Below are positions 1 through 64,000 of a stretch of DNA of 64,000 bases, one piece after another; positions within the stretch are counted from its first letter, which is position 1, and each line of letters opens with the position of its first letter. The notes beneath the pieces were generated by a model. The model was not told the DNA's origin. It did no database searches and saw nothing but the letters and a program-made list of their open reading frames with translations. The DNA is taken from positions 1-64,000 of IMG/VR virus record IMGVR_UViG_3300047558_000077, one strand, 5' to 3'. The position numbers and the translations under genes were made by a program. The DNA comes from a virus.

Positions 1-1
1 C

Positions 2-421
2 GCACACGACTCTACTAAGATAAGTGCTCCGCCTAGAATTGTTTTCACGTATGATACAGATAGAACAGGATGTCCTCCGACTGCCGCTGCTTTTGCAGCT
101 TGGTGTTCAATTACAGTAACGATAAATAATCCGGCAGCAATATATATTACTGGTAAAAATATTAGAAATTGGAATGGAAGAACTGATTTGTATCTGTATG
201 CTACTGGTCCTAATGGATGGAGCAACACCGTATTAAGAAATAGATTGAATTGGACCAATGGCGCAAATTGGGAAACAACAATGATGAGATATAATGCTTT
301 TCTTTCCACAACAGGAACTTATACGTTTTGGTTAGCCGGTGCTGGTGCAAATGCTTGGGGTTGTCCCGGTGATGGTCCTGCAAGATATGGATATCTTGGG
401 GCCCTTATAATGGAATGCTAA
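2..421 (+). CDS. Partial virion appendage-like protein, 5' end cut off
   Basis: The reading frame is open from the first bases of the window to the stop at 419-421, so the start lies upstream. The visible part is about 139 residues, rich in Asn, Thr, Trp and aromatic residues with no charged helical stretches, which suggests a beta-rich extracellular or virion protein. It is a paralogue of the next gene: both share a PPR(I/V)V segment followed by a Gly-Cys-Pro motif and a Cys-Ser-(I/T)-T-(V/I)-T strand. Four cysteines are visible. It sits directly upstream of fibre-like and neck genes, so a tail fibre, baseplate or decoration role is inferred. No named family was recognised. Confidence 0.6.
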   Translation, partial: AHDSTKISAPPRIVFTYDTDRTGCPPTAAAFAAWCSITVTINNPAAIYITGKNIRNWNGRTDLYLYATGPNGWSNTVLRNRLNWTNGANWETTMMRYNAFLSTTGTYTFWLAGAGANAWGCPGDGPARYGYLGALIMEC

Positions 422-422
422 A

Positions 423-839
423 ATGCCTATAAATTTTGCAACAAACGGAAGTATAGGTTTCACTAGACCTCCAAGAGTAGTTACTACAACAGATAGTTTT
501 GCTGGATGTCCTGGAACTAGAGCGGCAGGAACACCTATGTGTTCTACCACTATAACTATGGCGTCCGAAGGATTAGTAATTGTAGAGGGAAGAATTATTC
601 GTATATGTAGTCTTAACTCAGGAAGATGTGACACCGCCTTAGTTGTCAATGGAACTAATGTTAATAGATTTATCGATTGTTGTGATGGTGCGACGAGTGA
701 CTGGGTTCAGCATGTTATATCCTGGATGGGACCGCTATCAGCAGGTACACATACAATTAGTATTCAAGGTACATTCTGTGATAATGTTTTTGGTTGCGGA
801 GATTCCTGGGGCCATTTACAATTTTTAATTTTTGAATAG
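423..839 (+). CDS. Cys-rich beta-type virion protein, paralogue of upstream gene
   Basis: This 138-residue protein starts one base after the preceding stop. It has eight cysteines, including a CC pair and a CDNVFGCGD segment, and alternating hydrophobic strands. The alignable N-terminal third (PPRVV, GCPGTR, CSTTIT) marks it as a tandem duplicate of the truncated gene before it. A predominantly beta fold with possible disulphides would suit a virion surface protein or carbohydrate-binding module. The function is not recognised; the placement just ahead of fibre and neck genes is the only contextual support. Confidence 0.6.
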   Translation: MPINFATNGSIGFTRPPRVVTTTDSFAGCPGTRAAGTPMCSTTITMASEGLVIVEGRIIRICSLNSGRCDTALVVNGTNVNRFIDCCDGATSDWVQHVISWMGPLSAGTHTISIQGTFCDNVFGCGDSWGHLQFLIFE

Positions 840-848
840 GAGATAATC

Positions 849-1271
849 ATGATAGAGTTTAGTTCATATGAAGATGTTATTAGTTTTTGGAACGCTCCGA
901 ACAGTAAGATCAAGTGTGTGATCTTTTATAAGAAAGATTGTCCAACTTGTGACGATTTTATTCCGCACGTATTAGAGCCTACCCTTTTAACTAAATCAGA
1001 TCATTTTGATGTTAGAAAAATATGTGTAGACACTGGAAACATACCTTTTCCTCCAGCAAACACACCCACTGTTTATTTTCATATACCAAACACAGAAGAA
1101 CCTATGCCGCTAATAAGAACCAGTGGGGCAACACCAGAAATACTTAATAATGATCTAGATGCTATGATTGACATCAAGGACAACGGAAAAACTATTACAC
1201 AAGCATTTTTCGAGAACAAGGCACCCGTTCTATCTGGATGGTCACAACAAATGCTTAGTTTGTTCAGATGA
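849..1271 (+). CDS. Thioredoxin/glutaredoxin-fold protein
   Basis: A 140-residue protein with good spacing from a GGAGA ribosome site. It begins with a beta strand (IKCVIFYKKD) leading into a CPTC redox motif at residues 31-34, and has a Thr-Pro dipeptide around residue 73 that matches the cis-proline of thioredoxin-fold proteins. Members of this fold exchange dithiols and disulphides in the cytoplasm, often feeding ribonucleotide reductase. Here it lies among virion genes rather than next to a reductase, so its partner is unknown. The C-terminal third has no recognisable domain. It overlaps the next gene by 4 bases (ATGA), implying translational coupling. Confidence 0.7.
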   Translation: MIEFSSYEDVISFWNAPNSKIKCVIFYKKDCPTCDDFIPHVLEPTLLTKSDHFDVRKICVDTGNIPFPPANTPTVYFHIPNTEEPMPLIRTSGATPEILNNDLDAMIDIKDNGKTITQAFFENKAPVLSGWSQQMLSLFR

Positions 1272-1450
1272 AAATAGATAAAAAGTTAGGAAAATATAGA
1301 CAGTCTATATGTAACAGGTGTGAACATAGAAGAAAGATAGTAAATCAATGTAAGTTGTGTGGATGCTTTTTGTTTTTTAAAACCAAGATGTTGTATTCAG
1401 AATGCCCCATAGGAAAGTGGAAAAGTCCTATGAATAATTGGGTGGGATAA
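1268..1450 (+). CDS. Small zinc-ribbon-like protein
   Basis: A 60-residue basic protein with an evenly spaced cysteine set: CNRC, CKLCGC and a final CP before a GKW motif. This layout resembles the short Cys4-type zinc-binding proteins often found among T4-like phage structural genes. The start codon overlaps the preceding stop. It may bind nucleic acid or act as a small structural zinc protein; the sequence does not decide. Confidence 0.6.
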   Translation: MKIDKKLGKYRQSICNRCEHRRKIVNQCKLCGCFLFFKTKMLYSECPIGKWKSPMNNWVG

Positions 1451-1457
1451 ATAGAAG

Positions 1458-2303
1458 ATGGCACTTAACTTTCCGACATCACCAGTAGATAAGCAGATAT
1501 ACATCAACACTAATACTGGAGCCCAGTATGTGTATGATGCTGCCAATACACGTTGGACAACCAACACGTTTGTCTCTAATGTCGTTAGTGCATTCTATGG
1601 TTCTGTCTATGACTCAGCCAATGCAGCTTATAACGCATCCAATGTGTCATTCAATGCTTCTAATCTAGCGTTCACTCACGCTAACGCTGCTTTTGATACT
1701 GCCAATGCGGCTCTACCAAACGTTAGTAACTCCGTATTCAACGGCAATCTAAGAGTTACAGGTACACTATTAGTTGGTACCAACACAGTAACGATCAAAG
1801 AAGATCATATCATATCTGCCGAATACTTCCGTATGAACACAGCCAATCATATGGTTGTGATTCCTGACGGTAACAGGGTAAACGCACTATTCACATTAGC
1901 TAACTCAGCATATGACTCAGCTAATAGCATTGCTGCCGGCACATTAACCGTAAACAACATCTCACTATCAGGCACTATCAATCCTGGAACAGTGAATGTT
2001 TTATCACAGACATTGACCGATGGTGCAACAATCAACTGGAATGTTGCACTTGGCACAGTAGCCACAGTTACTCTTGGTGGTAATAGAACAATGGCAGCAC
2101 CAACCAATCTTAAAGTCGGAACGCTAATTCTACACATTGTTCAGGATGGAGTTGGCGGTAGATCGATAACTTGGAACTCAGTATTCAAGTGGCCCGCTGG
2201 TGTGGCTCCTACGCTTACTCCTACGGCAAATCGCCGTGATATGATTTCATTTGTTTGCGATGGTACAAATCTTTATGGCGCATATATTCCAGACGTAAGG
2301 TAA
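1458..2303 (+). CDS. Fibre-like virion protein with ANA/ASN repeats
   Basis: A 281-residue protein with a short N-terminal domain (FPTSPVDKQIY, then a Tyr-rich GAQYVYD segment) typical of phage appendage proteins. Residues about 45-90 form repeated Ala-Asn/Ser-Asn units (AAYNASN, VSFNASN, AFTHANAAF). The C-terminal half is beta-rich and ends in a compact WNSVFKWPAGVAP-type domain. It resembles the fibre-like protein encoded at 5714. Such proteins are usually trimeric tail or neck appendages; the exact structure is not known. The next gene is gp13. Confidence 0.6.
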   Translation: MALNFPTSPVDKQIYINTNTGAQYVYDAANTRWTTNTFVSNVVSAFYGSVYDSANAAYNASNVSFNASNLAFTHANAAFDTANAALPNVSNSVFNGNLRVTGTLLVGTNTVTIKEDHIISAEYFRMNTANHMVVIPDGNRVNALFTLANSAYDSANSIAAGTLTVNNISLSGTINPGTVNVLSQTLTDGATINWNVALGTVATVTLGGNRTMAAPTNLKVGTLILHIVQDGVGGRSITWNSVFKWPAGVAPTLTPTANRRDMISFVCDGTNLYGAYIPDVR

Positions 2304-2307
2304 TCAA

Positions 2308-3057
2308 ATGTCACTCAACAAACCCGCTAACAAAGAAGAACTAAAAGAGTTTTGCCTACGTCAGCTAGGCTATCCTGTTATTCAGATTAACGTTGATGAT
2401 GAACAGGTCAATGACGCTGTAGAACTTGCATTTGAATACTGGAATGAGTTTCATTTCAATGGCACCGAACGCACATATGTTAAACATCAAGTTACCTCTC
2501 AAGACAAAGCAAATCGCTATATCACAGTTAGCGATAGTCTAATTGGTGCAACACGAGTATTCAAAGTTGGTCAGAACAAGATGGCTATGAATATGTTCGA
2601 CCTACGTTATCAGTTGCGTCTAAACGATCTATGGGATCTATCATCAACATCATACGTAAACTATTCATTGACTATGCAGCATCTAGCAACTCTTGATCTA
2701 ATCTTTACTGGTGAGACTCCTATTCGCTTCAATCGTTTGACAGACAAACTTTATATTGATTGGGATTGGGATACTGACGTAGCAGAAGCGGAATGGATTG
2801 TCGTCGAAGGATTCATTATCACCGATCCTAATACATACACACAAGTATGGAATGATCGTATGCTTAAAAAGCTGGCTACCTCATATGTTAAAAAGCAATG
2901 GGGAACTAACATGTCAAAGTTCGATAAAATGCAGCTACCTGGCGGTGTAACGATGCGTGGTGTTGATATCTATAATGAAGCCGTCAATGATATTGAAAAA
3001 ACAGAACAAGAGATACGGAATGTTTATGAAGCGCCGCCCTCGTTCCTCGTTGGCTAG
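2308..3057 (+). CDS. 13: gp13-like neck (head completion) protein
   Basis: This 249-residue protein matches T4 gp13 in length and pattern: an N-terminal helix with KEELKEFCLRQLGYP followed by INVDDEQVNDAVELAFEYW, and a conserved YTQVWNDRMLKKLATSYVKKQWG segment. In T4, gp13 closes the packaged head with gp14 and forms the tail joining site. The order gp13, gp14, gp15, gp16, gp17 follows the T4 genome. The only break is a homing endonuclease inserted immediately downstream. Confidence 0.88.
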   Translation: MSLNKPANKEELKEFCLRQLGYPVIQINVDDEQVNDAVELAFEYWNEFHFNGTERTYVKHQVTSQDKANRYITVSDSLIGATRVFKVGQNKMAMNMFDLRYQLRLNDLWDLSSTSYVNYSLTMQHLATLDLIFTGETPIRFNRLTDKLYIDWDWDTDVAEAEWIVVEGFIITDPNTYTQVWNDRMLKKLATSYVKKQWGTNMSKFDKMQLPGGVTMRGVDIYNEAVNDIEKTEQEIRNVYEAPPSFLVG

Positions 3058-3123
3058 ACCCAACCAGAATATGTGGAGGTAGTAAGTTTACTATATAGTT
3101 ATATCAGGTAAAGAGGTTATGAT

Positions 3124-3789
3124 ATGACTGTATTTCACAAACACCACATTATACCAAAACATATGGGCGGAACAGATGATCCATCAAATTTGATAGAATT
3201 GACAGTAGAAGAACATGCCGAGGCTCATAGAAAGTTGTGGGAAGAGCATGGAAATGAATATGATAAGATTGCTTGGTTGAGTTTAACAAATCAGATTGAC
3301 AATGCAGAAGCAAGAATACTCGCTGTTATTGAATGGAATAAGAATAGGATCATATCTGATGAAACAAAAGAAAAAATGTCGGAGAGTTTGAAAAAATATT
3401 ATAGTGATCCGGATAACAGAAAGAAAACGTCAGACGCAACTAAAAATGGTATGAAGTCTTGGTGGGATAACTTATTAGAAGATGAAAGACAAGAGTGGAT
3501 TGAGAAGTGTAAAAAACGTCCTGAAGATTGGGTTCCACCTAAAGGATGGAAACTAAGTGAAGAAACCAAACAAAAGATGAAAGGACCGAGAGAACCATAT
3601 GGTCCACAGTCAAAAGAACACCGTAAAAATGTAAGCAAGGGGCGCAAAGGTAAAGGAACAGGCGAAAGAAACGCAATGTCTAATGAAGAAAATAGAAAGA
3701 AAGTTTCTCAATCTAAGATTGGAAGAAAGCGTGTCTATCAACCTGATGGATCGTTCAAGTATCTATTTCCTAGTGAAATAGGAGGTTAA
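3124..3789 (+). CDS. HNH homing endonuclease with NUMOD3 repeats
   Basis: A 221-residue protein. The N-terminal HHIIPKHMGGTDDPSNLIELTVEEHAEAH segment is a textbook HNH nuclease core (paired His, then Asn, then His). The middle carries DNA-binding NUMOD3-type repeats (SDETKEKMSESLKK, SEETKQKMKG, SKEHRKNVSKG, NEENRKKVSQSK), and the C-terminus has a KRVYQPDGSFK hairpin common in such proteins. These enzymes nick or cut cognate DNA and spread by homing. It lies exactly between gp13 and gp14, and its last codons supply the GGAGG ribosome site for gene 14. The A/T-rich coding style is typical of a mobile insert. Confidence 0.9.
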   Translation: MTVFHKHHIIPKHMGGTDDPSNLIELTVEEHAEAHRKLWEEHGNEYDKIAWLSLTNQIDNAEARILAVIEWNKNRIISDETKEKMSESLKKYYSDPDNRKKTSDATKNGMKSWWDNLLEDERQEWIEKCKKRPEDWVPPKGWKLSEETKQKMKGPREPYGPQSKEHRKNVSKGRKGKGTGERNAMSNEENRKKVSQSKIGRKRVYQPDGSFKYLFPSEIGG

Positions 3790-3790
3790 C

Positions 3791-4681
3791 ATCGCACTGA
3801 ACCGATATTTTCAAAATTTTCCTGGCAAGAATCGCTTTAACAATGAGCATAGACTCATGGAAGATGTTATTGTCGAATCGATTGAGATCATGGGTCATCA
3901 GGTTTATTACATTCCTAGAGAGTCCTTTGATAATGGTGATATGATCTTTGGTGAGTATAGCAAGTCTAAATTTGAAAAGGCTTATTCGATTGAAGCGTAT
4001 ATAGCCAATGTGGAAGGCTTTGAAGGTGATGGTGACTTCTTTTCCAAGTTTGGTCTAGAGATTAGAGATACATCCAACTTTGTAATCTCACGCCGTGCAT
4101 TTACCCGTGGTCTACCATCAGTGTTGAGAGAAAGACCACAAGAAGGCGACTTGATCTACATTCCTTTGATGCATCGTCTATTTGAAATTAAATTTCTTGA
4201 AAAGAAGCTAATGTTCTATGCTCTTGGAAACAGAGAGCCATACATATACGAAATTCGTTGTGAACTATTCCGCTATAGTCAAGAAGCGATTGATACTGGT
4301 GTTGATGAAATTGATCAGATAGAAGAAGATAACGCATACACAATGAGATTAAATCTCAATACATCCGGTCTTGGTAACTTCAAAGACGGTGAAGTTGTTT
4401 ATCAATCTTCTACAGGAAGATGGTCAGAACAATTGGCACATGCTACGGTCGGAGAATGGTATAAAGCTAACGGAACAATGTTTATCTATGGTATTACAGG
4501 TAGCTTTGCAGCAAACACAACACTTTATGGAAATACTTCACTTGCACAATATACAGTCAACAGTATCGCTGACGAAAAGAATGATTACGTTAAGTTTGAC
4601 ATATTTGATAATGAAGATTTTGACACTGGCGCAGATTTGATCCTTGATCTATCTGAAACAAATCCATTCGGGACACCATAA
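3791..4681 (+). CDS. 14: gp14-like neck protein, start disturbed by endonuclease insertion
   Basis: The body (LMEDVIVESIEIMGHQVYYIPRE, then IFGE...SKFEKAYSIEAYIANVEGFEG) is clearly T4 gp14, a neck protein that joins head and tail. The first ATG is at 3857, but about 22 codons of family-like sequence (ALNRYFQNFPGKNRF) lie in frame upstream, back to an ATC at 3791 that sits 5 bases after a perfect GGAGG. I place the start there tentatively. An ATGT at 3071-3074 would restore ATG-TCA-CTG if the 720 bases from 3075 to 3794 were removed. From 3791 the product is about 296 residues. The stop overlaps the gp15 start. Confidence 0.85.
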   Translation: MALNRYFQNFPGKNRFNNEHRLMEDVIVESIEIMGHQVYYIPRESFDNGDMIFGEYSKSKFEKAYSIEAYIANVEGFEGDGDFFSKFGLEIRDTSNFVISRRAFTRGLPSVLRERPQEGDLIYIPLMHRLFEIKFLEKKLMFYALGNREPYIYEIRCELFRYSQEAIDTGVDEIDQIEEDNAYTMRLNLNTSGLGNFKDGEVVYQSSTGRWSEQLAHATVGEWYKANGTMFIYGITGSFAANTTLYGNTSLAQYTVNSIADEKNDYVKFDIFDNEDFDTGADLILDLSETNPFGTP

Positions 4682-5685
4682 TGCTAGGCAATGCACACTA
4701 CTATCATCAACTAACTCGTAAAGCAGTTGTTCTATTTGGACGGCTATTTGATGATATTAGCATCATTCGTAAAAACGACCAAACAGGGCAAGAAGTTAAC
4801 CGTTTTATCGTGCCTATCATATATTCTCCAAAAGAGAAAATGGTTACACGTTTATTCTCAGATCCTGATCTAACAAGACAGCTTCAAGCTATTCTGCCTA
4901 GAATGTCGTTTGAGATTTCCGGTTTGTCATATGATGCATCTAGAAAGCAGAACAACTTACTTAAATCATCTAAGGCACTTGCCGGAGGATCAACAGCATC
5001 TTCGGCATACATGGGTGCACCATATGATCTAAACTTTCAGTTGAATGTGTATGCTCGTAACATTGATGACGGAACGCATATTGTTGAACAAATACTACCA
5101 TTCTTTAATCCAGACTTTACAGTATCAGCAAGTATGGTTCCTGACTTAGGTTTTATCAAGGACATTCCTGTCATACTCAACAATGTGACAAATAACATTG
5201 AATATGAGGGTAACTATGATTCTGTTCGTTATGTATACTGGACATTAAACTTCACAATGAAATTACACTACTATGGTCCAGTCACAACACCTAAGATCAT
5301 TCGTACCGTTTACGCAAACATTCATAACGATGAAAATCTAAATCCAAGATATATTACTAGACTGTTGGTCGCTAATACATCTGGTCAATACAAAATAGAA
5401 GACACAGTTTTCCAGGGCAATAGTTTAAGAACAGCCAATGCACAAGGAATTGTCTTAAGTTATAGGCCAGATTCAGGTCTATTGACGCTTGGTGCAACTC
5501 AAGGAACATTTGTGGTCAACAATACTATTCACGCAGCATCAACAAATGCCACAAGTAGAATAACTTCATTCTATGAACCACCATCAAAGATGGTTGAGAT
5601 TAGAATTAGACCAGATCCAATTGATGCTGAACCTGGTGATGATTATGGTTATACGACTACAATAACAGAATGGCCTGACGCATAA
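4681..5685 (+). CDS. 15: gp15-like tail completion/sheath stabiliser
   Basis: A 334-residue protein starting within the gp14 stop (TAATG). The N-terminal pattern (YHQLTRKAVVLFGRLFDDISIIR, then RFIVPIIYSPKEKMVTR, then LPRMSFEISGLSYDASRK) is diagnostic of T4 gp15, which forms the terminal ring on the tail and binds the neck. The protein is longer than T4 gp15 (272 residues); the extra part is a C-terminal beta-rich domain after about residue 230, ending in a DPIDAEPGDDYGY segment. Extended C-termini are common in marine and freshwater T4-like phages. Confidence 0.85.
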   Translation: MLGNAHYYHQLTRKAVVLFGRLFDDISIIRKNDQTGQEVNRFIVPIIYSPKEKMVTRLFSDPDLTRQLQAILPRMSFEISGLSYDASRKQNNLLKSSKALAGGSTASSAYMGAPYDLNFQLNVYARNIDDGTHIVEQILPFFNPDFTVSASMVPDLGFIKDIPVILNNVTNNIEYEGNYDSVRYVYWTLNFTMKLHYYGPVTTPKIIRTVYANIHNDENLNPRYITRLLVANTSGQYKIEDTVFQGNSLRTANAQGIVLSYRPDSGLLTLGATQGTFVVNNTIHAASTNATSRITSFYEPPSKMVEIRIRPDPIDAEPGDDYGYTTTITEWPDA

Positions 5686-5688
5686 ATA
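5682..5688 (+). promoter_or_regulatory. Putative late promoter (ATAAATA)
   Basis: ATAAATA matches the core of the T4 late promoter TATAAATA recognised by gp55-RNA polymerase. It overlaps the gp15 stop and lies 25 bases before the ATG at 5714. Confidence 0.5.
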
Positions 5689-5713
5689 GAATAAAGAATT
5701 AGGATAGAGGCAA

Positions 5714-6658
5714 ATGTCACAACTTATTATCAATGTGGGCACAGTATCTAATGACGGCACAGGCGATACCATTCGTGGAGCCTTTGTCAACGTCAATACT
5801 AACTTCACAGAAGTCTATAATCACATTGCAAATCTAACAGCAAATGTCGCTAGTATTGATGTAATCCAAAATGTGGTTATTGGAGCAGCTTTTAATACTG
5901 CTAATGCTGCATTTGATTATGCCAACACAGTGAATACACTAACATACAATGTTGGCACAAGTGCAAATCTGTATTCCGTTTCTGTTGGTGTTGCTGGCAA
6001 CTCATTCACAACGACAGTTGGTGCATCATCTAACGCATACACAAATGCGGTAGGAACGGCAGTAAATGCATATGCACAATTCGTAGGAAATTCTGGTAAT
6101 AGCTACGCCACCATACTCTCAACTAACAATTCTGCTAGTGCAAATGCATGGGCTAACACTATTCAGATTACAACTTTAGAATGGGCAAACGCTAAGTTTG
6201 AATCAGTATCTAATGTTGGTGTAGTCTTCACCCACGCTAACAATGCTTTCATCAAAGCAAATAACTCTCTTCAAAATACATCAATCACTATTCAAGGTAA
6301 CGTAACAACACTCGGCGTATTTAGCGACCAATATGCACCTATCAGAGATAAGTTAGCATTCGTAGTCAATTCGAATGTATCGATGATCTATATTACGTCT
6401 CTTGTTCTGGCTAATAATTCTAATAACATCTATATCAATATCGAAGAAGATACCAAGTTTCCATCATATGCTAACGTTGGTACGACAATTGAGGTCTTCC
6501 AGGTCGGCACAGGCACCACAACATTTGTTGCTAATGATGCTGCCGTAACAGTAAATGGTCCCAACAATTGTTTAACGATGGGTAATCAATACACAGTTGC
6601 TAAACTCGTTAAGTTAGCTGCGAATAACTGGTTCGTTACAGGAGATTTGAGGGCATAA
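5714..6658 (+). CDS. Fibre-like virion protein with 11-residue repeats
   Basis: A 314-residue protein. An N-terminal segment (NVGTVSNDGTGDTIRGAFVNVNTNF) is a widespread phage fibre motif. Residues 80-134 are five uninterrupted 11-residue repeats of form VGxxxNx(Y/F)xxx. Ala-Asn units similar to those of the gene at 1458 precede them (AAFNTANAAFDYAN). The C-terminal 120 residues are beta-rich. Trimeric appendages commonly carry such repeats. Position between gp15 and gp16 suggests a virion appendage, perhaps whisker- or fibre-like; no T4 equivalent sits here. Confidence 0.65.
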   Translation: MSQLIINVGTVSNDGTGDTIRGAFVNVNTNFTEVYNHIANLTANVASIDVIQNVVIGAAFNTANAAFDYANTVNTLTYNVGTSANLYSVSVGVAGNSFTTTVGASSNAYTNAVGTAVNAYAQFVGNSGNSYATILSTNNSASANAWANTIQITTLEWANAKFESVSNVGVVFTHANNAFIKANNSLQNTSITIQGNVTTLGVFSDQYAPIRDKLAFVVNSNVSMIYITSLVLANNSNNIYINIEEDTKFPSYANVGTTIEVFQVGTGTTTFVANDAAVTVNGPNNCLTMGNQYTVAKLVKLAANNWFVTGDLRA

Positions 6659-6667
6659 GGATATACT

Positions 6668-7138
6668 ATGAACGTTGAAAAAAACTTGTCAGATGCTTTA
6701 GGCATCGAACATACTCCTGCCAATCGTGAGGTAATATCAAATGAAGTTGGCAAAGAGGTTGTTACTTATGAAGTTCCTAAAAATTTGCCAGATGAAGATG
6801 AAGACTATACTCTAGTAAGAGGCACATTGCGTAATCTAATACAAAAGGGAAATGATGCTCTAGATGAAATCGTCCACATCGCTAAACAAAACGAAAGTGC
6901 AAGAGGTTTTGAGGTTGTTTCTACTCTCATCAAAACTATTGGCGAAACGTCGAAAGACCTATACGCACTACAGAAACAGAAAAAAGACCTAAAAGAACCT
7001 GATCCAGCCACAGATCCTCGCAAGAAGAATGCAGAGAGTATTAATGTGGAACAGGCTGTCTTTGTAGGATCTGCCGCCGAGTTGCTGTCAGCCATAAAGA
7101 AGAAAAAAGAAGAAGATGAAAAGGTAATCGATGGCTAG
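6668..7138 (+). CDS. 16: Small terminase subunit (gp16-like)
   Basis: A 156-residue, mostly helical acidic protein. The central region (LRNLIQKGNDALDEIVHIAKQNESARGFEVVSTLIKTI, then LYALQKQKKDL) follows the helical hairpin of T4 gp16, which assembles into a ring, recognises DNA and stimulates the large subunit. The length is close to T4 gp16 (164 residues). It overlaps gp17 by 8 bases, as expected for coupled terminase genes. Confidence 0.88.
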   Translation: MNVEKNLSDALGIEHTPANREVISNEVGKEVVTYEVPKNLPDEDEDYTLVRGTLRNLIQKGNDALDEIVHIAKQNESARGFEVVSTLIKTIGETSKDLYALQKQKKDLKEPDPATDPRKKNAESINVEQAVFVGSAAELLSAIKKKKEEDEKVIDG

Positions 7139-8813
7139 AACGCCTTTTAGTTATCAGAATAACCCAAACTTACCTAACGAGCAATACAGACATTCGTTCA
7201 CACAACATGAGTTGGATGAATATCTAAAGTGTGCTGACGATCCTGTTTACTTTGCCAAGAGGTATGTGAAGATCATCAACGTCGACCGTGGTTTGATTCC
7301 GTTTGAGATGTGGGACTTTCAGGAGCGTATGTTACAGACGTTCCATGAAAATCGTTTCTCTATTTGTAAGTTGCCACGTCAGGTAGGTAAGTCAACCACA
7401 TCGGTAGCATATATTCTACACCAAGTTCTATTCAATGAGAACTTTGTGGTTGCTATTCTTGCTAACCGTGCGCCTACTGCCCGTGAGTTGTTACAGAAAC
7501 TAAAACTAGCGTTCGAGTATCTACCTATGTTCCTCAAGCAAGGCATCAAAGAATGGAACAAAGGCTCTATCTATCTTGCTAATGGTTCGAGAGTTCTAGC
7601 AGATTCTACATCTGGTTCATCGGTTCGTGGTTTCTCATTCAACCTAATCTTCTTGGACGAGTTTGCGTTCGTTCCCAATAACATTGCCGAAGAGTTTTTC
7701 AATTCAACCTATCCTACCATTTCATCTGGTCAGAGTTCTAAGGTCGTTATCGTTTCTACACCAAACGGCATGAATCTATTCTATAAGATGTGGCAAAAAG
7801 CAGTAGAAAAAGTCAGCACCTATGTGCCTATTGAAATCCATTGGTCCATGGTACCAGGTAGAGACGAAGCATGGGCTGCCGAGACGATTCGAAACACCAG
7901 TCAGAGACAGTTCGACCAAGAGTTTGGTTGTGAGTTTCTAGGTTCATCTAATACACTAATCAGCGGCGCAAAACTGGCTACGCTCCATTGGAAAGAACCT
8001 ATTCGCAAAATCGAGTGTATGGATATCTTTGAAGAACCTGTACCAAAGCATACTTATGTTCTATGTGCCGACGTATCCGAAGGTCAAGGATTAGACTACT
8101 CGACATTCTCGATATTCGACGTTACAGAAATACCTTATAAACAGGTTGCTAAATATCGTAGCAATGAGATAAGTCCTATGCTTCTACCTGCCGTAATATA
8201 CTCAGCGGCGACACAATACAATGAAGCGTTTGTTCTAATAGAAATCAACTCTATTGGTCTTCAAGTTGCTGATATTTTGCATTTTGAACTAGCCTATGAT
8301 AATCTTTTAAAGTTTCAGATAAAAGGTAAACAAGGTATGCAAGCCTCGGGCGGATTTGCTGCCGGTAAGAATAAACTCGCATTTGGTCTAAAAGTTACCG
8401 CACAGTCCAAAATGATTGGTTGTTCTAACCTAAAAACTCTGGTAGAAAATGACAAACTAATACTAAACGACGAAGACACGATTACAGAGTTGTTCTCGTT
8501 CTCTGCCGATAAGAAAACATTCAAGGCAGAAGAGGGTTCAAATGACGATCTAGCCATGACGCTAGTTCATTTTGGCTGGTTAACAGCACAAAAGTTATTT
8601 AAAGAAACGGTTTCGAATGATATCCGATATACCTTACAGAAAGAGATATCTTATCTGGAAGATGTGAATAATGTACCTTTTGGATTTATCGATAATGGCA
8701 TTGATAGTCCTCATGATAGTGAAGTCGATGTTAATGGTGATCGATGGGTGCGTGAGAGAGAACAGCTATACCCGCTTGATGATCTAAACTACTCGTGGGA
8801 CGGTCGGCTATAG
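7131..8813 (+). CDS. 17: Large terminase subunit (gp17-like packaging ATPase/nuclease)
   Basis: A 560-residue packaging motor. The ATPase domain has Walker A RQVGKST at residues 83-89 and Walker B LIFLDE with D176 and E177. The motor coupling motif follows (VIVSTPNG). The C-terminal RNase H-like nuclease starts near residue 310 with the acidic motif CADVSEGQGLDYS, and a further Asp lies in SNDDLAM near the end. The length is somewhat shorter than T4 gp17 (610 residues). The enzyme translocates DNA into proheads at the portal (gp20) and cuts concatemers. Confidence 0.95.
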   Translation: MARTPFSYQNNPNLPNEQYRHSFTQHELDEYLKCADDPVYFAKRYVKIINVDRGLIPFEMWDFQERMLQTFHENRFSICKLPRQVGKSTTSVAYILHQVLFNENFVVAILANRAPTARELLQKLKLAFEYLPMFLKQGIKEWNKGSIYLANGSRVLADSTSGSSVRGFSFNLIFLDEFAFVPNNIAEEFFNSTYPTISSGQSSKVVIVSTPNGMNLFYKMWQKAVEKVSTYVPIEIHWSMVPGRDEAWAAETIRNTSQRQFDQEFGCEFLGSSNTLISGAKLATLHWKEPIRKIECMDIFEEPVPKHTYVLCADVSEGQGLDYSTFSIFDVTEIPYKQVAKYRSNEISPMLLPAVIYSAATQYNEAFVLIEINSIGLQVADILHFELAYDNLLKFQIKGKQGMQASGGFAAGKNKLAFGLKVTAQSKMIGCSNLKTLVENDKLILNDEDTITELFSFSADKKTFKAEEGSNDDLAMTLVHFGWLTAQKLFKETVSNDIRYTLQKEISYLEDVNNVPFGFIDNGIDSPHDSEVDVNGDRWVREREQLYPLDDLNYSWDGRL

Positions 8814-8833
8814 TTCTGAAAAACACTAAAACG

Positions 8834-8872
8834 ATAAATATTGGTTGAAATGGATTACACACCATTCCAACC
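8834..8872 (+). promoter_or_regulatory. Late promoter and hairpin leader of gp18
   Basis: ATAAATA at 8834-8840 is followed two bases later by an inverted repeat: GGTTG-A-AATGG (8843-8853) pairs with CCATT-C-CAACC (8862-8872) around an 8-base loop, giving 10 pairs with one A/C mismatch. An AAGGAG ribosome site and the gp18 ATG at 8889 follow. The late transcript would start inside or just before this stem. Confidence 0.65.
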
Positions 8873-8888
8873 TACAAAGGAGTAAAAG

Positions 8889-10634
8889 ATGGCATATTCA
8901 CTTTCCCCAGGCGTGACATGGTCTGAAATTGATCTAACGACCGTTGTTCCTGCCGCATCTACTACAGAAGGGGCGTTTGCCGGAAACTTTGATTGGGGTC
9001 CTATTGACGAGGTTGTAACAATTGCTAATGAGATCGAGCTAGTTCGCTGGTTCGGTAAGCCTTCAGATAATACAGCAGTTTCATTTTTTACTGCCGCTAA
9101 CTTCTTGGCATATGGTGACAACCTAAGAGTAGTTCGCTCAGCCAATACACATCAGGTAAAGAACGCAACATCTGGTAACACAGCAGCACTAGTTAAGAAC
9201 AGAGACGATTGGGACGTTAATTGGGACGTTTTCGCAACTAACAATCCAAGTTATGGTATGTTTGCCGCACGTTGGGCAGGCACACTAGGTAACGAAATCA
9301 AGGTTTGTGTATTCGCCAAAGCAGGTGTCGATGTAAACGATTCCGAATGGCAGGGCTGGGAATACGGCGCACAGTTCGATGCACCTCCAGGCACATCAAA
9401 GTATGTTGAAGATCGTGGTGGTGCTAACGACGAAATGCATATTATCGTCCTAGATACCAAAGGCACCTTCACAGGTGGTATCGCTAACTCAGTTCTAGAG
9501 AGATATTCTAACCTTTCTAAGGCTGTTGACGCTACACTTGATGACGGTTCTTCAAACTACTACGTAAACGTTCTAGCTGATCGTTCAGCCTTCCTATGGC
9601 CAATCAATCACGCTATTTCAAACACAACTACTCCAGTTGTTCAGACCTCTACATGGGGTTCAACCGCTTCTGGTACATCATTTGCTCAGTCAAATGCGTC
9701 ATTTAACTTTACTCTATCTGGTGGTGTTCTAGCTGCTCCTAATGACGGTCAGCTACAAAACTCATACGTAAAGTTCTCTGATACTGATGCTTACGACACA
9801 TCATTAATCATGATGGGCGGCGCTTCAAATACCGTTTGTAAGTATGTTATCGACAATATTGCTGCTCCTGGTGGCACATATGGTCGTGGCGACGTAGTTG
9901 TATTCGTTTCACCACAATACACCGACGTAGTTGATCAACCAGGTCAGGAAGTAAACAAGTCACTTGCAACAAGAAACTTCCTTGGTTCATCTTCATACGC
10001 TTTCATGGACTCTGGTTGGAAGAAGCAGTTTGACAAGTATAACAATAAGTATCGTTGGATTCCTCTCAATGGTGACGTTGCTGGTCTTTGCGCTCGCACC
10101 GATCAACAGAGAGACGCTTGGTTCTCACCAGCAGGTCTAAATCGTGGTCAGATCAAGAATGTTACAAAACTTTCTTGGATGCCTACAAAGGCTGATAGAG
10201 ACAACCTTTACAAGAATGGTATCAACCCAGTTGTTACATTCAAGGGTGAAGGAACAGTTCTCTATGGTGATAAAACACTACAGTCAAAACCATCTGCCTT
10301 TGATCGTATCAATGTCCGCAGATTGTTTATCGTTCTAGAAAAGACAATCTCTAGAGCAGCCAAGTATTCACTATTCGAGTTCAACGATGAATTTACTAGA
10401 GCCCAGTTTGTTGCTCTTGTAGAACCATTCCTACGAGACGTAAAAGGTCGTCGTGGTATCTATGATTATAGAGTTGTTTGTGACGATACAAACAACCCAC
10501 AACAGGTCATCGATAGTAATCAATTCGTCGGGGACATTTACATTAAGCCTGCCCGTTCTATTAACTTTATTCATCTTAACTTTGTGGCCGTTAGAACTGG
10601 TGTTGCCTTCTCCGAAATTGTCGGCAAATTCTAA
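8889..10634 (+). CDS. 18: Tail sheath protein (gp18-like)
   Basis: A 581-residue contractile sheath subunit. The N-terminus (YSLSPGVTWSEIDLTTVVPAASTTEGAFAG) and the C-terminal domain (FDRINVRRLFIVLEKTISRAAKYSLFEFND, then the GRRGIYDYRVVCDD segment) are the conserved core of T4 gp18-type sheaths. Many copies surround the gp19 tube and contract to drive it through the envelope. It is shorter than T4 gp18 (659 residues), mainly in the surface-exposed middle domains. The GC-richer, codon-biased style matches a highly expressed late gene. Confidence 0.95.
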   Translation: MAYSLSPGVTWSEIDLTTVVPAASTTEGAFAGNFDWGPIDEVVTIANEIELVRWFGKPSDNTAVSFFTAANFLAYGDNLRVVRSANTHQVKNATSGNTAALVKNRDDWDVNWDVFATNNPSYGMFAARWAGTLGNEIKVCVFAKAGVDVNDSEWQGWEYGAQFDAPPGTSKYVEDRGGANDEMHIIVLDTKGTFTGGIANSVLERYSNLSKAVDATLDDGSSNYYVNVLADRSAFLWPINHAISNTTTPVVQTSTWGSTASGTSFAQSNASFNFTLSGGVLAAPNDGQLQNSYVKFSDTDAYDTSLIMMGGASNTVCKYVIDNIAAPGGTYGRGDVVVFVSPQYTDVVDQPGQEVNKSLATRNFLGSSSYAFMDSGWKKQFDKYNNKYRWIPLNGDVAGLCARTDQQRDAWFSPAGLNRGQIKNVTKLSWMPTKADRDNLYKNGINPVVTFKGEGTVLYGDKTLQSKPSAFDRINVRRLFIVLEKTISRAAKYSLFEFNDEFTRAQFVALVEPFLRDVKGRRGIYDYRVVCDDTNNPQQVIDSNQFVGDIYIKPARSINFIHLNFVAVRTGVAFSEIVGKF

Positions 10635-10640
10635 TAAATA
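10634..10640 (+). promoter_or_regulatory. Putative late promoter for gp19
   Basis: ATAAATA overlaps the end of gp18 and lies 21 bases before the gp19 ATG, with AAGGAGA between. No leader hairpin is seen here. Confidence 0.5.
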
Positions 10641-10661
10641 AAGGAAAAGGAGAAATCACAA

Positions 10662-11219
10662 ATGGCTTTTAATGTCAATCAATTCAGAGCAACCTTGATA
10701 AATGATGGTGCCCGTCCAAGTATATTCGAGGTTGTTATGGCGCTACCACCAATTCTTGGTGCCGCACCATTGACGCCTGATATTATCTTTCGTGTGAGAT
10801 CAACATCACTACCAGGTAACGGTGTTTCATCTATCGAAGTTCCATATTTCGGTAGAACAATTAAGATTGCTGGCACAAGAACCTTTCCAGATTGGTCTTT
10901 CACGCTAATCAACGATGAGAACTTTGTGGCTCGCCGTAATCTAGAAACATGGCTAAATCTAATCAATGGTCACGTTTCTAACCTTCGTGCTCCACAGGCA
11001 CTAGCGGCAGCATCTTATCAATCAGATGCTATAGTTACACAGTTTAGTAAAGCTGGACCTCCAATCAAGAGCTACAGAATTGTTGGTTGTTTCCCAACAG
11101 ACGTTGCTCCAATTGAACTGGATTGGGGTCTAGGCGATCAGATTGAAGAATACGGTGTTACACTTGCCTATCAGTGGTGGGAGTCACTCGACGGTTCTAC
11201 AGATATTTCTGGTGCTTAA
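10662..11219 (+). CDS. 19: Tail tube protein (gp19-like)
   Basis: A 185-residue protein with the tube-family pattern: RPSIFEVVMALP near the N-terminus, VRSTSLPGNGVSSIEVPYFGRTIKIAG, and FPDWSFTLINDENF. T4 gp19 has 163 residues and stacks in hexameric rings to form the inner tube. Gene order sheath, tube, portal is as in T4. A diverged paralogue is encoded at 20769. Confidence 0.93.
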   Translation: MAFNVNQFRATLINDGARPSIFEVVMALPPILGAAPLTPDIIFRVRSTSLPGNGVSSIEVPYFGRTIKIAGTRTFPDWSFTLINDENFVARRNLETWLNLINGHVSNLRAPQALAAASYQSDAIVTQFSKAGPPIKSYRIVGCFPTDVAPIELDWGLGDQIEEYGVTLAYQWWESLDGSTDISGA

Positions 11220-11227
11220 TAGTTAGA

Positions 11228-11267
11228 CTAAATATAAGATAAGTCATGGGGCTTCGGTCCCATGACT
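11228..11267 (+). promoter_or_regulatory. Late promoter and UUCG hairpin leader of gp20
   Basis: CTAAATA at 11228-11234 is followed by a strong hairpin: the 11-base arm 11242-11252 pairs with 11257-11267 around a TTCG loop closed by C-G, the very stable C(UUCG)G tetraloop, with one G-U pair. The ATG at 11262 lies inside the 3' arm. AAGGAG at 11281-11286 lies clear of the hairpin. The structure could also end transcripts coming from gp19. Confidence 0.7.
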
Positions 11268-13154
11268 ATTCATCATGTTCAAGGAGTAGGGACCATTCGC
11301 TTATTCGGCTTTCAAATTGGTGTTGACGACCAAGATAAAAAACCAGATCAATACGGTCAACCAACACAGAAAACATTTGCTATACCGCAGACAGACGACG
11401 GCGCCGTAACTGTTGCTGGCGCTGGCTATTATGGTACCTATGTTGATCTTGATGGTACATTCAGAAACGAAACACAACTTATTACGAAGTATCGTGAGTT
11501 AGCAATTCAGCCAGAAATGGAAACTGCTATTGATGAAATCGTTAATGAAGCTATTGTCATTGAAGATTCCGGCACCTCGGTAGAAATCAACCTAGACGAA
11601 CTTAAAGTTCCAGCAGGAATTAAAAGAAGAATTGAAGATGAGTTTGAACTAATACTAAAGATGCTAAACTTTGGTAATATGGGGCATGATATCTTTAGGC
11701 GCTGGTATATTGATGGAAGACTTTTCTATCACCTTGTTATCGACGAAACACAACCACAATTAGGTATTCAAGAATTAAAGTATATCGATCCTCGCCGTAT
11801 TCGTAAGATCCGTGAAATTCAAAAGATGCGTGATCCTAATACAGGCGTTGAACTAATCAAAAAGACTATTGAGTATTATCTTTACAACGAAAGAGGAATG
11901 ATTGGCTCTGGTACCAATCTAGGCTCTAAGATTGCCGTTGACTCAATTGTAAATGTTAATTCTGGTTTGCTTGATCCTAAGCAGACAATGGTGCTTTCTT
12001 ATCTACACAAAGCAATCAAGCCATTCAACAATCTACGCATGGTCGAAGATGCTACAGTTATCTATCGTCTATCTCGTGCTCCAGAACGCCGAGTTTTCTA
12101 TATTGATGTTGGTAATATGCCAACAGTTAAAGCGGAACAGTATGTCCGTGATATCATGGTCAAGTATCGTAACAAGTTGGTTTACGATTCTAATACTGGT
12201 GAAATCAAAGACGACCGCAAACATCTATCAATGCTGGAAGACTTCTGGTTGCCTCGCCGTGAAGGTTCTAAGGGAACAGAAATTTCTACATTAGAAGGCG
12301 CACGTAATCTAGGTGAACTAGAAGACGTTAAGTATTTCCAAAGCAAGCTATACAAGTCACTAAATGTTCCAATCGGTCGTTTAGAACCACAACAAGGTTT
12401 CTCACTAGGTAGAACAACAGAAATCACAAGAGATGAACTTAAGTTTACTAAGTTTGTCCAAAGACTACGTAACAAGTTTTCATCACTATTTGACGATCTA
12501 CTAAGAGTTCAATTAATTCTTAAGAATGTCTGTACCGAAGAAGAGTGGAAAGAGTTTAAAGAAGATATCTGGTACGACTATAAGAAAGATAATAACTTCG
12601 ATGAACTGAAAGACGCAGAACTATTAAACATGCGTCTAGATGTTCTAGCTAAAGTTGATCCATTCGTCGGTAAGTATTATTCTGTAGCATGGGTTAGAAA
12701 GAACATTCTACAGCAAACCGAAGAAGATATGGAAGAGATTAACGCTCAGATGGAACAAGAGAATGCTATTCTTGCTCAACAGCAACAGCAAGCAATGGTT
12801 GATCAACAAGCACAACAGCAACAGGATATGGAAAATCAGATTGCTTTTGGAGCACAGCAACAGATCGCTCAGGCACAAGTCAATAAAGAAATCGATAAGA
12901 TTACTGGACCGGATGAAGGTCCAGGTAAATCTGAAAAAGCTGGTCAAGATCATGAATCCAAGATGATGGACAAGAAAATCAAACTAGCACAGATACAATC
13001 TAAAAAGTCTGCACCAGCACCAGCAAAGAAAAAGACTGTAGCAGAACAAGCAAAAGATTTAGGTCTAGTTTATGTTGGCTCAAATAGATATGCTGATACA
13101 AGTGGTAATGTAACACATCTTACCGAAAACGGTATATTAGTTCCGACTAAATAA
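11262..13154 (+). CDS. 20: Portal vertex protein (gp20-like)
   Basis: A portal of up to 630 residues, which forms the dodecameric packaging and exit ring at one capsid vertex. Conserved core segments include ELAIQPEMETAIDEIVNEAIV, a WYIDGRLFYHLVID strand, KYIDPRRIRKIREI, and RLSRAPERRVFYIDVGNMP. Residues about 490-600 are a Gln-rich, charged tail beyond the T4 gp20 core (524 residues). The start is uncertain: the ATG at 11262 is buried in the leader hairpin, while the only ribosome site points to an in-frame ATT at 11295, just before RLFGFQIG, giving 619 residues. Confidence 0.93.
   Translation: MTIHHVQGVGTIRLFGFQIGVDDQDKKPDQYGQPTQKTFAIPQTDDGAVTVAGAGYYGTYVDLDGTFRNETQLITKYRELAIQPEMETAIDEIVNEAIVIEDSGTSVEINLDELKVPAGIKRRIEDEFELILKMLNFGNMGHDIFRRWYIDGRLFYHLVIDETQPQLGIQELKYIDPRRIRKIREIQKMRDPNTGVELIKKTIEYYLYNERGMIGSGTNLGSKIAVDSIVNVNSGLLDPKQTMVLSYLHKAIKPFNNLRMVEDATVIYRLSRAPERRVFYIDVGNMPTVKAEQYVRDIMVKYRNKLVYDSNTGEIKDDRKHLSMLEDFWLPRREGSKGTEISTLEGARNLGELEDVKYFQSKLYKSLNVPIGRLEPQQGFSLGRTTEITRDELKFTKFVQRLRNKFSSLFDDLLRVQLILKNVCTEEEWKEFKEDIWYDYKKDNNFDELKDAELLNMRLDVLAKVDPFVGKYYSVAWVRKNILQQTEEDMEEINAQMEQENAILAQQQQQAMVDQQAQQQQDMENQIAFGAQQQIAQAQVNKEIDKITGPDEGPGKSEKAGQDHESKMMDKKIKLAQIQSKKSAPAPAKKKTVAEQAKDLGLVYVGSNRYADTSGNVTHLTENGILVPTK
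13147..13153 (+). promoter_or_regulatory. Putative late promoter (CTAAATA)
   Basis: CTAAATA lies in the last codons of gp20, 17 bases before the ATG at 13170. It matches the other late motifs in spacing to the next gene. Confidence 0.45.
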
Positions 13155-13169
13155 TAAAAAGGATTTTAT

Positions 13170-14891
13170 ATGTCACTCAAAAGCGTAAAGACTTTATCAG
13201 CAACACAACTTGCCAAAAAGTGGAATCTTTCACTTGGCGAAGTTGGTAAACTTATTGCACAAGGTGCCGCTGTTGAGAAAGAGCATACTAAGAACGAAAA
13301 AGAAGCAAGAGAAGTTGCTAGAGACCATCTTGCCGAAAGACCAGATTATTATAAGAAACTAAAGAAAGTAGAGAAGTCTCCTATTTCTATGAAAGAAGGA
13401 ATCTCTGCTGGACCTGAAAGAGAAGTAGATCATACTATTGGTGATCTAACAGGTTCATCCAGAAAAGTTATGAAGGTTGATGAAGTAAAGATATCACCAA
13501 AGATTAGAAAAGCGGCTGCTGTTGGTATGACCGCTGCTAACATAGCAACTGGTGCAAGCGTTTATGATAATGCATCAAGAGGTGTAGGAAGTCCTATTAG
13601 AGATATTGCTGCCGCAGCATCTGGATTACCAGGTAAAGTTGGCTATGCTGCTATGGGAACAAACTACACAATCAAAGGTTTTGATAAAGCCAGAGAACAT
13701 CTAAGAGCAAAAATGAAAAAGAAAATAGAAGAAGAACAGATTGACGAAATCTCCGCAGAACTAGTCGGTAAGGTTTCTAATGCTCGTTTTTTTCGTGGTG
13801 AAGCACCAAGCAAGACACTAACTCGTGCTATCAATAAGAAGTTTATTGAATCAGGTAAAAAAGATAAAGGTAAGATAAACAAAGATAAGAAAGAAGTAAA
13901 AGAGGCTGTGATGGCAATGCCTCCACAAGCTCAGCAACCTGCTATTTATGGTTCGCAGCGTGCAGGAGTTCAAAGACAAGTATCAAGACCAACATCTGTG
14001 TCTGGTAGTGCGTCAGGAAGAATCGCTGGTCAGGCAGGATCTATGTCAGCAAAACCAAATGTTAGAGTTTCTTCTGGTGTTCAGCCATCAATTGAAAGAA
14101 CATGGAAAACTCCTGGTAGAGGAACAATGGGAACAAGTGGTGGTTCTATGTCAGCCACTCCAAAAGTTTCTACAGCATATTCACAAGGTGGTGTAAATGT
14201 TGGTAAAGCAATGGGTGCTTCAAAGCAGACTAGTCCTGTTGTAAAGGGTATGACTTCTGCTGGTCGTGAAGCCGCAGCCGCTGTATCTAAAGCAGCACCT
14301 ATGGCATCAAGAGTTGCTGGCGCCGCTCTAAGAGTTGCTGGTGGACCAGCCGCTACTGCCGCTGCCGCTGTAATGTCACCAACACCCGCAGGCGCAGGCG
14401 AAGATGAAAAGAAAAGACAAGCAACACTAAAGGATTATAATCCATACAAGCCATCTGGTCGTTCTGTTGCTGATTATGAAAAGCAAGCACTAACACCACA
14501 AAAATATGACAAGCCAAAAGCACCAGAAACACCTAAAGTTGATGCTCCTCAACCACCAAGTCGTCCTGAATACTTCACAAGAGGACAGGCATTTCAGGCT
14601 GCTCGTGGCGAAGCAGGTGGAGCAGGCGCCAAGTTTTCTTATGGTGGTAAAGAGTATCAGACAAATGTTGCTGGTGAGAAGTATGCTTCTAAACCAAAAC
14701 AAACAAGCGTAACAGATATAAAGGAAACAACTATGGATACCAAAGACCTTATCAACGAGGCACTAGATGATATTCTAGAAAACAATCTAGGTAGTATGAA
14801 AGAAAACTTTATGCTTGCTCTACAAGAGAAGGCTGTTGAAAAGCTAGAAGAACGTAAGAAAGAAATCGCTTCTAACTATTTTGCTGAATAA
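13170..14891 (+). CDS. Head-associated protein with DUF5661-like N-terminus
   Basis: A 573-residue protein in the T4 position of small prohead core genes. The N-terminal 70 residues (LSATQLAKKWNLSLGEVGKLIAQGAAVEKEHT, then AREVARDHLAERPDYYKKL) resemble the DUF5661 domain of phage structural proteins. The middle is Gly/Ser/Ala/Pro-rich low-complexity sequence with duplicated GSMSA segments. The C-terminal 50 residues are a charged helix (LINEALDDILENNLGSMKENFMLALQEKAVEKLEERKK) like prohead core proteins. Cleavage by gp21 during head maturation would be expected. A composite scaffold or internal head protein is inferred. Confidence 0.6.
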   Translation: MSLKSVKTLSATQLAKKWNLSLGEVGKLIAQGAAVEKEHTKNEKEAREVARDHLAERPDYYKKLKKVEKSPISMKEGISAGPEREVDHTIGDLTGSSRKVMKVDEVKISPKIRKAAAVGMTAANIATGASVYDNASRGVGSPIRDIAAAASGLPGKVGYAAMGTNYTIKGFDKAREHLRAKMKKKIEEEQIDEISAELVGKVSNARFFRGEAPSKTLTRAINKKFIESGKKDKGKINKDKKEVKEAVMAMPPQAQQPAIYGSQRAGVQRQVSRPTSVSGSASGRIAGQAGSMSAKPNVRVSSGVQPSIERTWKTPGRGTMGTSGGSMSATPKVSTAYSQGGVNVGKAMGASKQTSPVVKGMTSAGREAAAAVSKAAPMASRVAGAALRVAGGPAATAAAAVMSPTPAGAGEDEKKRQATLKDYNPYKPSGRSVADYEKQALTPQKYDKPKAPETPKVDAPQPPSRPEYFTRGQAFQAARGEAGGAGAKFSYGGKEYQTNVAGEKYASKPKQTSVTDIKETTMDTKDLINEALDDILENNLGSMKENFMLALQEKAVEKLEERKKEIASNYFAE

Positions 14892-14901
14892 GGATTAGAT
14901 T

Positions 14902-16182
14902 ATGAAGACCGTCAAGCAGATCAAAGAAGAATATGATAATATTTATTTGGAGCAGACAGCTCCAGATAAACTCATGCTTGAAGGTCGTGAAAGTGCAGTG
15001 AAACCTTCGCCAAGAACTGTTCCTTCTGTTAGTGAAATGCCTAACATGCTTCTCTTTAGAAGAGTTGCATATAGACTGTATCCTAATAAACAAGTAGTGG
15101 CTCTTTACTATTCAAAGACAGTAGATAAATATCTATCAGTTCCTTTTGGTCCAGATGGCAATCTAAATCTTAGTGAGTCAGAAATACATGAAGGTGCATT
15201 AAAGACAGCCGCTAAAACCGTTGCTGGCGGTGTATCTGGTGCCATTCATGGAGGCATAAGAGGATTTGCAAGAGGAGTTTCTGTTGGTCTATTACCCGGA
15301 GCTACAGCAGGTGGTGTAGTAGGAGCAACAATCGGCGCATATAAAGGTGCAAAGAAGGCATATGATAAAGCAAAGGATAAAGATGTGAATGAAGATTGGC
15401 AGAGTGTAAATCGTAAAGATAAAACAGACGGTCTTTCACAGGCCGCTGTAAACGCATATCGTCGTGAAAATCCTGGTTCTAAGTTACAGACAGCCGTAAC
15501 AGAAAAGAATCCAAAGGGCAAAAGAGCAGCCCGTCGTAAGTCATTCTGTTCTCGCATGGGTGGAATGAAAAAGCGTTTAACATCTGCCAAGACAGCAAGA
15601 GATCCAGATTCACGCATCAATAAGGCACTACGCCGTTGGAACTGTGAGGAATCATTCCAAGCTAAACTAGCTGAAAAGCGTCAACAAAGACTTGAAGAAA
15701 ATCCTTTACTAAAAAGTCTGGGCTCTTTAGCTTTAAAGAAGACTTTTGATTATTTTACTAAAGGCGATAATAAAGATAATAAAGCAAAAGAAAATCAGCC
15801 ATCTGATACTATTGTAACTCGTAAGGCATCGTTGGTAAAAGATAAACCCGGAGCAAGAACCAAGAGTTCATGGGAGAGAGCTAAATCAACCGACGCAACT
15901 TTTCAGGCAAGACAAAAAGCAGCCTTAAGTAAAGAATTAAGTTCATCTCAGAAAGTTCAAGAGAATAAAATTTCCGATATACAAAACATGATTGATGAAG
16001 GATTCGATACAATGAATCTTTCCATCAACGGAAGAACTGTTACACTAAATAGTAGTATGGCAAAAAAGATTATAAGAGTTTATGAGTCCGTTAATACTAA
16101 GAACAAGAAGATTGTTGAGAGTATGTTAAACGAAGACCTAGACTCTTTCAAGAAACTACTAAACTTTTCAATAAAGGCATAA
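14902..16182 (+). CDS. Prohead core or internal head protein with DUF6321-like domain
   Basis: A 426-residue basic protein. Residues about 170-255 (DKTDGLSQAAVNAYRRENPGSKLQTAVT, then KRAARRKSFCSRMGGM, then KALRRWNC) match a conserved domain seen in T4-like phages of cyanobacteria, which I believe is DUF6321. An N-terminal helical part has a hydrophobic Gly/Ala stretch around residues 100-150. The C-terminus (INGRTVTLNSSMAKKIIRVYESVNTKNKKIVESMLNED) looks like a core-protein helix. Lying between portal and protease genes, it is probably packaged in the prohead. Confidence 0.6.
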   Translation: MKTVKQIKEEYDNIYLEQTAPDKLMLEGRESAVKPSPRTVPSVSEMPNMLLFRRVAYRLYPNKQVVALYYSKTVDKYLSVPFGPDGNLNLSESEIHEGALKTAAKTVAGGVSGAIHGGIRGFARGVSVGLLPGATAGGVVGATIGAYKGAKKAYDKAKDKDVNEDWQSVNRKDKTDGLSQAAVNAYRRENPGSKLQTAVTEKNPKGKRAARRKSFCSRMGGMKKRLTSAKTARDPDSRINKALRRWNCEESFQAKLAEKRQQRLEENPLLKSLGSLALKKTFDYFTKGDNKDNKAKENQPSDTIVTRKASLVKDKPGARTKSSWERAKSTDATFQARQKAALSKELSSSQKVQENKISDIQNMIDEGFDTMNLSINGRTVTLNSSMAKKIIRVYESVNTKNKKIVESMLNEDLDSFKKLLNFSIKA

Positions 16183-16185
16183 TAA

Positions 16186-16674
16186 ATGGCAACTACTCTA
16201 ACAACACAAACATTGGTTGATACCAATCGTCATTCGGTCATCAAGATTGTTGGCTCTGGTGGCGGTGATGCTAATACATTACTAGTTAAAGCATCCGATC
16301 TAGCCTATGCTATCAATGCTACTGGTGTTGTTAGCACAACTAATCCAAAGCGTCTTAATAGAGTTGCTATTAAGCGTGTATGGGGACAGGGTCAGATCGC
16401 AGGTGATAAAGCCGTAACTCTACAATGGGGCGGCAATACAAATACAGCTATTGTTACATTTGGTTCTGGCTCATTCGACTATAACTTTGATAGTAGTGCA
16501 ACACAAGGAACAATTGAGATTCCTGATCAAGCAAATTGCACAGGTGATATTGTGTTCACAAGCACCGCAACAACCGGTGATAACTGGACATTGTTTATCG
16601 ATCTAAAGAAAGACGGACGAGACTATGATCAAGGTCAAGCTCGTGATCCTCTAGCATTTAATAACGGAATCTAA
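16186..16674 (+). CDS. Small beta-rich virion protein
   Basis: A 162-residue protein starting just after the preceding stop. It is beta-rich and Gly/Thr/Asn-rich (IKIVGSGGGDANTLLVKASDL, AVTLQWGGNTNTAIVTFGSG, then TSTATTGDNWTLFIDLKKDG), consistent with a compact jelly-roll or sandwich. Proteins with this pattern occur near the capsid genes of T4-like phages of aquatic bacteria. A decoration or head-associated role is inferred from place only. Confidence 0.55.
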   Translation: MATTLTTQTLVDTNRHSVIKIVGSGGGDANTLLVKASDLAYAINATGVVSTTNPKRLNRVAIKRVWGQGQIAGDKAVTLQWGGNTNTAIVTFGSGSFDYNFDSSATQGTIEIPDQANCTGDIVFTSTATTGDNWTLFIDLKKDGRDYDQGQARDPLAFNNGI

Positions 16675-16675
16675 C

Positions 16676-17191
16676 ATGTCAAGACAACTAATCGAATCCA
16701 TTGTATCAGGTAATATGCTAGAAGCAAGTGATATGCTTGAAGCAAAGTTAAACGAAATTCGTGAACGCAAGATGTATGAAATGAAACGCATGTATGCTGC
16801 CGAAGCATTTGGTGGTATGTCAAAAGCAGAAATCGAAGCTAAGAAAAAAGCTGGATATAGAAAGGCCGCTGACGTTCTTAAAGATCCTAGAGAAAGAAAA
16901 CTTCCACCCCTTCCCGATATGAAAAAAGAAAAGAAGATATCAGAGAGTTGGGCAAGAGCAATAAAGATGGGTATCAAAAGAACAGGAACCCGATTGAATG
17001 TAATGCGTCATATCCCAGGCGCAATGAAAGACATAGCTGTAGATGCTGCTAAAAGTGCTGTTGCTGATCCATTAGATACAGCAAGTAAAGTTACCAAAGC
17101 AACAGGTGGTGCCGCAGTAAGAGCAGTTAAAAAAGCCGGCGATGCACCTGTATTCAGTGATCTCAAATCCATCGGAATGCGAAATATATAA
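16676..17191 (+). CDS. Prohead core-like protein (gp67/gp68 position)
   Basis: A 171-residue, highly charged protein. The N-terminus (LIESIVSGNMLEASDMLEAKLNEIRERKMYEMKRMYAAEAFGG) is the helical signature of small prohead core proteins encoded just ahead of gp21 in T4-like phages. The remainder is Lys/Arg-rich with an Ala-rich segment (DAAKSAVADPLDTASKVTKATGG). It likely contributes to the scaffold and is processed by gp21. Confidence 0.6.
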   Translation: MSRQLIESIVSGNMLEASDMLEAKLNEIRERKMYEMKRMYAAEAFGGMSKAEIEAKKKAGYRKAADVLKDPRERKLPPLPDMKKEKKISESWARAIKMGIKRTGTRLNVMRHIPGAMKDIAVDAAKSAVADPLDTASKVTKATGGAAVRAVKKAGDAPVFSDLKSIGMRNI

Positions 17192-17194
17192 ATA
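17187..17194 (+). promoter_or_regulatory. Late promoter for gp21, exact TATAAATA
   Basis: TATAAATA is identical to the T4 late consensus. It overlaps the preceding stop codon and lies 18 bases before the gp21 ATG at 17213. Confidence 0.65.
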
Positions 17195-17212
17195 TACTAA
17201 ACAGGTAAACAA

Positions 17213-17860
17213 ATGAAACTTATTAGAGAAGAAATTCGAGACGTAAAGTATCTTGTAGAATCGGATGGTAAAGGTGGTAAGAACCACTTTATCACTGGCA
17301 TCTTCATGCAGGCTGAAAAGCAGAACCGTAACGGTCGTGTTTATCCTATGAATGTGCTTGCTAAAGAAGCAGACAGATACAATAAAGAATATGTTCAAAA
17401 GAACAGAGCATTTGGTGAGCTAGGTCATCCAGAGAATCCTCAAATCAACCTAGATCGTGTTTCACATATGATTACGAAGTTGTATCCAGATGGTACAAAC
17501 TTTATTGGTAAGGCTAAGATATTAGATACTCCTAACGGAAAGATAGTTAAGAGTCTACTAGACGGCGGTGCAAGTCTTGGTGTGTCTACAAGAGGCGTAG
17601 GGTCTCTTCGTCCACACAATGGTTATCAGCAAGTCCAAGACGACTTCAAGTTGGCTACAGCGGCAGACATTGTAGCAGACCCAAGTGCACCAGACGCTTT
17701 TGTGCAAGGCATTATGGAAGGTAAAGAGTGGGTTTTTGAAAATGGTAAATGGAAAGAAATGCATAACGAAAGAGCAAAGAAACTAATTCGTGAAGCATCT
17801 CGACATGATATTGAAGAAGTTGCCTTGAAGATTTTTGAAAACTATATTTCAAAACTTTGA
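17213..17860 (+). CDS. 21: Prohead protease (gp21-like)
   Basis: A 215-residue serine protease of the T4 gp21 type. The catalytic His is H72 in FGELGHPENP, and the catalytic Ser is S125 in LGVSTRGVG; the gap of 53 residues is close to that in T4 (H85, S140). The FITGIFMQAEKQNRNGRVYP opening is also typical. It cleaves scaffold, core proteins and the gp23 N-terminus before packaging. It directly precedes its substrates gp22 and gp23. Confidence 0.93.
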   Translation: MKLIREEIRDVKYLVESDGKGGKNHFITGIFMQAEKQNRNGRVYPMNVLAKEADRYNKEYVQKNRAFGELGHPENPQINLDRVSHMITKLYPDGTNFIGKAKILDTPNGKIVKSLLDGGASLGVSTRGVGSLRPHNGYQQVQDDFKLATAADIVADPSAPDAFVQGIMEGKEWVFENGKWKEMHNERAKKLIREASRHDIEEVALKIFENYISKL

Positions 17861-17865
17861 AATTA

Positions 17866-17872
17866 CTAAATA
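17866..17872 (+). promoter_or_regulatory. Late promoter for gp22
   Basis: CTAAATA stands six bases after the gp21 stop and 24 bases before the gp22 ATG at 17896, with AAGGAG in between. It decides the start of gp22: the in-frame ATG at 17857 lies upstream of the promoter. Confidence 0.6.
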
Positions 17873-17895
17873 AGGAAAAAAGGAGTAATCTAACT

Positions 17896-19284
17896 ATGGC
17901 ATCACTAACAGAAACAGCTAAGGCTGTTCTAGAAGGTAAGCAACTTGTAGAAGGTGCAACACTACCAACCGTAGGTCCATTAAGCGGCGGTGTGTCTAAT
18001 CCTAATCCAGTTGATCCTTCTACAGCATCTACAGCTAATGCTAAAACACTAAAACCAAAATCAAAGCTCTCAGAGCCAGATCCAAAGCACAATGAAGCAC
18101 AGGATCTTGGTGGTCAGACACCAACACAGCTACCATCTGGTAATCTAGGTGCATCAGCCGCTGGCGGTGAAAAGAGAGATACTTCCGTTAAGGGTTCAGG
18201 TTCAAATGCCGAACCAACAAAGAAGCTATCAGAAGACGAGGAACTAGAAGGCGAAGTCTTCGAAGAAAACGCATCATCTTCTTTCGCTGATCGTGTAAAG
18301 GCTATCAAAGAAGCCCGCAAGATGTATGAGAAGAAGGAAGAAGAGAAAGAAGATGAGGACGAAGACGAGAAGGACGAAGGCGAGATGGAAAAGTGCGACG
18401 AAGAACTAGAACTTTCCGAAGAACTAGAAGACTTCATCAACGAAGCCATCGAGGCTGGTCTTTCCGAAGAAGAAATCATGGAAGCAATCGATGAGAACTT
18501 TGAGTTTGTTTCAGAAGAAGCAGAAGAGATTGCAGAAGAAATCGAGAACTACGAAGTTGATATGTCCGAGCATATTAACGCACTTCTAGAAGGTGAGAAC
18601 CTATCAGAAGAGTTCCATGCTAAGGCTACCACAATCTTCGAAGCCGCAGTTAAGTCAAAGCTAGAAGAAGAAGTTGCTCTACTAGAACAGGCATATGCTG
18701 AAACTCTAGAAGAGAGAGTCGACGAAATTATGGAAGAACTTGCTTCCAATGTTGATGACTATCTAAACTATGTCATTGAACAGTGGATTGCAGAAAATGA
18801 AGTTGCTGTTGAGTCTGCACTACGTTCAGAACTAACAGAAGACTTCATTTCAGGTCTTCGTGCCCTATTTGCAGAACATTATATCGACGTTCCAGAAGAT
18901 TCAGTAAATGTTGTTGAAGAACTATCAGCAGCAAATGAGGAACTAGAAGCTAAACTAAATGAAGAAATTCAGCGTAATGTTGAACTAACATCTATGCTTG
19001 CTGAATCACGCAAGATCGAACTAGCCGCTACTGTTTGTGAAGGTCTATCAGACACACAGACACAGAAGCTACTAGCTCTTGTTGAAAATATCGCATACAC
19101 TGATGATGAAACATTCATCGAAAAAATTTCAACACTAAGGGAAAATTATTTCCCAACAGCCGTCAAGACTGATGCAGTTCTTGACCGTGTTGAGTCAGCA
19201 GATCCGCAGGCTCTAACAGAAGCCACTCTTGAGGGTCCAATGGCCAAATACGTTCAGGCTCTTGGTAAAAGTCTCCCAAAGTAA
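17896..19284 (+). CDS. 22: Prohead scaffold (gp22-like)
   Basis: A 462-residue, very acidic, helical protein. Residues about 110-200 are almost wholly Glu/Asp/Lys, followed by long amphipathic coils. The C-terminal part (LSDTQTQKLLALVENIAYTDDETFIEKISTLRENYFP) is the conserved end of T4-like gp22, as is the final MAKYVQALGK segment. The T4 protein has 269 residues, so this one carries a large acidic N-terminal extension. It is the main core protein around which gp23 assembles, and gp21 then degrades it to peptides. Confidence 0.9.
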   Translation: MASLTETAKAVLEGKQLVEGATLPTVGPLSGGVSNPNPVDPSTASTANAKTLKPKSKLSEPDPKHNEAQDLGGQTPTQLPSGNLGASAAGGEKRDTSVKGSGSNAEPTKKLSEDEELEGEVFEENASSSFADRVKAIKEARKMYEKKEEEKEDEDEDEKDEGEMEKCDEELELSEELEDFINEAIEAGLSEEEIMEAIDENFEFVSEEAEEIAEEIENYEVDMSEHINALLEGENLSEEFHAKATTIFEAAVKSKLEEEVALLEQAYAETLEERVDEIMEELASNVDDYLNYVIEQWIAENEVAVESALRSELTEDFISGLRALFAEHYIDVPEDSVNVVEELSAANEELEAKLNEEIQRNVELTSMLAESRKIELAATVCEGLSDTQTQKLLALVENIAYTDDETFIEKISTLRENYFPTAVKTDAVLDRVESADPQALTEATLEGPMAKYVQALGKSLPK

Positions 19285-19320
19285 TTTTAACTAGTTAAAC
19301 AAAGAAAGAAGGAAATTCAA

Positions 19321-20688
19321 ATGTATCTTACAGAAAACCTAGAACAGAAGTGGTCCCCAGTTCTCGACCATTCTGGTCTCAATCCAATTAAGGATTCATA
19401 TCGTCGTGCTGTTACTGCCGTTATTCTTGAGAATCAGGAAAAGGCAATGGCAGAAGAGGCTCGCACTCTAAACGAAGCCGCTCCAACTAACTCTGGTGGT
19501 GGCCTTGGTGCAGGTACAAACATTGGTTCATACGACCCAATTCTTATCTCACTAGTTCGTCGTGCGCTTCCAAACCTAATCGCTTATGACGTTTGCGGCG
19601 TTCAGCCAATGACAGGTCCAACAGGCCTTATCTTCGCTATGCGTTCACGTTATAAGTCAATGTCTGGTACAAATGCTCCAGTATCTGGCTCAAACGAAGC
19701 ATTCTTCAATGAAGCCAATACAGCATTCTCTGGTCAGAACAATGCATTCGGTATCACCGAAGCTGGTTATCATCCAGATGCTAACAACAATCCATTCGCC
19801 GATACAACTCTTGCTGGCTCCTCAATTGCAGTCAACAAGGGCATGTCAACAGCACAGGCAGAAGCCCTAGGCGATGCCGCTGGCAACATGTTCAACGAAA
19901 TGGCCTTCTCAATCGATAAGGTTACTGTTACTGCTCGTAGCCGTGCGCTAAAGGCAGAATACACCACAGAGCTTGCACAGGATCTTAAGGCAATTCACGG
20001 CCTTGATGCTGAGACAGAGCTAGCCAACATTCTTTCAACAGAAATCTTGGCTGAAATCAACCGTGAAGTTATCAGAACAATCTATCGTTCTGCTACTCTC
20101 GGCGCTCAGTATGGTGTTACAACCGCTGGTACTTTCGATCTTGACACAGACTCAAACGGCCGTTGGTCAGTTGAGAAGTTCAAGGGTCTAATTTTCCACA
20201 TCGAGCGTGAGTGTAACGCTATTGCCAAGGCAACCCGTCGTGGCAAGGGTAACGTCCTTATCGTTTCTTCTGACGTTGCATCTGCAATGGCTATGGCTGG
20301 TGTTCTTTCTTACACACCACAGCTTTCTGCCGATCTAACAGTTGACGATACAGGCAATACCTTCGTTGGTACTCTACACGGCCGTATTAAGGTTTATATC
20401 GATCCTTACTTCGGTGGTTCAGAGAACGGCGACGAGCTAGTAACCGTTGGTTATCGTGGTTCTTCACCATTCGACGCTGGTCTATTCTACTGCCCATACG
20501 TTCCACTACAGATGGTTCGTGCAATCGGTCAGGATACCTTCCAGCCAAAGATTGGCTTCAAGACACGTTACGGCATGGTTGCAAACCCATTTGCTACTAC
20601 CGCTGGTGACGGTGTTGTTGGTACTCGTGACACAGCAACAAACGCTAACAGATACTATCGTATCTTCCGTGTTCGCAACCTAACCTAA
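19321..20688 (+). CDS. 23: Major capsid protein (gp23-like)
   Basis: A 455-residue HK97-fold capsid protein. Diagnostic T4-family segments are YDPILISLVRRALPNLIAYDVCGVQPMTGPTGLIFAMRSRY, the AEYTTELAQDLKAIHGLDAE helix, and the C-terminal DPYFGG and PFDAGLFYCPYVPLQM segments. The N-terminal 50-65 residues are probably removed by gp21. It is followed at once by a strong terminator. The gene is GC-richer than the small genes around it, as expected for a highly translated gene. Confidence 0.96.
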   Translation: MYLTENLEQKWSPVLDHSGLNPIKDSYRRAVTAVILENQEKAMAEEARTLNEAAPTNSGGGLGAGTNIGSYDPILISLVRRALPNLIAYDVCGVQPMTGPTGLIFAMRSRYKSMSGTNAPVSGSNEAFFNEANTAFSGQNNAFGITEAGYHPDANNNPFADTTLAGSSIAVNKGMSTAQAEALGDAAGNMFNEMAFSIDKVTVTARSRALKAEYTTELAQDLKAIHGLDAETELANILSTEILAEINREVIRTIYRSATLGAQYGVTTAGTFDLDTDSNGRWSVEKFKGLIFHIERECNAIAKATRRGKGNVLIVSSDVASAMAMAGVLSYTPQLSADLTVDDTGNTFVGTLHGRIKVYIDPYFGGSENGDELVTVGYRGSSPFDAGLFYCPYVPLQMVRAIGQDTFQPKIGFKTRYGMVANPFATTAGDGVVGTRDTATNANRYYRIFRVRNLT

Positions 20689-20712
20689 GAGATAGGTGCG
20701 ATTAAACTAAAG

Positions 20713-20739
20713 GCGGGGGCTTCGGCTCCCGCTTTTTTT
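20713..20739 (+). terminator. Rho-independent terminator after gp23
   Basis: GCGGGGGC pairs with GCTCCCGC around a TTCG loop (one G-T pair), followed by seven T residues. This is a complete intrinsic terminator ending the capsid unit. Confidence 0.92.
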
Positions 20740-20744
20740 ATGGG

Positions 20745-20751
20745 CTAAATA
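20745..20751 (+). promoter_or_regulatory. Late promoter for tail-tube paralogue
   Basis: CTAAATA lies just past the gp23 terminator and 17 bases before the ATG at 20769, so the next gene restarts transcription on its own late promoter. Confidence 0.6.
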
Positions 20752-20768
20752 CTGCATGGAGGTCCGTC

Positions 20769-21290
20769 ATGGCGATAGAATCTTTTGCATCTAATACACC
20801 ACAAAACTCTAGCTTGCTACAAACTGCTAGATTTACGTTTATCATTCCTGATAAACCCTATCTAAAGTATTTCTGCCAAACAGTCTCCATACCTTCTGTA
20901 TCAACTACAGAAGTTACAGTTGCCACACCATTCTCTAATACCTATAGACATGGTGACAAGTTATCGTTTGAAGCATTGTCAATCACATGTCTTGTGGATG
21001 AAGACTTGCGTATTTGGGAAGAGACATACAATTGGCTCAAAGGTCTTACTCGACCATCTTCTTCCGAGGAATATCTAAGAAAGAGTTTGACTGATAAAAC
21101 TCCTCTATATTTCGATGGTTATCTTACCGTCAATACGAACGCTAACAACCCTAACATTCGTTTCAAGTTTCATAACTGTCATCCAATATCTCTAGGTGGT
21201 ATTGACTTTGATACCAAGACGGATGCAGATAACATTCCAACATGTAATATTCAATTCCGTTACGATATCTTTGAAGTAGAAAGGCTTTGA
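20769..21290 (+). CDS. Second tail-tube-like protein (gp19 paralogue)
   Basis: A 173-residue protein with the gp19-family outline: a strand (LQTARFTFIIPDKPYLKYFCQTVSIPSVSTTEV), a PFSNTYRHGDKLSFEALSITCLVDEDLR block, and a C-terminal CNIQFRYDIFEVERL strand. It differs clearly from the main tube protein. In contractile tails such paralogues usually form tube-initiator rings on the baseplate or tube ends, as T4 gp48 and gp54 do. That role is inferred. It is the last gene before the early recombination block. Confidence 0.75.
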   Translation: MAIESFASNTPQNSSLLQTARFTFIIPDKPYLKYFCQTVSIPSVSTTEVTVATPFSNTYRHGDKLSFEALSITCLVDEDLRIWEETYNWLKGLTRPSSSEEYLRKSLTDKTPLYFDGYLTVNTNANNPNIRFKFHNCHPISLGGIDFDTKTDADNIPTCNIQFRYDIFEVERL

Positions 21291-21315
21291 CTTTTCCTAC
21301 TTGTTATGTTATAAT
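21287..21315 (+). promoter_or_regulatory. Sigma70-type promoter for uvsY-uvsW
   Basis: TTGACT (21287-21292), a 17-base spacer, then TATAAT (21310-21315). A GTGAAAGGA leader and ATG at 21336 follow. The host holoenzyme should read it early. Confidence 0.85.
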
Positions 21316-21335
21316 CTTCGTGAAAGGAAAAAGTT

Positions 21336-21782
21336 ATGAAAGTTCCGGTAAATATTGAATCTCTTATGAAGGAATGGTCGCAGGATTGTGATATTGATTC
21401 CACGGCCATGGAAAAAGAACTCCTAAAGATTTCACATCTACATAGTAAATATCTAAACGTTATGTCATATCATCGGCATCTTGTCCGCAAAATGGATGCA
21501 GACTATAAGATGATGAAAGGACTTCGTGAAGACTATTATCAAGGTCATCTTACCAAAGAAGAACTGGATGAACGTGGATGGGAGCCAATGCAGCATGTTC
21601 TCACTAACCCACAAATCGCACGCAAACTTGAGACTGACGGTGAACTAAATAAACTGTTGCTAAAGAAGATTGCTCACGAGGAAATCGTTTCTTATTGTGA
21701 GAGTGTTCTAAAGTCACTCAATAATAGAACTTGGGACTTGGGCAACTATACCAAGTATCTTCAACTCACCTCAGGTAGATAA
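21336..21782 (+). CDS. uvsY: UvsY recombination mediator
   Basis: A 148-residue protein with the T4 UvsY layout (137 residues): an N-terminal EWSQDCDID segment, SHLHSKYLNVMSYHR, then the ADYKMMKGLREDYYQG block and a C-terminal helix with RTWDLGNYTKYLQ. UvsY loads UvsX recombinase onto gp32-covered DNA. It overlaps the start of uvsW by one base and shares its promoter. Confidence 0.9.
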   Translation: MKVPVNIESLMKEWSQDCDIDSTAMEKELLKISHLHSKYLNVMSYHRHLVRKMDADYKMMKGLREDYYQGHLTKEELDERGWEPMQHVLTNPQIARKLETDGELNKLLLKKIAHEEIVSYCESVLKSLNNRTWDLGNYTKYLQLTSGR

Positions 21783-23251
21783 TGCGTCTGACGATTACCA
21801 ATGTCAATGAATCCTATGTTAGAATAGATTGCGAAGAAAGTATTGCCTGGGAACTAAGAGATGCATTCTCATTTCGCCCACCTGGTTTTCAATTTGTTCC
21901 TAGCTACAAACAAAAACTTTGGGATGGTTATCTAAGACTCTTCAATACTCTCAATAGACAAATCTATCGTGGACTAGCACCTCAAGTTATGGAGTGGGCC
22001 ACAAAGCGTGGCTATACATATGATTATGCTGATGAAGATTTAGACACATCTTTTTCAATCGAGGAAGCAAATGAATACATTAGCAAACTTAATCCAAAAC
22101 ATCCTCCTCGTGATTACCAGCTTAATGCTTTTGTTCATGCTATTCGTTCTAAGCGGAAAATTGTTATTTCTCCTACTGGTTCTGGCAAGTCTCTGCTTCT
22201 TTATCTTGTCTGTAATTATCTTCTTAAAAAGGGTAAGCGAGGACTATTGATTGTTCCTCGTTCTGCTCTTGTGGAACAGATGTATTCTGACTTTGAAGAC
22301 TATTCTGTTAAGAATGGTAAAGACATGGAGAAGTATTGTCATCGTGTCTATTCAGGTCGTGATAAGGAATCATCAAAGCCTATCATCATATCAACATGGC
22401 AATCATTACAAAGAATGCCTAAAGAATACTTTGCACAGTTTGATTATGTTATCTGTGACGAAGTGCATCAAGCTCAAGCAAAGGCGCTCACTGATATTGT
22501 AGGAAAATGTGTCAAAGCAGAGTATCGTCTTGGTGTAACAGGAACTCTTTCAGGTGCCAAGTCGCATGAATGGCAGCTAATAGGTCTGTTTGGACAAATC
22601 TATAAAGCTACTACTTCCGCTGAATTGATGAAGAAGAAACAACTTGCAGAACTATCAATCAAATGTCTATTACTCAAATATGGTGAAGAAGAATGTAAGT
22701 ATATGAAGTCTGCGTCATATGAAAGTGAGATCAAATATATCATTACCAATCCAGCTAGAAATACATTCATTACAAATCTAGCTTTATCACTTGAAGGTAA
22801 CACACTTCTGCTTTTCAACTATGTAGATCTACATGGTAAGGTCCTATACGACAGCATAAATAGCAAGGTGAAAGAAGGTAGAAAAGTATTCTTTATTCAT
22901 GGAGGAACAGATGTTGAAGACAGAGAACGCATACGAACAATCATCGAAAAAGAGTCCAATGCTATTATTGTTGGGTCCGTTGGTGTTCTTAGCACTGGTA
23001 CTAATATCGTGGCCCTCGATAATGTGGTCTTTGCATCTCCTTCCAAGTCCAAGATTCGTAACCTACAATCAATCGGTAGAGGTCTTAGGGTTAGTGACAC
23101 AAAGAAATCCGCCACCTTATATGACATTGCCGACGACTTTAGCTGGAAGTCCAAAGAGAACTATACTCTTAAACACTTTTTTGAACGAATCAAAACATAT
23201 AACGAAGAAAAGTTCAAGTTCAAAATCTACAAGATAGACATGAAAGGGTGA
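21782..23251 (+). CDS. uvsW: UvsW recombination helicase
   Basis: A 489-residue superfamily 2 helicase. Walker A SPTGSGKS spans residues 130-137, the DEVH box 226-229, motif III is VTGTLSG, and motif VI is QSIGRGLR. The N-terminal 90 residues (AFSFRPPGFQFVPSYKQKLWDGYLRLF) are the UvsW DNA-binding domain. In T4 it unwinds R-loops and branched DNA, switching replication from origin- to recombination-driven. Lengths agree (T4: 503 residues). Confidence 0.94.
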   Translation: MRLTITNVNESYVRIDCEESIAWELRDAFSFRPPGFQFVPSYKQKLWDGYLRLFNTLNRQIYRGLAPQVMEWATKRGYTYDYADEDLDTSFSIEEANEYISKLNPKHPPRDYQLNAFVHAIRSKRKIVISPTGSGKSLLLYLVCNYLLKKGKRGLLIVPRSALVEQMYSDFEDYSVKNGKDMEKYCHRVYSGRDKESSKPIIISTWQSLQRMPKEYFAQFDYVICDEVHQAQAKALTDIVGKCVKAEYRLGVTGTLSGAKSHEWQLIGLFGQIYKATTSAELMKKKQLAELSIKCLLLKYGEEECKYMKSASYESEIKYIITNPARNTFITNLALSLEGNTLLLFNYVDLHGKVLYDSINSKVKEGRKVFFIHGGTDVEDRERIRTIIEKESNAIIVGSVGVLSTGTNIVALDNVVFASPSKSKIRNLQSIGRGLRVSDTKKSATLYDIADDFSWKSKENYTLKHFFERIKTYNEEKFKFKIYKIDMKG

Positions 23252-23254
23252 GTT

Positions 23255-23647
23255 ATGAATGATGAACTACCACAAGCCAAGTTCATTAGACTACAGAATG
23301 GTGAAGATATCGTATCCGAGACAGTAGAATATGAAGACGAAAAAGGTGTGCTATATATGTTATGTAACCCTTTGAAAGTTGTTTACGCACAATCACCTCA
23401 CCATGGATATCTTTCAGTCTCTTTCATTCCCTGGGTATTCACAAAGATTTGTGACAGCCAAGAGTTTGTCATCCATGCTGATGATGTATTGCTTATTTCC
23501 AATGTATCGGAACAAATAAATGATTACTATTGGGCTAACGCACAATCGTCTAATAAATCTCTTGAGGAACAACATGAAGAAGTTATCGAGCCTGAACCAG
23601 AAGAAACTCCTGAGGTATGCTCTTACAACAAAAGGACATTTCACTAA
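23255..23647 (+). CDS. Conserved phage protein, possible Sm-like fold
   Basis: A 130-residue protein four bases after uvsW. The first 75 residues (FIRLQNGEDIVSETVEYEDEKGVLYMLCNPLKVVY) alternate short strands in a way that recalls the small Sm/Hfq-like proteins of T4-like phages. The last 35 residues are a Glu-rich tail. The fold is a guess from pattern; a role in RNA binding would be speculative. Confidence 0.5.
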   Translation: MNDELPQAKFIRLQNGEDIVSETVEYEDEKGVLYMLCNPLKVVYAQSPHHGYLSVSFIPWVFTKICDSQEFVIHADDVLLISNVSEQINDYYWANAQSSNKSLEEQHEEVIEPEPEETPEVCSYNKRTFH

Positions 23648-23919
23648 TGGATAGTAAGTATTTTGATTTAGATAAGGATCTAAACGACTTCGGATTTACT
23701 TTTGAGGAAGAGACAGACCTTACACCTATCAGTGACGAGGTGGATGATCTCAAGGAGAGACTCGTGGCGATCCGAAAGATTTATCTACCACTATTACAGA
23801 ACTTGGCTAAGAATGCCGATCAGCCTATCATCAAGTGGCCTGATAGGGGTTCTGTGCTTAAACGGCACATAGACAAACTCACGATGCTAACGGAACCAGG
23901 ATTTACTACTGCTAAGTAG
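23647..23919 (+). CDS. Conserved small phage protein
   Basis: A 90-residue acidic protein starting within the preceding stop (TAATG). The C-terminal half (LLQNLAKNADQPIIKWPDRGSVLKRHIDKLTML) is a pattern seen in many T4-like phages of aquatic hosts, usually annotated only as hypothetical. The function is unknown. Confidence 0.6.
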   Translation: MDSKYFDLDKDLNDFGFTFEEETDLTPISDEVDDLKERLVAIRKIYLPLLQNLAKNADQPIIKWPDRGSVLKRHIDKLTMLTEPGFTTAK

Positions 23920-23956
23920 TTGCTTCGCAACACTCGCTTCGCTCGTAGGTTGCATT

Positions 23957-24802
23957 TTGGTTAATACTTGGTGGTTGGATGCGGAGCATATTATACACAA
24001 AGTTGGAAACCTGTCAAGCCCTAAAATGAAAGAAAGTGATAAATTGTTCAACTTTTTTCACCGCACACCAGAGATTCATCTGGACTGCTTCACAACAAAT
24101 AACACCGTATATCTGACTACACCTATCATCAAAGCATCTAAAGCTATACCGGAATGGTGGCGAAAGATGACACCACATCAACCACAGTTTCGACAATCAG
24201 AAAAAGTTCCTTTTTATGTAGAAGACAACATGACAGTGAGAGATTGTTATGCGTTCATAGAGTTATATAAAAAAGGAGTCATCATCGAGAATTGGTGTGA
24301 CATCTCATTTAGAGTAGAGAACGGTAGTTATAACTATTGTTATTCACAAGGAGATTCTCCTCAAGATCATCCTAGGGAACAGCTTGGCGATTCTTTTCCT
24401 AATCATCACCACATAAAACTACTAAGTCCATGGGCGTTTAGAGAAACTACAGGTATCCAGTTTGCGTGGCTGGGTGCGGAATGGTCACTTGATAAACTTG
24501 AAATAAAAGTCTTGCCAGGAGTCATAAACTTTGATATAGTATCACAGATTAACGTGAACTTTATGTTTCCAGTTAGGAACGGTATGTTCAACATACCTGT
24601 AGGTAATCCTTTGGTGCATTTGATTCCTTTGTCAGAGAAAAAATTGAAAGTCCATAATCACTTGGTGACCGACCAAGAGTTTAAAAAGAACATACTTGAT
24701 TCAAAATCAGTTTCGTTCTATGGTTGGAAAAGAGCGTTACAGTTAAGAAAAAGAAATAGAGAACGAGGTACCTGCCCGTTTCAGGGAGATAACAATGACT
24801 AA
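23957..24802 (+). CDS. Conserved phage protein of unknown function
   Basis: Up to 281 residues from a TTG at 23957; the first in-frame ATG is at 24026, giving 258 residues, and no clear ribosome site settles the choice. The sequence contains a PIIKASKAIPEWWRKM segment and a cluster of His residues (FPNHHHIKLLSPW) that might bind metal. It reads as an enzyme-like globular protein. The short stretch before it (23920-23950) has a small GTTGC-TTC-GCAAC hairpin. The gene overlaps gp55 by 8 bases. Confidence 0.6.
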   Translation: MVNTWWLDAEHIIHKVGNLSSPKMKESDKLFNFFHRTPEIHLDCFTTNNTVYLTTPIIKASKAIPEWWRKMTPHQPQFRQSEKVPFYVEDNMTVRDCYAFIELYKKGVIIENWCDISFRVENGSYNYCYSQGDSPQDHPREQLGDSFPNHHHIKLLSPWAFRETTGIQFAWLGAEWSLDKLEIKVLPGVINFDIVSQINVNFMFPVRNGMFNIPVGNPLVHLIPLSEKKLKVHNHLVTDQEFKKNILDSKSVSFYGWKRALQLRKRNRERGTCPFQGDNND

Positions 24803-25391
24803 AAAGAAAAAAAATCACTACGTAGATAATGAACGGTTCTTTGCCGAGATCGTTGAATATAAGAAACAATGTAAAGTTGCTGAATTAGAAGGTAGAGAAA
24901 AGCCTATGCTATCAGATTACATAGGCAAATGCATTTTCCTGATTGCGGAAAACCTAGCACATAAGCCAAGGTTCATGAACTACTCATTTGTCGATGAAAT
25001 GAAGTCTGATGCTATTGAAAACTGTTTGATGTATTTTGATAACTTTGACTCGGATAAGTATAGCAATCCGTTCGCATACTTCACACAGATTATTTACTAC
25101 GCTTTTCATCGCCGCATAAACAAGGAAGAAAAGAATCGATATATAATGTATAAGAAGTTTCAGGAAAGTATTCTAGATACTACTCAACATTTTGAAGGTT
25201 TTAACATTGACAGTCATTCACTACTTTTAGATAGTGCAGACAACCACGTTATGAATACTCAGATATATGATAACATTAATGACTTTATTGATCGTTTTGA
25301 GAAACGTGAGGAAGAGAAGAAAGCCAAGCGTAAAGTAAAAAAAGAAGGACTCGAAAAGTTTATAGGAGAAGATGATGAAAGAAGAGAATGA
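24795..25391 (+). CDS. 55: Late sigma factor gp55-like
   Basis: A 198-residue protein. The central block (MSDAIENCLMYFDNFD-like, here KSDAIENCLMYFDNFDSDK, then NPFAYFTQIIYYAFHRRIN) is the sigma region 2-like core of T4 gp55 (185 residues), which recognises the late -10 element TATAAATA. The C-terminus is Lys/Glu-rich, where T4 gp55 carries its clamp-binding tail. Its presence explains the CTAAATA and ATAAATA motifs before virion genes and pmoC. Confidence 0.9.
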   Translation: MTKKKKNHYVDNERFFAEIVEYKKQCKVAELEGREKPMLSDYIGKCIFLIAENLAHKPRFMNYSFVDEMKSDAIENCLMYFDNFDSDKYSNPFAYFTQIIYYAFHRRINKEEKNRYIMYKKFQESILDTTQHFEGFNIDSHSLLLDSADNHVMNTQIYDNINDFIDRFEKREEEKKAKRKVKKEGLEKFIGEDDERRE

Positions 25392-25575
25392 CTTTGAAGT
25401 GCCGTTTCAGGTACAGACATTGATTTCATCCTTGAGAAATAAAGGCGAAAGAGTCCACATTCGTGGAAACTATCGTTCAAGGCTAGAAAGTATTCGTAAG
25501 GCTATTGACAAGGCTATTCTAGAATATGATCAGGAAATGACTGTCGCATCACGATATAAAATAGGAAGACGATAA
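25372..25575 (+). CDS. Small hypothetical protein
   Basis: A 67-residue basic protein overlapping the gp55 end, with AGGAG ahead of two consecutive ATG codons (25372, 25375). One amphipathic helical segment (LESIRKAIDKAILEYDQEM) is visible. No family was recognised. Confidence 0.55.
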   Translation: MMKEENDFEVPFQVQTLISSLRNKGERVHIRGNYRSRLESIRKAIDKAILEYDQEMTVASRYKIGRR

Positions 25576-25757
25576 TGGATATAGATGATTTCGTCGCCGA
25601 GGTAGATCAGAATATAGAATGGTTCTGTGATAAAGTATGTGAACCGATTCCTTTGAATCCTCAGGACAAAGAGAAGATAATGAGAAGAATGGCAAACTTA
25701 GGATGGATAAGAGAGACGGAAATTGAAACGTATAAAGTGGCTACCAGAAAAGATTGA
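25575..25757 (+). CDS. Small hypothetical protein
   Basis: A 60-residue helical protein starting in the preceding stop (TAATGG). Two cysteines and two tryptophans (EWFCDKVCEPIP, LGWIRETE) stand out. The sigma70 promoter for gp47 begins in its last codons. Confidence 0.5.
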   Translation: MDIDDFVAEVDQNIEWFCDKVCEPIPLNPQDKEKIMRRMANLGWIRETEIETYKVATRKD

Positions 25758-25782
25758 CGAGTTCATCTTTTTGATGTATACT
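25754..25782 (+). promoter_or_regulatory. Sigma70-type promoter for gp47
   Basis: TTGACG (25754-25759), a 17-base spacer, TATACT (25777-25782), 38 bases before the gp47 ATG. Confidence 0.8.
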
Positions 25783-25820
25783 GTGTCCAAGAATATATTT
25801 TTGGAACTAAAGGATAAACT

Positions 25821-26897
25821 ATGGCGCTGATTGCTATGCCTACCGATACACACGCCGGAGTCAGAAATGATAATCCGGCGTTTCAGACGTATCAAAAGAA
25901 ATGTTGGAAGTGGTTCATTGATTATATTGATGCTAATAACATCAAGCATGTCATTCATCTTGGAGATATCTATGACCGTAGAAAGTATATCAACTTTATG
26001 TCGGCCAAGCGCCTGCGTGAGGACTTCTTTGAACCATTAGAGGAGAGAGGCATTGAAACTCACATTATACAAGGCAATCATGACTCTTATTACAAGGATA
26101 CACACGAAGTCAACGCTCTCGACGAAGTTGTCCGTGGGCGATATACTCACATTAGGACTTATAGCGTTCCTACTCTTATCAATATTGACGGCCTTGATAT
26201 TCAAATAATGCCATGGATTACCGACTCTAACTATGAAGAGTCCATGGAAGCAATCAAACATCCTAAAGCACCGATCCTCATGGGTCACCTTGAGTTGAAC
26301 GGTTTCACTATGCACAGAGGACTTATATCAGATCATGGATTGGATCGCAAACTCTTTGAAAACTTTGACGCTGTATATTCAGGTCACTATCACCACCGTA
26401 GCACTGTTGGTAATATTACTTATATTGGCGCCTTTGGTGAGTATACTTGGCACGATTACTCGGACCCTAGAGGATTTTCTGTCCTGGATACTGCATCCAG
26501 GAAACTAGAGTTCATACAGAATCCGCATAGAATGTTCCGTATTGCTAAGTATGATGATGTTGCTAATCCGGATATTATAGAGAAAATCCAGAAAACAGAT
26601 TTCAGTATGTATAAAGATTGCTACGTCAAACTGATTGTAGTGAACAAAAGCAATCCATACGCATTTGATTTGCTCTTTGATTCCATTTACAAAGCAGGTC
26701 CACTGGACATTCAGATTGTTGAAGATCCTACAGTTTTACTAGATTCCGAAGAAGATGTGGAGATTGACGAGGCCGAAGATACCGTAAGCATACTAAAAAA
26801 GTATGTTGAAGGGTTGACACTATCAGTAAATAATGATAGAATGAAAAAGTTTATGATTGATGTATATAACGAAGCCTTACAGGTTGAAACAGTATAG
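25821..26897 (+). CDS. 47: gp47-like recombination nuclease subunit (Mre11/SbcD family)
   Basis: A 358-residue calcineurin-like phosphoesterase. Metal-binding motifs appear in order: DTHAGV near the N-terminus, HLGDIYDRR, IIQGNHDSYY, and the paired-His motif SGHYHHRS. T4 gp47 (339 residues) pairs with gp46 to resect DNA ends for recombination-dependent replication. In T4 the two genes are nearly adjacent (gp47, a small gene, gp46). Here a full ftsH gene separates them. Confidence 0.93.
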   Translation: MALIAMPTDTHAGVRNDNPAFQTYQKKCWKWFIDYIDANNIKHVIHLGDIYDRRKYINFMSAKRLREDFFEPLEERGIETHIIQGNHDSYYKDTHEVNALDEVVRGRYTHIRTYSVPTLINIDGLDIQIMPWITDSNYEESMEAIKHPKAPILMGHLELNGFTMHRGLISDHGLDRKLFENFDAVYSGHYHHRSTVGNITYIGAFGEYTWHDYSDPRGFSVLDTASRKLEFIQNPHRMFRIAKYDDVANPDIIEKIQKTDFSMYKDCYVKLIVVNKSNPYAFDLLFDSIYKAGPLDIQIVEDPTVLLDSEEDVEIDEAEDTVSILKKYVEGLTLSVNNDRMKKFMIDVYNEALQVETV

Positions 26898-26908
26898 GAT
26901 AATATGAT

Positions 26909-28699
26909 ATGAAAAAACTAATCCCTTGGGTAGCATTTCTGTTGATTGCTGCTATGCTTTTTGCTTTTTCTATGGAAAGCAGAGGTCGTAACACAACAAA
27001 CGAAATCGCTTATACAGATTTTATGACACAGGTAGAACATAATAACGTCCATGATATCACTATCTATGGTAGTCAAGTCACAGGACATTATAAAACTGAC
27101 AATAGATCATTTACAACTTATGTTGCCTCACTAACAAATCTTATGCCTAAACTAGAGGAACATAAGGTTCACATTACAGTGAAGTCGGATGATCCTGAAT
27201 CATCTTTCTGGACAACACTATTTCTAAATCTACTTCCTGTTGTATTCTTTTTTGGTCTATGGATTTTTCTGTCTCGCCGTCAAGGTGGTGGCATGGGTGG
27301 TCCTATGTCCTTTGGCAAGTCAAAGGCTAAACTGCTAACAGAAGCAAATGGAACAAAGACATTTGATGATGTTGCTGGTGTAGATCAAGCAAAAGAAGAC
27401 TTACAGGAAGTTGTGGAGTTTCTACAGGATCCGCATAAGTTTGAACGACTAGGTGGTAAGATTCCTCGTGGTGTTCTACTTGTTGGTCCTCCTGGTACAG
27501 GTAAAACTCTACTAGCAAGAGCGGTTGCTGGTGAAGCGGGCGTTCCGTTCTTTAGCATTTCCGGTTCTGACTTCGTTGAAATGTTTGTCGGTGTCGGTGC
27601 TTCTCGTGTCCGTGATATGTTTGAGCAAGCAAAGAAGAATGCTCCTTGCATTATCTTCATTGACGAAATCGACGCCGTTGGTCGTTCTAGAGCAAATGGA
27701 TTTAGTGGTAATGATGAAAGAGATCAGACACTAAACGCCATGCTTGTTGAAATGGATGGTTTCAATGATAACGAAGGTGTTATTGTTATCGCTGCTACCA
27801 ACCGTGTAGATGTTCTAGATAAGGCACTAACTCGTCCTGGTCGTTTTGATAGACAGGTTCAGGTTCCTAATCCAGACTTTGTTGGTCGTGAAAAGATTTT
27901 GAAAGTTCACACACGCAAGGTTCCTATTGGTCCTGATGTTGATCTAAAGACTGTTGCAAGAGGAACACCAGGTTTTTCTGGTGCCGATCTTGCTAATCTT
28001 GTCAATGAAGCAGCACTACTAGCAGCACGCCGTTCAAAGCGTATTGTTACTAGTAGTGAGTTTGAGGATGCCCGTGATAAGATCCTAATGGGAGCAGAAC
28101 ATAGAACACTTCTAATGACAGAAGATGAAAAGAGAATGACAGCCTATCACGAAGCAGGTCACGCTCTTGTTTCTCTCAACATGACTGGTTCTATTCCAAT
28201 CCACAAAGCGACAATCATTCCTCGTGGCGGTGCTCTTGGTATGGTTCAGTCACTACCTGAAAGAGATAAAATCTCACAGTCTTATGAGGAAATGATTGCT
28301 CAACTTGCTATGGCTATGGGTGGTCGTGTAGCAGAAGAAATCATCTTTGGTAACGAGAAGGTAACTTCTGGTGCTTCGGGTGATATCCAGCAAGCGACAA
28401 AACTAGCAAGAGCAATGGTTACTGAATATGGATTCTCTCGTAAACTAGGTAGAATGGCATATTCAACACCTGGTGCTGATATGTTCAATAGTCCTAAGAT
28501 TTCAGAAGAGACTCAAAAGACTGTTGATGAAGAAGTCCTAAAGTTGGTTGAGGAAGGATATAAAACAGCAAAAGATATTCTTACATATCATAAAAAAGAC
28601 CTTGACAAACTAGCAGAAGGTCTGCTAACATACGAGACACTAACGGGTCAAGAAATCAAGGATCTGTTACAAGGAAAGACACCAACAAGAGATTTTTAA
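26909..28699 (+). CDS. ftsH: FtsH membrane AAA+ zinc protease
   Basis: A complete 596-residue FtsH. Two membrane segments (about 4-21 and 101-121) flank a small periplasmic domain ([19 protein letters not shown]). The AAA+ domain has Walker A GPPGTGKT at 193-200, Walker B IIFIDEID at 248-255, and the [11 protein letters not shown] pore-loop region. The protease site HEAGH has H414, E415 and H418, with D492 (SGDIQQAT) as third zinc ligand, so it should be active. E. coli FtsH has 644 residues. FtsH extracts and degrades membrane proteins and some regulators. The gene overlaps gp46 by one base. Its codon use looks like that of the phage, so transfer is not recent. Confidence 0.95.
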
Positions 28700-30423
28700 T
28701 GATAACATTCCATGTGATTAGATACAAAAATTTTCTATCATCTGGAAATGTGTTTACTGAAATAGAACTAGACTCTCATAAGAATACTCTTATTATGGGT
28801 CACAACGGCGCAGGGAAATCAACATTGCTTGATGCCCTGTGCTTTGTTCTTTTCGGTAAGCCGTTTCGTAAGGTGAACAAAGGTAATGTTGTAAATAGCA
28901 TTAATAACAAAAACTGCCTTGTTGAGATTGAGTTTACCGCAAACAACAAGCGGTACAAAGTTATCCGTGGTGCCAAACCTAATGTGTTTGAAATCTACTG
29001 TAACGATGTAAAGATCAATCAAGATGCCGCTGCTAAAGACTATCAGGAACATCTAGAAAAATATATTCTAAAGATGAACTATAAGTCATTCACACAGATT
29101 GTTATTCTTGGTTCAGCATCGTTTGTTCCTTTCATGCAGTTGTCATCCAATGATCGTCGGTCTGTTATCGAGGATCTTTTGGACATTCAAATCTTTACCG
29201 CCATGTCTACGGTTGTAAAGAATAAACTACAAATGAACAAAGAAGGTCTAGAAAAGAACCGTGTTGTCTTGACTAGCAAGAATGAGAATAAGTCTTACAT
29301 TGAAAAGACACTTGCTTCCCTTCGTGCTAATAACGAAGAGAAGTTGAAAGAACTTGAAGCAAGGAAGGACGAACTTACGCAAGAGTCCATTAAGCAAGAA
29401 TGTATTGTTGAAAATCTTAAAATTGATTTTGAGAAAGCAACCGATCAAGACCTAAACCTAACACCATTAAAGACTAAGCATTCCAAGTTGGTCGCATTCA
29501 AGGCCAAGATTGAAGGCAATAAAGAAAGAGTTGTAAAAGAAAACTTTTTCTATCATGATAATGATACCTGTCCAACTTGTAAGCAGGATATCAGTCATGA
29601 ACATAAGTTCAATATGATGACAGATAATGACAAGAAGATTGCTGAATATGGAGATGGACTAAATAAGATCGAGGAACAAATCAACTCCGTTCTATCTGAA
29701 ATCGAGCGCATAGATGAAATCTTACAGAACATCAACAAGATTAAGTTGGATCTTTCATCTGCTAAGGCTACCTATAACAATACTGCTAATAATCTTCGTC
29801 AAATCGTGGAGCAGATTGAATCATTCGCTACATCGGACAAAACCACCCAAGAGTCAGAACGACAACTCCAAGTCGTTCAACATGATATTTCCACCCTCGA
29901 AGAAGAGAAGAAGGCCCTTCTAGATGACAGACAATACATTGACACGGCCATCACCCTACTCAAAGATGGTGGAATCAAGACTCGAATCATTAAGCAATAT
30001 CTACCTATCATCAATAAGCATATCAACAAATACCTGGCTAAACTGGGTTTCTTTGTTAACTTTAACATTGACGAATCCTTTAACGAATCCATCAAGAGTC
30101 GTTTCCGAGACGAGTTCTCCTATCAGAACTTCTCCGAAGGAGAGAAACTCCGAATTGATTTGGCCATACTTCTAACATGGAGACAGATTGCTAAACTAAA
30201 AAACTCCGTGAATGTCAATATTCTGGTGTTTGATGAAATACTCGACCGTGCCATGGACGCTAGTGGTATCGACGAGTTCCTTAAGATCATGTGGGATATG
30301 GGAGACAAAGGAACAAACATCTTCGTTATCTCACATAAGGACAGTATGGTCGATAGATTCCAGAGAACCTTGAAGTTTGAAAAGGTAAAGAACTTTTCGG
30401 TCTTGACAAGCGCCCAAGAATAG
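28699..30423 (+). CDS. 46: gp46-like recombination endonuclease ATPase (Rad50/SbcC family)
   Basis: A 574-residue protein with Walker A GHNGAGKST at residues 34-42, a central coiled coil with zinc hook CPTC (C291, C294), and a C-terminal ABC signature (FSEGEKLRIDLA) and Walker B (ILVFDEILDRAMD). It matches T4 gp46 (560 residues). With gp47 it resects double-strand breaks. It is probably cotranscribed with gp47 and ftsH. Confidence 0.94.
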   Translation: MITFHVIRYKNFLSSGNVFTEIELDSHKNTLIMGHNGAGKSTLLDALCFVLFGKPFRKVNKGNVVNSINNKNCLVEIEFTANNKRYKVIRGAKPNVFEIYCNDVKINQDAAAKDYQEHLEKYILKMNYKSFTQIVILGSASFVPFMQLSSNDRRSVIEDLLDIQIFTAMSTVVKNKLQMNKEGLEKNRVVLTSKNENKSYIEKTLASLRANNEEKLKELEARKDELTQESIKQECIVENLKIDFEKATDQDLNLTPLKTKHSKLVAFKAKIEGNKERVVKENFFYHDNDTCPTCKQDISHEHKFNMMTDNDKKIAEYGDGLNKIEEQINSVLSEIERIDEILQNINKIKLDLSSAKATYNNTANNLRQIVEQIESFATSDKTTQESERQLQVVQHDISTLEEEKKALLDDRQYIDTAITLLKDGGIKTRIIKQYLPIINKHINKYLAKLGFFVNFNIDESFNESIKSRFRDEFSYQNFSEGEKLRIDLAILLTWRQIAKLKNSVNVNILVFDEILDRAMDASGIDEFLKIMWDMGDKGTNIFVISHKDSMVDRFQRTLKFEKVKNFSVLTSAQE

Positions 30424-30431
30424 AGTATTAT
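30403..30431 (+). promoter_or_regulatory. Sigma70-type promoter
   Basis: TTGACA (30403-30408) in the last codons of gp46, a 17-base spacer, TATTAT (30426-30431), then CTGAAAGGA and the ATG at 30457. Confidence 0.8.
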
Positions 30432-30456
30432 ATTCATCTAACTGAAAGGAATGAAT

Positions 30457-30780
30457 ATGCTAGATAAGTTTTTCCTGCGTGCTATGGCAGAGTCGGAACG
30501 ATTGATGGATGAAGGAAAGATTGCCTGGGTAATGGCGCCTAGTGTTTCTGGTGAAGGCATGGATAGACTCGCTGTAACTCCTGAGATTATGGAAGACCTA
30601 CAGTTGAAACAGGGTCAGACTGTAAACTCTATCCTTAGAGACGCTATCCTAATGATGACTTTGCAAAAAATAGGTGCAGATTTATCCGCTCTTAGGGAAA
30701 AGAAAGAAGAAGAAAAACTAACAGAAGACTTTGATTTCCGCACTATGATGGGAGATGATGATGCTAATGATAATCGATGA
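30457..30780 (+). CDS. Small helical hypothetical protein
   Basis: A 107-residue protein. The start at 30457 fits the AAGGA spacing better than the in-frame ATG at 30451. It has a segment LAVTPEIMEDLQLKQGQTVNSILRDAILMMTLQKIG and an acidic C-terminus. The first gene after a strong early promoter, it may be an early host-takeover protein. No family was recognised. Confidence 0.6.
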   Translation: MLDKFFLRAMAESERLMDEGKIAWVMAPSVSGEGMDRLAVTPEIMEDLQLKQGQTVNSILRDAILMMTLQKIGADLSALREKKEEEKLTEDFDFRTMMGDDDANDNR

Positions 30781-30798
30781 TATCCGATACGGATATCA
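30778..30798 (+). other. Perfect 8-bp inverted repeat
   Basis: TGATATCC (30778-30785), loop GATAC, GGATATCA (30791-30798), straddling the preceding stop and 22 bases ahead of the methyltransferase gene. A hairpin or an operator-like site; no T run follows, so it is not an intrinsic terminator. Confidence 0.5.
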
Positions 30799-30819
30799 GA
30801 CATACAATATTGATAGTCT

Positions 30820-31497
30820 ATGGACAGGTCTATCGCAAATGGGCTGGGAATGAAATATCTTTTTTATGAAGATTGGGCTAACAAGCGTATTGATAGAGTT
30901 GTTAGCATCTTTGGTAAGGGCTGGTTCAACGGCAAAACTGTTCTTGAACTAGGTGCTGCTCATGGTGATATTGGTATCGAGTTACTAAAACTCGGTGCCG
31001 ATGTTACTTTCTCCGACGTAAGACAAGAGCATCTAACATCCATAAGAAACAATCTAAAGCAGTATAACTTCACACCAAAGACAATCTGTTTCAATCAAAA
31101 TGAAAAGTATGATCTTGGTAAAAAGTTTGATCTAGTTCTACACATCGGTGTTATCTATCATGTTAAGAACTGGAAACAAGATTTAGAATGTGCGTTAAAT
31201 CATACCAACACAATGATACTAGAGTCCGCAGTTTATCCTACAGATAAGCATATGAGACATCCAGTTTATGGTCCTTTCAAGTGTGAGAATCCACAATTCA
31301 CACAAGAAGAGATTGAAGAACATCTTACATCGTTAGGGTGCAAGTTCATTCGTTTCGATATTCCCGAGTTAGACTGTATGGGTGGTTGGCTAACATCTGA
31401 CATGAGAAACAACCATCTTTATAGTTGGACTAATGAAAGAGAAAACATAATCGGTGAGATGGATCATTACAGAAGGTTTTGGTTGGTGCTAAAGTGA
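30820..31497 (+). CDS. SAM-dependent methyltransferase
   Basis: A 225-residue class I methyltransferase. Motif I is TVLELGAAHGDIGIELLKLGA, followed by the acidic strand end (VTFSDV) and motif IV-like DLVLHIGVIYHVKNW. Start candidates are 30820 and 30850; a stop codon bounds the frame just upstream. The closing segment FIRFDIPELDCMGGWLTSDMRNNHLYSW may form a lid over a sugar or small-molecule substrate. It resembles methyltransferases of sugar or glycan modification more than DNA methylases, since no DPPY-type motif is visible. Confidence 0.8.
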   Translation: MDRSIANGLGMKYLFYEDWANKRIDRVVSIFGKGWFNGKTVLELGAAHGDIGIELLKLGADVTFSDVRQEHLTSIRNNLKQYNFTPKTICFNQNEKYDLGKKFDLVLHIGVIYHVKNWKQDLECALNHTNTMILESAVYPTDKHMRHPVYGPFKCENPQFTQEEIEEHLTSLGCKFIRFDIPELDCMGGWLTSDMRNNHLYSWTNERENIIGEMDHYRRFWLVLK

Positions 31498-32084
31498 TAT
31501 TAGAATTAGGCACAACCAAGATACTAAGAACACGTTACGATAGCACACCAGAGTTATATCAGTCCATATCAGACAAACTTAGAGATATAACAAGTCAATC
31601 AAACAAAGTTCCTTGGTTCATTCTAAACGGTAGTTGCTCATTTCATAATGTAGAAGATGAAGGAAGACAATTATACAAATGGGAAGAGTTGAAAGATTTG
31701 GTTGTGTTCCTTAAAGATGTTATGCGTGAGTATCTTGATAGTGTCTCTATAAAAGAAGAGGACGCTGCCGTTGCAGGAATGTGGGCCAATAGATATCCGC
31801 CAGGAACTTTTGTTGCTAGGCATAACCACAATCATTTGAAGAAAGAGGAACACATAGTCATTGGTGTGTTATACTACATTAGAAAAGATGACAATGCAGG
31901 AAGTTTGTATATTGACATTCCTGAATATGGCGAGTATAATGTGAATATGAATGAAGGAGATGTTGTTGTCTTCCAATCGTCTCTAGATCACTGGACTGTT
32001 CCTAACAATAGCAATACGGACAAATACGTTATAGGAATGGAACTAGTAGTAGGTGAAAAAGGTATGACCATAAATGAAATTTGA
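31494..32084 (+). CDS. 2OG-Fe(II) oxygenase-like protein
   Basis: About 196 residues from a GTG overlapping the methyltransferase stop; a TTG at 31479 is an alternative. The pattern (WANRYPPGTFVARHNHNH, then GVLYYIRKDDNAGSLYIDIP, then NEGDVVVFQSSLDHWTVPN) is that of the small phage 2OG-Fe(II) dioxygenase family (similar to PF13759), where His residues in the second and last segments bind iron. The usual HxD is not clear: HNHNH stands in its place, so catalysis is less certain. Such phage proteins may hydroxylate proteins or sugars. Confidence 0.65.
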   Translation: MILELGTTKILRTRYDSTPELYQSISDKLRDITSQSNKVPWFILNGSCSFHNVEDEGRQLYKWEELKDLVVFLKDVMREYLDSVSIKEEDAAVAGMWANRYPPGTFVARHNHNHLKKEEHIVIGVLYYIRKDDNAGSLYIDIPEYGEYNVNMNEGDVVVFQSSLDHWTVPNNSNTDKYVIGMELVVGEKGMTINEI

Positions 32085-32307
32085 CAGTGAGTTCTTTTTA
32101 GAATGGACATCGACGGCGCTGGTTATCACCGGCGCCGTTTTAACTGCTTGGAACATCTATCCACTGAACTTGGCAGTTCAGATTGTCGGTAATATAGGAT
32201 GGTTCATTGTTGGTTATATGTGGCGCAAATGGTCGCTTATGACCATTCAAGCAATAATCAGTGTAATCTACATTGTAGGTTTTCTAACGAAAGGACAATT
32301 CGTATGA
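32074..32307 (+). CDS. Small membrane protein
   Basis: A 77-residue protein with two or three hydrophobic segments (WTSTALVITGAVLTAWNIY, LAVQIVGNIGWFIVGYMW, TIQAIISVIYIVGFL). Similar small membrane proteins are common in T4-like phages; function unknown. It overlaps the preceding gene by 11 bases. Confidence 0.65.
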   Translation: MKFDSEFFLEWTSTALVITGAVLTAWNIYPLNLAVQIVGNIGWFIVGYMWRKWSLMTIQAIISVIYIVGFLTKGQFV

Positions 32308-32411
32308 GATACAATCATTGGTTCTGGAATAGTTCGTTTATGAATAAGGTGGCGACTTTTGTCGTATATCTAAACAACTATCTCTGGAGTAAGCAGTATG
32401 GCAAAAACTGA
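32304..32411 (+). CDS. Very short hypothetical protein
   Basis: A 35-residue reading frame starting in the preceding stop (ATGA) and overlapping the next start. It is rich in Trp, Tyr and Asn (MRYNHWFWNSSFMNK). Support is the tight overlap chain on both sides. Confidence 0.4.
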   Translation: MRYNHWFWNSSFMNKVATFVVYLNNYLWSKQYGKN

Positions 32412-32577
32412 TCCGCACAAAACACATTCATACTCACATGATTGGATGTTGATGACAGCCTTTGACTTTGAACTACGCAATCACCTCGCAGTAAAGTATA
32501 AGCACAATAATGAAAAAGCTATCATTGAACAATATCTCCAAGATCGTGTAAAAGAAATCAAGGAACGTTGGAAGTGA
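32398..32577 (+). CDS. Small hypothetical protein
   Basis: A 59-residue charged helical protein (NNEKAIIEQYLQDRVKEIKERWK at the C-terminus). It overlaps its neighbours by a few bases at both ends, in the style of the surrounding genes. No family was recognised. Confidence 0.5.
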   Translation: MAKTDPHKTHSYSHDWMLMTAFDFELRNHLAVKYKHNNEKAIIEQYLQDRVKEIKERWK

Positions 32578-32795
32578 GAACTAACTTTTCACCGTTCAAA
32601 TCAGGTGATGTTGTGAGAATCAAATCTGACTTTCCCTATATCAATAGAGAACTGATGATTGATGAAATATATACTATCGAACAGATGTTTTCGGATGCTG
32701 GTATAGTATCGCTTGTAGGATTCCCTAAAGGTAAAACATTTCCAGAAGGCGCATTTGAGTTACTGTATAATGGAGAAATGAGTGGCAAAGACTGA
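32574..32795 (+). CDS. Small SH3-like hypothetical protein
   Basis: About 73 residues from a GTG that overlaps the previous stop; a TTG at 32568 is an alternative. The sequence FKSGDVVRIKSDFPYINRELMIDEIYTIEQMF has the look of a small beta-barrel (KOW/SH3-like). It overlaps the next gene by 14 bases. Confidence 0.5.
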   Translation: MRTNFSPFKSGDVVRIKSDFPYINRELMIDEIYTIEQMFSDAGIVSLVGFPKGKTFPEGAFELLYNGEMSGKD

Positions 32796-34059
32796 TGAAG
32801 AACTAAAAGATGTAGAAAGACAATGGGTCGAATTTCAGGCTAAGTTTGATCCTAAGTCTATTGAAGCACTATCAGATGATGAACTTAAAAAGGTTGTTGT
32901 TGATGATCTTACTACTGTATCCAACATGACAGTGGAAGAGTATACACTTTTTCAGAAGTGGTTAGAAGTTCACATCAAATATCCTACACACGAGGTCTCT
33001 ACGCTTTTTGGTGAAGAAAGGCAAATGGTTGATCTTGAAGCTGAACGAGAAATAATGAAGATCAAAGAGAATATTTGGATTCCAAAAGAACCTCAAGATT
33101 ATATCAATCTAAAACCTGTACTGGTATACACACCGCAATTTAAGTTGCAAGAGACTTGGAACACAATCCGTAATTTTACATCCACGATGAAGAATAACTC
33201 CAACATTGGACGTAATCTTTCTTATCTTGTTCAAGATGATGTTACAGGCAAGTATCTTGGTGTTATCTGTGTTTCATCCGACTTTCTCGATCTTACACCG
33301 AGAGATAAGTTTATTGGCTGGGACCGTGACGTTAAGACTAGTCAAGGTATGATCAATCATACTGCTATTGGTTCTACTATCGTTCCTCTACAGCCTCTAG
33401 GTTACAATTACACAGGCGGCAAGTTGCTAGCCTTACTTTGTCTTGCTGACAAGGTGCAACAAGATTGGAAGGATCAATACAATGATACGCTCGTTGGTGT
33501 CACTACTACATCTCTATACGGTAGAAATAAGACTGGTGGTCTATCGCAGTATGATAGACTTACACATTGGAAGAAAATGGGCTTCACAAGCGGTTCTGTC
33601 TCTTATGAAACGAGAAAACCTGTTGTAAAGCAAATGTTGGATTGGTTGAAGAAGAACCATACTCGCAAGTATTTTGAATGGTATGAAGCGAAGAACCTTG
33701 ATGGTATGCCTTTCAAACGTGACCATAAGAACCGTTCTTATACATTCATCTATTCACAACTCGGTGTTCCAAAAGAATTAGTTCGTTCAGAACATGCTCG
33801 TGGTATCTACTTTGCTCCTTTATACAACAATGCTTGCGAGTTTCTTCGTAAAGACATTACAGAAGATAAGTTGGTGAAGACCATCGATACTAGTTACGAT
33901 GCACTCGTGAATAACTGGAAAGAAAAGTATGCGGCTAAACGGATTCGATCCTTGATTGAACAGGACCGAGTATCACATGAAACACTATTTTATGATGATC
34001 TGATCTATATGGATTGGGAAGAAACCAAGGCTAAGTATCTAACACAGGTGGGAAGATGA
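32782..34059 (+). CDS. DUF4338-like (DruA-like) protein
   Basis: A 425-residue protein. The core (RNLSYLVQDDVTGKYLGVICVSSDF, then RDKFIGWD, then HTAIGSTIVPLQPL, then LALLCLADKVQQDWKDQYND, then TTTSLYG) follows the order of conserved elements in DUF4338 proteins: a G-x-L strand, an R-D..IGW motif, an Asn/His-proline strand, a helix ending W..Y, and a Thr-rich strand. That family includes the Druantia defence protein DruA. The phage protein has an extra N-terminal acidic domain and a long C-terminal helical part. Function is unknown; the assignment rests on pattern only. Confidence 0.5.
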   Translation: MAKTDEELKDVERQWVEFQAKFDPKSIEALSDDELKKVVVDDLTTVSNMTVEEYTLFQKWLEVHIKYPTHEVSTLFGEERQMVDLEAEREIMKIKENIWIPKEPQDYINLKPVLVYTPQFKLQETWNTIRNFTSTMKNNSNIGRNLSYLVQDDVTGKYLGVICVSSDFLDLTPRDKFIGWDRDVKTSQGMINHTAIGSTIVPLQPLGYNYTGGKLLALLCLADKVQQDWKDQYNDTLVGVTTTSLYGRNKTGGLSQYDRLTHWKKMGFTSGSVSYETRKPVVKQMLDWLKKNHTRKYFEWYEAKNLDGMPFKRDHKNRSYTFIYSQLGVPKELVRSEHARGIYFAPLYNNACEFLRKDITEDKLVKTIDTSYDALVNNWKEKYAAKRIRSLIEQDRVSHETLFYDDLIYMDWEETKAKYLTQVGR

Positions 34060-34190
34060 CGTTTACTCCTGACTCTCATTACTTCAACTTCTATGCTATA
34101 CAGTCACAAATGGAACATGCCATTCATTGGCTAATTCTACCATTCTTACTATACATCGTTTATAGATTGGTAAAGGGAATGGTTGGTTGA
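34056..34190 (+). CDS. Single-pass small membrane protein
   Basis: A 44-residue frame with one hydrophobic segment (AIHWLILPFLLYIVYRLV), overlapping both neighbours by four bases. The overlap chain supports expression. Confidence 0.45.
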   Translation: MTFTPDSHYFNFYAIQSQMEHAIHWLILPFLLYIVYRLVKGMVG

Positions 34191-34705
34191 AGGTAGCAGA
34201 ACTCTTTTCGTATAAAGAGATTGATGGCAAATGGCGGGCTTTCAAGGTCCGTCGTTTGTCGTTTGTTCCTCTAGAATACACTGATAGAAACATAGAATGG
34301 GCTTCCAATAAGATACTAGAAACATTGGATCAATCCTATCTTTCTAAAAGATACAAAGAAGAAAACAAAATCAATCCTACATATGGTCATTGTTATCATG
34401 TCACACAGGCTATGTTTTATATGTTCGACACCGACCTGCTCGTGCCCATGCGTGGTGAAGATCACAGGAATGAATACCATTGGTGGCTGCAAGACGGTGA
34501 AAAAATAGTTGACCCGACCGCAAATCAGTATTATACTAGAGGCGAGTTACCTCCTTATGAGAACGGAAAGAAAAGTCAGTGGTATGCATGGCAGCGTCAA
34601 CCGTCGGCACGAGCATTCCGTTTGATTGTAAACGTCCTAGACAATGTGATCGATTCCACTGAATTGGTTGTCAACGAACACCATAACTCATTGATTTCAT
34701 TATGA
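34187..34705 (+). CDS. Conserved phage hypothetical protein
   Basis: A 172-residue protein starting with TTG overlapping the previous stop. The motif YGHCYHVTQAMFYMF followed by HWWLQDGEKIVDPTANQYY (Cys, then His and Asp) has the order of a papain/transglutaminase-like triad, and this pattern recurs in uncharacterised phage proteins. Whether it is catalytic is unknown. Confidence 0.55.
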   Translation: MKVAELFSYKEIDGKWRAFKVRRLSFVPLEYTDRNIEWASNKILETLDQSYLSKRYKEENKINPTYGHCYHVTQAMFYMFDTDLLVPMRGEDHRNEYHWWLQDGEKIVDPTANQYYTRGELPPYENGKKSQWYAWQRQPSARAFRLIVNVLDNVIDSTELVVNEHHNSLISL

Positions 34706-34706
34706 C

Positions 34707-34735
34707 TTGACAAATGCAACCGGTTTTGCTATGAT
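34707..34735 (+). promoter_or_regulatory. Sigma70-type promoter for vWA gene
   Basis: TTGACA (34707-34712), a 17-base spacer, TATGAT (34730-34735), then CGTGAAAGGA and the ATG at 34760. Confidence 0.85.
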
Positions 34736-34759
34736 ATTGAAAATCGTGAAAGGAAACAA

Positions 34760-36946
34760 ATGTCGGTTATCTCTACTTCTTCCAATTCGCTTCTAGCAAA
34801 ACTTCTTGCTACGGAAAACATTACGGTCCAGCATCAGTCTGGTATTAAGACTGCTATGTTTGACCTCAAGAATCGTATTCTTATGCTGCCTGTGTGGCAG
34901 GATGTTTCTGCTGACCTTGAACATTTGCTTATTGGTCACGAAACTGCCCATGCGATTGATACACCTAATGCAGAAGAATATCGTAAAGCATATGAAGGTA
35001 TTGCCAAGCGTGTATTTGGTAGCGAACTGACTGACCAGTTGACTAAAACTGTTGCTGGCTTTCTTAACGTTATTGAAGATGCTCGCATTGACAAGCGCCA
35101 GAAGCGCCGTTATCCTGGCCTTCGCAAAAACTATCTTCTTGGTTACAAAGAGTTGTTTGATCGCAACTTCTTTGGCACCACTGGTCGTGATATCAACGGC
35201 ATGAACTTTATCGACCGCTTGAATATCTATTTCAAGGGTGGTAATGTCAATCTCAATATCGAGTTTACACCCGAAGAAAAGGCATTGTTGAAGCGTGTTG
35301 AGAATGCTGAAACTTTTGCCGAAGTTATCGAACTGACCGAAGAAGTTTATCGGTTCTGTAAGGGTCAGATTGAAAATCAGCCTGACGATATTGATATCGG
35401 TCTTGGTGCTTCCGAGAACGGTGAAGACGGTGATGAATTTGACATGGAAATGTCAGATGATGCTGATGGTTGGGAAGATGGTGAAGATGATGATGCCAAA
35501 GGTGGCAAAGGTCGGAGCACTGGCGAAGGTGATATAGCGCCTACTGGTTCTGGTGGACCTTCTCGTGGTGCCGGTTCTGATGGTGTTGTGAATGATAAAG
35601 CACCAGAGTCCGTTACTGATAGCGTCTGGGAAAAGAAGCGTGAGGAACTTGTTCGTGATGCTAACACGGACTATATCTATCTTTCGCTTCCTCAGATTGA
35701 TTATAGTCAGTGCATTGACAACTACAAAGTTGTCCTTGCCGATTGGCGTAAAGAAATGACCAATGGTCACTGGCGTGGTATTGATCCGCCTCGGTTCGCC
35801 GAATTTCGCCGTGAGTTTATGGAATGGCGATCAAAAGAAAAAGATACTATTTCGTTTCTTGTAAAAGAGTTTGAACAGCGCAAGAGTGCCGAACTTTATT
35901 CTCGCATCTCTATCGCTAAGACTGGTATGATTGATACCAACAAACTCCACTCTTACAAGTATAACGATGATATCTTCCGTCGTTTGTCTATCATTCCTGA
36001 AGGCAAGAACCACGGTTTCGTTATGTTTCTTGACTGGTCTGGTTCCATGCTGTTCGGTCTAAAGCATACAATGAAACAGTTGTTTACACTGGTTTTATTC
36101 TGTAAGCAGATCCAGGTGCCCTTTGAAGTCTATGCGCTCAAAGATGCTCATGGTAATAATGCATATACTTACGAAGGTCAAAACATTCTGGAACTGAATA
36201 AAGTATGTCTTCGTCAGTTCCTGTCGTCTAAAATGAATACGGCAGAACTAAATGAGGCTATGACTTTCTTGTGGGGTATGGCTCATGGTGCTTATCTTTA
36301 CTGTGACGGTATGGGTGGCACGCCTTTGAATGAGGCTCTTATTCTTGCGCCGAAGATTGTAAATGATTTTCGTGCCAAGTATAAACTTGAAATCGTGAAC
36401 ACCATTGTTCTTACGGACGGTGATGCTAACGGATTCAATGGCGTGTTTAACGAAACTAATAACAACAAATCATACTCTCTTGGTCGGCGTAAGAGACAGT
36501 ATTTTTACACCGACAAGATTACAGGTAGAACGCATGAGATTTGGCCTCATAGTAATGGTTACACTAACAACACCAACATCTTTCTGCGTATTCTGAAAGA
36601 CCAGACTGGTTGCAATCTTATCGGGTTCTTTCTCTTTACAGAGTCTTGGACCAGATTTACATATCGTTTCTTGGATCAAAACACAATGGAGCATAAGAGC
36701 AAGGTTCAAAAGTTCTGGAAAGATAACAAGTTCTATCCTGTCAAGAGTGCCGGTTACGATGATTATTATGTCATCGATGCCAATGCTCTAAGAGAAGGTG
36801 ATGTAGGTCTTGAAATCGACAACAGCAAGTCCACGAAAGTTATGGCTAAGGCATTCTCCAAGTTTGCCGCTAAGAAGGCTGTAAATCGTGTCCTTCTTCG
36901 GAACTTTATCGACCACGTAACTGGTCAGGCCAAGAAGGTTGCATAA
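34760..36946 (+). CDS. von Willebrand A domain protein with HExxH motif
   Basis: A 728-residue protein. An N-terminal region contains HETAH at residues 60-64 (GHETAHAIDTP), a zinc-peptidase-type motif, then VIEDARID. The middle is acidic and Gly-rich (about residues 210-275). The C-terminal von Willebrand domain has the MIDAS motif DWSGS at about 425-429 and a later TDGDANG. This organisation resembles CobT and the vWA partners of MoxR/CobS ATPases. The next gene encodes just such an ATPase. Both have their own sigma70 promoters, so they are probably early. The pair could remodel or chelate a target complex; the target is unknown. Confidence 0.75.
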   Translation: MSVISTSSNSLLAKLLATENITVQHQSGIKTAMFDLKNRILMLPVWQDVSADLEHLLIGHETAHAIDTPNAEEYRKAYEGIAKRVFGSELTDQLTKTVAGFLNVIEDARIDKRQKRRYPGLRKNYLLGYKELFDRNFFGTTGRDINGMNFIDRLNIYFKGGNVNLNIEFTPEEKALLKRVENAETFAEVIELTEEVYRFCKGQIENQPDDIDIGLGASENGEDGDEFDMEMSDDADGWEDGEDDDAKGGKGRSTGEGDIAPTGSGGPSRGAGSDGVVNDKAPESVTDSVWEKKREELVRDANTDYIYLSLPQIDYSQCIDNYKVVLADWRKEMTNGHWRGIDPPRFAEFRREFMEWRSKEKDTISFLVKEFEQRKSAELYSRISIAKTGMIDTNKLHSYKYNDDIFRRLSIIPEGKNHGFVMFLDWSGSMLFGLKHTMKQLFTLVLFCKQIQVPFEVYALKDAHGNNAYTYEGQNILELNKVCLRQFLSSKMNTAELNEAMTFLWGMAHGAYLYCDGMGGTPLNEALILAPKIVNDFRAKYKLEIVNTIVLTDGDANGFNGVFNETNNNKSYSLGRRKRQYFYTDKITGRTHEIWPHSNGYTNNTNIFLRILKDQTGCNLIGFFLFTESWTRFTYRFLDQNTMEHKSKVQKFWKDNKFYPVKSAGYDDYYVIDANALREGDVGLEIDNSKSTKVMAKAFSKFAAKKAVNRVLLRNFIDHVTGQAKKVA

Positions 36947-36967
36947 AATCAAAGACTTAGGAAGGGG

Positions 36968-36996
36968 TTGACAAGACCCCTTCCTTGTGCTATAAT
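36968..36996 (+). promoter_or_regulatory. Sigma70-type promoter for AAA+ gene
   Basis: TTGACA (36968-36973), a 17-base spacer, TATAAT (36991-36996); a second TATAAT follows at 37002. GTGAAAGGA and the ATG at 37033 come next. The in-frame ATG at 36985 lies inside the promoter and is not used. Confidence 0.88.
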
Positions 36997-37032
36997 CCTT
37001 ATATAATGAGAAATGTGAAAGGAAAATCTCAT

Positions 37033-38253
37033 ATGACTAATGATCGTGATGTGTTTCTCGACAAAGTTCGGTTCGAGTTGGGTGGTGTGACTGAAATTAC
37101 CCGTCAACAGGCAATTGAATTGGCTGAAAAGTATAATCTTCCACGCCCACGCTGGGTTTGGAACGACCCTGCTCGGCGCCTCGGTCGTGGTGTATATGCT
37201 CTTCCTGAGCATAGTGGTTCCGTTGTTGCCACTTCTGCGCCTGTTACTAAAGTAAAGGCTCCTCGTAAGACTGCTAAGATCCAGTCTGTTGTTCCTGTTA
37301 CCGAAAATATGATTGCTATGGCTTCGACTGTTTCTATGTCTGCTCCTTCTACTAGCGCAACCGCTGAAATCTCCCTTGTGCCCGAAAAGGCTTCGGGTTA
37401 TGTGCCGTTCGGTAACTTTGCCGATGTTCGTGCTATTATCAAGTCTAAGAAGTTTTATCCTGCATATATCACGGGTCTTTCTGGTAACGGTAAGACTATG
37501 ATGGTCGAACAGGTTTGCGCTCAGGAAAAGCGTGAATGTGTCCGTGTCAATATTACTATTGAAACTGACGAAGATGACCTTATCGGTGGTTTCCGACTTG
37601 TCGATGGTCAGACCGTTTGGCAGGATGGTCCTGTTATCACGGCTATGACTCGTGGTGCGGTTCTCCTTCTAGACGAAGTTGACCTTGGTTCTAATAAACT
37701 AATGTGTCTCCAGCCTGTTCTCGAAGGCAAGTCTGTCTTCCTCAAGAAGATCAATCGCCTTGTTCATCCTGAAAATGGTTTCAATGTGATTGCTACAGCA
37801 AACACCAAGGGTAAGGGTTCTGACGATGGTCGCTTTATTGGCACCAACGTTATGAACGAAGCGTTCCTTGAGCGTTTCTCTATCACTATGGAGCAGGAAT
37901 ATCCTGCACAGAAAACCGAGACTAAGATCCTCAACAATGTTCTTGGTGCTTCTGGTATTGAAGCAAAAGAGTTTGTGGATAAACTGGTGACTTGGGCAGA
38001 TGTTATTCGCAAGTCCTTCTATGAAGGTGCTTTGTCTGAAATCATCTCCACTCGTCGTCTCGTCCATATCTGTGAGGCTTATTCTATCTTTGGGCAGAAC
38101 CGTGTGAAGGCACTTGAACTGTGCTTGAACCGCTTTGATGTGGATACTAAGAATGCGTTTATGGAACTCTATAAGAAAGTCGATGAAACCATTGATCCGC
38201 AGCCTGTTTCGGAATCGGAAACAGCCAAAGTGGGTGAAGAGATTGCTTTCTAA
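37033..38253 (+). CDS. MoxR/CobS-type AAA+ ATPase
   Basis: A 406-residue AAA+ ATPase. Walker A is GLSGNGKTM near residue 150, Walker B is AVLLLDEVDLG near 215, and sensor 1 is VIATANTKG. The N-terminal 90 residues include a QQAIELAEKYNLPRPRWVW DNA- or protein-binding-like helix pair and a Pro/Thr-rich linker. In T4-like phages similar ATPases are often annotated cobS, although a cobalt chelation role needs a CobT and CobN partner. The vWA gene just upstream is the natural partner. Interleaved inverted repeats follow its stop. Confidence 0.85.
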   Translation: MTNDRDVFLDKVRFELGGVTEITRQQAIELAEKYNLPRPRWVWNDPARRLGRGVYALPEHSGSVVATSAPVTKVKAPRKTAKIQSVVPVTENMIAMASTVSMSAPSTSATAEISLVPEKASGYVPFGNFADVRAIIKSKKFYPAYITGLSGNGKTMMVEQVCAQEKRECVRVNITIETDEDDLIGGFRLVDGQTVWQDGPVITAMTRGAVLLLDEVDLGSNKLMCLQPVLEGKSVFLKKINRLVHPENGFNVIATANTKGKGSDDGRFIGTNVMNEAFLERFSITMEQEYPAQKTETKILNNVLGASGIEAKEFVDKLVTWADVIRKSFYEGALSEIISTRRLVHICEAYSIFGQNRVKALELCLNRFDVDTKNAFMELYKKVDETIDPQPVSESETAKVGEEIAF

Positions 38254-38268
38254 CCCATAACAAGAATA

Positions 38269-38335
38269 CCCGTGTATAGTAAAATGATGCTGGTGGTTAT
38301 ACACGGGGCCTTTTCTTTCACGACCACCAGCATCA
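38269..38335 (+). other. Interleaved inverted repeats, possible pseudoknot
   Basis: Stem A: the 10 bases at 38269-38278 pair perfectly with 38298-38307. Stem B: the 13 bases at 38285-38297 pair perfectly with 38323-38335. The order A, B, A', B' is that of an H-type pseudoknot, with a 6-base first loop, no gap between B and A', and a 15-base last loop. The two stems can also form as alternative hairpins. It lies between the AAA+ gene and a winged-helix gene. A CCTTTTCTTT stretch after A' might aid termination. Confidence 0.75.
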
Positions 38336-38359
38336 AAACTTTGAATGGAGAAATATATA

Positions 38360-38581
38360 ATGGCTACCCCACGTAAGACTCAGATTGAGAAGATTGAAAA
38401 CGTTCTATGGCGTCACAACACCGGTGCTGGTGTTACTGCCGATAAGATTGCTTCACTAGCCCGTGTTCCTCGCAGTGCCGTCGGCAAGCGTGTTTATGAT
38501 CTTCGTGAAGATTACACAATCTATACTAACTATCGCAATGTAAATGGCAAGCGCACAGCATTCTATCGCATTGCTGGCTGA
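38360..38581 (+). CDS. Small winged-helix-like protein
   Basis: A 73-residue basic protein. The sequence QIEKIENVLWRHNTGAGVTADKIASLARVPRSAVGKRVYDLREDY reads as a helix-turn-helix with a recognition helix, followed by a beta wing (NGKRTAFYRIAG). It may bind DNA as a regulator. GGAG at 38347 fixes the start at 38360 rather than 38345. It lies directly after the interleaved repeats. Confidence 0.65.
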   Translation: MATPRKTQIEKIENVLWRHNTGAGVTADKIASLARVPRSAVGKRVYDLREDYTIYTNYRNVNGKRTAFYRIAG

Positions 38582-38603
38582 TTTGTAAAAAGTCTGCTAT
38601 ATA

Positions 38604-38631
38604 AGCGTAGGGACAGAAATGACCCTACGCT
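38604..38631 (+). other. 9-bp hairpin ahead of glycosyltransferase gene
   Basis: AGCGTAGGG (38604-38612) pairs with CCCTACGCT (38623-38631) around a 10-base loop. It could end the upstream transcript, though few T residues follow, or stabilise the next mRNA. Confidence 0.55.
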
Positions 38632-38651
38632 ATTCGTTTATGGAGAATAAT

Positions 38652-39482
38652 ATGGAAATAAAAATCAGTGCGGATGAATTGAGAAAGAAGAAGTTGTTTG
38701 TAGCAACACCTTGTTATGGTGGTCAGTGTCTAGGTCTTTACGCTAAAGCATGTCTCGATTTACAAGCTATCTGTATTCAGTATGGTATTGAATGCCGCTT
38801 TTCATTCATCTTTAATGAGTCTCTAATTACAAGAGCAAGAAACTATTTGGTTGATGAGTTTCTTCGTTCTGGTTGCACACATCTACTATTCATCGACGCT
38901 GATATCAATTTCAATCCTCAGGATGTTCTAGCACTTCTGGCACTTGATCGTGATATCATCGGCGGCCCATATCCAAAGAAGTCAATCAACTGGTCAAACA
39001 TCGTCAATGCTATTCAGAAGAATAGTAAAGTTGATGGCGAGAATATCAAACTGCGTGATGGTTTTAATCCTGGTGATCTTGATCAGATTACTGGTGACTT
39101 TGTTTTTAATCCTGTTCCAGGCACAACATCTTTCCGTGTAACTGAACCTGTCGAAGTTATGGAAATCGGCACAGGCTACATGATGGTCAAGCGTGAAGTA
39201 TTTGACAAATTCAAAGAAGCATATCCAGAACTAAACTATAAGCCCGATCACATTGGTCAGGCTAACTTTGATGGTTCAAGATACATTCATGCATTCTTTG
39301 ATACGGTTATTGATCCTGATTCACATCGTTATCTCTCGGAAGATTACATGTTCTGTCAGTGGTCACGAAAGATTGGTATTAAGATTTGGCTATGCCCATG
39401 GATGAAGACAACCCACGTTGGAACATATGGCTTCCAAGGTGATCTACCCGCAGTCGCAGCACTCTCGGGAAACTTGAGATAA
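38652..39482 (+). CDS. GT-A fold glycosyltransferase-like protein
   Basis: A 276-residue protein. It has an N-terminal FVATPCYGGQ strand, a conserved N-E-S-L-I-T-R-A-R-N motif, the DxD-type motif LLFIDADINF, and a later GTGYMMVKREVFDKF followed by SEDYMFCQW (a catalytic ED). This is the layout of phage glycosyltransferases of the GT2-like group in T4-like genomes. A ribosome site GGAG at 38642 sets the start at 38652. The substrate is unknown. Confidence 0.75.
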   Translation: MEIKISADELRKKKLFVATPCYGGQCLGLYAKACLDLQAICIQYGIECRFSFIFNESLITRARNYLVDEFLRSGCTHLLFIDADINFNPQDVLALLALDRDIIGGPYPKKSINWSNIVNAIQKNSKVDGENIKLRDGFNPGDLDQITGDFVFNPVPGTTSFRVTEPVEVMEIGTGYMMVKREVFDKFKEAYPELNYKPDHIGQANFDGSRYIHAFFDTVIDPDSHRYLSEDYMFCQWSRKIGIKIWLCPWMKTTHVGTYGFQGDLPAVAALSGNLR

Positions 39483-39491
39483 GAGGAATAC

Positions 39492-39532
39492 TAAATAGAT
39501 GTAGGCCACGGTGCTACCAACACCTGCCTACC
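39492..39532 (+). promoter_or_regulatory. Late promoter with nested hairpin before HNH gene
   Basis: CTAAATA at 39492-39498, then a nested stem: GTAGGC (39502-39507) with GCCTAC (39527-39532) outside, and GGTG (39511-39514) with CACC (39522-39525) inside. The endonuclease start at 39559 follows. Confidence 0.6.
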
Positions 39533-39558
39533 CTAACGCTATGAAGGAGCGCCAGCCT

Positions 39559-40172
39559 ATGTCTATTTATCGTCGGATCTATACAGAACATTTTGGTCCA
39601 ATTCCAAAGGGTTATCATATCCATCATAAAGATGGAAATCATTCTAATAATGATCCTTTGAATCTTGTTGCCATTGCGGCAAAAGAGCATTATGATATAC
39701 ATTTTAGTCAAGGAGACTATGGTGCCTGTTGGGCAATGTATCGCACAGGTCATATGACACTAACAAGTGAGGAACGATCCGCACTAGTTAGTAAGCAACA
39801 AAAGATGTTGTTAGAATCAAACAAACATCCTTTTCAAGATCAAAAAATCGTGAAAAGAACAGGCAGATTCATTTGGATAAAATATCTAAAAGAACACACC
39901 ATCTTCAATCAGGATCTATTCAAAGAATACAAAACGCCAAGAGGATTCTTGAAGGAACACACAACTTATTAGGTGAAAACAATCCGATTCACGAAAGAGT
40001 TGAAAAAGGTTTACACCAAGAGATGATGAAGAATGAGAATAAAAAACGATTGGCAAATGGGACACATAACTTTACCATGAAATGGATATGTCCAATATGC
40101 GGTAAAAGTGGAACCAACCAAACAAACTATAGTAGATGGCATGGTGATAGATGTAGGGAGAATATAAAATGA
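39559..40172 (+). pseudogene. HNH homing endonuclease split by a frameshift
   Basis: The first frame (to a stop at 39972) encodes an HNH core (HIHHKDGNHSNNDPLNLVAIAAKEHYDIH). The matching C-terminal domain (THHLQSGSIQRIQNAKRILEGTHNLLGENNPIHERVEKG, then GTHNFTMKWICPICGKSG with a zinc-like CxxC) continues in the -1 frame to 40172. Joining the frames at the six-A run 39842-39847 gives a normal-looking product of about 205 residues. One missing A would explain it. Either the gene is decaying or the sequence has an indel error. It overlaps the dNMP kinase start by four bases. Confidence 0.8.
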
Positions 40173-40765
40173 TTATTGGTTTGGTAGGATTTATTGGTGC
40201 AGGTAAAGGTACGGTAGCAGATATTTTAGTAAGAGAACATGAATATCATAAGTTTAGTTTTGCTGATGCTCTAAAGGATGCCGTTGCCACAATCTTCACA
40301 TGGCCACGAGGTCTTCTAGAGGGTGACTCAAACGCTTCTAGAGCATTTCGTGAGCGTGTTGATCCGTGGTGGTCACATAAACTCGGCTATGAGGTTACTC
40401 CACGGCTCATTCTACAAAAGATGGGTACCGAAGCATGTCGGCACGGAATCGCAGATAACATCTGGATTGCCGCATTAGAGAAACGCATTCATGGATATGA
40501 TGATGTGGTTATCTCCGATGTTCGTTTTCCAAACGAAATCGATTTTGTTCGGAGTGCCGGTGGTATCATAGTTCAGGTCAATAGAGGTAATGCACCCACA
40601 AAAGAAGAACTATCCAAAATGCATATATCGGAGACAGCATGGAACTATGTTGTGCCAGATTACATCATAGATAATGATGGTTCATTACAGGAACTGAAAG
40701 ATAAGATAAAAATAGTCTTGACAGTAGAACAAAAACCTACTACAATATTTCATCATCCGGTATGA
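40169..40765 (+). CDS. 1: Deoxynucleoside monophosphate kinase (T4 gp1-like)
   Basis: A 198-residue P-loop kinase with Walker A GFIGAGKGT at residues 7-15, a KFSFADALKDAV segment, and the VISDVRFPNEIDFV motif typical of phage dNMP kinases. T4 gp1 has 241 residues. It phosphorylates dNMPs for phage DNA synthesis. It is followed by the clamp gene, whose promoter lies in the last codons here. Confidence 0.85.
   Translation: MIIGLVGFIGAGKGTVADILVREHEYHKFSFADALKDAVATIFTWPRGLLEGDSNASRAFRERVDPWWSHKLGYEVTPRLILQKMGTEACRHGIADNIWIAALEKRIHGYDDVVISDVRFPNEIDFVRSAGGIIVQVNRGNAPTKEELSKMHISETAWNYVVPDYIIDNDGSLQELKDKIKIVLTVEQKPTTIFHHPV
40718..40746 (+). promoter_or_regulatory. Sigma70-type promoter for gp45
   Basis: TTGACA (40718-40723), a 17-base spacer, TACAAT (40741-40746), 33 bases before the gp45 ATG. 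Confidence 0.85.
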
Positions 40766-40778
40766 TAAGGAGAATATA

Positions 40779-41432
40779 ATGAAGCTAAGTGAGAATACAC
40801 TATCCGTCCTAAAGAACTTTGCCACGATCAATAGTGGTGTTGTTTTAAATGCAGGCAAGATTCAAAAAACAATCTCACCTGAGAAGTCTATTCTAGTTGA
40901 AGCAACACTTGATGATGACATTCCAACACCATTTGGAATTTACGATCTAAATCGGTTCTTGGGCAATCTAACAACACTAAAGAATCCTGAATTGACCTTT
41001 AATAATGAATCCGTTACTCTAGATGATGGAGAGTTTTCATTCGATTATCATGCTTGTTCTGCTAATCTTATTATCACTCCTCCAAATAAGGATATTATGT
41101 TGCAAACGATTGATGTTACATTCTCTCTTCCTAATGTGATTCTACAGAAGCTACTTAAAGTTGCCACCATGAACGGTCTACCTAATCTCTCTGTTGTAGG
41201 TAAAAATGGTGAGTTGCTACTTCGTATTCACGAAAAGGCAAACGATACATCTAACAGTGGAACTATGAAGATTGGTGAGTATGCGGGTCAGGACTTCACT
41301 GCTACATTCAACACAGAGAATCTAAAGCTATTGTCTGATGACTACACCGTAGAAATCCAGAAAGGTGCTTTTGCGAAGTTTGTGAATGCCGCCGGCAATC
41401 TAAAGTATTTCGTTGCTCTGGAGACAAAGTAA
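40779..41432 (+). CDS. 45: Sliding clamp (gp45-like)
   Basis: A 217-residue protein near the T4 gp45 length (228). The N-terminal LSENTLSVLKNFATINSGVVLNAGKIQKTISPEKSILVEA and the central FGIYDLNRFLGNLTTL are the conserved first-domain pattern. Trimeric gp45 tethers the polymerase and also activates late transcription through gp55 and gp33. It is the head of a replication block that runs to RegA. Confidence 0.92.
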   Translation: MKLSENTLSVLKNFATINSGVVLNAGKIQKTISPEKSILVEATLDDDIPTPFGIYDLNRFLGNLTTLKNPELTFNNESVTLDDGEFSFDYHACSANLIITPPNKDIMLQTIDVTFSLPNVILQKLLKVATMNGLPNLSVVGKNGELLLRIHEKANDTSNSGTMKIGEYAGQDFTATFNTENLKLLSDDYTVEIQKGAFAKFVNAAGNLKYFVALETK

Positions 41433-41602
41433 TGTCCATGTTTTCTAGAATATATTTTGGCGGAATATTTCTACTATTCTTATCACTAGGATTGATTGCA
41501 TATCAAGACTATACAGAGAATAGAAAGTGTGAAGATGCTGGTGGCATCTATGGTGGCCACGACATGTGTGTGAATCCGGCAGCAATCATTGAGGTAGACT
41601 AA
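41432..41602 (+). CDS. Small membrane-anchored hypothetical protein
   Basis: A 56-residue frame starting in the gp45 stop (TAATG). One hydrophobic segment (IYFGGIFLLFLSLGLIAY) precedes a short domain with two cysteines (KCEDAGGIYGGHDMCVNP), a pattern seen in many short phage proteins and probably exposed outside the membrane. Confidence 0.55.
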   Translation: MSMFSRIYFGGIFLLFLSLGLIAYQDYTENRKCEDAGGIYGGHDMCVNPAAIIEVD

Positions 41603-41898
41603 TGAGTATGATGGGACATAATCAGCAACAGCGTTCGGTTCAGGGACTAACCGAAGAAGAACGCAAGGTCTTTCGCAAGGCTATTATGGAGTTGAATGAC
41701 TCCATGACTCGTGTTGGTGCCGAGCGAGAACTACAGAAAGAGACTATCAATGAACTAAGTGATAAACTGGATATTGATAAGAAACTCATTCGCCGTATGG
41801 CACGCACATACTTCAAGGCAAACTTCAACTCTGAGGTTCAGGAGAACACAGACTTTGAAGAGTTTTACACCACTGTGATGGAGAAGACACAACTATGA
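41602..41898 (+). CDS. dsbA: DsbA-like late-transcription accessory DNA-binding protein
   Basis: A 98-residue helical protein. The segment QKETINELSDKLDIDKKLIRRMARTYFKANFNSEVQENTDFEEFY follows T4 DsbA (89 residues), a double-strand DNA-binding protein that stimulates late transcription. Its place next to the clamp genes fits. The gp45 and DsbA genes together suggest that the late machinery is complete apart from gp33, which is not seen in this window. Confidence 0.75.
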   Translation: MSMMGHNQQQRSVQGLTEEERKVFRKAIMELNDSMTRVGAERELQKETINELSDKLDIDKKLIRRMARTYFKANFNSEVQENTDFEEFYTTVMEKTQL

Positions 41899-42053
41899 TG
41901 GCGCTTATCTTTGAGTTGCTAAGTGTAGTAAACTTTATAACTGCATCCTACTATTGGATTATGGATCACGATGATATCAATCGCTGGTTGTTTCTTCTTC
42001 TAACATCTATTATAATGCAACTTAGCGCATCTCGTTATGAGGAAAATGAATGA
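41895..42053 (+). CDS. Small two-pass membrane protein
   Basis: A 52-residue frame with two hydrophobic stretches (ALIFELLSVVNFITASYYWI and RWLFLLLTSIIMQLS), overlapping DsbA and gp44 by four bases each. The coupling supports expression. Confidence 0.5.
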   Translation: MMALIFELLSVVNFITASYYWIMDHDDINRWLFLLLTSIIMQLSASRYEENE

Positions 42054-42988
42054 GCAATGACTTCCTTTGGGTAGAAAAGTATCGTCCTCACAAGATCGAG
42101 GACTGTGTTCTTCCTGATCGTATCAAACAGGCATTTCAAGAATATGTGAATAAGGGGGAGATTCCAAATCTCCTTCTTTCTGGGCCCGCTGGTTGTGGTA
42201 AAACTACCGCAGCCATGGCTATGTGTGATGAAATCGGTTGTAACTATCTTTTCATCAACTCCTCAGAAGAAAGAGGCATTGATGTTCTAAGAACAAAGGT
42301 CGTAGGTTATGCGTCGACCGTATCGCTTACTGGTGGTCGTAAGGTTATCATTCTAGACGAAGCCGACGGCCTGACACCAGATACGCAAGATGCTCTTAGA
42401 GGTGTTATTGAGAAGTTTGCTTCCAACTGTTCTTTCATCTTCACATGTAACTTCAAGGCAAAGATCAAAGACGCTATTCATTCTAGATGCTCCGTCGTTG
42501 ACTTTACCTTGAAGTCTACTGAAAAGCCTGCTATGGCTGCTAAGATGTTCAAGCGTATTGAACAGATTCTAAAAATCGAGAGTGTAGATTATGACAAACA
42601 AGTTCTTGCCAAAGTTGTCGAAAAGTATTTCCCAGACTATCGTAGGACTCTTAATGAACTACAACGGTATTCTGTTGCTGGAAGCATTGATGCTGGTCTT
42701 GCTGCTCAACTTGACAGCGTTCGCAGCCTTAACGATCTAATCAAGTCTCTCAAAGATAAAGACTTTACGGCTATGCGTAAGTGGGTGGTTCTAAACTCTG
42801 ACATTGATCCTTCACGCATTTATCGTTCGGTGTATGATAATCTAAATCAGTATCTAAAGCCAGAGTCCATTCCCGCTGCGGTTGTAACGCTTGCTAAGTA
42901 TCAGTATCAGTCCGCCTTTGTTGCTGATCAGGAACTAAACTTGGTTGCTTGTCTGACGGAAATCATGGTTGAGTGTGAGGTGAAGTAA
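42050..42988 (+). CDS. 44: Clamp loader large subunit (gp44-like)
   Basis: A 312-residue AAA+ ATPase. Walker A GPAGCGKT is at residues 45-52, Walker B ILDEADG has D103 and E104, and sensor 1 (FTCNFKAKI) and an SRC motif follow. T4 gp44 has 319 residues. Four copies with one gp62 load gp45 onto primer ends. The stop overlaps the next start. Confidence 0.94.
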   Translation: MSNDFLWVEKYRPHKIEDCVLPDRIKQAFQEYVNKGEIPNLLLSGPAGCGKTTAAMAMCDEIGCNYLFINSSEERGIDVLRTKVVGYASTVSLTGGRKVIILDEADGLTPDTQDALRGVIEKFASNCSFIFTCNFKAKIKDAIHSRCSVVDFTLKSTEKPAMAAKMFKRIEQILKIESVDYDKQVLAKVVEKYFPDYRRTLNELQRYSVAGSIDAGLAAQLDSVRSLNDLIKSLKDKDFTAMRKWVVLNSDIDPSRIYRSVYDNLNQYLKPESIPAAVVTLAKYQYQSAFVADQELNLVACLTEIMVECEVK

Positions 42989-43479
42989 TGGCTAAAATGG
43001 ATTGGAGTAAAGCGAATCATTCAAATAGTTTAGAATTGGGTTCTAAATCATCTTTTGAGGCTAGAAAAGCGAAAGAACTCAAACAAATTGTAGATTTACA
43101 AGAAGAGAATGTGGGAAAATATAAGAAGTCTTATGTTCAAGAAACATTCGATAATAGTCCTTTTCAGACAACCGAAGAATTTGAAAAGTCAATAGTAAAA
43201 TCCATAAAAGAAGAACAAGAAAAAGAACTCAATGGATCAAAAATCAATGGACATGTAAAGTTAACTGGAGGTAAGTATAGACATTTCAACTATGATGATG
43301 TTTGGAATGCCGATCCTGATTACATCCTTTGGTTATTCTGGAATACACCACATGACTTTATTAGACAACAGATATTGAGGTCTGTGCCTATTACTGAAAA
43401 TGTTGGTATGTATTTCAAGAAGATCGAGATGCCTACCGTAAAGAAACTTGCCGTTCAACCTACATGGTGGCAATATTGA
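42988..43479 (+). CDS. Hypothetical protein with DUF3820-like motif
   Basis: A 163-residue charged protein between the two clamp-loader subunits. The region GGKYRHFNYDDVWNADPDYILWLFWNTP resembles the short domain found at the C-terminus of exonuclease X and in DUF3820 proteins (G-K-Y, then a D-P-x-Y-x-x-W-L box). It may bind nucleic acid. In T4 the gp44 and gp62 genes abut, so this gene is an insertion into the order. Confidence 0.5.
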   Translation: MAKMDWSKANHSNSLELGSKSSFEARKAKELKQIVDLQEENVGKYKKSYVQETFDNSPFQTTEEFEKSIVKSIKEEQEKELNGSKINGHVKLTGGKYRHFNYDDVWNADPDYILWLFWNTPHDFIRQQILRSVPITENVGMYFKKIEMPTVKKLAVQPTWWQY

Positions 43480-43892
43480 CTGATCTATTCAAAGATGTCA
43501 TTCCATCCATTCTACAGACTAAGAAGAATGTTCTGGAGAATGAAAAAGACTATAGTGCTTTCGTGGTGAATCGGGCCCTCTCGTTTCACTACGATTGCGT
43601 TTTACAAGTCAATGAGATGAACCAGTATCCAGGTTTGCCTGCTAATATGCAATATCACTATTTGCTAAATAGCATTAGAGGCTATAAACGCCCTTTTAGA
43701 AAATGGGAAAAGCGTGAAACCATTGAGGACTTGGAAGCCGTAAAAGAGTATTACAACTACTCTAACGAAAAGGCCAAAGAAGCATTGGTTTTGCTAAACG
43801 CTACCCAGTTAGAACAAATAAGAAAAGAACTAAACAAAGGTGGCATAAATGACAGCAAACCTAGAAGACTTCGTGGAAGTAAGACTTCCTGA
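43464..43892 (+). CDS. 62: Clamp loader small subunit (gp62-like)
   Basis: A 142-residue protein; a TTG at 43476 is an alternative start. LFKDVIPSILQTKKNV, FVVNRALSFHYDCVLQVNEMN and SIRGYKRPFRKW are the conserved gp62 pattern. T4 gp62 has 187 residues, so this one is short. Its gene lies near gp44, as required for the complex, and overlaps regA by 44 bases. Confidence 0.85.
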   Translation: MVAILTDLFKDVIPSILQTKKNVLENEKDYSAFVVNRALSFHYDCVLQVNEMNQYPGLPANMQYHYLLNSIRGYKRPFRKWEKRETIEDLEAVKEYYNYSNEKAKEALVLLNATQLEQIRKELNKGGINDSKPRRLRGSKTS

Positions 43893-44262
43893 TCCTCAAG
43901 CCTTCTTGAAAGTGAAGGAGACTTTGACTCGTATTGGTGTAGCATCTAAGAAAGATAAAACTCTCTATCAGTCATGTCATATATTACATAAGCAGGGTCA
44001 TTATTACTTGGTACACTTCAAAGAGATGTTTATGTTGGACGGTAAGCCAACAGACTTCTCCGAAGAAGATCGTGGCAGAAGAAACACGATTGCTAATCTA
44101 TTAGCAGAATGGGGTCTAGTCACGCTAGTCGATAAAACTAAATCACAAGAGCCACTAACACCTCTAAACCGCATCAAGATAATCTCTTATGGTGAGAAAG
44201 GTGAGTGGAATCTAGTCGCCAAGTATTCTCTTGGTAAGAAAAGATTTTCAGATACAGAATAG
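43849..44262 (+). CDS. regA: RegA translational repressor
   Basis: A 137-residue protein. Hallmarks of T4 RegA (122 residues) are DDFLKVKETLTRIG-like text (here PQAFLKVKETLTRIGVASKKDKTLYQSCHILHKQGHYYLVHFKEMF) and RRNTIANLLAEWGLV. RegA binds start regions of early mRNAs and blocks translation once early proteins suffice. In T4 it also follows gp62. Confidence 0.92.
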   Translation: MTANLEDFVEVRLPDPQAFLKVKETLTRIGVASKKDKTLYQSCHILHKQGHYYLVHFKEMFMLDGKPTDFSEEDRGRRNTIANLLAEWGLVTLVDKTKSQEPLTPLNRIKIISYGEKGEWNLVAKYSLGKKRFSDTE

Positions 44263-44276
44263 AAAGTGAGTTTGTT

Positions 44277-44885
44277 ATGACTACATTGAAGATTTGGAAA
44301 ACACATCCCGATATTCAAATACCAAAGCACCAGACCACACAGTCTGCTTGCTTTGATCTAGCTTTTCAAGGTGCCGGCAAAAGAGAGTATAAAGGCTATT
44401 CGCATATGAATAAGCCTTTCTCTCGCCTACTTTCAGGATCTATCACAATCGCTCCTGGTGATCGTGTTCTAATTCCAACTGGTTGCATCATGGATATTCC
44501 AGAAGGATATTCGGTTCGTCTTCATGCTCGTTCTGGAACATCTCTAAAGCAGGGACTTGTTCTAGCTAATGCGGAAGGTGTCATTGATTCTGACTATGTT
44601 GAAGAAGTGTTTATCATGCTATGGAACATTTCTGGTAACGCTGTTACGATTAACAACGGTGATCGTATTGCACAGGCAGAACTTGTGAAGAATGAGGAAT
44701 ACACAATTGAGCAAACACCAGCCCGTCCTTTGCCCAGAACTAATCGCACAGGCGGATTTGGTTCTACAGGAATCACATCAAAAGATGATATGATTCTAAT
44801 AAATATACCACAAACTTTGGTTGTCGAGAAAGTTGAGGAACCTGTCGTGAAGCGTGGTAGAGGAAGACCGAGGAAGAATGCCTAA
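44277..44885 (+). CDS. dut: dUTPase
   Basis: A 202-residue trimeric dUTPase with an extended C-terminus. Motifs: ACFDLAFQ (I), SVRLHARSGTSLKQGLVLANAEGVIDSDY (II and III), NNGDRIAQAEL (IV), and TNRTGGFGSTG (V, the nucleotide-closing arm). The last 40 residues are unrelated and end in RGRGRPRK, an AT-hook-like DNA-binding tail. The enzyme makes dUMP and keeps uracil out of DNA. Confidence 0.93.
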   Translation: MTTLKIWKTHPDIQIPKHQTTQSACFDLAFQGAGKREYKGYSHMNKPFSRLLSGSITIAPGDRVLIPTGCIMDIPEGYSVRLHARSGTSLKQGLVLANAEGVIDSDYVEEVFIMLWNISGNAVTINNGDRIAQAELVKNEEYTIEQTPARPLPRTNRTGGFGSTGITSKDDMILINIPQTLVVEKVEEPVVKRGRGRPRKNA

Positions 44886-45420
44886 AGCACATAGAATTGG
44901 TGATCAAAGAATGTGCGGCGCTACTACCACAAGCGCCGGATTGAACACCAACGTCTTTGTCAATGGTATGTTAGCCGCTGTTGCCGGTGACCGTAACGAT
45001 CATAATAATCTAGGTGCATTGATATCATCATCACCTGGTACCATATTGATTAATGGTGTTCCTATGATCGCATCTATCATGGATAATTCCTCACCAGATC
45101 AGATTGGATTAATCACACACGTTACAGGACTTCCTACACCAGCAACAGGTTCACCAAACGTAAATCTATATGGAGGTTCCGGATCGTTTGCGGGTGGACT
45201 AGGTTCATTTGGCGTATCCGGACTTCCTAATGTGGGCGAGCTTTTATCATTTGCTGGTAATATTGTAGGTCAAGTATATCGAACTGCAAATCAAGGAAGC
45301 AACTCTGGTATGCTGGCGATGAACAACATAACATCAAACACACAACCAACCACAGGATCTACAGTTACAGGAGTCACAACAGGGAGAACATTCACGTTTT
45401 CCTCATATTATACATCTTGA
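44878..45420 (+). CDS. PAAR-type baseplate spike tip
   Basis: A 180-residue protein starting inside the dut stop region. The first 85 residues (AHRIGDQRMCGATTTSAGLNTNVFVNG, GDRNDHNNLGALISSSPGTILINGVPMI) are a PAAR domain, whose repeats form a conical tip on the central spike. The remainder is Gly/Ser/Asn-rich and probably flexible. In T4 the comparable gene (5.4) lies with baseplate genes; here it sits between dut and hsp20. Confidence 0.8.
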   Translation: MPKAHRIGDQRMCGATTTSAGLNTNVFVNGMLAAVAGDRNDHNNLGALISSSPGTILINGVPMIASIMDNSSPDQIGLITHVTGLPTPATGSPNVNLYGGSGSFAGGLGSFGVSGLPNVGELLSFAGNIVGQVYRTANQGSNSGMLAMNNITSNTQPTTGSTVTGVTTGRTFTFSSYYTS

Positions 45421-45446
45421 CAACAGTATAGAGTTTACTATATAAT
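45417..45446 (+). promoter_or_regulatory. Sigma70-type promoter for hsp20
   Basis: TTGACA (45417-45422) at the stop of the PAAR gene, an 18-base spacer, TATAAT (45441-45446), 58 bases ahead of the Hsp20 ATG. Confidence 0.82.
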
Positions 45447-45451
45447 ATAAC

Positions 45452-45504
45452 AATGATAGCCGAAAGGTATCATTCCTTATAATCTCGCTGAAAAGGAGAA
45501 ACAC
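45452..45504 (+). promoter_or_regulatory. Structured hsp20 leader, possible RNA thermometer
   Basis: AATGATA plus CC (45452-45461, one bulged G) pairs with GG plus TATCATT (45466-45474) around a GAAA tetraloop. TCCTT (45474-45478) can then pair with AAGGA (45493-45497), the Hsp20 ribosome site. Weak sequestering of the site is how small heat shock gene thermometers work, but this is unproven here. Confidence 0.45.
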
Positions 45505-46044
45505 ATGACAAACTATAAGTTTAACACAGAAAACTTCGCATTTCCTTCCGCTCTAGCCAGACAATTCATTGGCTTCGATTCGGTACTTGAAAATTTCAAT
45601 CGAGCTACCGAGCAATTGACCAAAGCTACTAATTATCCTCCATACAATATCAAGAAAATTGACGAAGAACATTTTGTAATCGAAATGGCAGTTGCTGGTT
45701 TCGGTAAGCAGAATCTTGATATTGAATTAAAGGACGGCGAACTGACCATTACTGGTAGACATGACGCCGACGAAAGTGACTACATCTACCAAGGCATTGC
45801 TAACAGGGCTTTCACCCGTAAGTTTACTCTTGCCGATACAGTGGTTGTAAAGAATGCCGAATTGGTCAACGGCCTATTGAAGATCGCTCTTGAACGTTAT
45901 ATTCCGGAAGAGAAGAAAGCGAAGAAGATCGACATTCTAGATCCATTCGGTGTTGGTGAAACGACAAGGCAATTTCTCACCGAGAGCGGCAAAGTTTGGG
46001 CCGAAGGCCTACAGAAAGTCGCAGAAACTATGACGCCTAAATAA
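45505..46044 (+). CDS. Small heat shock protein (Hsp20 family)
   Basis: A 179-residue alpha-crystallin-type chaperone. The domain spans about residues 45-145 (YNIKKIDEEHFVIEMAVAGFGKQNLDIELKDGELTITGRHD, then ANRAFTRKFTLADTVVVKNAELVNGLLKIALER). The C-terminus lacks a clear I-x-I oligomerisation motif, though KKIDIL may serve. Hsp20 proteins hold unfolding proteins and are common in T4-like phages of aquatic hosts. It has its own sigma70 promoter and leader. Confidence 0.93.
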   Translation: MTNYKFNTENFAFPSALARQFIGFDSVLENFNRATEQLTKATNYPPYNIKKIDEEHFVIEMAVAGFGKQNLDIELKDGELTITGRHDADESDYIYQGIANRAFTRKFTLADTVVVKNAELVNGLLKIALERYIPEEKKAKKIDILDPFGVGETTRQFLTESGKVWAEGLQKVAETMTPK

Positions 46045-46085
46045 GACTGACATGGCCGAGGCCTCTGCCGCAAGGTACGCCTCGG
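46037..46085 (+). terminator. CTAAATA motif and CCGAGGC hairpin after hsp20
   Basis: CTAAATA (46037-46043) overlaps the Hsp20 stop. CCGAGGC (46056-46062) pairs with GCCTCGG (46079-46085) over a 16-base loop, followed by a pyrimidine stretch (TCCTCTTTAT). It could be a weak terminator or, with the motif, a late promoter plus leader for the next gene. Confidence 0.45.
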
Positions 46086-46118
46086 TCCTCTTTATATGAT
46101 GTTACTATGGAGCATGTG

Positions 46119-46415
46119 ATGAAAAAACTCATTCTATTATTCTGTCTTATTCCATCTATCTCACTAGCCGAAGGCTTCGAATGTAGCAAACATGACGGTA
46201 ATGTTGTGTGTAAGGCTAAAGAAAATGGTGTTGCGGTAAACTCTATTTCAATTAATGGTGGTGAATGTGCTTCTCCTTATGATGCTAAGATATATCATAA
46301 GGTAATGAAAAAGGGCGACAAGTTCACCGTTCCTGGTTCTAAAGATTGTTTCTATGTTAGATCGGTGCATATAAATACGCACGACGGTGAAACACATCGC
46401 CATAATGCCATGTGA
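46119..46415 (+). CDS. Exported cysteine-containing small protein
   Basis: A 98-residue protein with a clear signal peptide (MKKLILLFCLIPSISLA, cleavage likely after SLA). The mature part has four cysteines (CSKHDG, VVCKAK, GGECAS, KDCFYV) that could form two disulphides in the periplasm. GGAG nine bases upstream favours the ATG at 46119 over 46107. The function is unknown; a superinfection or envelope role is possible. Confidence 0.6.
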   Translation: MKKLILLFCLIPSISLAEGFECSKHDGNVVCKAKENGVAVNSISINGGECASPYDAKIYHKVMKKGDKFTVPGSKDCFYVRSVHINTHDGETHRHNAM

Positions 46416-46422
46416 GGATAGT

Positions 46423-47163
46423 ATGAAACTAGTGATTGAAAAACCCGTTACAGTTATCACACCTACAATCGGTTCCCCAAAACTTATTGACGCTATTGAG
46501 TCTGTAAAGAATCAGACTTACAAGTGCAATCATTTGATTGTCGTTGACGGTTCTGAGCATCTATCAGATGCTAGGTCTATATTCCATCGTGATACCAACT
46601 ATGTCGTTTCTCCAGAGAACACAGGAAAGACAGGTGGCAACTTCTATGGTCATCGTATCTATGCTGCTTATCCACATCTAATCAATTCAGATTACATTCT
46701 GTTCCTTGACGAGGACAACTGGTATGAACCAGATCATGTTGCCTCACTAATCGAAACAATCGAGAAGAAAAATCTAGATTTCTCCTATTCGCTTCGAAAG
46801 ATTTTCTCACCTGATAAGAAGTATCTTTGCGATGATAATTGTGAAAGTCTTGGTAAGTGGCCGATCTTTATGTCTCGCAGTTCTCCACATGGTCCTCAGT
46901 TTCTAATCGACACATCTTCCTTCTGCTTCAAGCGAGAGTTTATTCAAAAGACTTGTCATTTCTGGCATTCTGGATGGGGTGGCGATAGACGATTTTTATA
47001 CTCGGTAAAAGATAATGCTAACTACGATACAAACGGTAAGCATACTCTCTGCTATCGTCTAGATGGTAATCCCAATTCAGTAACACGAGAATTTTTTGAA
47101 CAAGGTAACAAGACACAAGAAGCATATTATGGAGGAGCGAAATATCCATGGCTAAGGACTTGA
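46423..47163 (+). CDS. Family 2-like glycosyltransferase
   Basis: A 246-residue GT-A enzyme. The N-terminus VTVITPTIGSPKLIDAIESVKNQTYKCNHLIVVDGSE is the GT2 nucleotide-sugar fold, the DxD-type motif is LFLDEDNWYEPDH, and WGGDRRF holds a likely catalytic acid pair. It opens the glycan cassette. GAGGA at 46414 sets the start. The end overlaps the next gene by 16 bases. Confidence 0.85.
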   Translation: MKLVIEKPVTVITPTIGSPKLIDAIESVKNQTYKCNHLIVVDGSEHLSDARSIFHRDTNYVVSPENTGKTGGNFYGHRIYAAYPHLINSDYILFLDEDNWYEPDHVASLIETIEKKNLDFSYSLRKIFSPDKKYLCDDNCESLGKWPIFMSRSSPHGPQFLIDTSSFCFKREFIQKTCHFWHSGWGGDRRFLYSVKDNANYDTNGKHTLCYRLDGNPNSVTREFFEQGNKTQEAYYGGAKYPWLRT

Positions 47164-48047
47164 TTATAGGTGGAGCGGCAGGTTACAATTGGGATCAATT
47201 GAAATACTGGGTGAACTCCATCAACAAAACAGGATTTAAAGGTGATATTGTTCTAGTAGCAACAGACATGTCAGGTGAAACCGTAAAGAAGCTGGTAGAG
47301 AACAATGTAAAAGTATATGCATATGGTAAGCGTAATGAAAGTGGCGGAATAGAAAAGAGTGCAAACGGTATTCCGCCGCATGTTGAACGATTCATTTTCA
47401 TTTGGGATTATCTACGTAAGAACAAAGACGACTATCGATTTGTAGTTGTCACGGATACGAGAGACGTTATCTTTCAGAAAGATCCAACAGAATATCTGGA
47501 ACAAAATTTATTGTTTGGAGCAGCCTCTATCGTATGTGCGTCAGAAGGACTAGCATACAAAGATGAACCATGGGGCAGTAAGAACTTACTTGACACATTT
47601 GGTCCATTAGTATACGATGAACTTAAAGATAACTTGATATACAATGTAGGCACAATCGCTGGTTTTTACGAAGAAGTGAGAGACCTTATATTGCAGATAT
47701 TCTTTCAGTCAGTCAATCGTCCTATTCCTATTGTTGATCAGGCTGTGTTCAACTTTATCATTAGCATGAGCACATACAATCTAGAAGTGTTGAGAACAAA
47801 CAATCAGTCTGCATGGGCTGTTCAATTAGGCACAACACTAGAAGCGGTCAAGGCAGGTGCCGGTGATATTGGACAGATTGTCAGACAAGATCCATCTAAA
47901 CTTGAAGAATATATAAAAGCGTATCAAGATAAACAGCCTACAATTGATAATGAACTTGTGATGGCTGATCATGTTCCTTTTACAATCGTTCACCAGTGGG
48001 ATCGTGTTCCTGCTATCAAAGAATTGGTAATGAAAAACTATGCATAA
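47148..48047 (+). CDS. Glycosyltransferase-like protein
   Basis: A 299-residue protein. The N-terminal IIGGAAGYNWDQLKYWVNSINKTGFKGDIVLVATDM and the motif RFVVVTDTRDVIFQKDP (a DxRD form of the DxD metal site), plus VDQAVFNFI near residue 200, are the pattern of nucleotide-diphospho-sugar transferases seen in plant- and phage-type families. Substrate unknown. It overlaps its neighbours. Confidence 0.7.
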   Translation: MAKDLIIGGAAGYNWDQLKYWVNSINKTGFKGDIVLVATDMSGETVKKLVENNVKVYAYGKRNESGGIEKSANGIPPHVERFIFIWDYLRKNKDDYRFVVVTDTRDVIFQKDPTEYLEQNLLFGAASIVCASEGLAYKDEPWGSKNLLDTFGPLVYDELKDNLIYNVGTIAGFYEEVRDLILQIFFQSVNRPIPIVDQAVFNFIISMSTYNLEVLRTNNQSAWAVQLGTTLEAVKAGAGDIGQIVRQDPSKLEEYIKAYQDKQPTIDNELVMADHVPFTIVHQWDRVPAIKELVMKNYA

Positions 48048-48894
48048 GTTGAGATTAGGTTTCGCTGACACATTCGATGGTGCCAAAGAATACTTTACAC
48101 ATCTTTTATCAAAACGTTTTGAGGTAGTTCGGGATGATGTTCATCCTGACTATCTTATCTTTGGTGATAGAAACTTTGGTGAAAGCAATCTAAGGTATCA
48201 AAATTGCGTTCGTATCTTCTACACAGGTGAGAACCAACGTCCTATTGATTATCGCTGCAACTATGCAATCTCATTTGATCATCCTACAGATAGTCGGATG
48301 TTTAGACTTCCTCTATATCTAATCTATGAGTATGATCATAAGATTTGGCAGAATAGAGAAGCAAGACATGAGGATGATTTTGACAATAAGAAGTTCTGTT
48401 CCTTTGTTGTCAAGAATCCTGGTTGCAAGTATCGCAATGACTACTTCAATATTCTTTCTAATATTGCTCAAGTGGATTCTGCTGGTCCTTTGTTCAATAA
48501 CATGCCTGACGGATGGCGACCAGAAACTGTTTCTGACAAAGTAAAGTTCATGAGCAACTACAAATTCAATCTTTGTTTCGAAAATAGTTCTTATCCTGGA
48601 TATTGCACAGAAAAGCTATTTGAGGCTTTGTGTGCTAAGACTGTTCCGATTTATTGGGGTAGTCCAACAGCCGCACTAGATTTCAATCCTAGAGCGTTTC
48701 TCAATCGTTATGATTATTCTAGTGACCAGGCTTTCTTTGATGCTATCGTGAGACTACATACTAACAAGGATGCATATAATCAAATGTATCTACAGCCAAT
48801 GTTTAGGGATGATGAGTTTGTTAGAAACTTTAATCCTGATAACTTCCTAGATTGGTTTCAACAAAATGTTTATCAAGGTGTGATCAACAAATGA
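48040..48894 (+). CDS. GT10-type fucosyltransferase-like protein
   Basis: A 284-residue protein. The signature of GT10 alpha-fucosyltransferases is plain: YKFNLCFENSSYPGYCTEKLFEALCAKTVPIYWGSP at about residues 175-210, which binds GDP-fucose. An N-terminal FADTFDGAKEYFTHLL domain completes the GT-B fold. It could add fucose or a related sugar to a glycan built by the neighbouring enzymes. Confidence 0.85.
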   Translation: MHKLRLGFADTFDGAKEYFTHLLSKRFEVVRDDVHPDYLIFGDRNFGESNLRYQNCVRIFYTGENQRPIDYRCNYAISFDHPTDSRMFRLPLYLIYEYDHKIWQNREARHEDDFDNKKFCSFVVKNPGCKYRNDYFNILSNIAQVDSAGPLFNNMPDGWRPETVSDKVKFMSNYKFNLCFENSSYPGYCTEKLFEALCAKTVPIYWGSPTAALDFNPRAFLNRYDYSSDQAFFDAIVRLHTNKDAYNQMYLQPMFRDDEFVRNFNPDNFLDWFQQNVYQGVINK

Positions 48895-49619
48895 ATAAAG
48901 CTCTAATCATTACTCCCACAGGTCGTTCAATCTATCACCACGAAGATTATGACAAAGACAATCACTGGCGCTTTACAAAGCCAGAGAGAACATATGAAAC
49001 ATGTGTGGTGGTCTATAATGACTTTCAGCCAGAGCCAGGAACATATGACTATATCATTCGTCGTAAAGGTCTAAAGTGGAATCTCGTTCCTGAGGTTTCT
49101 AAGATTATCAACTGGCAGGACTACGACTACATTGGTGTGTGGGATGATGACTATGCTACAGATATTCAATCTATCAATAAGGCTCTTGCATATGCTCGGC
49201 GCTATGACTTTAGATTGTTTCAACAAGCAACAACCTCATTTCAAACTTACGATTGTCTAAAGCACAATCCAGAGTTTGCTTTCACGGAAACAAACTTTAT
49301 TGAGTTAGGTGTTCCATTCTTTCGTAATGATATCTATCGCAAAGTTCTTCGCTTTCTTGAGGACTACCGTTATGAGAAGTCTGATTGGGGAATTGATAAA
49401 GTTCTTTGTTACTATCTACAGGCATCGGCTCATGTTGTCCATGATACAACAGTTAGACACATGCTTCCAGATGAAAGCACCTATAATAAAGAAGATGGCT
49501 TTAGAGAAATGGAATATCTAATGCGTGACTTCTTTCCCAAGTATATGAAAGAGAACTTTGGATTAGAATATCAGTATACAGATGTTCAACAAGTGATAAG
49601 GGCTTATAAACATGGATAA
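48891..49619 (+). CDS. DUF707-like putative glycosyltransferase
   Basis: A 242-residue protein starting within the preceding stop (ATGA). CVVVYNDF, then YIGVWDDDYATDIQSINKAL (an acid-rich DDD site) and FTETNFIELGVPFFRNDIYRKVL recall DUF707 proteins, which have a GT-like fold. Catalysis is not proven. It lies within the glycan cassette. Confidence 0.6.
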   Translation: MNKALIITPTGRSIYHHEDYDKDNHWRFTKPERTYETCVVVYNDFQPEPGTYDYIIRRKGLKWNLVPEVSKIINWQDYDYIGVWDDDYATDIQSINKALAYARRYDFRLFQQATTSFQTYDCLKHNPEFAFTETNFIELGVPFFRNDIYRKVLRFLEDYRYEKSDWGIDKVLCYYLQASAHVVHDTTVRHMLPDESTYNKEDGFREMEYLMRDFFPKYMKENFGLEYQYTDVQQVIRAYKHG

Positions 49620-50412
49620 TATGACAAGATACATCAACTGGATGGAAGTATCAGATCAGTTTAGAAAAAGTCTTCCTTTCAATCACGTTATCATTGATGA
49701 CTTTTTTCTACCGCATATTGCAGAACAGTTAGCTAACGAGTTTCCTGATTATAATGATCCGGCTCTTGGCTATTACAATAATGCCATCGAGAACAAGAAG
49801 GTCTTTAACAAGTGGGATAAGTTTCCGAAGTTAACATATCAGGCATTTACTATGCTTGGTCGTCCTAATTTTTTGTTTCATATTAGAGGTCTTATCGGCA
49901 ATCCTAACAACACCGAACTATGGATGGACTATGGATTGAATGGTGGTGGTTGGCACATGCACACCAAAGGCGGTAAGAACAATGTGCATCTTGACTACAA
50001 CATTCATCCTAAGTTAGGTGAACAACGCAAACTAAACATCATCGTATACATGACTCCTAACTGGAAGTCGGAATGGGAAGGTGGTCTAGAACTATGGTCA
50101 CATGATAATGTAACTCGTAGGCCAAAGGATCTGGTTAAGACAGTTGAAAACAAATTCAATCGTGCTGTTATTTTCGATACTACACAGAATAGCTGGCATG
50201 GATTGCCTAAAGAACTAAAGTGTCCTGATGGTGTTGTTCGTAAGTCTCTTGCTGCTTATTACGTTCAACCTGCACCAGAAGGTGCTGATCCTCGTGGCAA
50301 GGCTCTATTTGCTCCTACAAAGGAACAAGAAGGTAATCCAGAAATCGAACAACTTATCCGTGAACGCTCGAATGTGGCAACTGCCGATAAGTTCCATGCA
50401 GGTGACAAGTAA
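49612..50412 (+). CDS. 2OG-Fe(II) dioxygenase, prolyl 4-hydroxylase-like
   Basis: A 266-residue enzyme with all expected ligands: H126 and D128 in NNVHLDYN, H196 in NSWHGLP for iron, and R210 in VVRKSLAAYY for 2-oxoglutarate. The strand WEGGLELWSHDN is also characteristic. The role could be hydroxylation of a sugar, lipid or protein. It is flanked by glycan genes, so a glycan or glycoprotein substrate is likely. Confidence 0.85.
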   Translation: MDNMTRYINWMEVSDQFRKSLPFNHVIIDDFFLPHIAEQLANEFPDYNDPALGYYNNAIENKKVFNKWDKFPKLTYQAFTMLGRPNFLFHIRGLIGNPNNTELWMDYGLNGGGWHMHTKGGKNNVHLDYNIHPKLGEQRKLNIIVYMTPNWKSEWEGGLELWSHDNVTRRPKDLVKTVENKFNRAVIFDTTQNSWHGLPKELKCPDGVVRKSLAAYYVQPAPEGADPRGKALFAPTKEQEGNPEIEQLIRERSNVATADKFHAGDK

Positions 50413-51122
50413 TGGAAGAAATAGATGTAGTATTCTTTATCAATAGTGCTATGAATGTCACTGGTCGTTCCCTCTACTCTAACGATGTTAGATGGGAACA
50501 GACACAGGAAACGATTTTATCTATTGACAAACAGGTACCAAATAATATAAAATACTTAATTGATGGTTCATTCCTACCAATTGAGGAATACAAACTTAAT
50601 TGGTTGAAAGACCATAATGTTCGTGTAGCTCTAACTGGTCATATTCCAGGTATTACAGAGATATCAAAGAACATCGCACAGTATGGTATTGGTAATAGTA
50701 TTGCAGAGACTCGTTCAATGTTCATGTTTGTGGATCACTTTCTACAGTCTGAATATGGAAACATCAAAGCAAAGCGTATATGTAAGTTATCTGGTAGGTA
50801 CAAGATAAATGAAAACTTCAAGTGGGATGATCCTAACTTTGAAAATAAGTATGTCTTCGTGAAGCATCATGCGTCAAATAGTCCTGTGAAAGAACAACTT
50901 GGTCTAACTGGATTGTTTGTCGTGCGTTGCTGGCATATGGATTATGCTCTACTACATAACTACAGAGAAGTCATTCTTAGCATCGCTAACGATTGTGCCA
51001 ATCTCGGTATCGATGCAGAGAACTCTTATTATAAAAACATTCCTAAAGATTTACTTTATGAAGTGGAAAAGATTGGCGTAGAAGGTTATGTCTCACCCGT
51101 GGGAGTCTATGAAAATGAGTAA
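50412..51122 (+). CDS. Hypothetical glycan-cassette protein
   Basis: A 236-residue protein coupled to the oxygenase gene (TAATG). It starts with a Rossmann-like strand (IDVVFFINSAMNVTGRSLYS) and contains KRICKLSGRYKINENFKWDDPNF, which resembles the acceptor region of some glycosyltransferases. No family was recognised with confidence. Confidence 0.5.
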   Translation: MEEIDVVFFINSAMNVTGRSLYSNDVRWEQTQETILSIDKQVPNNIKYLIDGSFLPIEEYKLNWLKDHNVRVALTGHIPGITEISKNIAQYGIGNSIAETRSMFMFVDHFLQSEYGNIKAKRICKLSGRYKINENFKWDDPNFENKYVFVKHHASNSPVKEQLGLTGLFVVRCWHMDYALLHNYREVILSIANDCANLGIDAENSYYKNIPKDLLYEVEKIGVEGYVSPVGVYENE

Positions 51123-52161
51123 AACACTATTGATTACAGGTGGTGCTGGGTTTATCGGTCACCACGTTATTGACTTGTTCCTACAGAAAACTGATTGGAA
51201 CATTGTCTCACTAGATCGCCTAGATTACTCTGGCAATCTAAATCGTCTTGATGATGTTGTGCGGCGCTATCCTGTGGAAACTCGTAAGCGTGTCAAGGTT
51301 GTATATGGTGATCTTCGTGCAGAAGTCACAGCATTACAGCAAAACTTTATTGGTGATGTTGATTACATACTTCACATGGCTGCGTCGTCACACGTTGACC
51401 GCTCTATTGAAGATCCAATGTCATTCGTTATGGACAATGTTGTTGGTACAGTCAACATTCTAAACTTTGCCCGCAAGTGTAAGAACCTCAAGCGGTTCAT
51501 CTATTTCAGCACAGATGAAGTTTTCGGTCCTGCACCAGGTACTATTACATATGGCGAGCGTGATCGCTATAACTCAACTAATCCTTATTCAGCATCTAAG
51601 GCGGCTGGTGAAGAAATGTGTGTTTCCTTCGAGAACACATACAAGCTACCTATCTTCATTACACATACAATGAACGTCTTTGGACAGCGACAGCATCCAG
51701 AGAAGTATATTCCTATGTGTATTCGTAAAGTTCGTAATGAAGAGACTGTTACTATTCATTCCGATCCTTCTAAGACTACACCTGGTTCACGCTTCTATAT
51801 TCATGCCGCTGACGTTGCTGATGCCATGTATTTTCTATTGCATCTAACACCAGAGCAAGAAGCAAAAGTTCATGAGCCTGATTATGGTGGTGCCAAGTGT
51901 CCAAAGTTCAATGTAGTTGGTAAAGAAGAAATCAACAATCTTGAACTTGCAGAGTATATTGCACAAGCAGAAGGTAAGATTCTAAACTTTGAAATGGTTG
52001 ACTTCCATTCTTCACGTCCAGGTCATGATCTTCGATATGGTCTATCGGGTGAGTATATGAAGTCTCTTGGTTGGGAACCAAAGTATACTCTTCGTGATCG
52101 TATCAAGGAAGTAGTTGATTGGTCGCTTGCTAACCCAGAATGGATCGAGGTGACAGAATGA
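51115..52161 (+). CDS. dTDP-glucose 4,6-dehydratase-like enzyme
   Basis: A 348-residue extended SDR enzyme. NAD-binding GGAGFIGHHV, the STDEVFG motif with Thr-Asp-Glu (characteristic of 4,6-dehydratases, where Asp/Glu act in dehydration), and YSASKAAGEEM with the catalytic Tyr and Lys are all present. It would make a 4-keto-6-deoxy sugar nucleotide. ATG at 51115 fits the overlap with the preceding gene. Confidence 0.87.
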   Translation: MSKTLLITGGAGFIGHHVIDLFLQKTDWNIVSLDRLDYSGNLNRLDDVVRRYPVETRKRVKVVYGDLRAEVTALQQNFIGDVDYILHMAASSHVDRSIEDPMSFVMDNVVGTVNILNFARKCKNLKRFIYFSTDEVFGPAPGTITYGERDRYNSTNPYSASKAAGEEMCVSFENTYKLPIFITHTMNVFGQRQHPEKYIPMCIRKVRNEETVTIHSDPSKTTPGSRFYIHAADVADAMYFLLHLTPEQEAKVHEPDYGGAKCPKFNVVGKEEINNLELAEYIAQAEGKILNFEMVDFHSSRPGHDLRYGLSGEYMKSLGWEPKYTLRDRIKEVVDWSLANPEWIEVTE

Positions 52162-52724
52162 GTGTAACATATAACTTTTACGAGCCACTGAAAGACCCAC
52201 AATGGATATCAGGAAAAGATATTCTTCCTCTACTAGCAGACTTTAAGAATCCTGTTGGTATTGAAATTGGTGTTGATGAGGCACCAACAAGTTGGTTCTT
52301 TCTAAAGAATAGACCAGACCTGAAACTATTCGGTGTTGATCCGTTTCAGGCATATCAAGATTGGTATCCTGAAGGTTATATCAGTCAGCGTCAACAGGAT
52401 GAAAAGTATGAGAACATGCGTCGTCGTACCGCAGAGTTTGGTGATCGATGGAAACATTATCGTTTAACTTCTGATGATGCTGTTCCTCTATTTACAGATG
52501 ATTCATTCGACTTTATCTTTATTGACGGTCTGCATGAGTATGAACAGGTCCTAAAGGACTGTAAGAACTATTGGCCTAAGATCAAGAAGGGTGGTGTATT
52601 CGCAGGGCATGACTATCGTGTTATTGAAGGTGTCGGTCGTGCTGTTGATGAATTTGCTGCTACAGTAGGCGCAACGCCTATTCATCTACCAGAACAAGAT
52701 GCTTGGTACTGGATAAAGGAGTAA
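52158..52724 (+). CDS. Class I SAM methyltransferase (Methyltransf_24-like)
   Basis: A 188-residue enzyme. Motif I is PVGIEIGVDEAPTSWFFL, then LFGVDPF, and the FDFIFIDGLHEYEQVLKDCKNYWPKIKKGGVFAGHDY block is the family signature. Such enzymes O-methylate sugars or other small groups. It overlaps the dehydratase stop by four bases. Confidence 0.85.
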   Translation: MSVTYNFYEPLKDPQWISGKDILPLLADFKNPVGIEIGVDEAPTSWFFLKNRPDLKLFGVDPFQAYQDWYPEGYISQRQQDEKYENMRRRTAEFGDRWKHYRLTSDDAVPLFTDDSFDFIFIDGLHEYEQVLKDCKNYWPKIKKGGVFAGHDYRVIEGVGRAVDEFAATVGATPIHLPEQDAWYWIKE

Positions 52725-52727
52725 ACT

Positions 52728-53948
52728 ATGGATTGGGAATGTCGTCCGATTACAGAATGTATTGCATGTGGTTCAAGCGATTTGGTTCCTGTGTTGGATC
52801 TCAATTCTCAACCATTAGCAAACTCATATAAGAAAGATAAACTAGAACAACAACCAGAGTATCCTCTAGCAATCAATCGCTGTAAACATTGTTATCATGT
52901 TCAACTAACGCATCAAGTAAATCCAAAACTAATGTTCACGGATTATGCTTATGTGTCAGGTACAGCTAAAACGTCGCTAGACTATTTTGATTGGCTAGTT
53001 GATCAAATAGTAAGAAAATACGGCTCTACACCAGAGTCAGTTCTAGATATCGGATGCAATGACGGTAGCTTTCTAAACGCATGGGGTGGCACGGGCACCG
53101 TTACGTTTGGTGTTGATCCTGCTGAAAACTTGCATCCGATATCTTCTAAACATCATCGTGTTCATTGTGGCTTCTTTACAGGTAAAGAGTTTGGTGACAA
53201 AAGATTTGACGTTATTACATGTCTAAATGCATTCGCTCACAACGCAGATCAGTTATCATTACTAAAGAATGTGGCGACACGTATGCATGAAGATACGTTA
53301 TTGTTTTGTTCCGTGTCTCAGGCTAATATGATATTAAATGGTGAGTTTGATACAATCTATCATGAGCACCTATCATTCTATAACATCAAATCTGCAAGAG
53401 CCTTGTGTAAACGAGCAGGGCTAAATTTGATTGATGTTATCAAGCACAGCATTCATGGTGATAGTTATATCTTTGTTATCTCGAAAGTGAAAGAAGCAAA
53501 AGTCTATATCGAGTCATTGATTCTAGAAGAAGAGAAGATGGGTCTTTATGATCCTGAAACCTATGATGAGTATGCTGAAAAGTGTTATTTCATTGCGGAT
53601 AAGTTTGCAGAAACGATCAGAGGTTATCGTGCATTAGGTGTCACTGTTATTGGTTACGGTGCTCCTGCCAAGGGCAATACACTAATGAACTTTGCTAATG
53701 AAGGTCCAGACTTTATTGTTGATGATAATCCTTTAAAGCAACTCACATTTACTCCTGGTATGTCTGTGCCAATCTATTCACCTTCATACATGACGCTAAA
53801 CTATTTTGAAACGAAACGTGTTTGCTTTGTTCCGCTTGCTTGGAACTTCTATGATGAAATTGTTGCTAACATAAGAAAGATTAGACCAGCACATACACAT
53901 AAGGATATCTTCGTGCGTTACTTCCCAAAGTTTGAAATCAATGAATAG
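52728..53948 (+). CDS. Sugar C-methyltransferase-like protein
   Basis: A 406-residue three-domain enzyme. The N-terminal zinc domain has C11 and C14 (CIACGSSDLVPVLDLNSQPLAN) and a second CKHCYHVQLTH pair. The SAM domain has VLDIGCNDGSFLNAW, and the C-terminal domain has VIGYGAPAKGNTLMNF. This matches NDP-hexose C-methyltransferases (TylC3 type), which act on 4-keto-6-deoxy sugars, the product of the enzyme two genes upstream. Confidence 0.87.
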   Translation: MDWECRPITECIACGSSDLVPVLDLNSQPLANSYKKDKLEQQPEYPLAINRCKHCYHVQLTHQVNPKLMFTDYAYVSGTAKTSLDYFDWLVDQIVRKYGSTPESVLDIGCNDGSFLNAWGGTGTVTFGVDPAENLHPISSKHHRVHCGFFTGKEFGDKRFDVITCLNAFAHNADQLSLLKNVATRMHEDTLLFCSVSQANMILNGEFDTIYHEHLSFYNIKSARALCKRAGLNLIDVIKHSIHGDSYIFVISKVKEAKVYIESLILEEEKMGLYDPETYDEYAEKCYFIADKFAETIRGYRALGVTVIGYGAPAKGNTLMNFANEGPDFIVDDNPLKQLTFTPGMSVPIYSPSYMTLNYFETKRVCFVPLAWNFYDEIVANIRKIRPAHTHKDIFVRYFPKFEINE

Positions 53949-54726
53949 AGTTGCCTACTATCACATTCATCTAACAGATGATCCTCTAATCTGGACTTCT
54001 ATCTTTCTTGAACAAATGAAATGTATAGAGGATTCTGGATTGATTCAGAATCTAAATAAGATGCGAGTTACTTGCATTGCACAGGATGATGACCGCATCC
54101 AGATGTTTGTTCGTCTATGCGAATCCTATAACATTCCTATGGAACTAACAGCGATCAAGAACCCATTTGACAATGATCGTGACATGCTCTATAATAGAAA
54201 CACTAATAAGTCATGCACGGAAGACATTACGTTAAAGCGTATATGGGAAGATTGTAAAAAGGAAGATATGAAAGTTCTTTACTTTCATTCTAAAGGTTCT
54301 ACATCATATTCCACTAATGTCAATGTCAATAACATCGTCAAACATAAGGAATACTTTTACTGGCGTTCCTTTATGAATTGGGCTGTGTTGGAGCAATGGG
54401 CTTTTTGTGAGAACGCATTGGATAGATATGATATTGCTGGTGGTGACTATCATGAATTACCTTCCCCACATTTTTGCGGTAACTTCTGGTGGGCAACTTC
54501 GGATCATATCAAGCAATTGCCAGACCCACTAGATAAAGCATGGTGGCATGAATTACAAAAGAGGACAGATGATGCTTGGATCAAACAAGCACCAGTTAGA
54601 ATGTATGATGAAATGTGGATCGGTGCTAGAGAAGGTATCAAAGTATATAACGTGATTGATCTAAAGGGTAAGAACCCAGTCAATCAATGTTTATCTGAAT
54701 TAGACTGTGAGAGGCTTATGCAATGA
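53941..54726 (+). CDS. Glycosyltransferase-like hypothetical protein
   Basis: A 261-residue protein. It has VLYFHSKGST and a HFCGNFWWATSDHIKQLPDP segment, seen in uncharacterised phage and bacterial glycan proteins with a GT-A outline. The donor site is not clear. It is coupled to its neighbours by overlaps. Confidence 0.55.
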   Translation: MNRVAYYHIHLTDDPLIWTSIFLEQMKCIEDSGLIQNLNKMRVTCIAQDDDRIQMFVRLCESYNIPMELTAIKNPFDNDRDMLYNRNTNKSCTEDITLKRIWEDCKKEDMKVLYFHSKGSTSYSTNVNVNNIVKHKEYFYWRSFMNWAVLEQWAFCENALDRYDIAGGDYHELPSPHFCGNFWWATSDHIKQLPDPLDKAWWHELQKRTDDAWIKQAPVRMYDEMWIGAREGIKVYNVIDLKGKNPVNQCLSELDCERLMQ

Positions 54727-55964
54727 AAGTAACAGTGATTGGTGCGGGAGGTCATGTTGGTCTTCCGTTTTCTCTTGTGGTAGCAGATGCGGGACATATC
54801 GTATATGGTGTTGACCTGAATGAAGAACTTATTCTAGCACTGAATAGTGGTATTGTGCCTTATATTGAACATGGCGCAGAAGAACTACTAGTAAAGCACA
54901 CATCAGAAGGTAACATCGTTTTCACTACCAACGCATCTATGATAAATGAATCAGATGTTGTTGCCATCATGCTTGGCACACCTGTTGACGAAGAGAACAA
55001 TCCACGACTAGATGATTTGTTTGACTTTGTTGATCATACTCTTATGCCTAATATGAAGAAAGATACGTTGGTGCTGTTAAGGTCAACAGTATCACCAGGC
55101 ACAACAGAAATACTTCGTGATCGTATTGAATCGATAACTGGATGGATAGAAGGTAAAGATTTTTATCTGGTGTTTGTTCCTGAAAGAGTTCTACAGACAA
55201 AAGGTATTGAAGAGACAGCAAATCTACCAGCATTGATTGGAGCATTTGGAGATAACTCATATTATAAGGCTAGAGAGTTTCTAGGAACATTCATCAAGGC
55301 ACCTATGTTTCTTCTAACACCAAGAGAAGCGGAGATCGGTAAACTTATGACGAATATGTTTCGTTATGTTACCTTTGCTCTTGCTAATGAGTTTTGGATG
55401 ATTGGAGAAAAGCAAGGTGTGGATATGCACCGTGTCATCCAAGCAGCAAATTATGGTTATGAAAGAAATGCTATTCCTCTACCAGGTCCTAATGTCGGCG
55501 GTCCATGTCTATTCAAAGATGGTAGATTTCTTCTATCAGACATACCGTTTGCTGATCTTATTCAGACCTCGTTCCATATCAATGAAGGTATGCCAGACTA
55601 CATCTTCAATCGCATCAAGGAGATGAATCCTAAGGTAAGATGTGTTTTGATTCTTGGTGCGACCTTCAAGAAGGACTGTGACGATACACGAAACAGTCTA
55701 TCATTCAAAATGAAGAAGGTATGTAAGAAGAATGGTGCCGAGGTGTATATGTGGGATGACTATATTCCGTGGCCAAAGGACAAGGATTTTCCATACAGAG
55801 AACATTTTGATGCTGTTATTGTAATGACACCTCATACAGGCACAGAAGCAAAGTGGCCGCTAAATGATTTCAATGATGATTGTATCATCGCAGATATCTG
55901 GAAGATGTATCCAGAAAGTAAACTAAGTAAGTCAGGCATTTATAGAGTTGGAGATATGTTGTAA
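54723..55964 (+). CDS. UDP-glucose/UDP-ManNAc-type dehydrogenase
   Basis: A 413-residue enzyme. NAD site GAGGHVGLPFSLVVADAG, the central RSTVSPGTTE and FVPERVLQ segments, and the catalytic Cys C262 in GGPCLFKD are present, as is the C-terminal NAD-sugar binding part (GATFKKDCDDTRNS). It oxidises a UDP-sugar to the uronic acid. The sequence resembles the WecC branch more than Ugd. Confidence 0.87.
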   Translation: MKVTVIGAGGHVGLPFSLVVADAGHIVYGVDLNEELILALNSGIVPYIEHGAEELLVKHTSEGNIVFTTNASMINESDVVAIMLGTPVDEENNPRLDDLFDFVDHTLMPNMKKDTLVLLRSTVSPGTTEILRDRIESITGWIEGKDFYLVFVPERVLQTKGIEETANLPALIGAFGDNSYYKAREFLGTFIKAPMFLLTPREAEIGKLMTNMFRYVTFALANEFWMIGEKQGVDMHRVIQAANYGYERNAIPLPGPNVGGPCLFKDGRFLLSDIPFADLIQTSFHINEGMPDYIFNRIKEMNPKVRCVLILGATFKKDCDDTRNSLSFKMKKVCKKNGAEVYMWDDYIPWPKDKDFPYREHFDAVIVMTPHTGTEAKWPLNDFNDDCIIADIWKMYPESKLSKSGIYRVGDML

Positions 55965-55976
55965 GGATCGGATTTA

Positions 55977-56027
55977 CTAAATAGTATTGTCCGTCACGGA
56001 GTTGGCGCTCCCACGGACTCTAATACT
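55977..56027 (+). promoter_or_regulatory. Late promoter overlapped by a long hairpin
   Basis: CTAAATA (55977-55983). AGTATTGTCCGT (55983-55994) pairs with ACGGAC (56013-56018) and, past a TCT bulge, AATACT (56022-56027); an inner GGAG/CTCC stem is closed by a 6-base loop. The 5' arm begins at the promoter's last base, so only read-through transcripts would carry the full stem. Confidence 0.65.
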
Positions 56028-56044
56028 GTTTAGGAGTATCAGCA

Positions 56045-56668
56045 ATGTTCTATATTTATGCCTATCTCAGGCAAGACAACACACCATATTATATCGGTAA
56101 AGGAAAAGGTCGTAGGGCTTGGACTAAGTATAAGGGAGAAGTGTATCCTCCTAAAGACAAAACTCGTGTGGTCATTATGGAAGATAATCTAACAGAACTT
56201 GGCGCTTTGGCTTTAGAAAGAAGATATATTCGTTGGTATGGACGTAAAGATAATGGCACAGGTATATTGAGAAATATGACAGATGGTGGTGACGGAACAA
56301 CAGGTATCATCAGAGACGAGGAATGGAGTAGAAAGCAAAGAGAGTCACAACCTAAAAAATTTGGTTTAGATAATCCATTCTATAACAAGCAGCACAATGT
56401 AGAAACAAAAAAGATAATGAGTATCAAAAAACAGGGTGAAAATCATCCTATGTTTGGAAAGAAACAAAGTAATACTACAATAGAAAGAAAAGTAAAGAAA
56501 CTATCAAAGAAGTGGATGATAACATTTCCAGATGGTCATAGTGAGATTATAAAGAACATAAAAGAGTTTTGTAGAGATAAAGATTTTGGTCCGAGCCAAC
56601 TATATAATGTCGCTTATGGAAATCAAAAATCTTGTCACGGATATAAATGTCAGAAAATGGAGAACTGA
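56045..56668 (+). CDS. GIY-YIG homing endonuclease
   Basis: A 207-residue nuclease. The catalytic domain has [23 protein letters not shown] (GIY-YIG core as YAY...YYIGKG), with a later Glu in [17 protein letters not shown]3-type repeats follow ([30 protein letters not shown]), then a [13 protein letters not shown] hairpin. It is inserted between two sugar-nucleotide genes and ends one base before the next start. Its leader carries a late promoter and hairpin. Confidence 0.92.
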
Positions 56669-56669
56669 A

Positions 56670-57659
56670 ATGCGTGTATTGGTCACTGGAAGTGAAGGAT
56701 CGTTGGGACAGGCTGTCATACCACTATTATTGAAAAAAGGTTATGTTGTGACCGGCGTAGATAATCTTGCCAGATACGGTGAAAGATTCGGTTTAGCAGG
56801 TAATGATTATACGTTTATCAAGTGCGATCTAACTGACGGACTTAGTGTCCAGAGATTGATGGATCAGGTAAAACCGGATTATATTCTACAAATGGCTGCC
56901 ACTATTTACGGGGTTTCAGGGTTCAATAAGTATTGCGGTGAGATGTATAAGGACATTGCCCTACACGATAATGTCCTTCGTGCTGCTGCTAATCATAATG
57001 TTGAAAAGGTAATCTACATTTCATCTTCTATGGTGTATGAGAACTGCCCACAAGACATTGCTTATCCGGTTCCTGAGGATATTGTTGATAGTAATCCAGC
57101 ACCTTATACAGACTATGGTCTATCAAAGTTTGTCGGTGAGCGTGTATCTAAGGCATATCTAAAGCAGTATGGTCTAAAGTATACTATCTGGCGTCCATTC
57201 AACATCATTACACCATATGAAAGAAGTGAGTCCGAAGAAGTTGGTATCTCACATGTCTTTGCCGACTACATCAAGAATATCGTTATTGAAAAGAAGAAGC
57301 CACTACCTATTCTAGGTGATGGTTATCAGATTCGGTGCTTCACATGGATTGATGAAGTTGCTGCGGCTATTGCTGACTATTCATTTGATACTAAGACCGA
57401 CAATCAGATTTACAATCTCGGTAATGCTGAACCAATCTCTATGCGTGTTCTAGCAGAGAAGATCAAAGACATTGCCTCTAAAGAATATAATCTGATTGAA
57501 GATTACTTCCTTCTATATGAGACTATCGGTGATTATCAGAACGATGTTCGTGTCCGTATTCCAGATTGTGAAAAAGCCAAGAATGAACTTGGTTGGGAAG
57601 CACGAATGAAAGTTGATGACTCTATTCGTATGTGTCTCAAGTATGTTGCGGAGAAATAA
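56670..57659 (+). CDS. NAD-dependent sugar epimerase/dehydratase
   Basis: A 329-residue extended SDR enzyme. NAD site VTGSEGSLGQAV, ISSSMVYENCP, and the catalytic YTDYGLSKFVGE with Tyr and Lys are intact. The ATG at 56670 follows AATGGAGAA. The exact sugar is unclear, but the set of neighbours suggests an epimerase in deoxysugar or uronic acid synthesis. Confidence 0.85.
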   Translation: MRVLVTGSEGSLGQAVIPLLLKKGYVVTGVDNLARYGERFGLAGNDYTFIKCDLTDGLSVQRLMDQVKPDYILQMAATIYGVSGFNKYCGEMYKDIALHDNVLRAAANHNVEKVIYISSSMVYENCPQDIAYPVPEDIVDSNPAPYTDYGLSKFVGERVSKAYLKQYGLKYTIWRPFNIITPYERSESEEVGISHVFADYIKNIVIEKKKPLPILGDGYQIRCFTWIDEVAAAIADYSFDTKTDNQIYNLGNAEPISMRVLAEKIKDIASKEYNLIEDYFLLYETIGDYQNDVRVRIPDCEKAKNELGWEARMKVDDSIRMCLKYVAEK

Positions 57660-58606
57660 TGACAACATTCATCGTAACAGGTTGTAATGGATATATTGGC
57701 AGTCATATGTGCCATGAACTTGGTGCGTTATACAATGATTGTCATATCATAGGTATTGATAGAGTTGAGAAGAAGCATCTCAAGCATTTGTATGACGAGT
57801 TTATTCAGGTAGACTTGGCTCTTGACCCTATTGTATTATCAAATGGAAAGAAACGGCACATAGATGCCGTTTTTCATTTTGCTGCCGAGATATCAGTAGA
57901 AGAAGGCGAGTCGGATCCATGGAAGTATTACTTTAACAATGTGGTCGGTTCGCTTCGTATGATGAAAGAAGCAAAGCAGTATGGTATCAAAAACTTTATC
58001 TTTTCATCTACTGCGGCTGTCTACGGTAAATCAGAAAGTTCTGCGTTCGGACATTTGTTTGAAACAAGTCCAGTCAATCCTTATTCTGTATATGGTAAGA
58101 GTAAGGCGATGGTTGAAAATGTTCTGCTAGATGAAAAAGAAATGAACTGTGCCATTCTTCGGTACTTCAATGTTGCCGGTAGAAGTCAGAAAGCCAATCT
58201 ATACGAAGAACATGATCCAGAAACACATTTGATTCCTCTTCTTGTCAGAGGAGAAAATCCTGTGATCTACGGAACAGATTATCAGACAAGAGACGGAACT
58301 TGTGTTAGAGATTTTATTGACGTTAGAGACGTATGCCGTGCCCATACATTGGCTTATCGTTATATGAATGAAAAGAATGAAAGTCTCCTTCTAAATGTAG
58401 GAAGCGGTAGAGGATATACAGTCAAAGAAGTTGTTGACAAAGTGAATGAAATCATTCATAATGGTGAAATGAAAGTTACTTTTGAGGAACGGAGACCAGG
58501 TGATGTTTCCTATCTGGTTGCGGATACAACCAAGATAAAAGAGACACTGGATTTTCAGCCACAGTATTCTCTGGACAATATCATAGAAAGTATGAAGAAT
58601 GTATAA
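57659..58606 (+). CDS. galE: UDP-glucose 4-epimerase-like enzyme
   Basis: A 315-residue SDR enzyme. TGCNGYIGSHM binds NAD, FSSTAAVYG holds the catalytic Ser/Thr, NPYSVYGKSKAMVE the Tyr-Lys pair, and RYFNVAG and RDGTCVRDFIDVRDV are GalE signatures. It is expected to convert UDP-glucose and UDP-galactose. It closes the glycan cassette and is coupled (TAATG) to the previous gene. Confidence 0.88.
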   Translation: MTTFIVTGCNGYIGSHMCHELGALYNDCHIIGIDRVEKKHLKHLYDEFIQVDLALDPIVLSNGKKRHIDAVFHFAAEISVEEGESDPWKYYFNNVVGSLRMMKEAKQYGIKNFIFSSTAAVYGKSESSAFGHLFETSPVNPYSVYGKSKAMVENVLLDEKEMNCAILRYFNVAGRSQKANLYEEHDPETHLIPLLVRGENPVIYGTDYQTRDGTCVRDFIDVRDVCRAHTLAYRYMNEKNESLLLNVGSGRGYTVKEVVDKVNEIIHNGEMKVTFEERRPGDVSYLVADTTKIKETLDFQPQYSLDNIIESMKNV

Positions 58607-58793
58607 GAGAGACAAATGGGAGAAAGTGAGAAATCTGATTACAGCGGATATTTCTCATGCCGTTCATTATTCGTGCGATAAACTATACGAACATAACGTG
58701 GCGCTTCGGTATCTCCAATACATGGAAGCACTAGAGATAGAAGAAAACTGGCACAATGAATATATTAGATACATGGAAAAGGGTCTAGAATGA
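58599..58793 (+). CDS. Small hypothetical protein
   Basis: A 64-residue helical protein overlapping galE by eight bases (YSCDKLYEHNVALRYLQYMEALEIEENWHNEY). No family was recognised. Confidence 0.5.
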   Translation: MYKRDKWEKVRNLITADISHAVHYSCDKLYEHNVALRYLQYMEALEIEENWHNEYIRYMEKGLE

Positions 58794-58993
58794 AACTTAT
58801 GAGAGTCTTAGACAAAACATTTAAGATTAATAAATCAATGCGACCCGAAATGATTTTAACAGTAGCATTTCCTTTGGAATATGCCAAAGATGAATCAGAA
58901 GTTATTTCTGGTGAAGAGTTTTTAAAACAGTTTAATGAAGCAATGGCAGAATACGAAAGAGAGAATGAAAATGAAGTATCATTCACCGATTGA
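58790..58993 (+). CDS. Small hypothetical protein
   Basis: A 67-residue protein overlapping the previous stop by four bases and the acyl-CoA dehydrogenase start by 23 bases. Acidic C-terminus (FNEAMAEYERENENEVSF). No family was recognised. Confidence 0.5.
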   Translation: MKLMRVLDKTFKINKSMRPEMILTVAFPLEYAKDESEVISGEEFLKQFNEAMAEYERENENEVSFTD

Positions 58994-60683
58994 TTCAACA
59001 CTATTTCTTCTCCGTGATGTTCTAGGTTTTGACAATGAACTAACGGAGCCGATTCTTACTGAGGCGGCCAAGTTGTGTGAAGAAGAAATCGCACCGACTA
59101 ATCAGATTGGTGATAAGGAAGGTTGTGTTAGAGTTCCTAAAGTAACCATTTTAAACGAAGATAAAACGATTAAAGAAACTCGTGAATCTTTCGTAAGAGT
59201 TCCAGAATGTTTCAAAGAACCATACAAAAAGTTTGCCGAAGGAGGTTGGCTTGGTCTATCAGTTCCTGAAGAGTATGGTGGACAAGGCCTACCATATACA
59301 CTTGCGGCTGCGGTCAACGAGTTTGTATCCTCGTCTAACATGGCTTTTAGTATGTTTCCTGGCCTTACTCGTGGAGCTATCCAAGCACTCTTAGCATCTG
59401 GTAATGATTTCCAGAAGCATGAGTATATACCTAGATTAGTATCTGGTGAATGGACTGGAACAATGTGTCTTACTGAACCACATTGCGGTACCGACCTTGG
59501 ACTGCTAAAGACAAAAGCGGTGCATGATTATGACGACTGGTATAAGATTACAGGTCAGAAAATCTTTATCTCTGGTGGTGACCACGATCTAACAGATAAT
59601 ATTCTTCATCTTGTTCTAGCAAGAGTTGAAGGTGATTCAGAAGGCGTCAAAGGTATTAGTCTGTTTGCTGTACCTAAAAATCTAGGAGAAAATAATAATG
59701 TCTCTTGCGGTTCTATTGAAGAAAAGATGGGCATTCATGGTTCACCAACATGCGTTATGAACTTTGATGGTGCTTATGGTATTCTAATCGGTGAACGCTG
59801 TAAGGGTCTCCAAGCAATGTTCGTTATGATGAACGAAGCAAGACTAGGTGTTGCTGTTCAAGGACTATCACAATCGGAGTTGGCTTATCAAAATGCTTTG
59901 GAATATGCTAAAGAAAGACTTCAAGGGACTAAACTTTCGAATCGATTGGGGGAGACTACTACTCGGAATCCGTGTAGTATTATACATCACCCTGACGTTC
60001 GCCGTATGCTACTTGATGTTAGGTCTATCAATGAGGCTGCTAGGCTTCTAATACTAGAAGCGGCGATGTTGGTTGATAAAGCCGACGAAGAATCACAAGA
60101 TCGCCTTGGTCTAATGACTCCTGTTCTAAAGGGTGTATTGACAGACTATGGTTTTGAAAATGCTGTAAAGATGCAACAGGTTTGGGGTGGCCATGGATAT
60201 GTTCGTGACAATGGTATGGAACAAATCGTAAGAGACGCCAGAATTGCCATGATCTATGAAGGTGCTAATGGTATTCAGGCACTTGATCTTGTTGGCCGTA
60301 AGTTGCCTAAGAACATGGGTCGTGCTATTACTAAGTTCTTCAAGGATAGTGAAAGTTTCTTGTCGGGTGCATATGATAAAGATATCAATCCAATCGTGCA
60401 GCCAATGACAAGAGCATTGAATGAACTAAAACAAGCAACAGAATGGTTGATGCATAATGCTATCAAGAATCCAAACAATGCTGGTTCGGCATCTTATGAT
60501 TATATGAAGATGATGGGACTTGTTATGCTTGGTATGGCACACATCAAGATTTGTCTAAAGACAAATGACAAGACACGCCATGACAATGCTACATATTTCA
60601 TGGAGCGTATTGTACCAGAGACAAGTTTTCTGTTGAAGCGTATCAAAGAAGGTTCTGATACTATGATGAAAGCGGAGTTTTGA
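58971..60683 (+). CDS. Acyl-CoA dehydrogenase
   Basis: A full 570-residue flavoenzyme of the large acyl-CoA dehydrogenase type (FadE/DmdC-like length). The N-terminal helical domain ends in GWLGLSVPEEYGGQGLPYTL. The FAD/substrate motif is MCLTEPHCGTDLGLLKT, followed by ITGQKIFISGG. The C-terminal domain has WGGHGYVRDNGMEQIVRDARIAMIYEGANGIQALDLVGRKL with the catalytic base E430. All expected residues appear intact, so activity is plausible. It would oxidise an acyl-CoA to the 2-enoyl form and pass electrons to ETF. The substrate is unknown. Such a gene is unusual in a phage. Confidence 0.93.
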   Translation: MKYHSPIDSTLFLLRDVLGFDNELTEPILTEAAKLCEEEIAPTNQIGDKEGCVRVPKVTILNEDKTIKETRESFVRVPECFKEPYKKFAEGGWLGLSVPEEYGGQGLPYTLAAAVNEFVSSSNMAFSMFPGLTRGAIQALLASGNDFQKHEYIPRLVSGEWTGTMCLTEPHCGTDLGLLKTKAVHDYDDWYKITGQKIFISGGDHDLTDNILHLVLARVEGDSEGVKGISLFAVPKNLGENNNVSCGSIEEKMGIHGSPTCVMNFDGAYGILIGERCKGLQAMFVMMNEARLGVAVQGLSQSELAYQNALEYAKERLQGTKLSNRLGETTTRNPCSIIHHPDVRRMLLDVRSINEAARLLILEAAMLVDKADEESQDRLGLMTPVLKGVLTDYGFENAVKMQQVWGGHGYVRDNGMEQIVRDARIAMIYEGANGIQALDLVGRKLPKNMGRAITKFFKDSESFLSGAYDKDINPIVQPMTRALNELKQATEWLMHNAIKNPNNAGSASYDYMKMMGLVMLGMAHIKICLKTNDKTRHDNATYFMERIVPETSFLLKRIKEGSDTMMKAEF

Positions 60684-60684
60684 T

Positions 60685-60858
60685 ATGTTTAAGAATGAAA
60701 AACTAAACAAGATTTGTGATGCTGTATCTAAGGATGATCCACAGAATAAGATGACGACTATGTTTCTTTTGAAACTCGTGGAAAATTTGATTGAGGCCAG
60801 AGATGATGGTGAGCGTCTAAGACTTGCTCATGATATAATAAATGTGATGTCTGAATGA
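60685..60858 (+). CDS. Small hypothetical protein
   Basis: A 57-residue helical protein (MTTMFLLKLVENLIEARDDGERLRLAHDIINV) starting one base after the dehydrogenase stop. No family was recognised. Confidence 0.5.
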   Translation: MFKNEKLNKICDAVSKDDPQNKMTTMFLLKLVENLIEARDDGERLRLAHDIINVMSE

Positions 60859-60870
60859 TAGGAGCAAACA

Positions 60871-61080
60871 TTGATTGAACTGTTTAAAGAGCAATTAGAC
60901 GGAAGTCCCAATATAACAAAAGTTTGCTATGCGGTTCGCCAACTAAAGCCACATTCGTTAGAAATTCATTTTTGTAAATTAAATGAAATAGAAAAAATAT
61001 GCGAACAGTATGAAAATTGGAAAGTAACTTACGATATTCTTGGAAGTATTCCAATTTTCAACGAGGTAATAATGGAATGA
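60871..61080 (+). CDS. Small hypothetical protein
   Basis: A 69-residue protein with a TTG start five bases after AGGAG. Mixed alpha/beta character with two cysteines. It overlaps the next gene by four bases (ATGA). Confidence 0.5.
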   Translation: MIELFKEQLDGSPNITKVCYAVRQLKPHSLEIHFCKLNEIEKICEQYENWKVTYDILGSIPIFNEVIME

Positions 61081-61283
61081 TTTTTGATTACAAAGAAGAT
61101 ACCTGTAAGTATGTTGTCCATTCCAAGAAGAACGGAAACGAGTTTGCTATTTCGTTTATCTCCATGGATCAAGTTGCTGAATATGTAGAGACGGAAGAAA
61201 ATGTAACTGGTGTTTGGAAAGTAACAGCACAGAAGATTCCACCAGAAGTTTATAAGAGAAGAGTGAAAGATGTGGTTCAGTAA
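61077..61283 (+). CDS. Small hypothetical protein
   Basis: A 68-residue protein. Strand-rich N-terminus (KYVVHSKKNGNEFAISFISMDQVAEYVE), basic C-terminus. It overlaps both neighbours, indicating coupling. Confidence 0.5.
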   Translation: MIFDYKEDTCKYVVHSKKNGNEFAISFISMDQVAEYVETEENVTGVWKVTAQKIPPEVYKRRVKDVVQ

Positions 61284-61422
61284 TCATCATAACGGTATCA
61301 TCGTTCGCCGTAGATACAACTATAAACATCTAAGGCCATATGATACGTGTCTTTGTAGCACATGGTCGAGACACATTAGAACAGTCAATAAGAAAATGAG
61401 GAAAAAGTATGAGAATACATGA
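61270..61422 (+). CDS. Very short basic protein, paralogue pair member 1
   Basis: A 50-residue Arg/Tyr/His-rich frame (IIVRRRYNYKHLRPYD). It shares the VRRR, KH and RPY order with the next frame, suggesting duplication. Overlaps at both ends support expression. Confidence 0.4.
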   Translation: MWFSNHHNGIIVRRRYNYKHLRPYDTCLCSTWSRHIRTVNKKMRKKYENT

Positions 61423-61549
61423 CTGTAAATACAACGTTCGTCGTAGACCTAAACATTTTAAGGAAAGGCCATATAATAATTTTGCCCAAGCGCCTTGGTC
61501 ATGGTTTATTACATGTGTCAATTTGACAAAGAGAAAAAAGTATGTATGA
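61409..61549 (+). CDS. Very short basic protein, paralogue pair member 2
   Basis: A 46-residue frame (YNVRRRPKHFKERPYNNF, then PWSWF) paralogous to the preceding one. It ends within the start codon region of the exported protein at 61546. Confidence 0.4.
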   Translation: MRIHDCKYNVRRRPKHFKERPYNNFAQAPWSWFITCVNLTKRKKYV

Positions 61550-61782
61550 TGAAATATTTGATGATAATCTCAATGGTGGTATTCCCCACGGTTACTAATG
61601 CTCAACTAGCAATGACCACGGACAATCATTCTTTGACACAATCTACTGCCAATCCTCCGTTGAGATCGCCAGCGTATTCTTGGCAGCCAAATACAAGTGA
61701 TGGTGCCACACAGGGTTGGCAGTCAACTGTTCCGACTGGTGGTGCCAGAGGAATCGTAACAGAATGGGAAGAAGTTGAGTGA
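61546..61782 (+). CDS. Small exported protein upstream of pmoC
   Basis: A 78-residue protein starting at tandem ATG codons. A signal peptide (KYLMIISMVVFPTVTNAQ, cleavage likely after TNA) leads to a mature part of about 55 residues with Ser, Thr, Gly and Trp (AYSWQPNTSDGATQGWQSTVP) and an acidic end. No cysteine is present. It is the nearest gene to pmoC, but the two have separate signals, so a shared role is only a suggestion. Confidence 0.5.
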   Translation: MMKYLMIISMVVFPTVTNAQLAMTTDNHSLTQSTANPPLRSPAYSWQPNTSDGATQGWQSTVPTGGARGIVTEWEEVE

Positions 61783-61850
61783 CGAAAAATGAACGCAGAT
61801 TGTCTAGAAATGAATGTCTTTCAGACGAGTTTTGTGTCATTATAGCGACA

Positions 61851-61907
61851 AGTAGTCAATGGTGACTACTAAATAAAAGACCGGGCATCCTATCCCGGAG
61901 ACCGGTC
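61851..61907 (+). promoter_or_regulatory. pmoC late promoter and structured leader
   Basis: An 8-base perfect inverted repeat (61851-61858 with 61863-61870) runs into CTAAATA (61869-61875). Next comes CCGGG (61881-61885) with CCCGG (61894-61898), and an alternative pairing of GACCGG (61879-61884) with CCGGTC (61902-61907), so two leader folds compete. A ribosome site (TAGGAG) and the pmoC ATG at 61931 follow. It has the same build as the leaders of gp18 and gp20. Confidence 0.75.
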
Positions 61908-61930
61908 AATCACAAAATAGGAGTGAATAT

Positions 61931-62704
61931 ATGAGCGTTGTAAAACAAACGGCAACTGCCGTGGCCACCGACGTTGATACACAGGTCGTTGACCTACGAG
62001 GCATGTGGATTGGGCTCGCCCTTCTAAATGTCTTTTATCTAATCGTCCGTATCTATGAACAGGTTTATGGCTGGCGTGCTGGTCTTGACTCGTTCGCACC
62101 AGAGTTTCAGACATATTGGATGTCTATTCTTTGGACAGAAATCCCACTAGAACTTATCTCAGGTCTTGGTCTTGCAGGTTATCTTTGGAAGACTAGAACC
62201 CGTGACTTCTCTCTTGTAACACCAAGGGAAGAAATGCGCCGTCTAGCGGTGTTGGTTCAGTGGTTGGTTGTTTATGCTGTTGCTATCTACTGGGGTGCAT
62301 CGTTCTTCACCGAACAGGATGGTACCTGGCATATGACAGTCATTCGTGATACGGATTTCACTCCGTCCCACATCATTGAGTTCTACATGAGTTACCCAAT
62401 CTACTCAATCATTGCTGTTGGTGCGTTCTTCTATGCTCGCACTCGTATCCCTTACTTTGCTCAGGGATATAGCCTAGCATTCTTGATTGTTGCTATTGGA
62501 CCATTCATGATCATCCCGAACGTTGGCCTGAATGAGTGGGGCCACACCTTCTGGTTCATGGAAGAACTATTCGTTGCTCCTCTACATTGGGGCTTCGTGT
62601 TCTTCGGCTGGATGGCTCTAGGTGTCTTTGGCGTTGTGCTACAGATCCTAGGTCGTGTCCACAGTCTCGTTGGACGAGATGGTGTAAGACTCCTTACCGA
62701 ATAA
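61931..62704 (+). CDS. pmoC: Particulate methane monooxygenase subunit C
   Basis: A 257-residue membrane protein with about six hydrophobic segments, the usual length for alphaproteobacterial PmoC. Metal ligands known from Methylococcus PmoC (Asp156, His160, His173, and Asn227, His231, His245) map here with a constant offset of 26 to D130, H134 and H147 (EQDGTWH, TPSHIIEF) and to N201, H205 and H219 (LNEWGH, APLHWGF). Both copper sites are thus intact. In hosts PmoC works with PmoA and PmoB in intracytoplasmic membranes to oxidise methane to methanol. The phage gene stands alone, without pmoA or pmoB in the window, so the product would have to join host subunits. Its GC content is higher than that of nearby small genes and similar to that of gp23. 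Confidence 0.96.
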   Translation: MSVVKQTATAVATDVDTQVVDLRGMWIGLALLNVFYLIVRIYEQVYGWRAGLDSFAPEFQTYWMSILWTEIPLELISGLGLAGYLWKTRTRDFSLVTPREEMRRLAVLVQWLVVYAVAIYWGASFFTEQDGTWHMTVIRDTDFTPSHIIEFYMSYPIYSIIAVGAFFYARTRIPYFAQGYSLAFLIVAIGPFMIIPNVGLNEWGHTFWFMEELFVAPLHWGFVFFGWMALGVFGVVLQILGRVHSLVGRDGVRLLTE

Positions 62705-62714
62705 ATGTCAACAG

Positions 62715-62741
62715 GGGTGCGACGCAATGTCGCACCCTTTT
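62715..62741 (+). terminator. Rho-independent terminator after pmoC
   Basis: GGGTGCGAC pairs perfectly with GTCGCACCC around a GCAAT loop, followed by TTTT, 10 bases after the pmoC stop. It closes a single-gene unit. Confidence 0.92.
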
Positions 62742-62744
62742 CTA

Positions 62745-62773
62745 TTGACAACGGCAATATCCATTGATATAAT
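62745..62773 (+). promoter_or_regulatory. Sigma70-type promoter
   Basis: TTGACA (62745-62750), a 17-base spacer, TATAAT (62768-62773), right after the pmoC terminator. It drives the small genes that follow. Confidence 0.88.
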
Positions 62774-62796
62774 GCAAAGACACTGGAGATTCCAAT

Positions 62797-63207
62797 ATGC
62801 CGTTGCTTCCCGCTTATTATACCACGACTAATCTTCGGAAGCGCAAGTCTAAAAAGACTAATACTTCCGAACATACTAAGTGGCTAGAGTCCATGGGTCT
62901 TACGCCCAAGCAGATAAAAAGTAAAAAGTCAAAGAATACTTCCTGGAAGTCTGACTATACTGCCTCTTTGCATGTCGACCGTTCCACAAAACATTACGAA
63001 AAATCTATTCAAGAGGTGTGTAACGCACCTGCTAATGCCACGGCTAATCGTTCCGTGATGGCTAATCTACATAAAGAGAACGAAGAAACTCGCAAGGCTA
63101 TTCTTGATAAAGCCAAGCGGGTCATGCCACTTTACAATAAGGGTGGACTCCAGGTTCTCTCTGAGTCTGATGATCTCAAAGCACTCAACAAAACTGTGAG
63201 GGTATAA
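62797..63207 (+). CDS. Conserved phage hypothetical protein
   Basis: A 136-residue basic protein with a Lys-rich start (LRKRKSKKTNTSEHTKWLESMGLTPKQIKSKK) and a helix near the end (KENEETRKAILDKAKRVMPLYNKGG). This pattern is frequent in aquatic phage genomes without known function. It is the first gene after an early promoter. Confidence 0.6.
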   Translation: MPLLPAYYTTTNLRKRKSKKTNTSEHTKWLESMGLTPKQIKSKKSKNTSWKSDYTASLHVDRSTKHYEKSIQEVCNAPANATANRSVMANLHKENEETRKAILDKAKRVMPLYNKGGLQVLSESDDLKALNKTVRV

Positions 63208-63341
63208 TGGCATTAGAAGAACATGACTATATTGAATGGCATTTCAATATTCGTTATAGAGCCTGGTGGTATTTTCATATTCGCTGGCATGATGATTATG
63301 ATGCATGTGAAATCGAACCTGTAATCTATTGGGGTGCATGA
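63207..63341 (+). CDS. Very short aromatic-rich protein
   Basis: A 44-residue frame, starting in the preceding stop (TAATGG) and overlapping the next ATG. It is unusually rich in Trp, Tyr and His (IEWHFNIRYRAWWYFHIRWHDDY). Confidence 0.45.
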   Translation: MALEEHDYIEWHFNIRYRAWWYFHIRWHDDYDACEIEPVIYWGA

Positions 63342-63607
63342 TGAGCAAGAAAGCAAGACGTAGACCTTCATGGAAAAAGTATATTGGCCCAAGATCGTTT
63401 TATATCGATCTAATCAATGAAGAAACAGGAGAACTATTTGAGAGGGTCATGGTTAAAGATGGCACCTTTCTTCGTGATATGCTAAAGAGAAATGGTCCTG
63501 TTGTTTTAGAAGAAAATCTAAGACAGGCATTTATAGACCTTGCGGAGAGGACACTAAATAATGACAGACAAGTCCAGATTGAAAGCAATAACTCAAAAGA
63601 TGTTTGA
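63341..63607 (+). CDS. Small hypothetical protein
   Basis: An 88-residue basic protein (KKARRRPSWKKYIGPRSFYIDLINEETGELFERVM). Coupled to its neighbour by overlap; an in-frame ATG three bases upstream is an alternative start. No family was recognised. Confidence 0.5.
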   Translation: MSKKARRRPSWKKYIGPRSFYIDLINEETGELFERVMVKDGTFLRDMLKRNGPVVLEENLRQAFIDLAERTLNNDRQVQIESNNSKDV

Positions 63608-63800
63608 AGTGCATGACGAAACTTTTAAGCAGTTAGCAGAAAGCGAACGCAGAGATCGTAAGTTTAGATTGGAGATGGCAAATGAAATCTGGAGAAAAGT
63701 CAAAGGTATTGACATTCCCGAAGACTACTCGGAAGAGGATCGTTTGTCAATATACGAGCGTTACTACCACCGAGCCGTCTCCATGTCCCAAGGAGAGTAG
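63561..63800 (+). CDS. Small helical hypothetical protein
   Basis: A 79-residue charged helical protein (FEVHDETFKQLAESERRDRKFRLEMANEIWRKVKG). It overlaps the previous gene by 47 bases. No family was recognised. Confidence 0.5.
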   Translation: MTDKSRLKAITQKMFEVHDETFKQLAESERRDRKFRLEMANEIWRKVKGIDIPEDYSEEDRLSIYERYYHRAVSMSQGE

Positions 63801-63870
63801 AAGTTATTGGCCCACATTGCTAGGCGCATTCATTGGACTGTTATACATTTCTATTCTATTTGTATTATAA
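63682..63870 (+). CDS. Possible short membrane protein, start unclear
   Basis: The C-terminal 25 residues form a membrane helix (YWPTLLGAFIGLLYISILFVL) reaching a stop at 63870, with AAGGAG at about 63790. The only ATG (63682) lies deep in the overlapping gene, so translation may begin at a later non-ATG codon. Confidence 0.3.
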   Translation: MKSGEKSKVLTFPKTTRKRIVCQYTSVTTTEPSPCPKESRSYWPTLLGAFIGLLYISILFVL

Positions 63871-63879
63871 GGAAGAGTT

Positions 63880-64000
63880 ATGGATCAAGATACTATTGTA
63901 GGCATCCAGAAGATGCGAGAACATAAACCCACAACTGTCTATGATCTTATGGACGAAAGAGATGCCTATAAACAGGCACTGTGGGATATCACAAAAGCAG
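63880..64000 (+). CDS. Partial hypothetical protein, 3' end cut off
   Basis: The frame starts with ATG after GGAAGAG and is open to the window end (40 residues: MDQDTIVGIQKMREHKP, then DLMDERDAYKQALWD). Too short to assign. Confidence 0.5.
   Translation, partial: MDQDTIVGIQKMREHKPTTVYDLMDERDAYKQALWDITKA

What the first reader, a model, noticed from the sequence alone, without database searches (positions are those of the whole stretch)
61931..62704. Virus-encoded PmoC with both copper sites intact
The sequence shows a full PmoC whose six metal ligands (D130, H134, H147; N201, H205, H219) keep exactly the spacing of the host enzyme. Phage pmoC genes are already reported from freshwater metagenomes, so the gene class is known. 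What stands out is that no ligand is lost and that it sits in a T4-like genome with its own late expression signals. It may replace worn PmoC in host methane monooxygenase during infection.
Basis: partly seen in the sequence, partly recalled or inferred. Interest (0 to 1): 0.93.

Follow-up and report, generated by a model that had tools for sequence, protein, structure and literature searches.

The report
Phage copy of methane-oxidation gene pmoC
A T4-like freshwater virus of methane-eating Methylocystis-type bacteria carries an intact, late-expressed copy of one subunit of the methane-oxidising enzyme; such viruses were already described in 2020, so the gene is real and functional-looking but not a new kind of thing.

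Summary
ORF 61931-62704 encodes a full-length PmoC whose six CuC/CuD ligands (D130, H134, H147, N201, H205, H219) are intact. It lies in a 172,364-bp T4-like phage record with no detectable pmoA or pmoB. It falls in an almost purely viral clade nested within Methylocystis/Methylosinus operon PmoC, and evolves under purifying selection (dN/dS about 0.07-0.08). Every window residue absent from host PmoCs lies in the two tails, except Q178.

The emphasis is wrong: all 80 viral PmoCs examined keep all six ligands. pmoC-phages, including a Lake Mendota genome of nearly the same size and GC (LM_3; 172,382 bp, 41%), were published in 2020, with the CuC ligands checked and late-like expression seen in related phages.

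Extras that the papers I read do not report: (i) an Aeh1-type late promoter motif (CTAAATA) directly followed by a stable hairpin whose loop (UCCUAU) is the reverse complement of the pmoC Shine-Dalgarno AUAGGA, conserved in relatives; (ii) a full-length phage acyl-CoA dehydrogenase syntenic with pmoC; (iii) two lineages with a core-deleted pmoC that keep the leader.

Most likely function: late supply of PmoC to host pMMO, keeping methane oxidation running during infection. This is inferred, not shown.

The parts
61931..62704 (+). pmoC, 257 aa, all six CuC/CuD ligands present
61869..61875 (+). CTAAATA late-promoter-like motif (Aeh1 type, -12 to -6); predicted transcript start about 61879-61881
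   Evidence: motif in PMC1524935
61852..61869 (+). Inverted repeat GTAGTC-N6-GACTAC just upstream of the late motif, kept by paired changes in relatives
61879..61907 (+). 5' leader hairpin: GACCGG/CCGGTC long form, or CCGGG-CAUCCUAU-CCCGG short form; would lie at the 5' end of the late transcript
61888..61893 (+). TCCTAT, exact reverse complement of the pmoC Shine-Dalgarno, inside the hairpin loop
61917..61923 (+). Shine-Dalgarno ATAGGAG
62715..62741 (+). Intrinsic-terminator-like hairpin GGGTGCGAC-GCAAT-GTCGCACCC followed by TTTT; makes pmoC a stand-alone transcription unit
58935..60683 (+). Full-length acyl-CoA dehydrogenase, predicted catalytic Glu442 (IYEG) kept; syntenic with pmoC in many relatives
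61546..61782 (+). Small protein with an apparent signal peptide, directly upstream of pmoC in the near relatives; function unknown

Best explanation
A T4-like phage of Methylocystis-type methanotrophs carries a host-derived pmoC that has long been kept in the phage gene pool. It is transcribed as its own unit from a late-type phage promoter. The product most likely inserts into the intracytoplasmic membrane and joins host PmoA/PmoB, so that pMMO keeps turning over while host gene expression is shut off, supplying reductant and carbon for virion production. Shown here: intact gene, host origin, long viral residence, purifying selection, host-like core, late-type signal. Inferred: protein production, assembly with host PmoAB, catalysis, benefit to the phage.
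For: Family and closest structures. All six ligands kept in 80 of 80 viral copies. Nested in Methylocystis/Methylosinus PmoC (SH-aLRT 98), inside a viral clade of 32 viral rows plus the window (SH-aLRT 93). dN/dS 0.07-0.08 against its nearest viral relatives at dS 0.5-1.05. GC3 0.47, between phage (mean 0.34) and host (0.75-0.86), i.e. partly ameliorated. Window residues not seen in hosts are only in the tails plus Q178. No PmoA motif in virus loci or the rest of G000, and no PmoB match there or in the window. Late motif. Published: pmoC of related large phages is among the most expressed genes together with structural genes (PMC7674155).
Against: No expression or biochemical data for this phage; in Lake Rotsee the small-genome pmoC-phages were probably inactive (PMC7674155). 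Relatives have repeatedly lost the catalytic core of pmoC, so the benefit is conditional. T4-type late sigma factor gp55 was not identified. AlphaFold confidence was low around both metal-ligand loops.
Confidence: 0.7

Rival explanations
1. Phage PmoC enters pMMO but serves to change it (for example tail-determined regulation, copper or oxygen affinity, or a stress isoform like host stand-alone PmoC copies) rather than to replace worn subunits.
For: The divergence from hosts sits in the two cytoplasmic tails, and host stand-alone pmoC copies exist (PMC7674155).
Against: The tails also vary freely among hosts and among phages, which fits weak constraint as well as new function.
Confidence: 0.2
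2. pmoC is a passenger: recently captured host DNA with no role for the phage.
For: Catalytic-core deletions in two relative lineages; fragmented copies reported (PMC7674155).
Against: dN/dS 0.07-0.08 at dS up to about 1, all ligands kept in 80 of 80 copies, dedicated promoter, leader and terminator kept across lineages.
Confidence: 0.04
3. Phage PmoC works outside methane oxidation, for instance as a membrane protein that remodels or occupies intracytoplasmic membranes.
For: It is an integral membrane protein of an abundant type; no pmoA/pmoB accompany it.
Against: Both copper sites are invariant in all viral copies, which a purely structural role would not need.
Confidence: 0.05

Closest known systems
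pmoC-phages of Chen et al. 2020 (PMC7674155), especially Lake Mendota LM_1, LM_2, LM_3
   Same: T4-like/cyanophage-related myovirus of 159-527 kb, stand-alone pmoC of alphaproteobacterial type, no pmoA/pmoB, CuC ligands kept, Methylocystis predicted as host. LM_3: 172,382 bp, 41% GC, 21 tRNAs against 172,364 bp, 40.8% GC and 24 tRNAs (ARAGORN) here.
   Different: Sequence identity with LM_3 could not be tested (the searchable phage set holds no PmoC relative). The parts of their main text that I read do not describe the CuD ligands, the leader RNA or the full-length acyl-CoA dehydrogenase next to pmoC; they mention only part of an acyl-CoA dehydrogenase near partial pmoC in LM_8.
PmoC of Methylocystis sp. 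Rockwell pMMO (PDB 4phz, 7s4m)
   Same: Top sequence and fold match; same ligands and near-identical membrane core.
   Different: Tails differ; encoded alone, without pmoA and pmoB.
amoC of thaumarchaeal viruses; psbA of cyanophages
   Same: A single subunit of a key energy enzyme carried by a virus of the organism that depends on it.
   Different: Different host, substrate and phage lineage. Recalled, and amoC cited by Chen et al.; not compared here.

Membership tests
PmoC/AmoC family (copper membrane monooxygenase subunit C) | Full-length profile match | tested here: met
   AmoC E=2.9e-106, profile 4-244/245; TIGR03078 above cut-off
PmoC/AmoC family (copper membrane monooxygenase subunit C) | CuC (D,H,H) and CuD (N,H,H) ligands | tested here: met
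PmoC/AmoC family (copper membrane monooxygenase subunit C) | PmoC fold | tested here: met
   Model TM-score 0.80/0.85 to 7s4m chain C; mean pLDDT only 73, low at the metal loops
Alphaproteobacterial methanotroph PmoC (not AmoC or another clade) | Placement in Methylocystis/Methylosinus PmoC | tested here: met
   SH-aLRT 98 for the smallest starred set holding the window: 33 virus, 21 bacteria, window. NF041641 AmoC_BACT also scores because the families overlap; dedicated PxmC/AmoC outgroups were not assembled
Functional pMMO subunit | Assembles with PmoA/PmoB and supports methane oxidation | not testable with these tools
   Only single chains can be folded; window residues unseen in hosts lie in tails plus 178
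pmoC-phage (Chen 2020 kind) | T4-like phage genome with stand-alone pmoC and no pmoA/pmoB | tested here: met
   The PmoA motif search covered virus loci and the rest of G000; PmoB tblastn also covered the window
Late-expressed T4-type gene | Late promoter motif at the right distance | tested here: met
   CTAAATA 61869-61875; [AC]TAAATA are the commonest 7-mers of intergenic DNA, 27 on the coding strand against 2; Aeh1 late motif in PMC1524935
Late-expressed T4-type gene | Phage late sigma factor gp55 in the genome | tested here: inconclusive
   No Sigma70_r2 match in G000, none in a partial PHROG scan; gp55 is divergent and not all ORFs were scanned
Late-expressed T4-type gene | Transcribed late in infection | not testable with these tools
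   No transcriptome; reported for other pmoC-phages (PMC7674155)

The most novel reading that the evidence does not exclude
Phage pmoC is under translational control by its 5' leader RNA. In the window's clade the loop of a hairpin placed right behind the late promoter (UCCUAU) pairs with the pmoC Shine-Dalgarno (AUAGGA) as a pseudoknot or kissing complex. In a second viral clade a different local hairpin (UUCUC-NNNN-GAGAA) covers part of the Shine-Dalgarno. The phage would thus hold back PmoC until a signal (a protein, a ligand or ribosome state) opens the leader.
Probability: 0.25. Interest if true: 0.6.

Novelty: new member of a known kind. Interest (0 to 1): 0.4.

Why it matters
Methane oxidation in lakes is a major brake on methane release, and phages that carry pmoC could speed it up or end it. 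This member adds what a test needs: a phage clade with a conserved pmoC expression unit (late motif, structured leader, terminator), evidence of long-term purifying selection, and natural core-deletion relatives that are ready-made controls for asking when a phage benefits from PmoC. A second host-derived metabolic gene, an acyl-CoA dehydrogenase, is linked to it in the genome.

Tried and rejected
Introns or homing elements as the cause of broken pmoC in relatives: rejected, because the short copies are clean core deletions with short microhomology at the junctions. Rfam families in the leader: no gathering-level hit in 56000-64000, and only sub-threshold matches with E from 0.9 to 3.1. Leader hairpin as a pmoC-only element: the 'late motif plus hairpin' layout is general in this phage (8 of 18 intergenic CTAAATA sites with z below -2, against 8.7% of random positions), so only the loop/Shine-Dalgarno complementarity is special to pmoC within these phages. 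A global scan for that complementarity gave mostly chance matches and some other phage genes, so it is not a pmoC hallmark everywhere. Whole-window CTAAATA count is not above chance (16 against 12.6); the support comes from strand and intergenic bias only. The phage GenBank set holds no PmoC relative. PHROGs has no family matching the window's PmoC or acyl-CoA dehydrogenase.

Full report
What is there. The ORF at 61931-62704 on the + strand encodes 257 aa and is a full-length PmoC: Pfam AmoC E=2.9e-106, NCBIfam models above cut-off, best solved relatives the PmoC chains of Methylocystis sp. Rockwell and strain M. D130, H134, H147, N201, H205 and H219 are present. An AlphaFold model from a 30-row alignment has mean pLDDT 73 and matches 7s4m chain C with TM 0.80/0.85. 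The two metal-ligand loops (127-141, 196-211) are low-confidence, so the model adds nothing on metal geometry.

Where it lies. The window is the first 64 kb of a 172,364-bp virus record with 40.8% GC and 24 tRNAs. It encodes a terminase large subunit, T4-type tail sheath and major head protein and a family-B DNA polymerase. No PmoA motif is found in the virus loci or the rest of the record, and no PmoB match in those or the window. Chen et al. 2020 (PMC7674155) describe 22 such pmoC-phages; their LM_3 (172,382 bp, 41% GC, 21 tRNAs, alphaproteobacterial pmoC, Methylocystis host) is almost the same by these numbers. I could not compare sequences, so identity is likely but unproven.

Is the ligand conservation special? 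No. All 80 viral PmoCs fetched keep all six ligands, as do nearly all host copies. Chen et al. reported the CuC triad. Adding CuD is a small extension.

Origin and selection. A quick IQ-TREE of 121 distinct PmoCs places the window among viral rows (33-row set, SH-aLRT 93) nested in Methylocystis/Methylosinus PmoC (98). Gammaproteobacterial-type viral PmoCs lie elsewhere, so there were several captures. GC3 of pmoC (0.47) is the highest of the 43 ORFs of at least 200 aa in the window (mean 0.34), but far below hosts (0.75-0.86), i.e. partly ameliorated. Against the nearest viral relatives dS is 0.5-1.05 and dN 0.04-0.07, giving a ratio of 0.07-0.08. Window residues found in no host row are at 4, 5, 9, 13, 17, 18, 178, 245, 249 and 253. 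The core that carries the copper sites is host-like throughout.

Expression signals. CTAAATA at 61869-61875 matches the late promoter motif inferred for the T4-like phage Aeh1, starting at -12 (PMC1524935). In G000, ATAAATA and CTAAATA are the commonest intergenic 7-mers and strongly strand-biased (14:0 and 13:2), although the raw window count is not above chance. The predicted transcript would begin at or next to a hairpin (61879-61907; leader folding z=-3.4). In seven related leaders two helices keep pairing through changes on both sides at three pairs: 95% of cells paired against 12-57% when slid, 0 of 500 shuffles reaching the covariation score. The sample is small and related, so this is moderate support. 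A terminator-like hairpin follows the gene (62715-62741). The same 'late motif then hairpin' layout occurs at other genes of this phage.

A possible translational switch. The hairpin loop holds UCCUAU, the reverse complement of the Shine-Dalgarno AUAGGA. A complement of at least 6 nt to the Shine-Dalgarno region is present in 6 of 7 pmoC leaders of this clade (the seventh, L002, keeps CCUAU), against 0 of 46 other leaders with the same promoter type in these phages. A second viral clade has a different leader (TTGACT-17-TATAAATA, then AAGAGTGG...CCACTTGAT) in which a local hairpin covers part of the Shine-Dalgarno: stem of at least 4 Watson-Crick pairs in 15 of 16 scorable leaders, against 14% of control genes. 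The sequences are related and the test was devised after seeing them, so this is a hypothesis.

Loss of the gene. Of 44 viral contigs with the second-type leader (46 hits less two chance matches, L181 and L183), eight have lost the whole catalytic core while the leader stays: five share a frameshifted 37-aa remnant and three an in-frame 52-aa fusion of the two tails, with different junctions. Chen et al. saw a similar core-less subset in CB_5. PmoC is thus kept under selection in most lineages but dispensable in some.

Neighbours. A complete acyl-CoA dehydrogenase (58935-60683) with four Pfam domains and the predicted catalytic Glu442 lies about 1.25 kb upstream. Full or partial homologues lie near pmoC in more than 20 viral loci. 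The phage proteins form one clade (SH-aLRT 95) beside the Methylocystis-family orthologue. It may draw electrons from acyl-CoA; its substrate is unknown. A small protein with an apparent signal peptide lies directly upstream of pmoC in the near relatives.

How it most likely works. Late in infection the phage makes PmoC that joins host PmoA/PmoB and keeps pMMO active. The gene-level steps are shown; the protein-level steps are inferred. The finding is a sound member of a published kind. The leader RNA, the acyl-CoA dehydrogenase link and the core-deletion relatives are the parts worth following.

Noticed in passing
L165:1940-2300 (genome about 125,940-126,300): A permuted (two-piece) tmRNA gene, tag AANDNVPFDYALAA; Rfam RF04321 95 bits and RF01849 (alphaproteobacterial tmRNA) 56 bits, against about 300 bits for host tmRNAs. 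Fits an alphaproteobacterial host and might rescue or tag stalled translation during infection.
   Followed up: partly
window 58935-60683: Full-length phage acyl-CoA dehydrogenase, a viral clade sister to the Methylocystis-family orthologue; some relatives also carry an extra C-terminal fragment of it.
   Followed up: yes
L187, L188, L196 and L175, L191, L193, L194, L198: Relatives with the pmoC catalytic core deleted at short microhomologies but the leader kept.
   Followed up: partly
window 11228, 39491, 46037, 55977; genome 82834, 85001, 123576: CTAAATA motifs immediately followed by strong hairpins upstream of other phage genes: a genome-wide late-leader layout.
   Followed up: partly
window 45505-46044: HSP20-like gene; in the second viral clade its homologue follows pmoC directly.
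   Followed up: no
L162:6282-7862: Tryptophan-halogenase-like flavoenzyme, phrog_2928 E=2e-145.
   Followed up: no
window 34760-38253: Adjacent genes matching phrog_459 (peptidase; weak cobalamin-biosynthesis hit) and phrog_249 (porphyrin biosynthesis).
   Followed up: no
window 48040-58606: Cluster of sugar-nucleotide and glycan genes: fucosyltransferase, UDP-glucose dehydrogenase, epimerases, C-methyltransferase.
   Followed up: no
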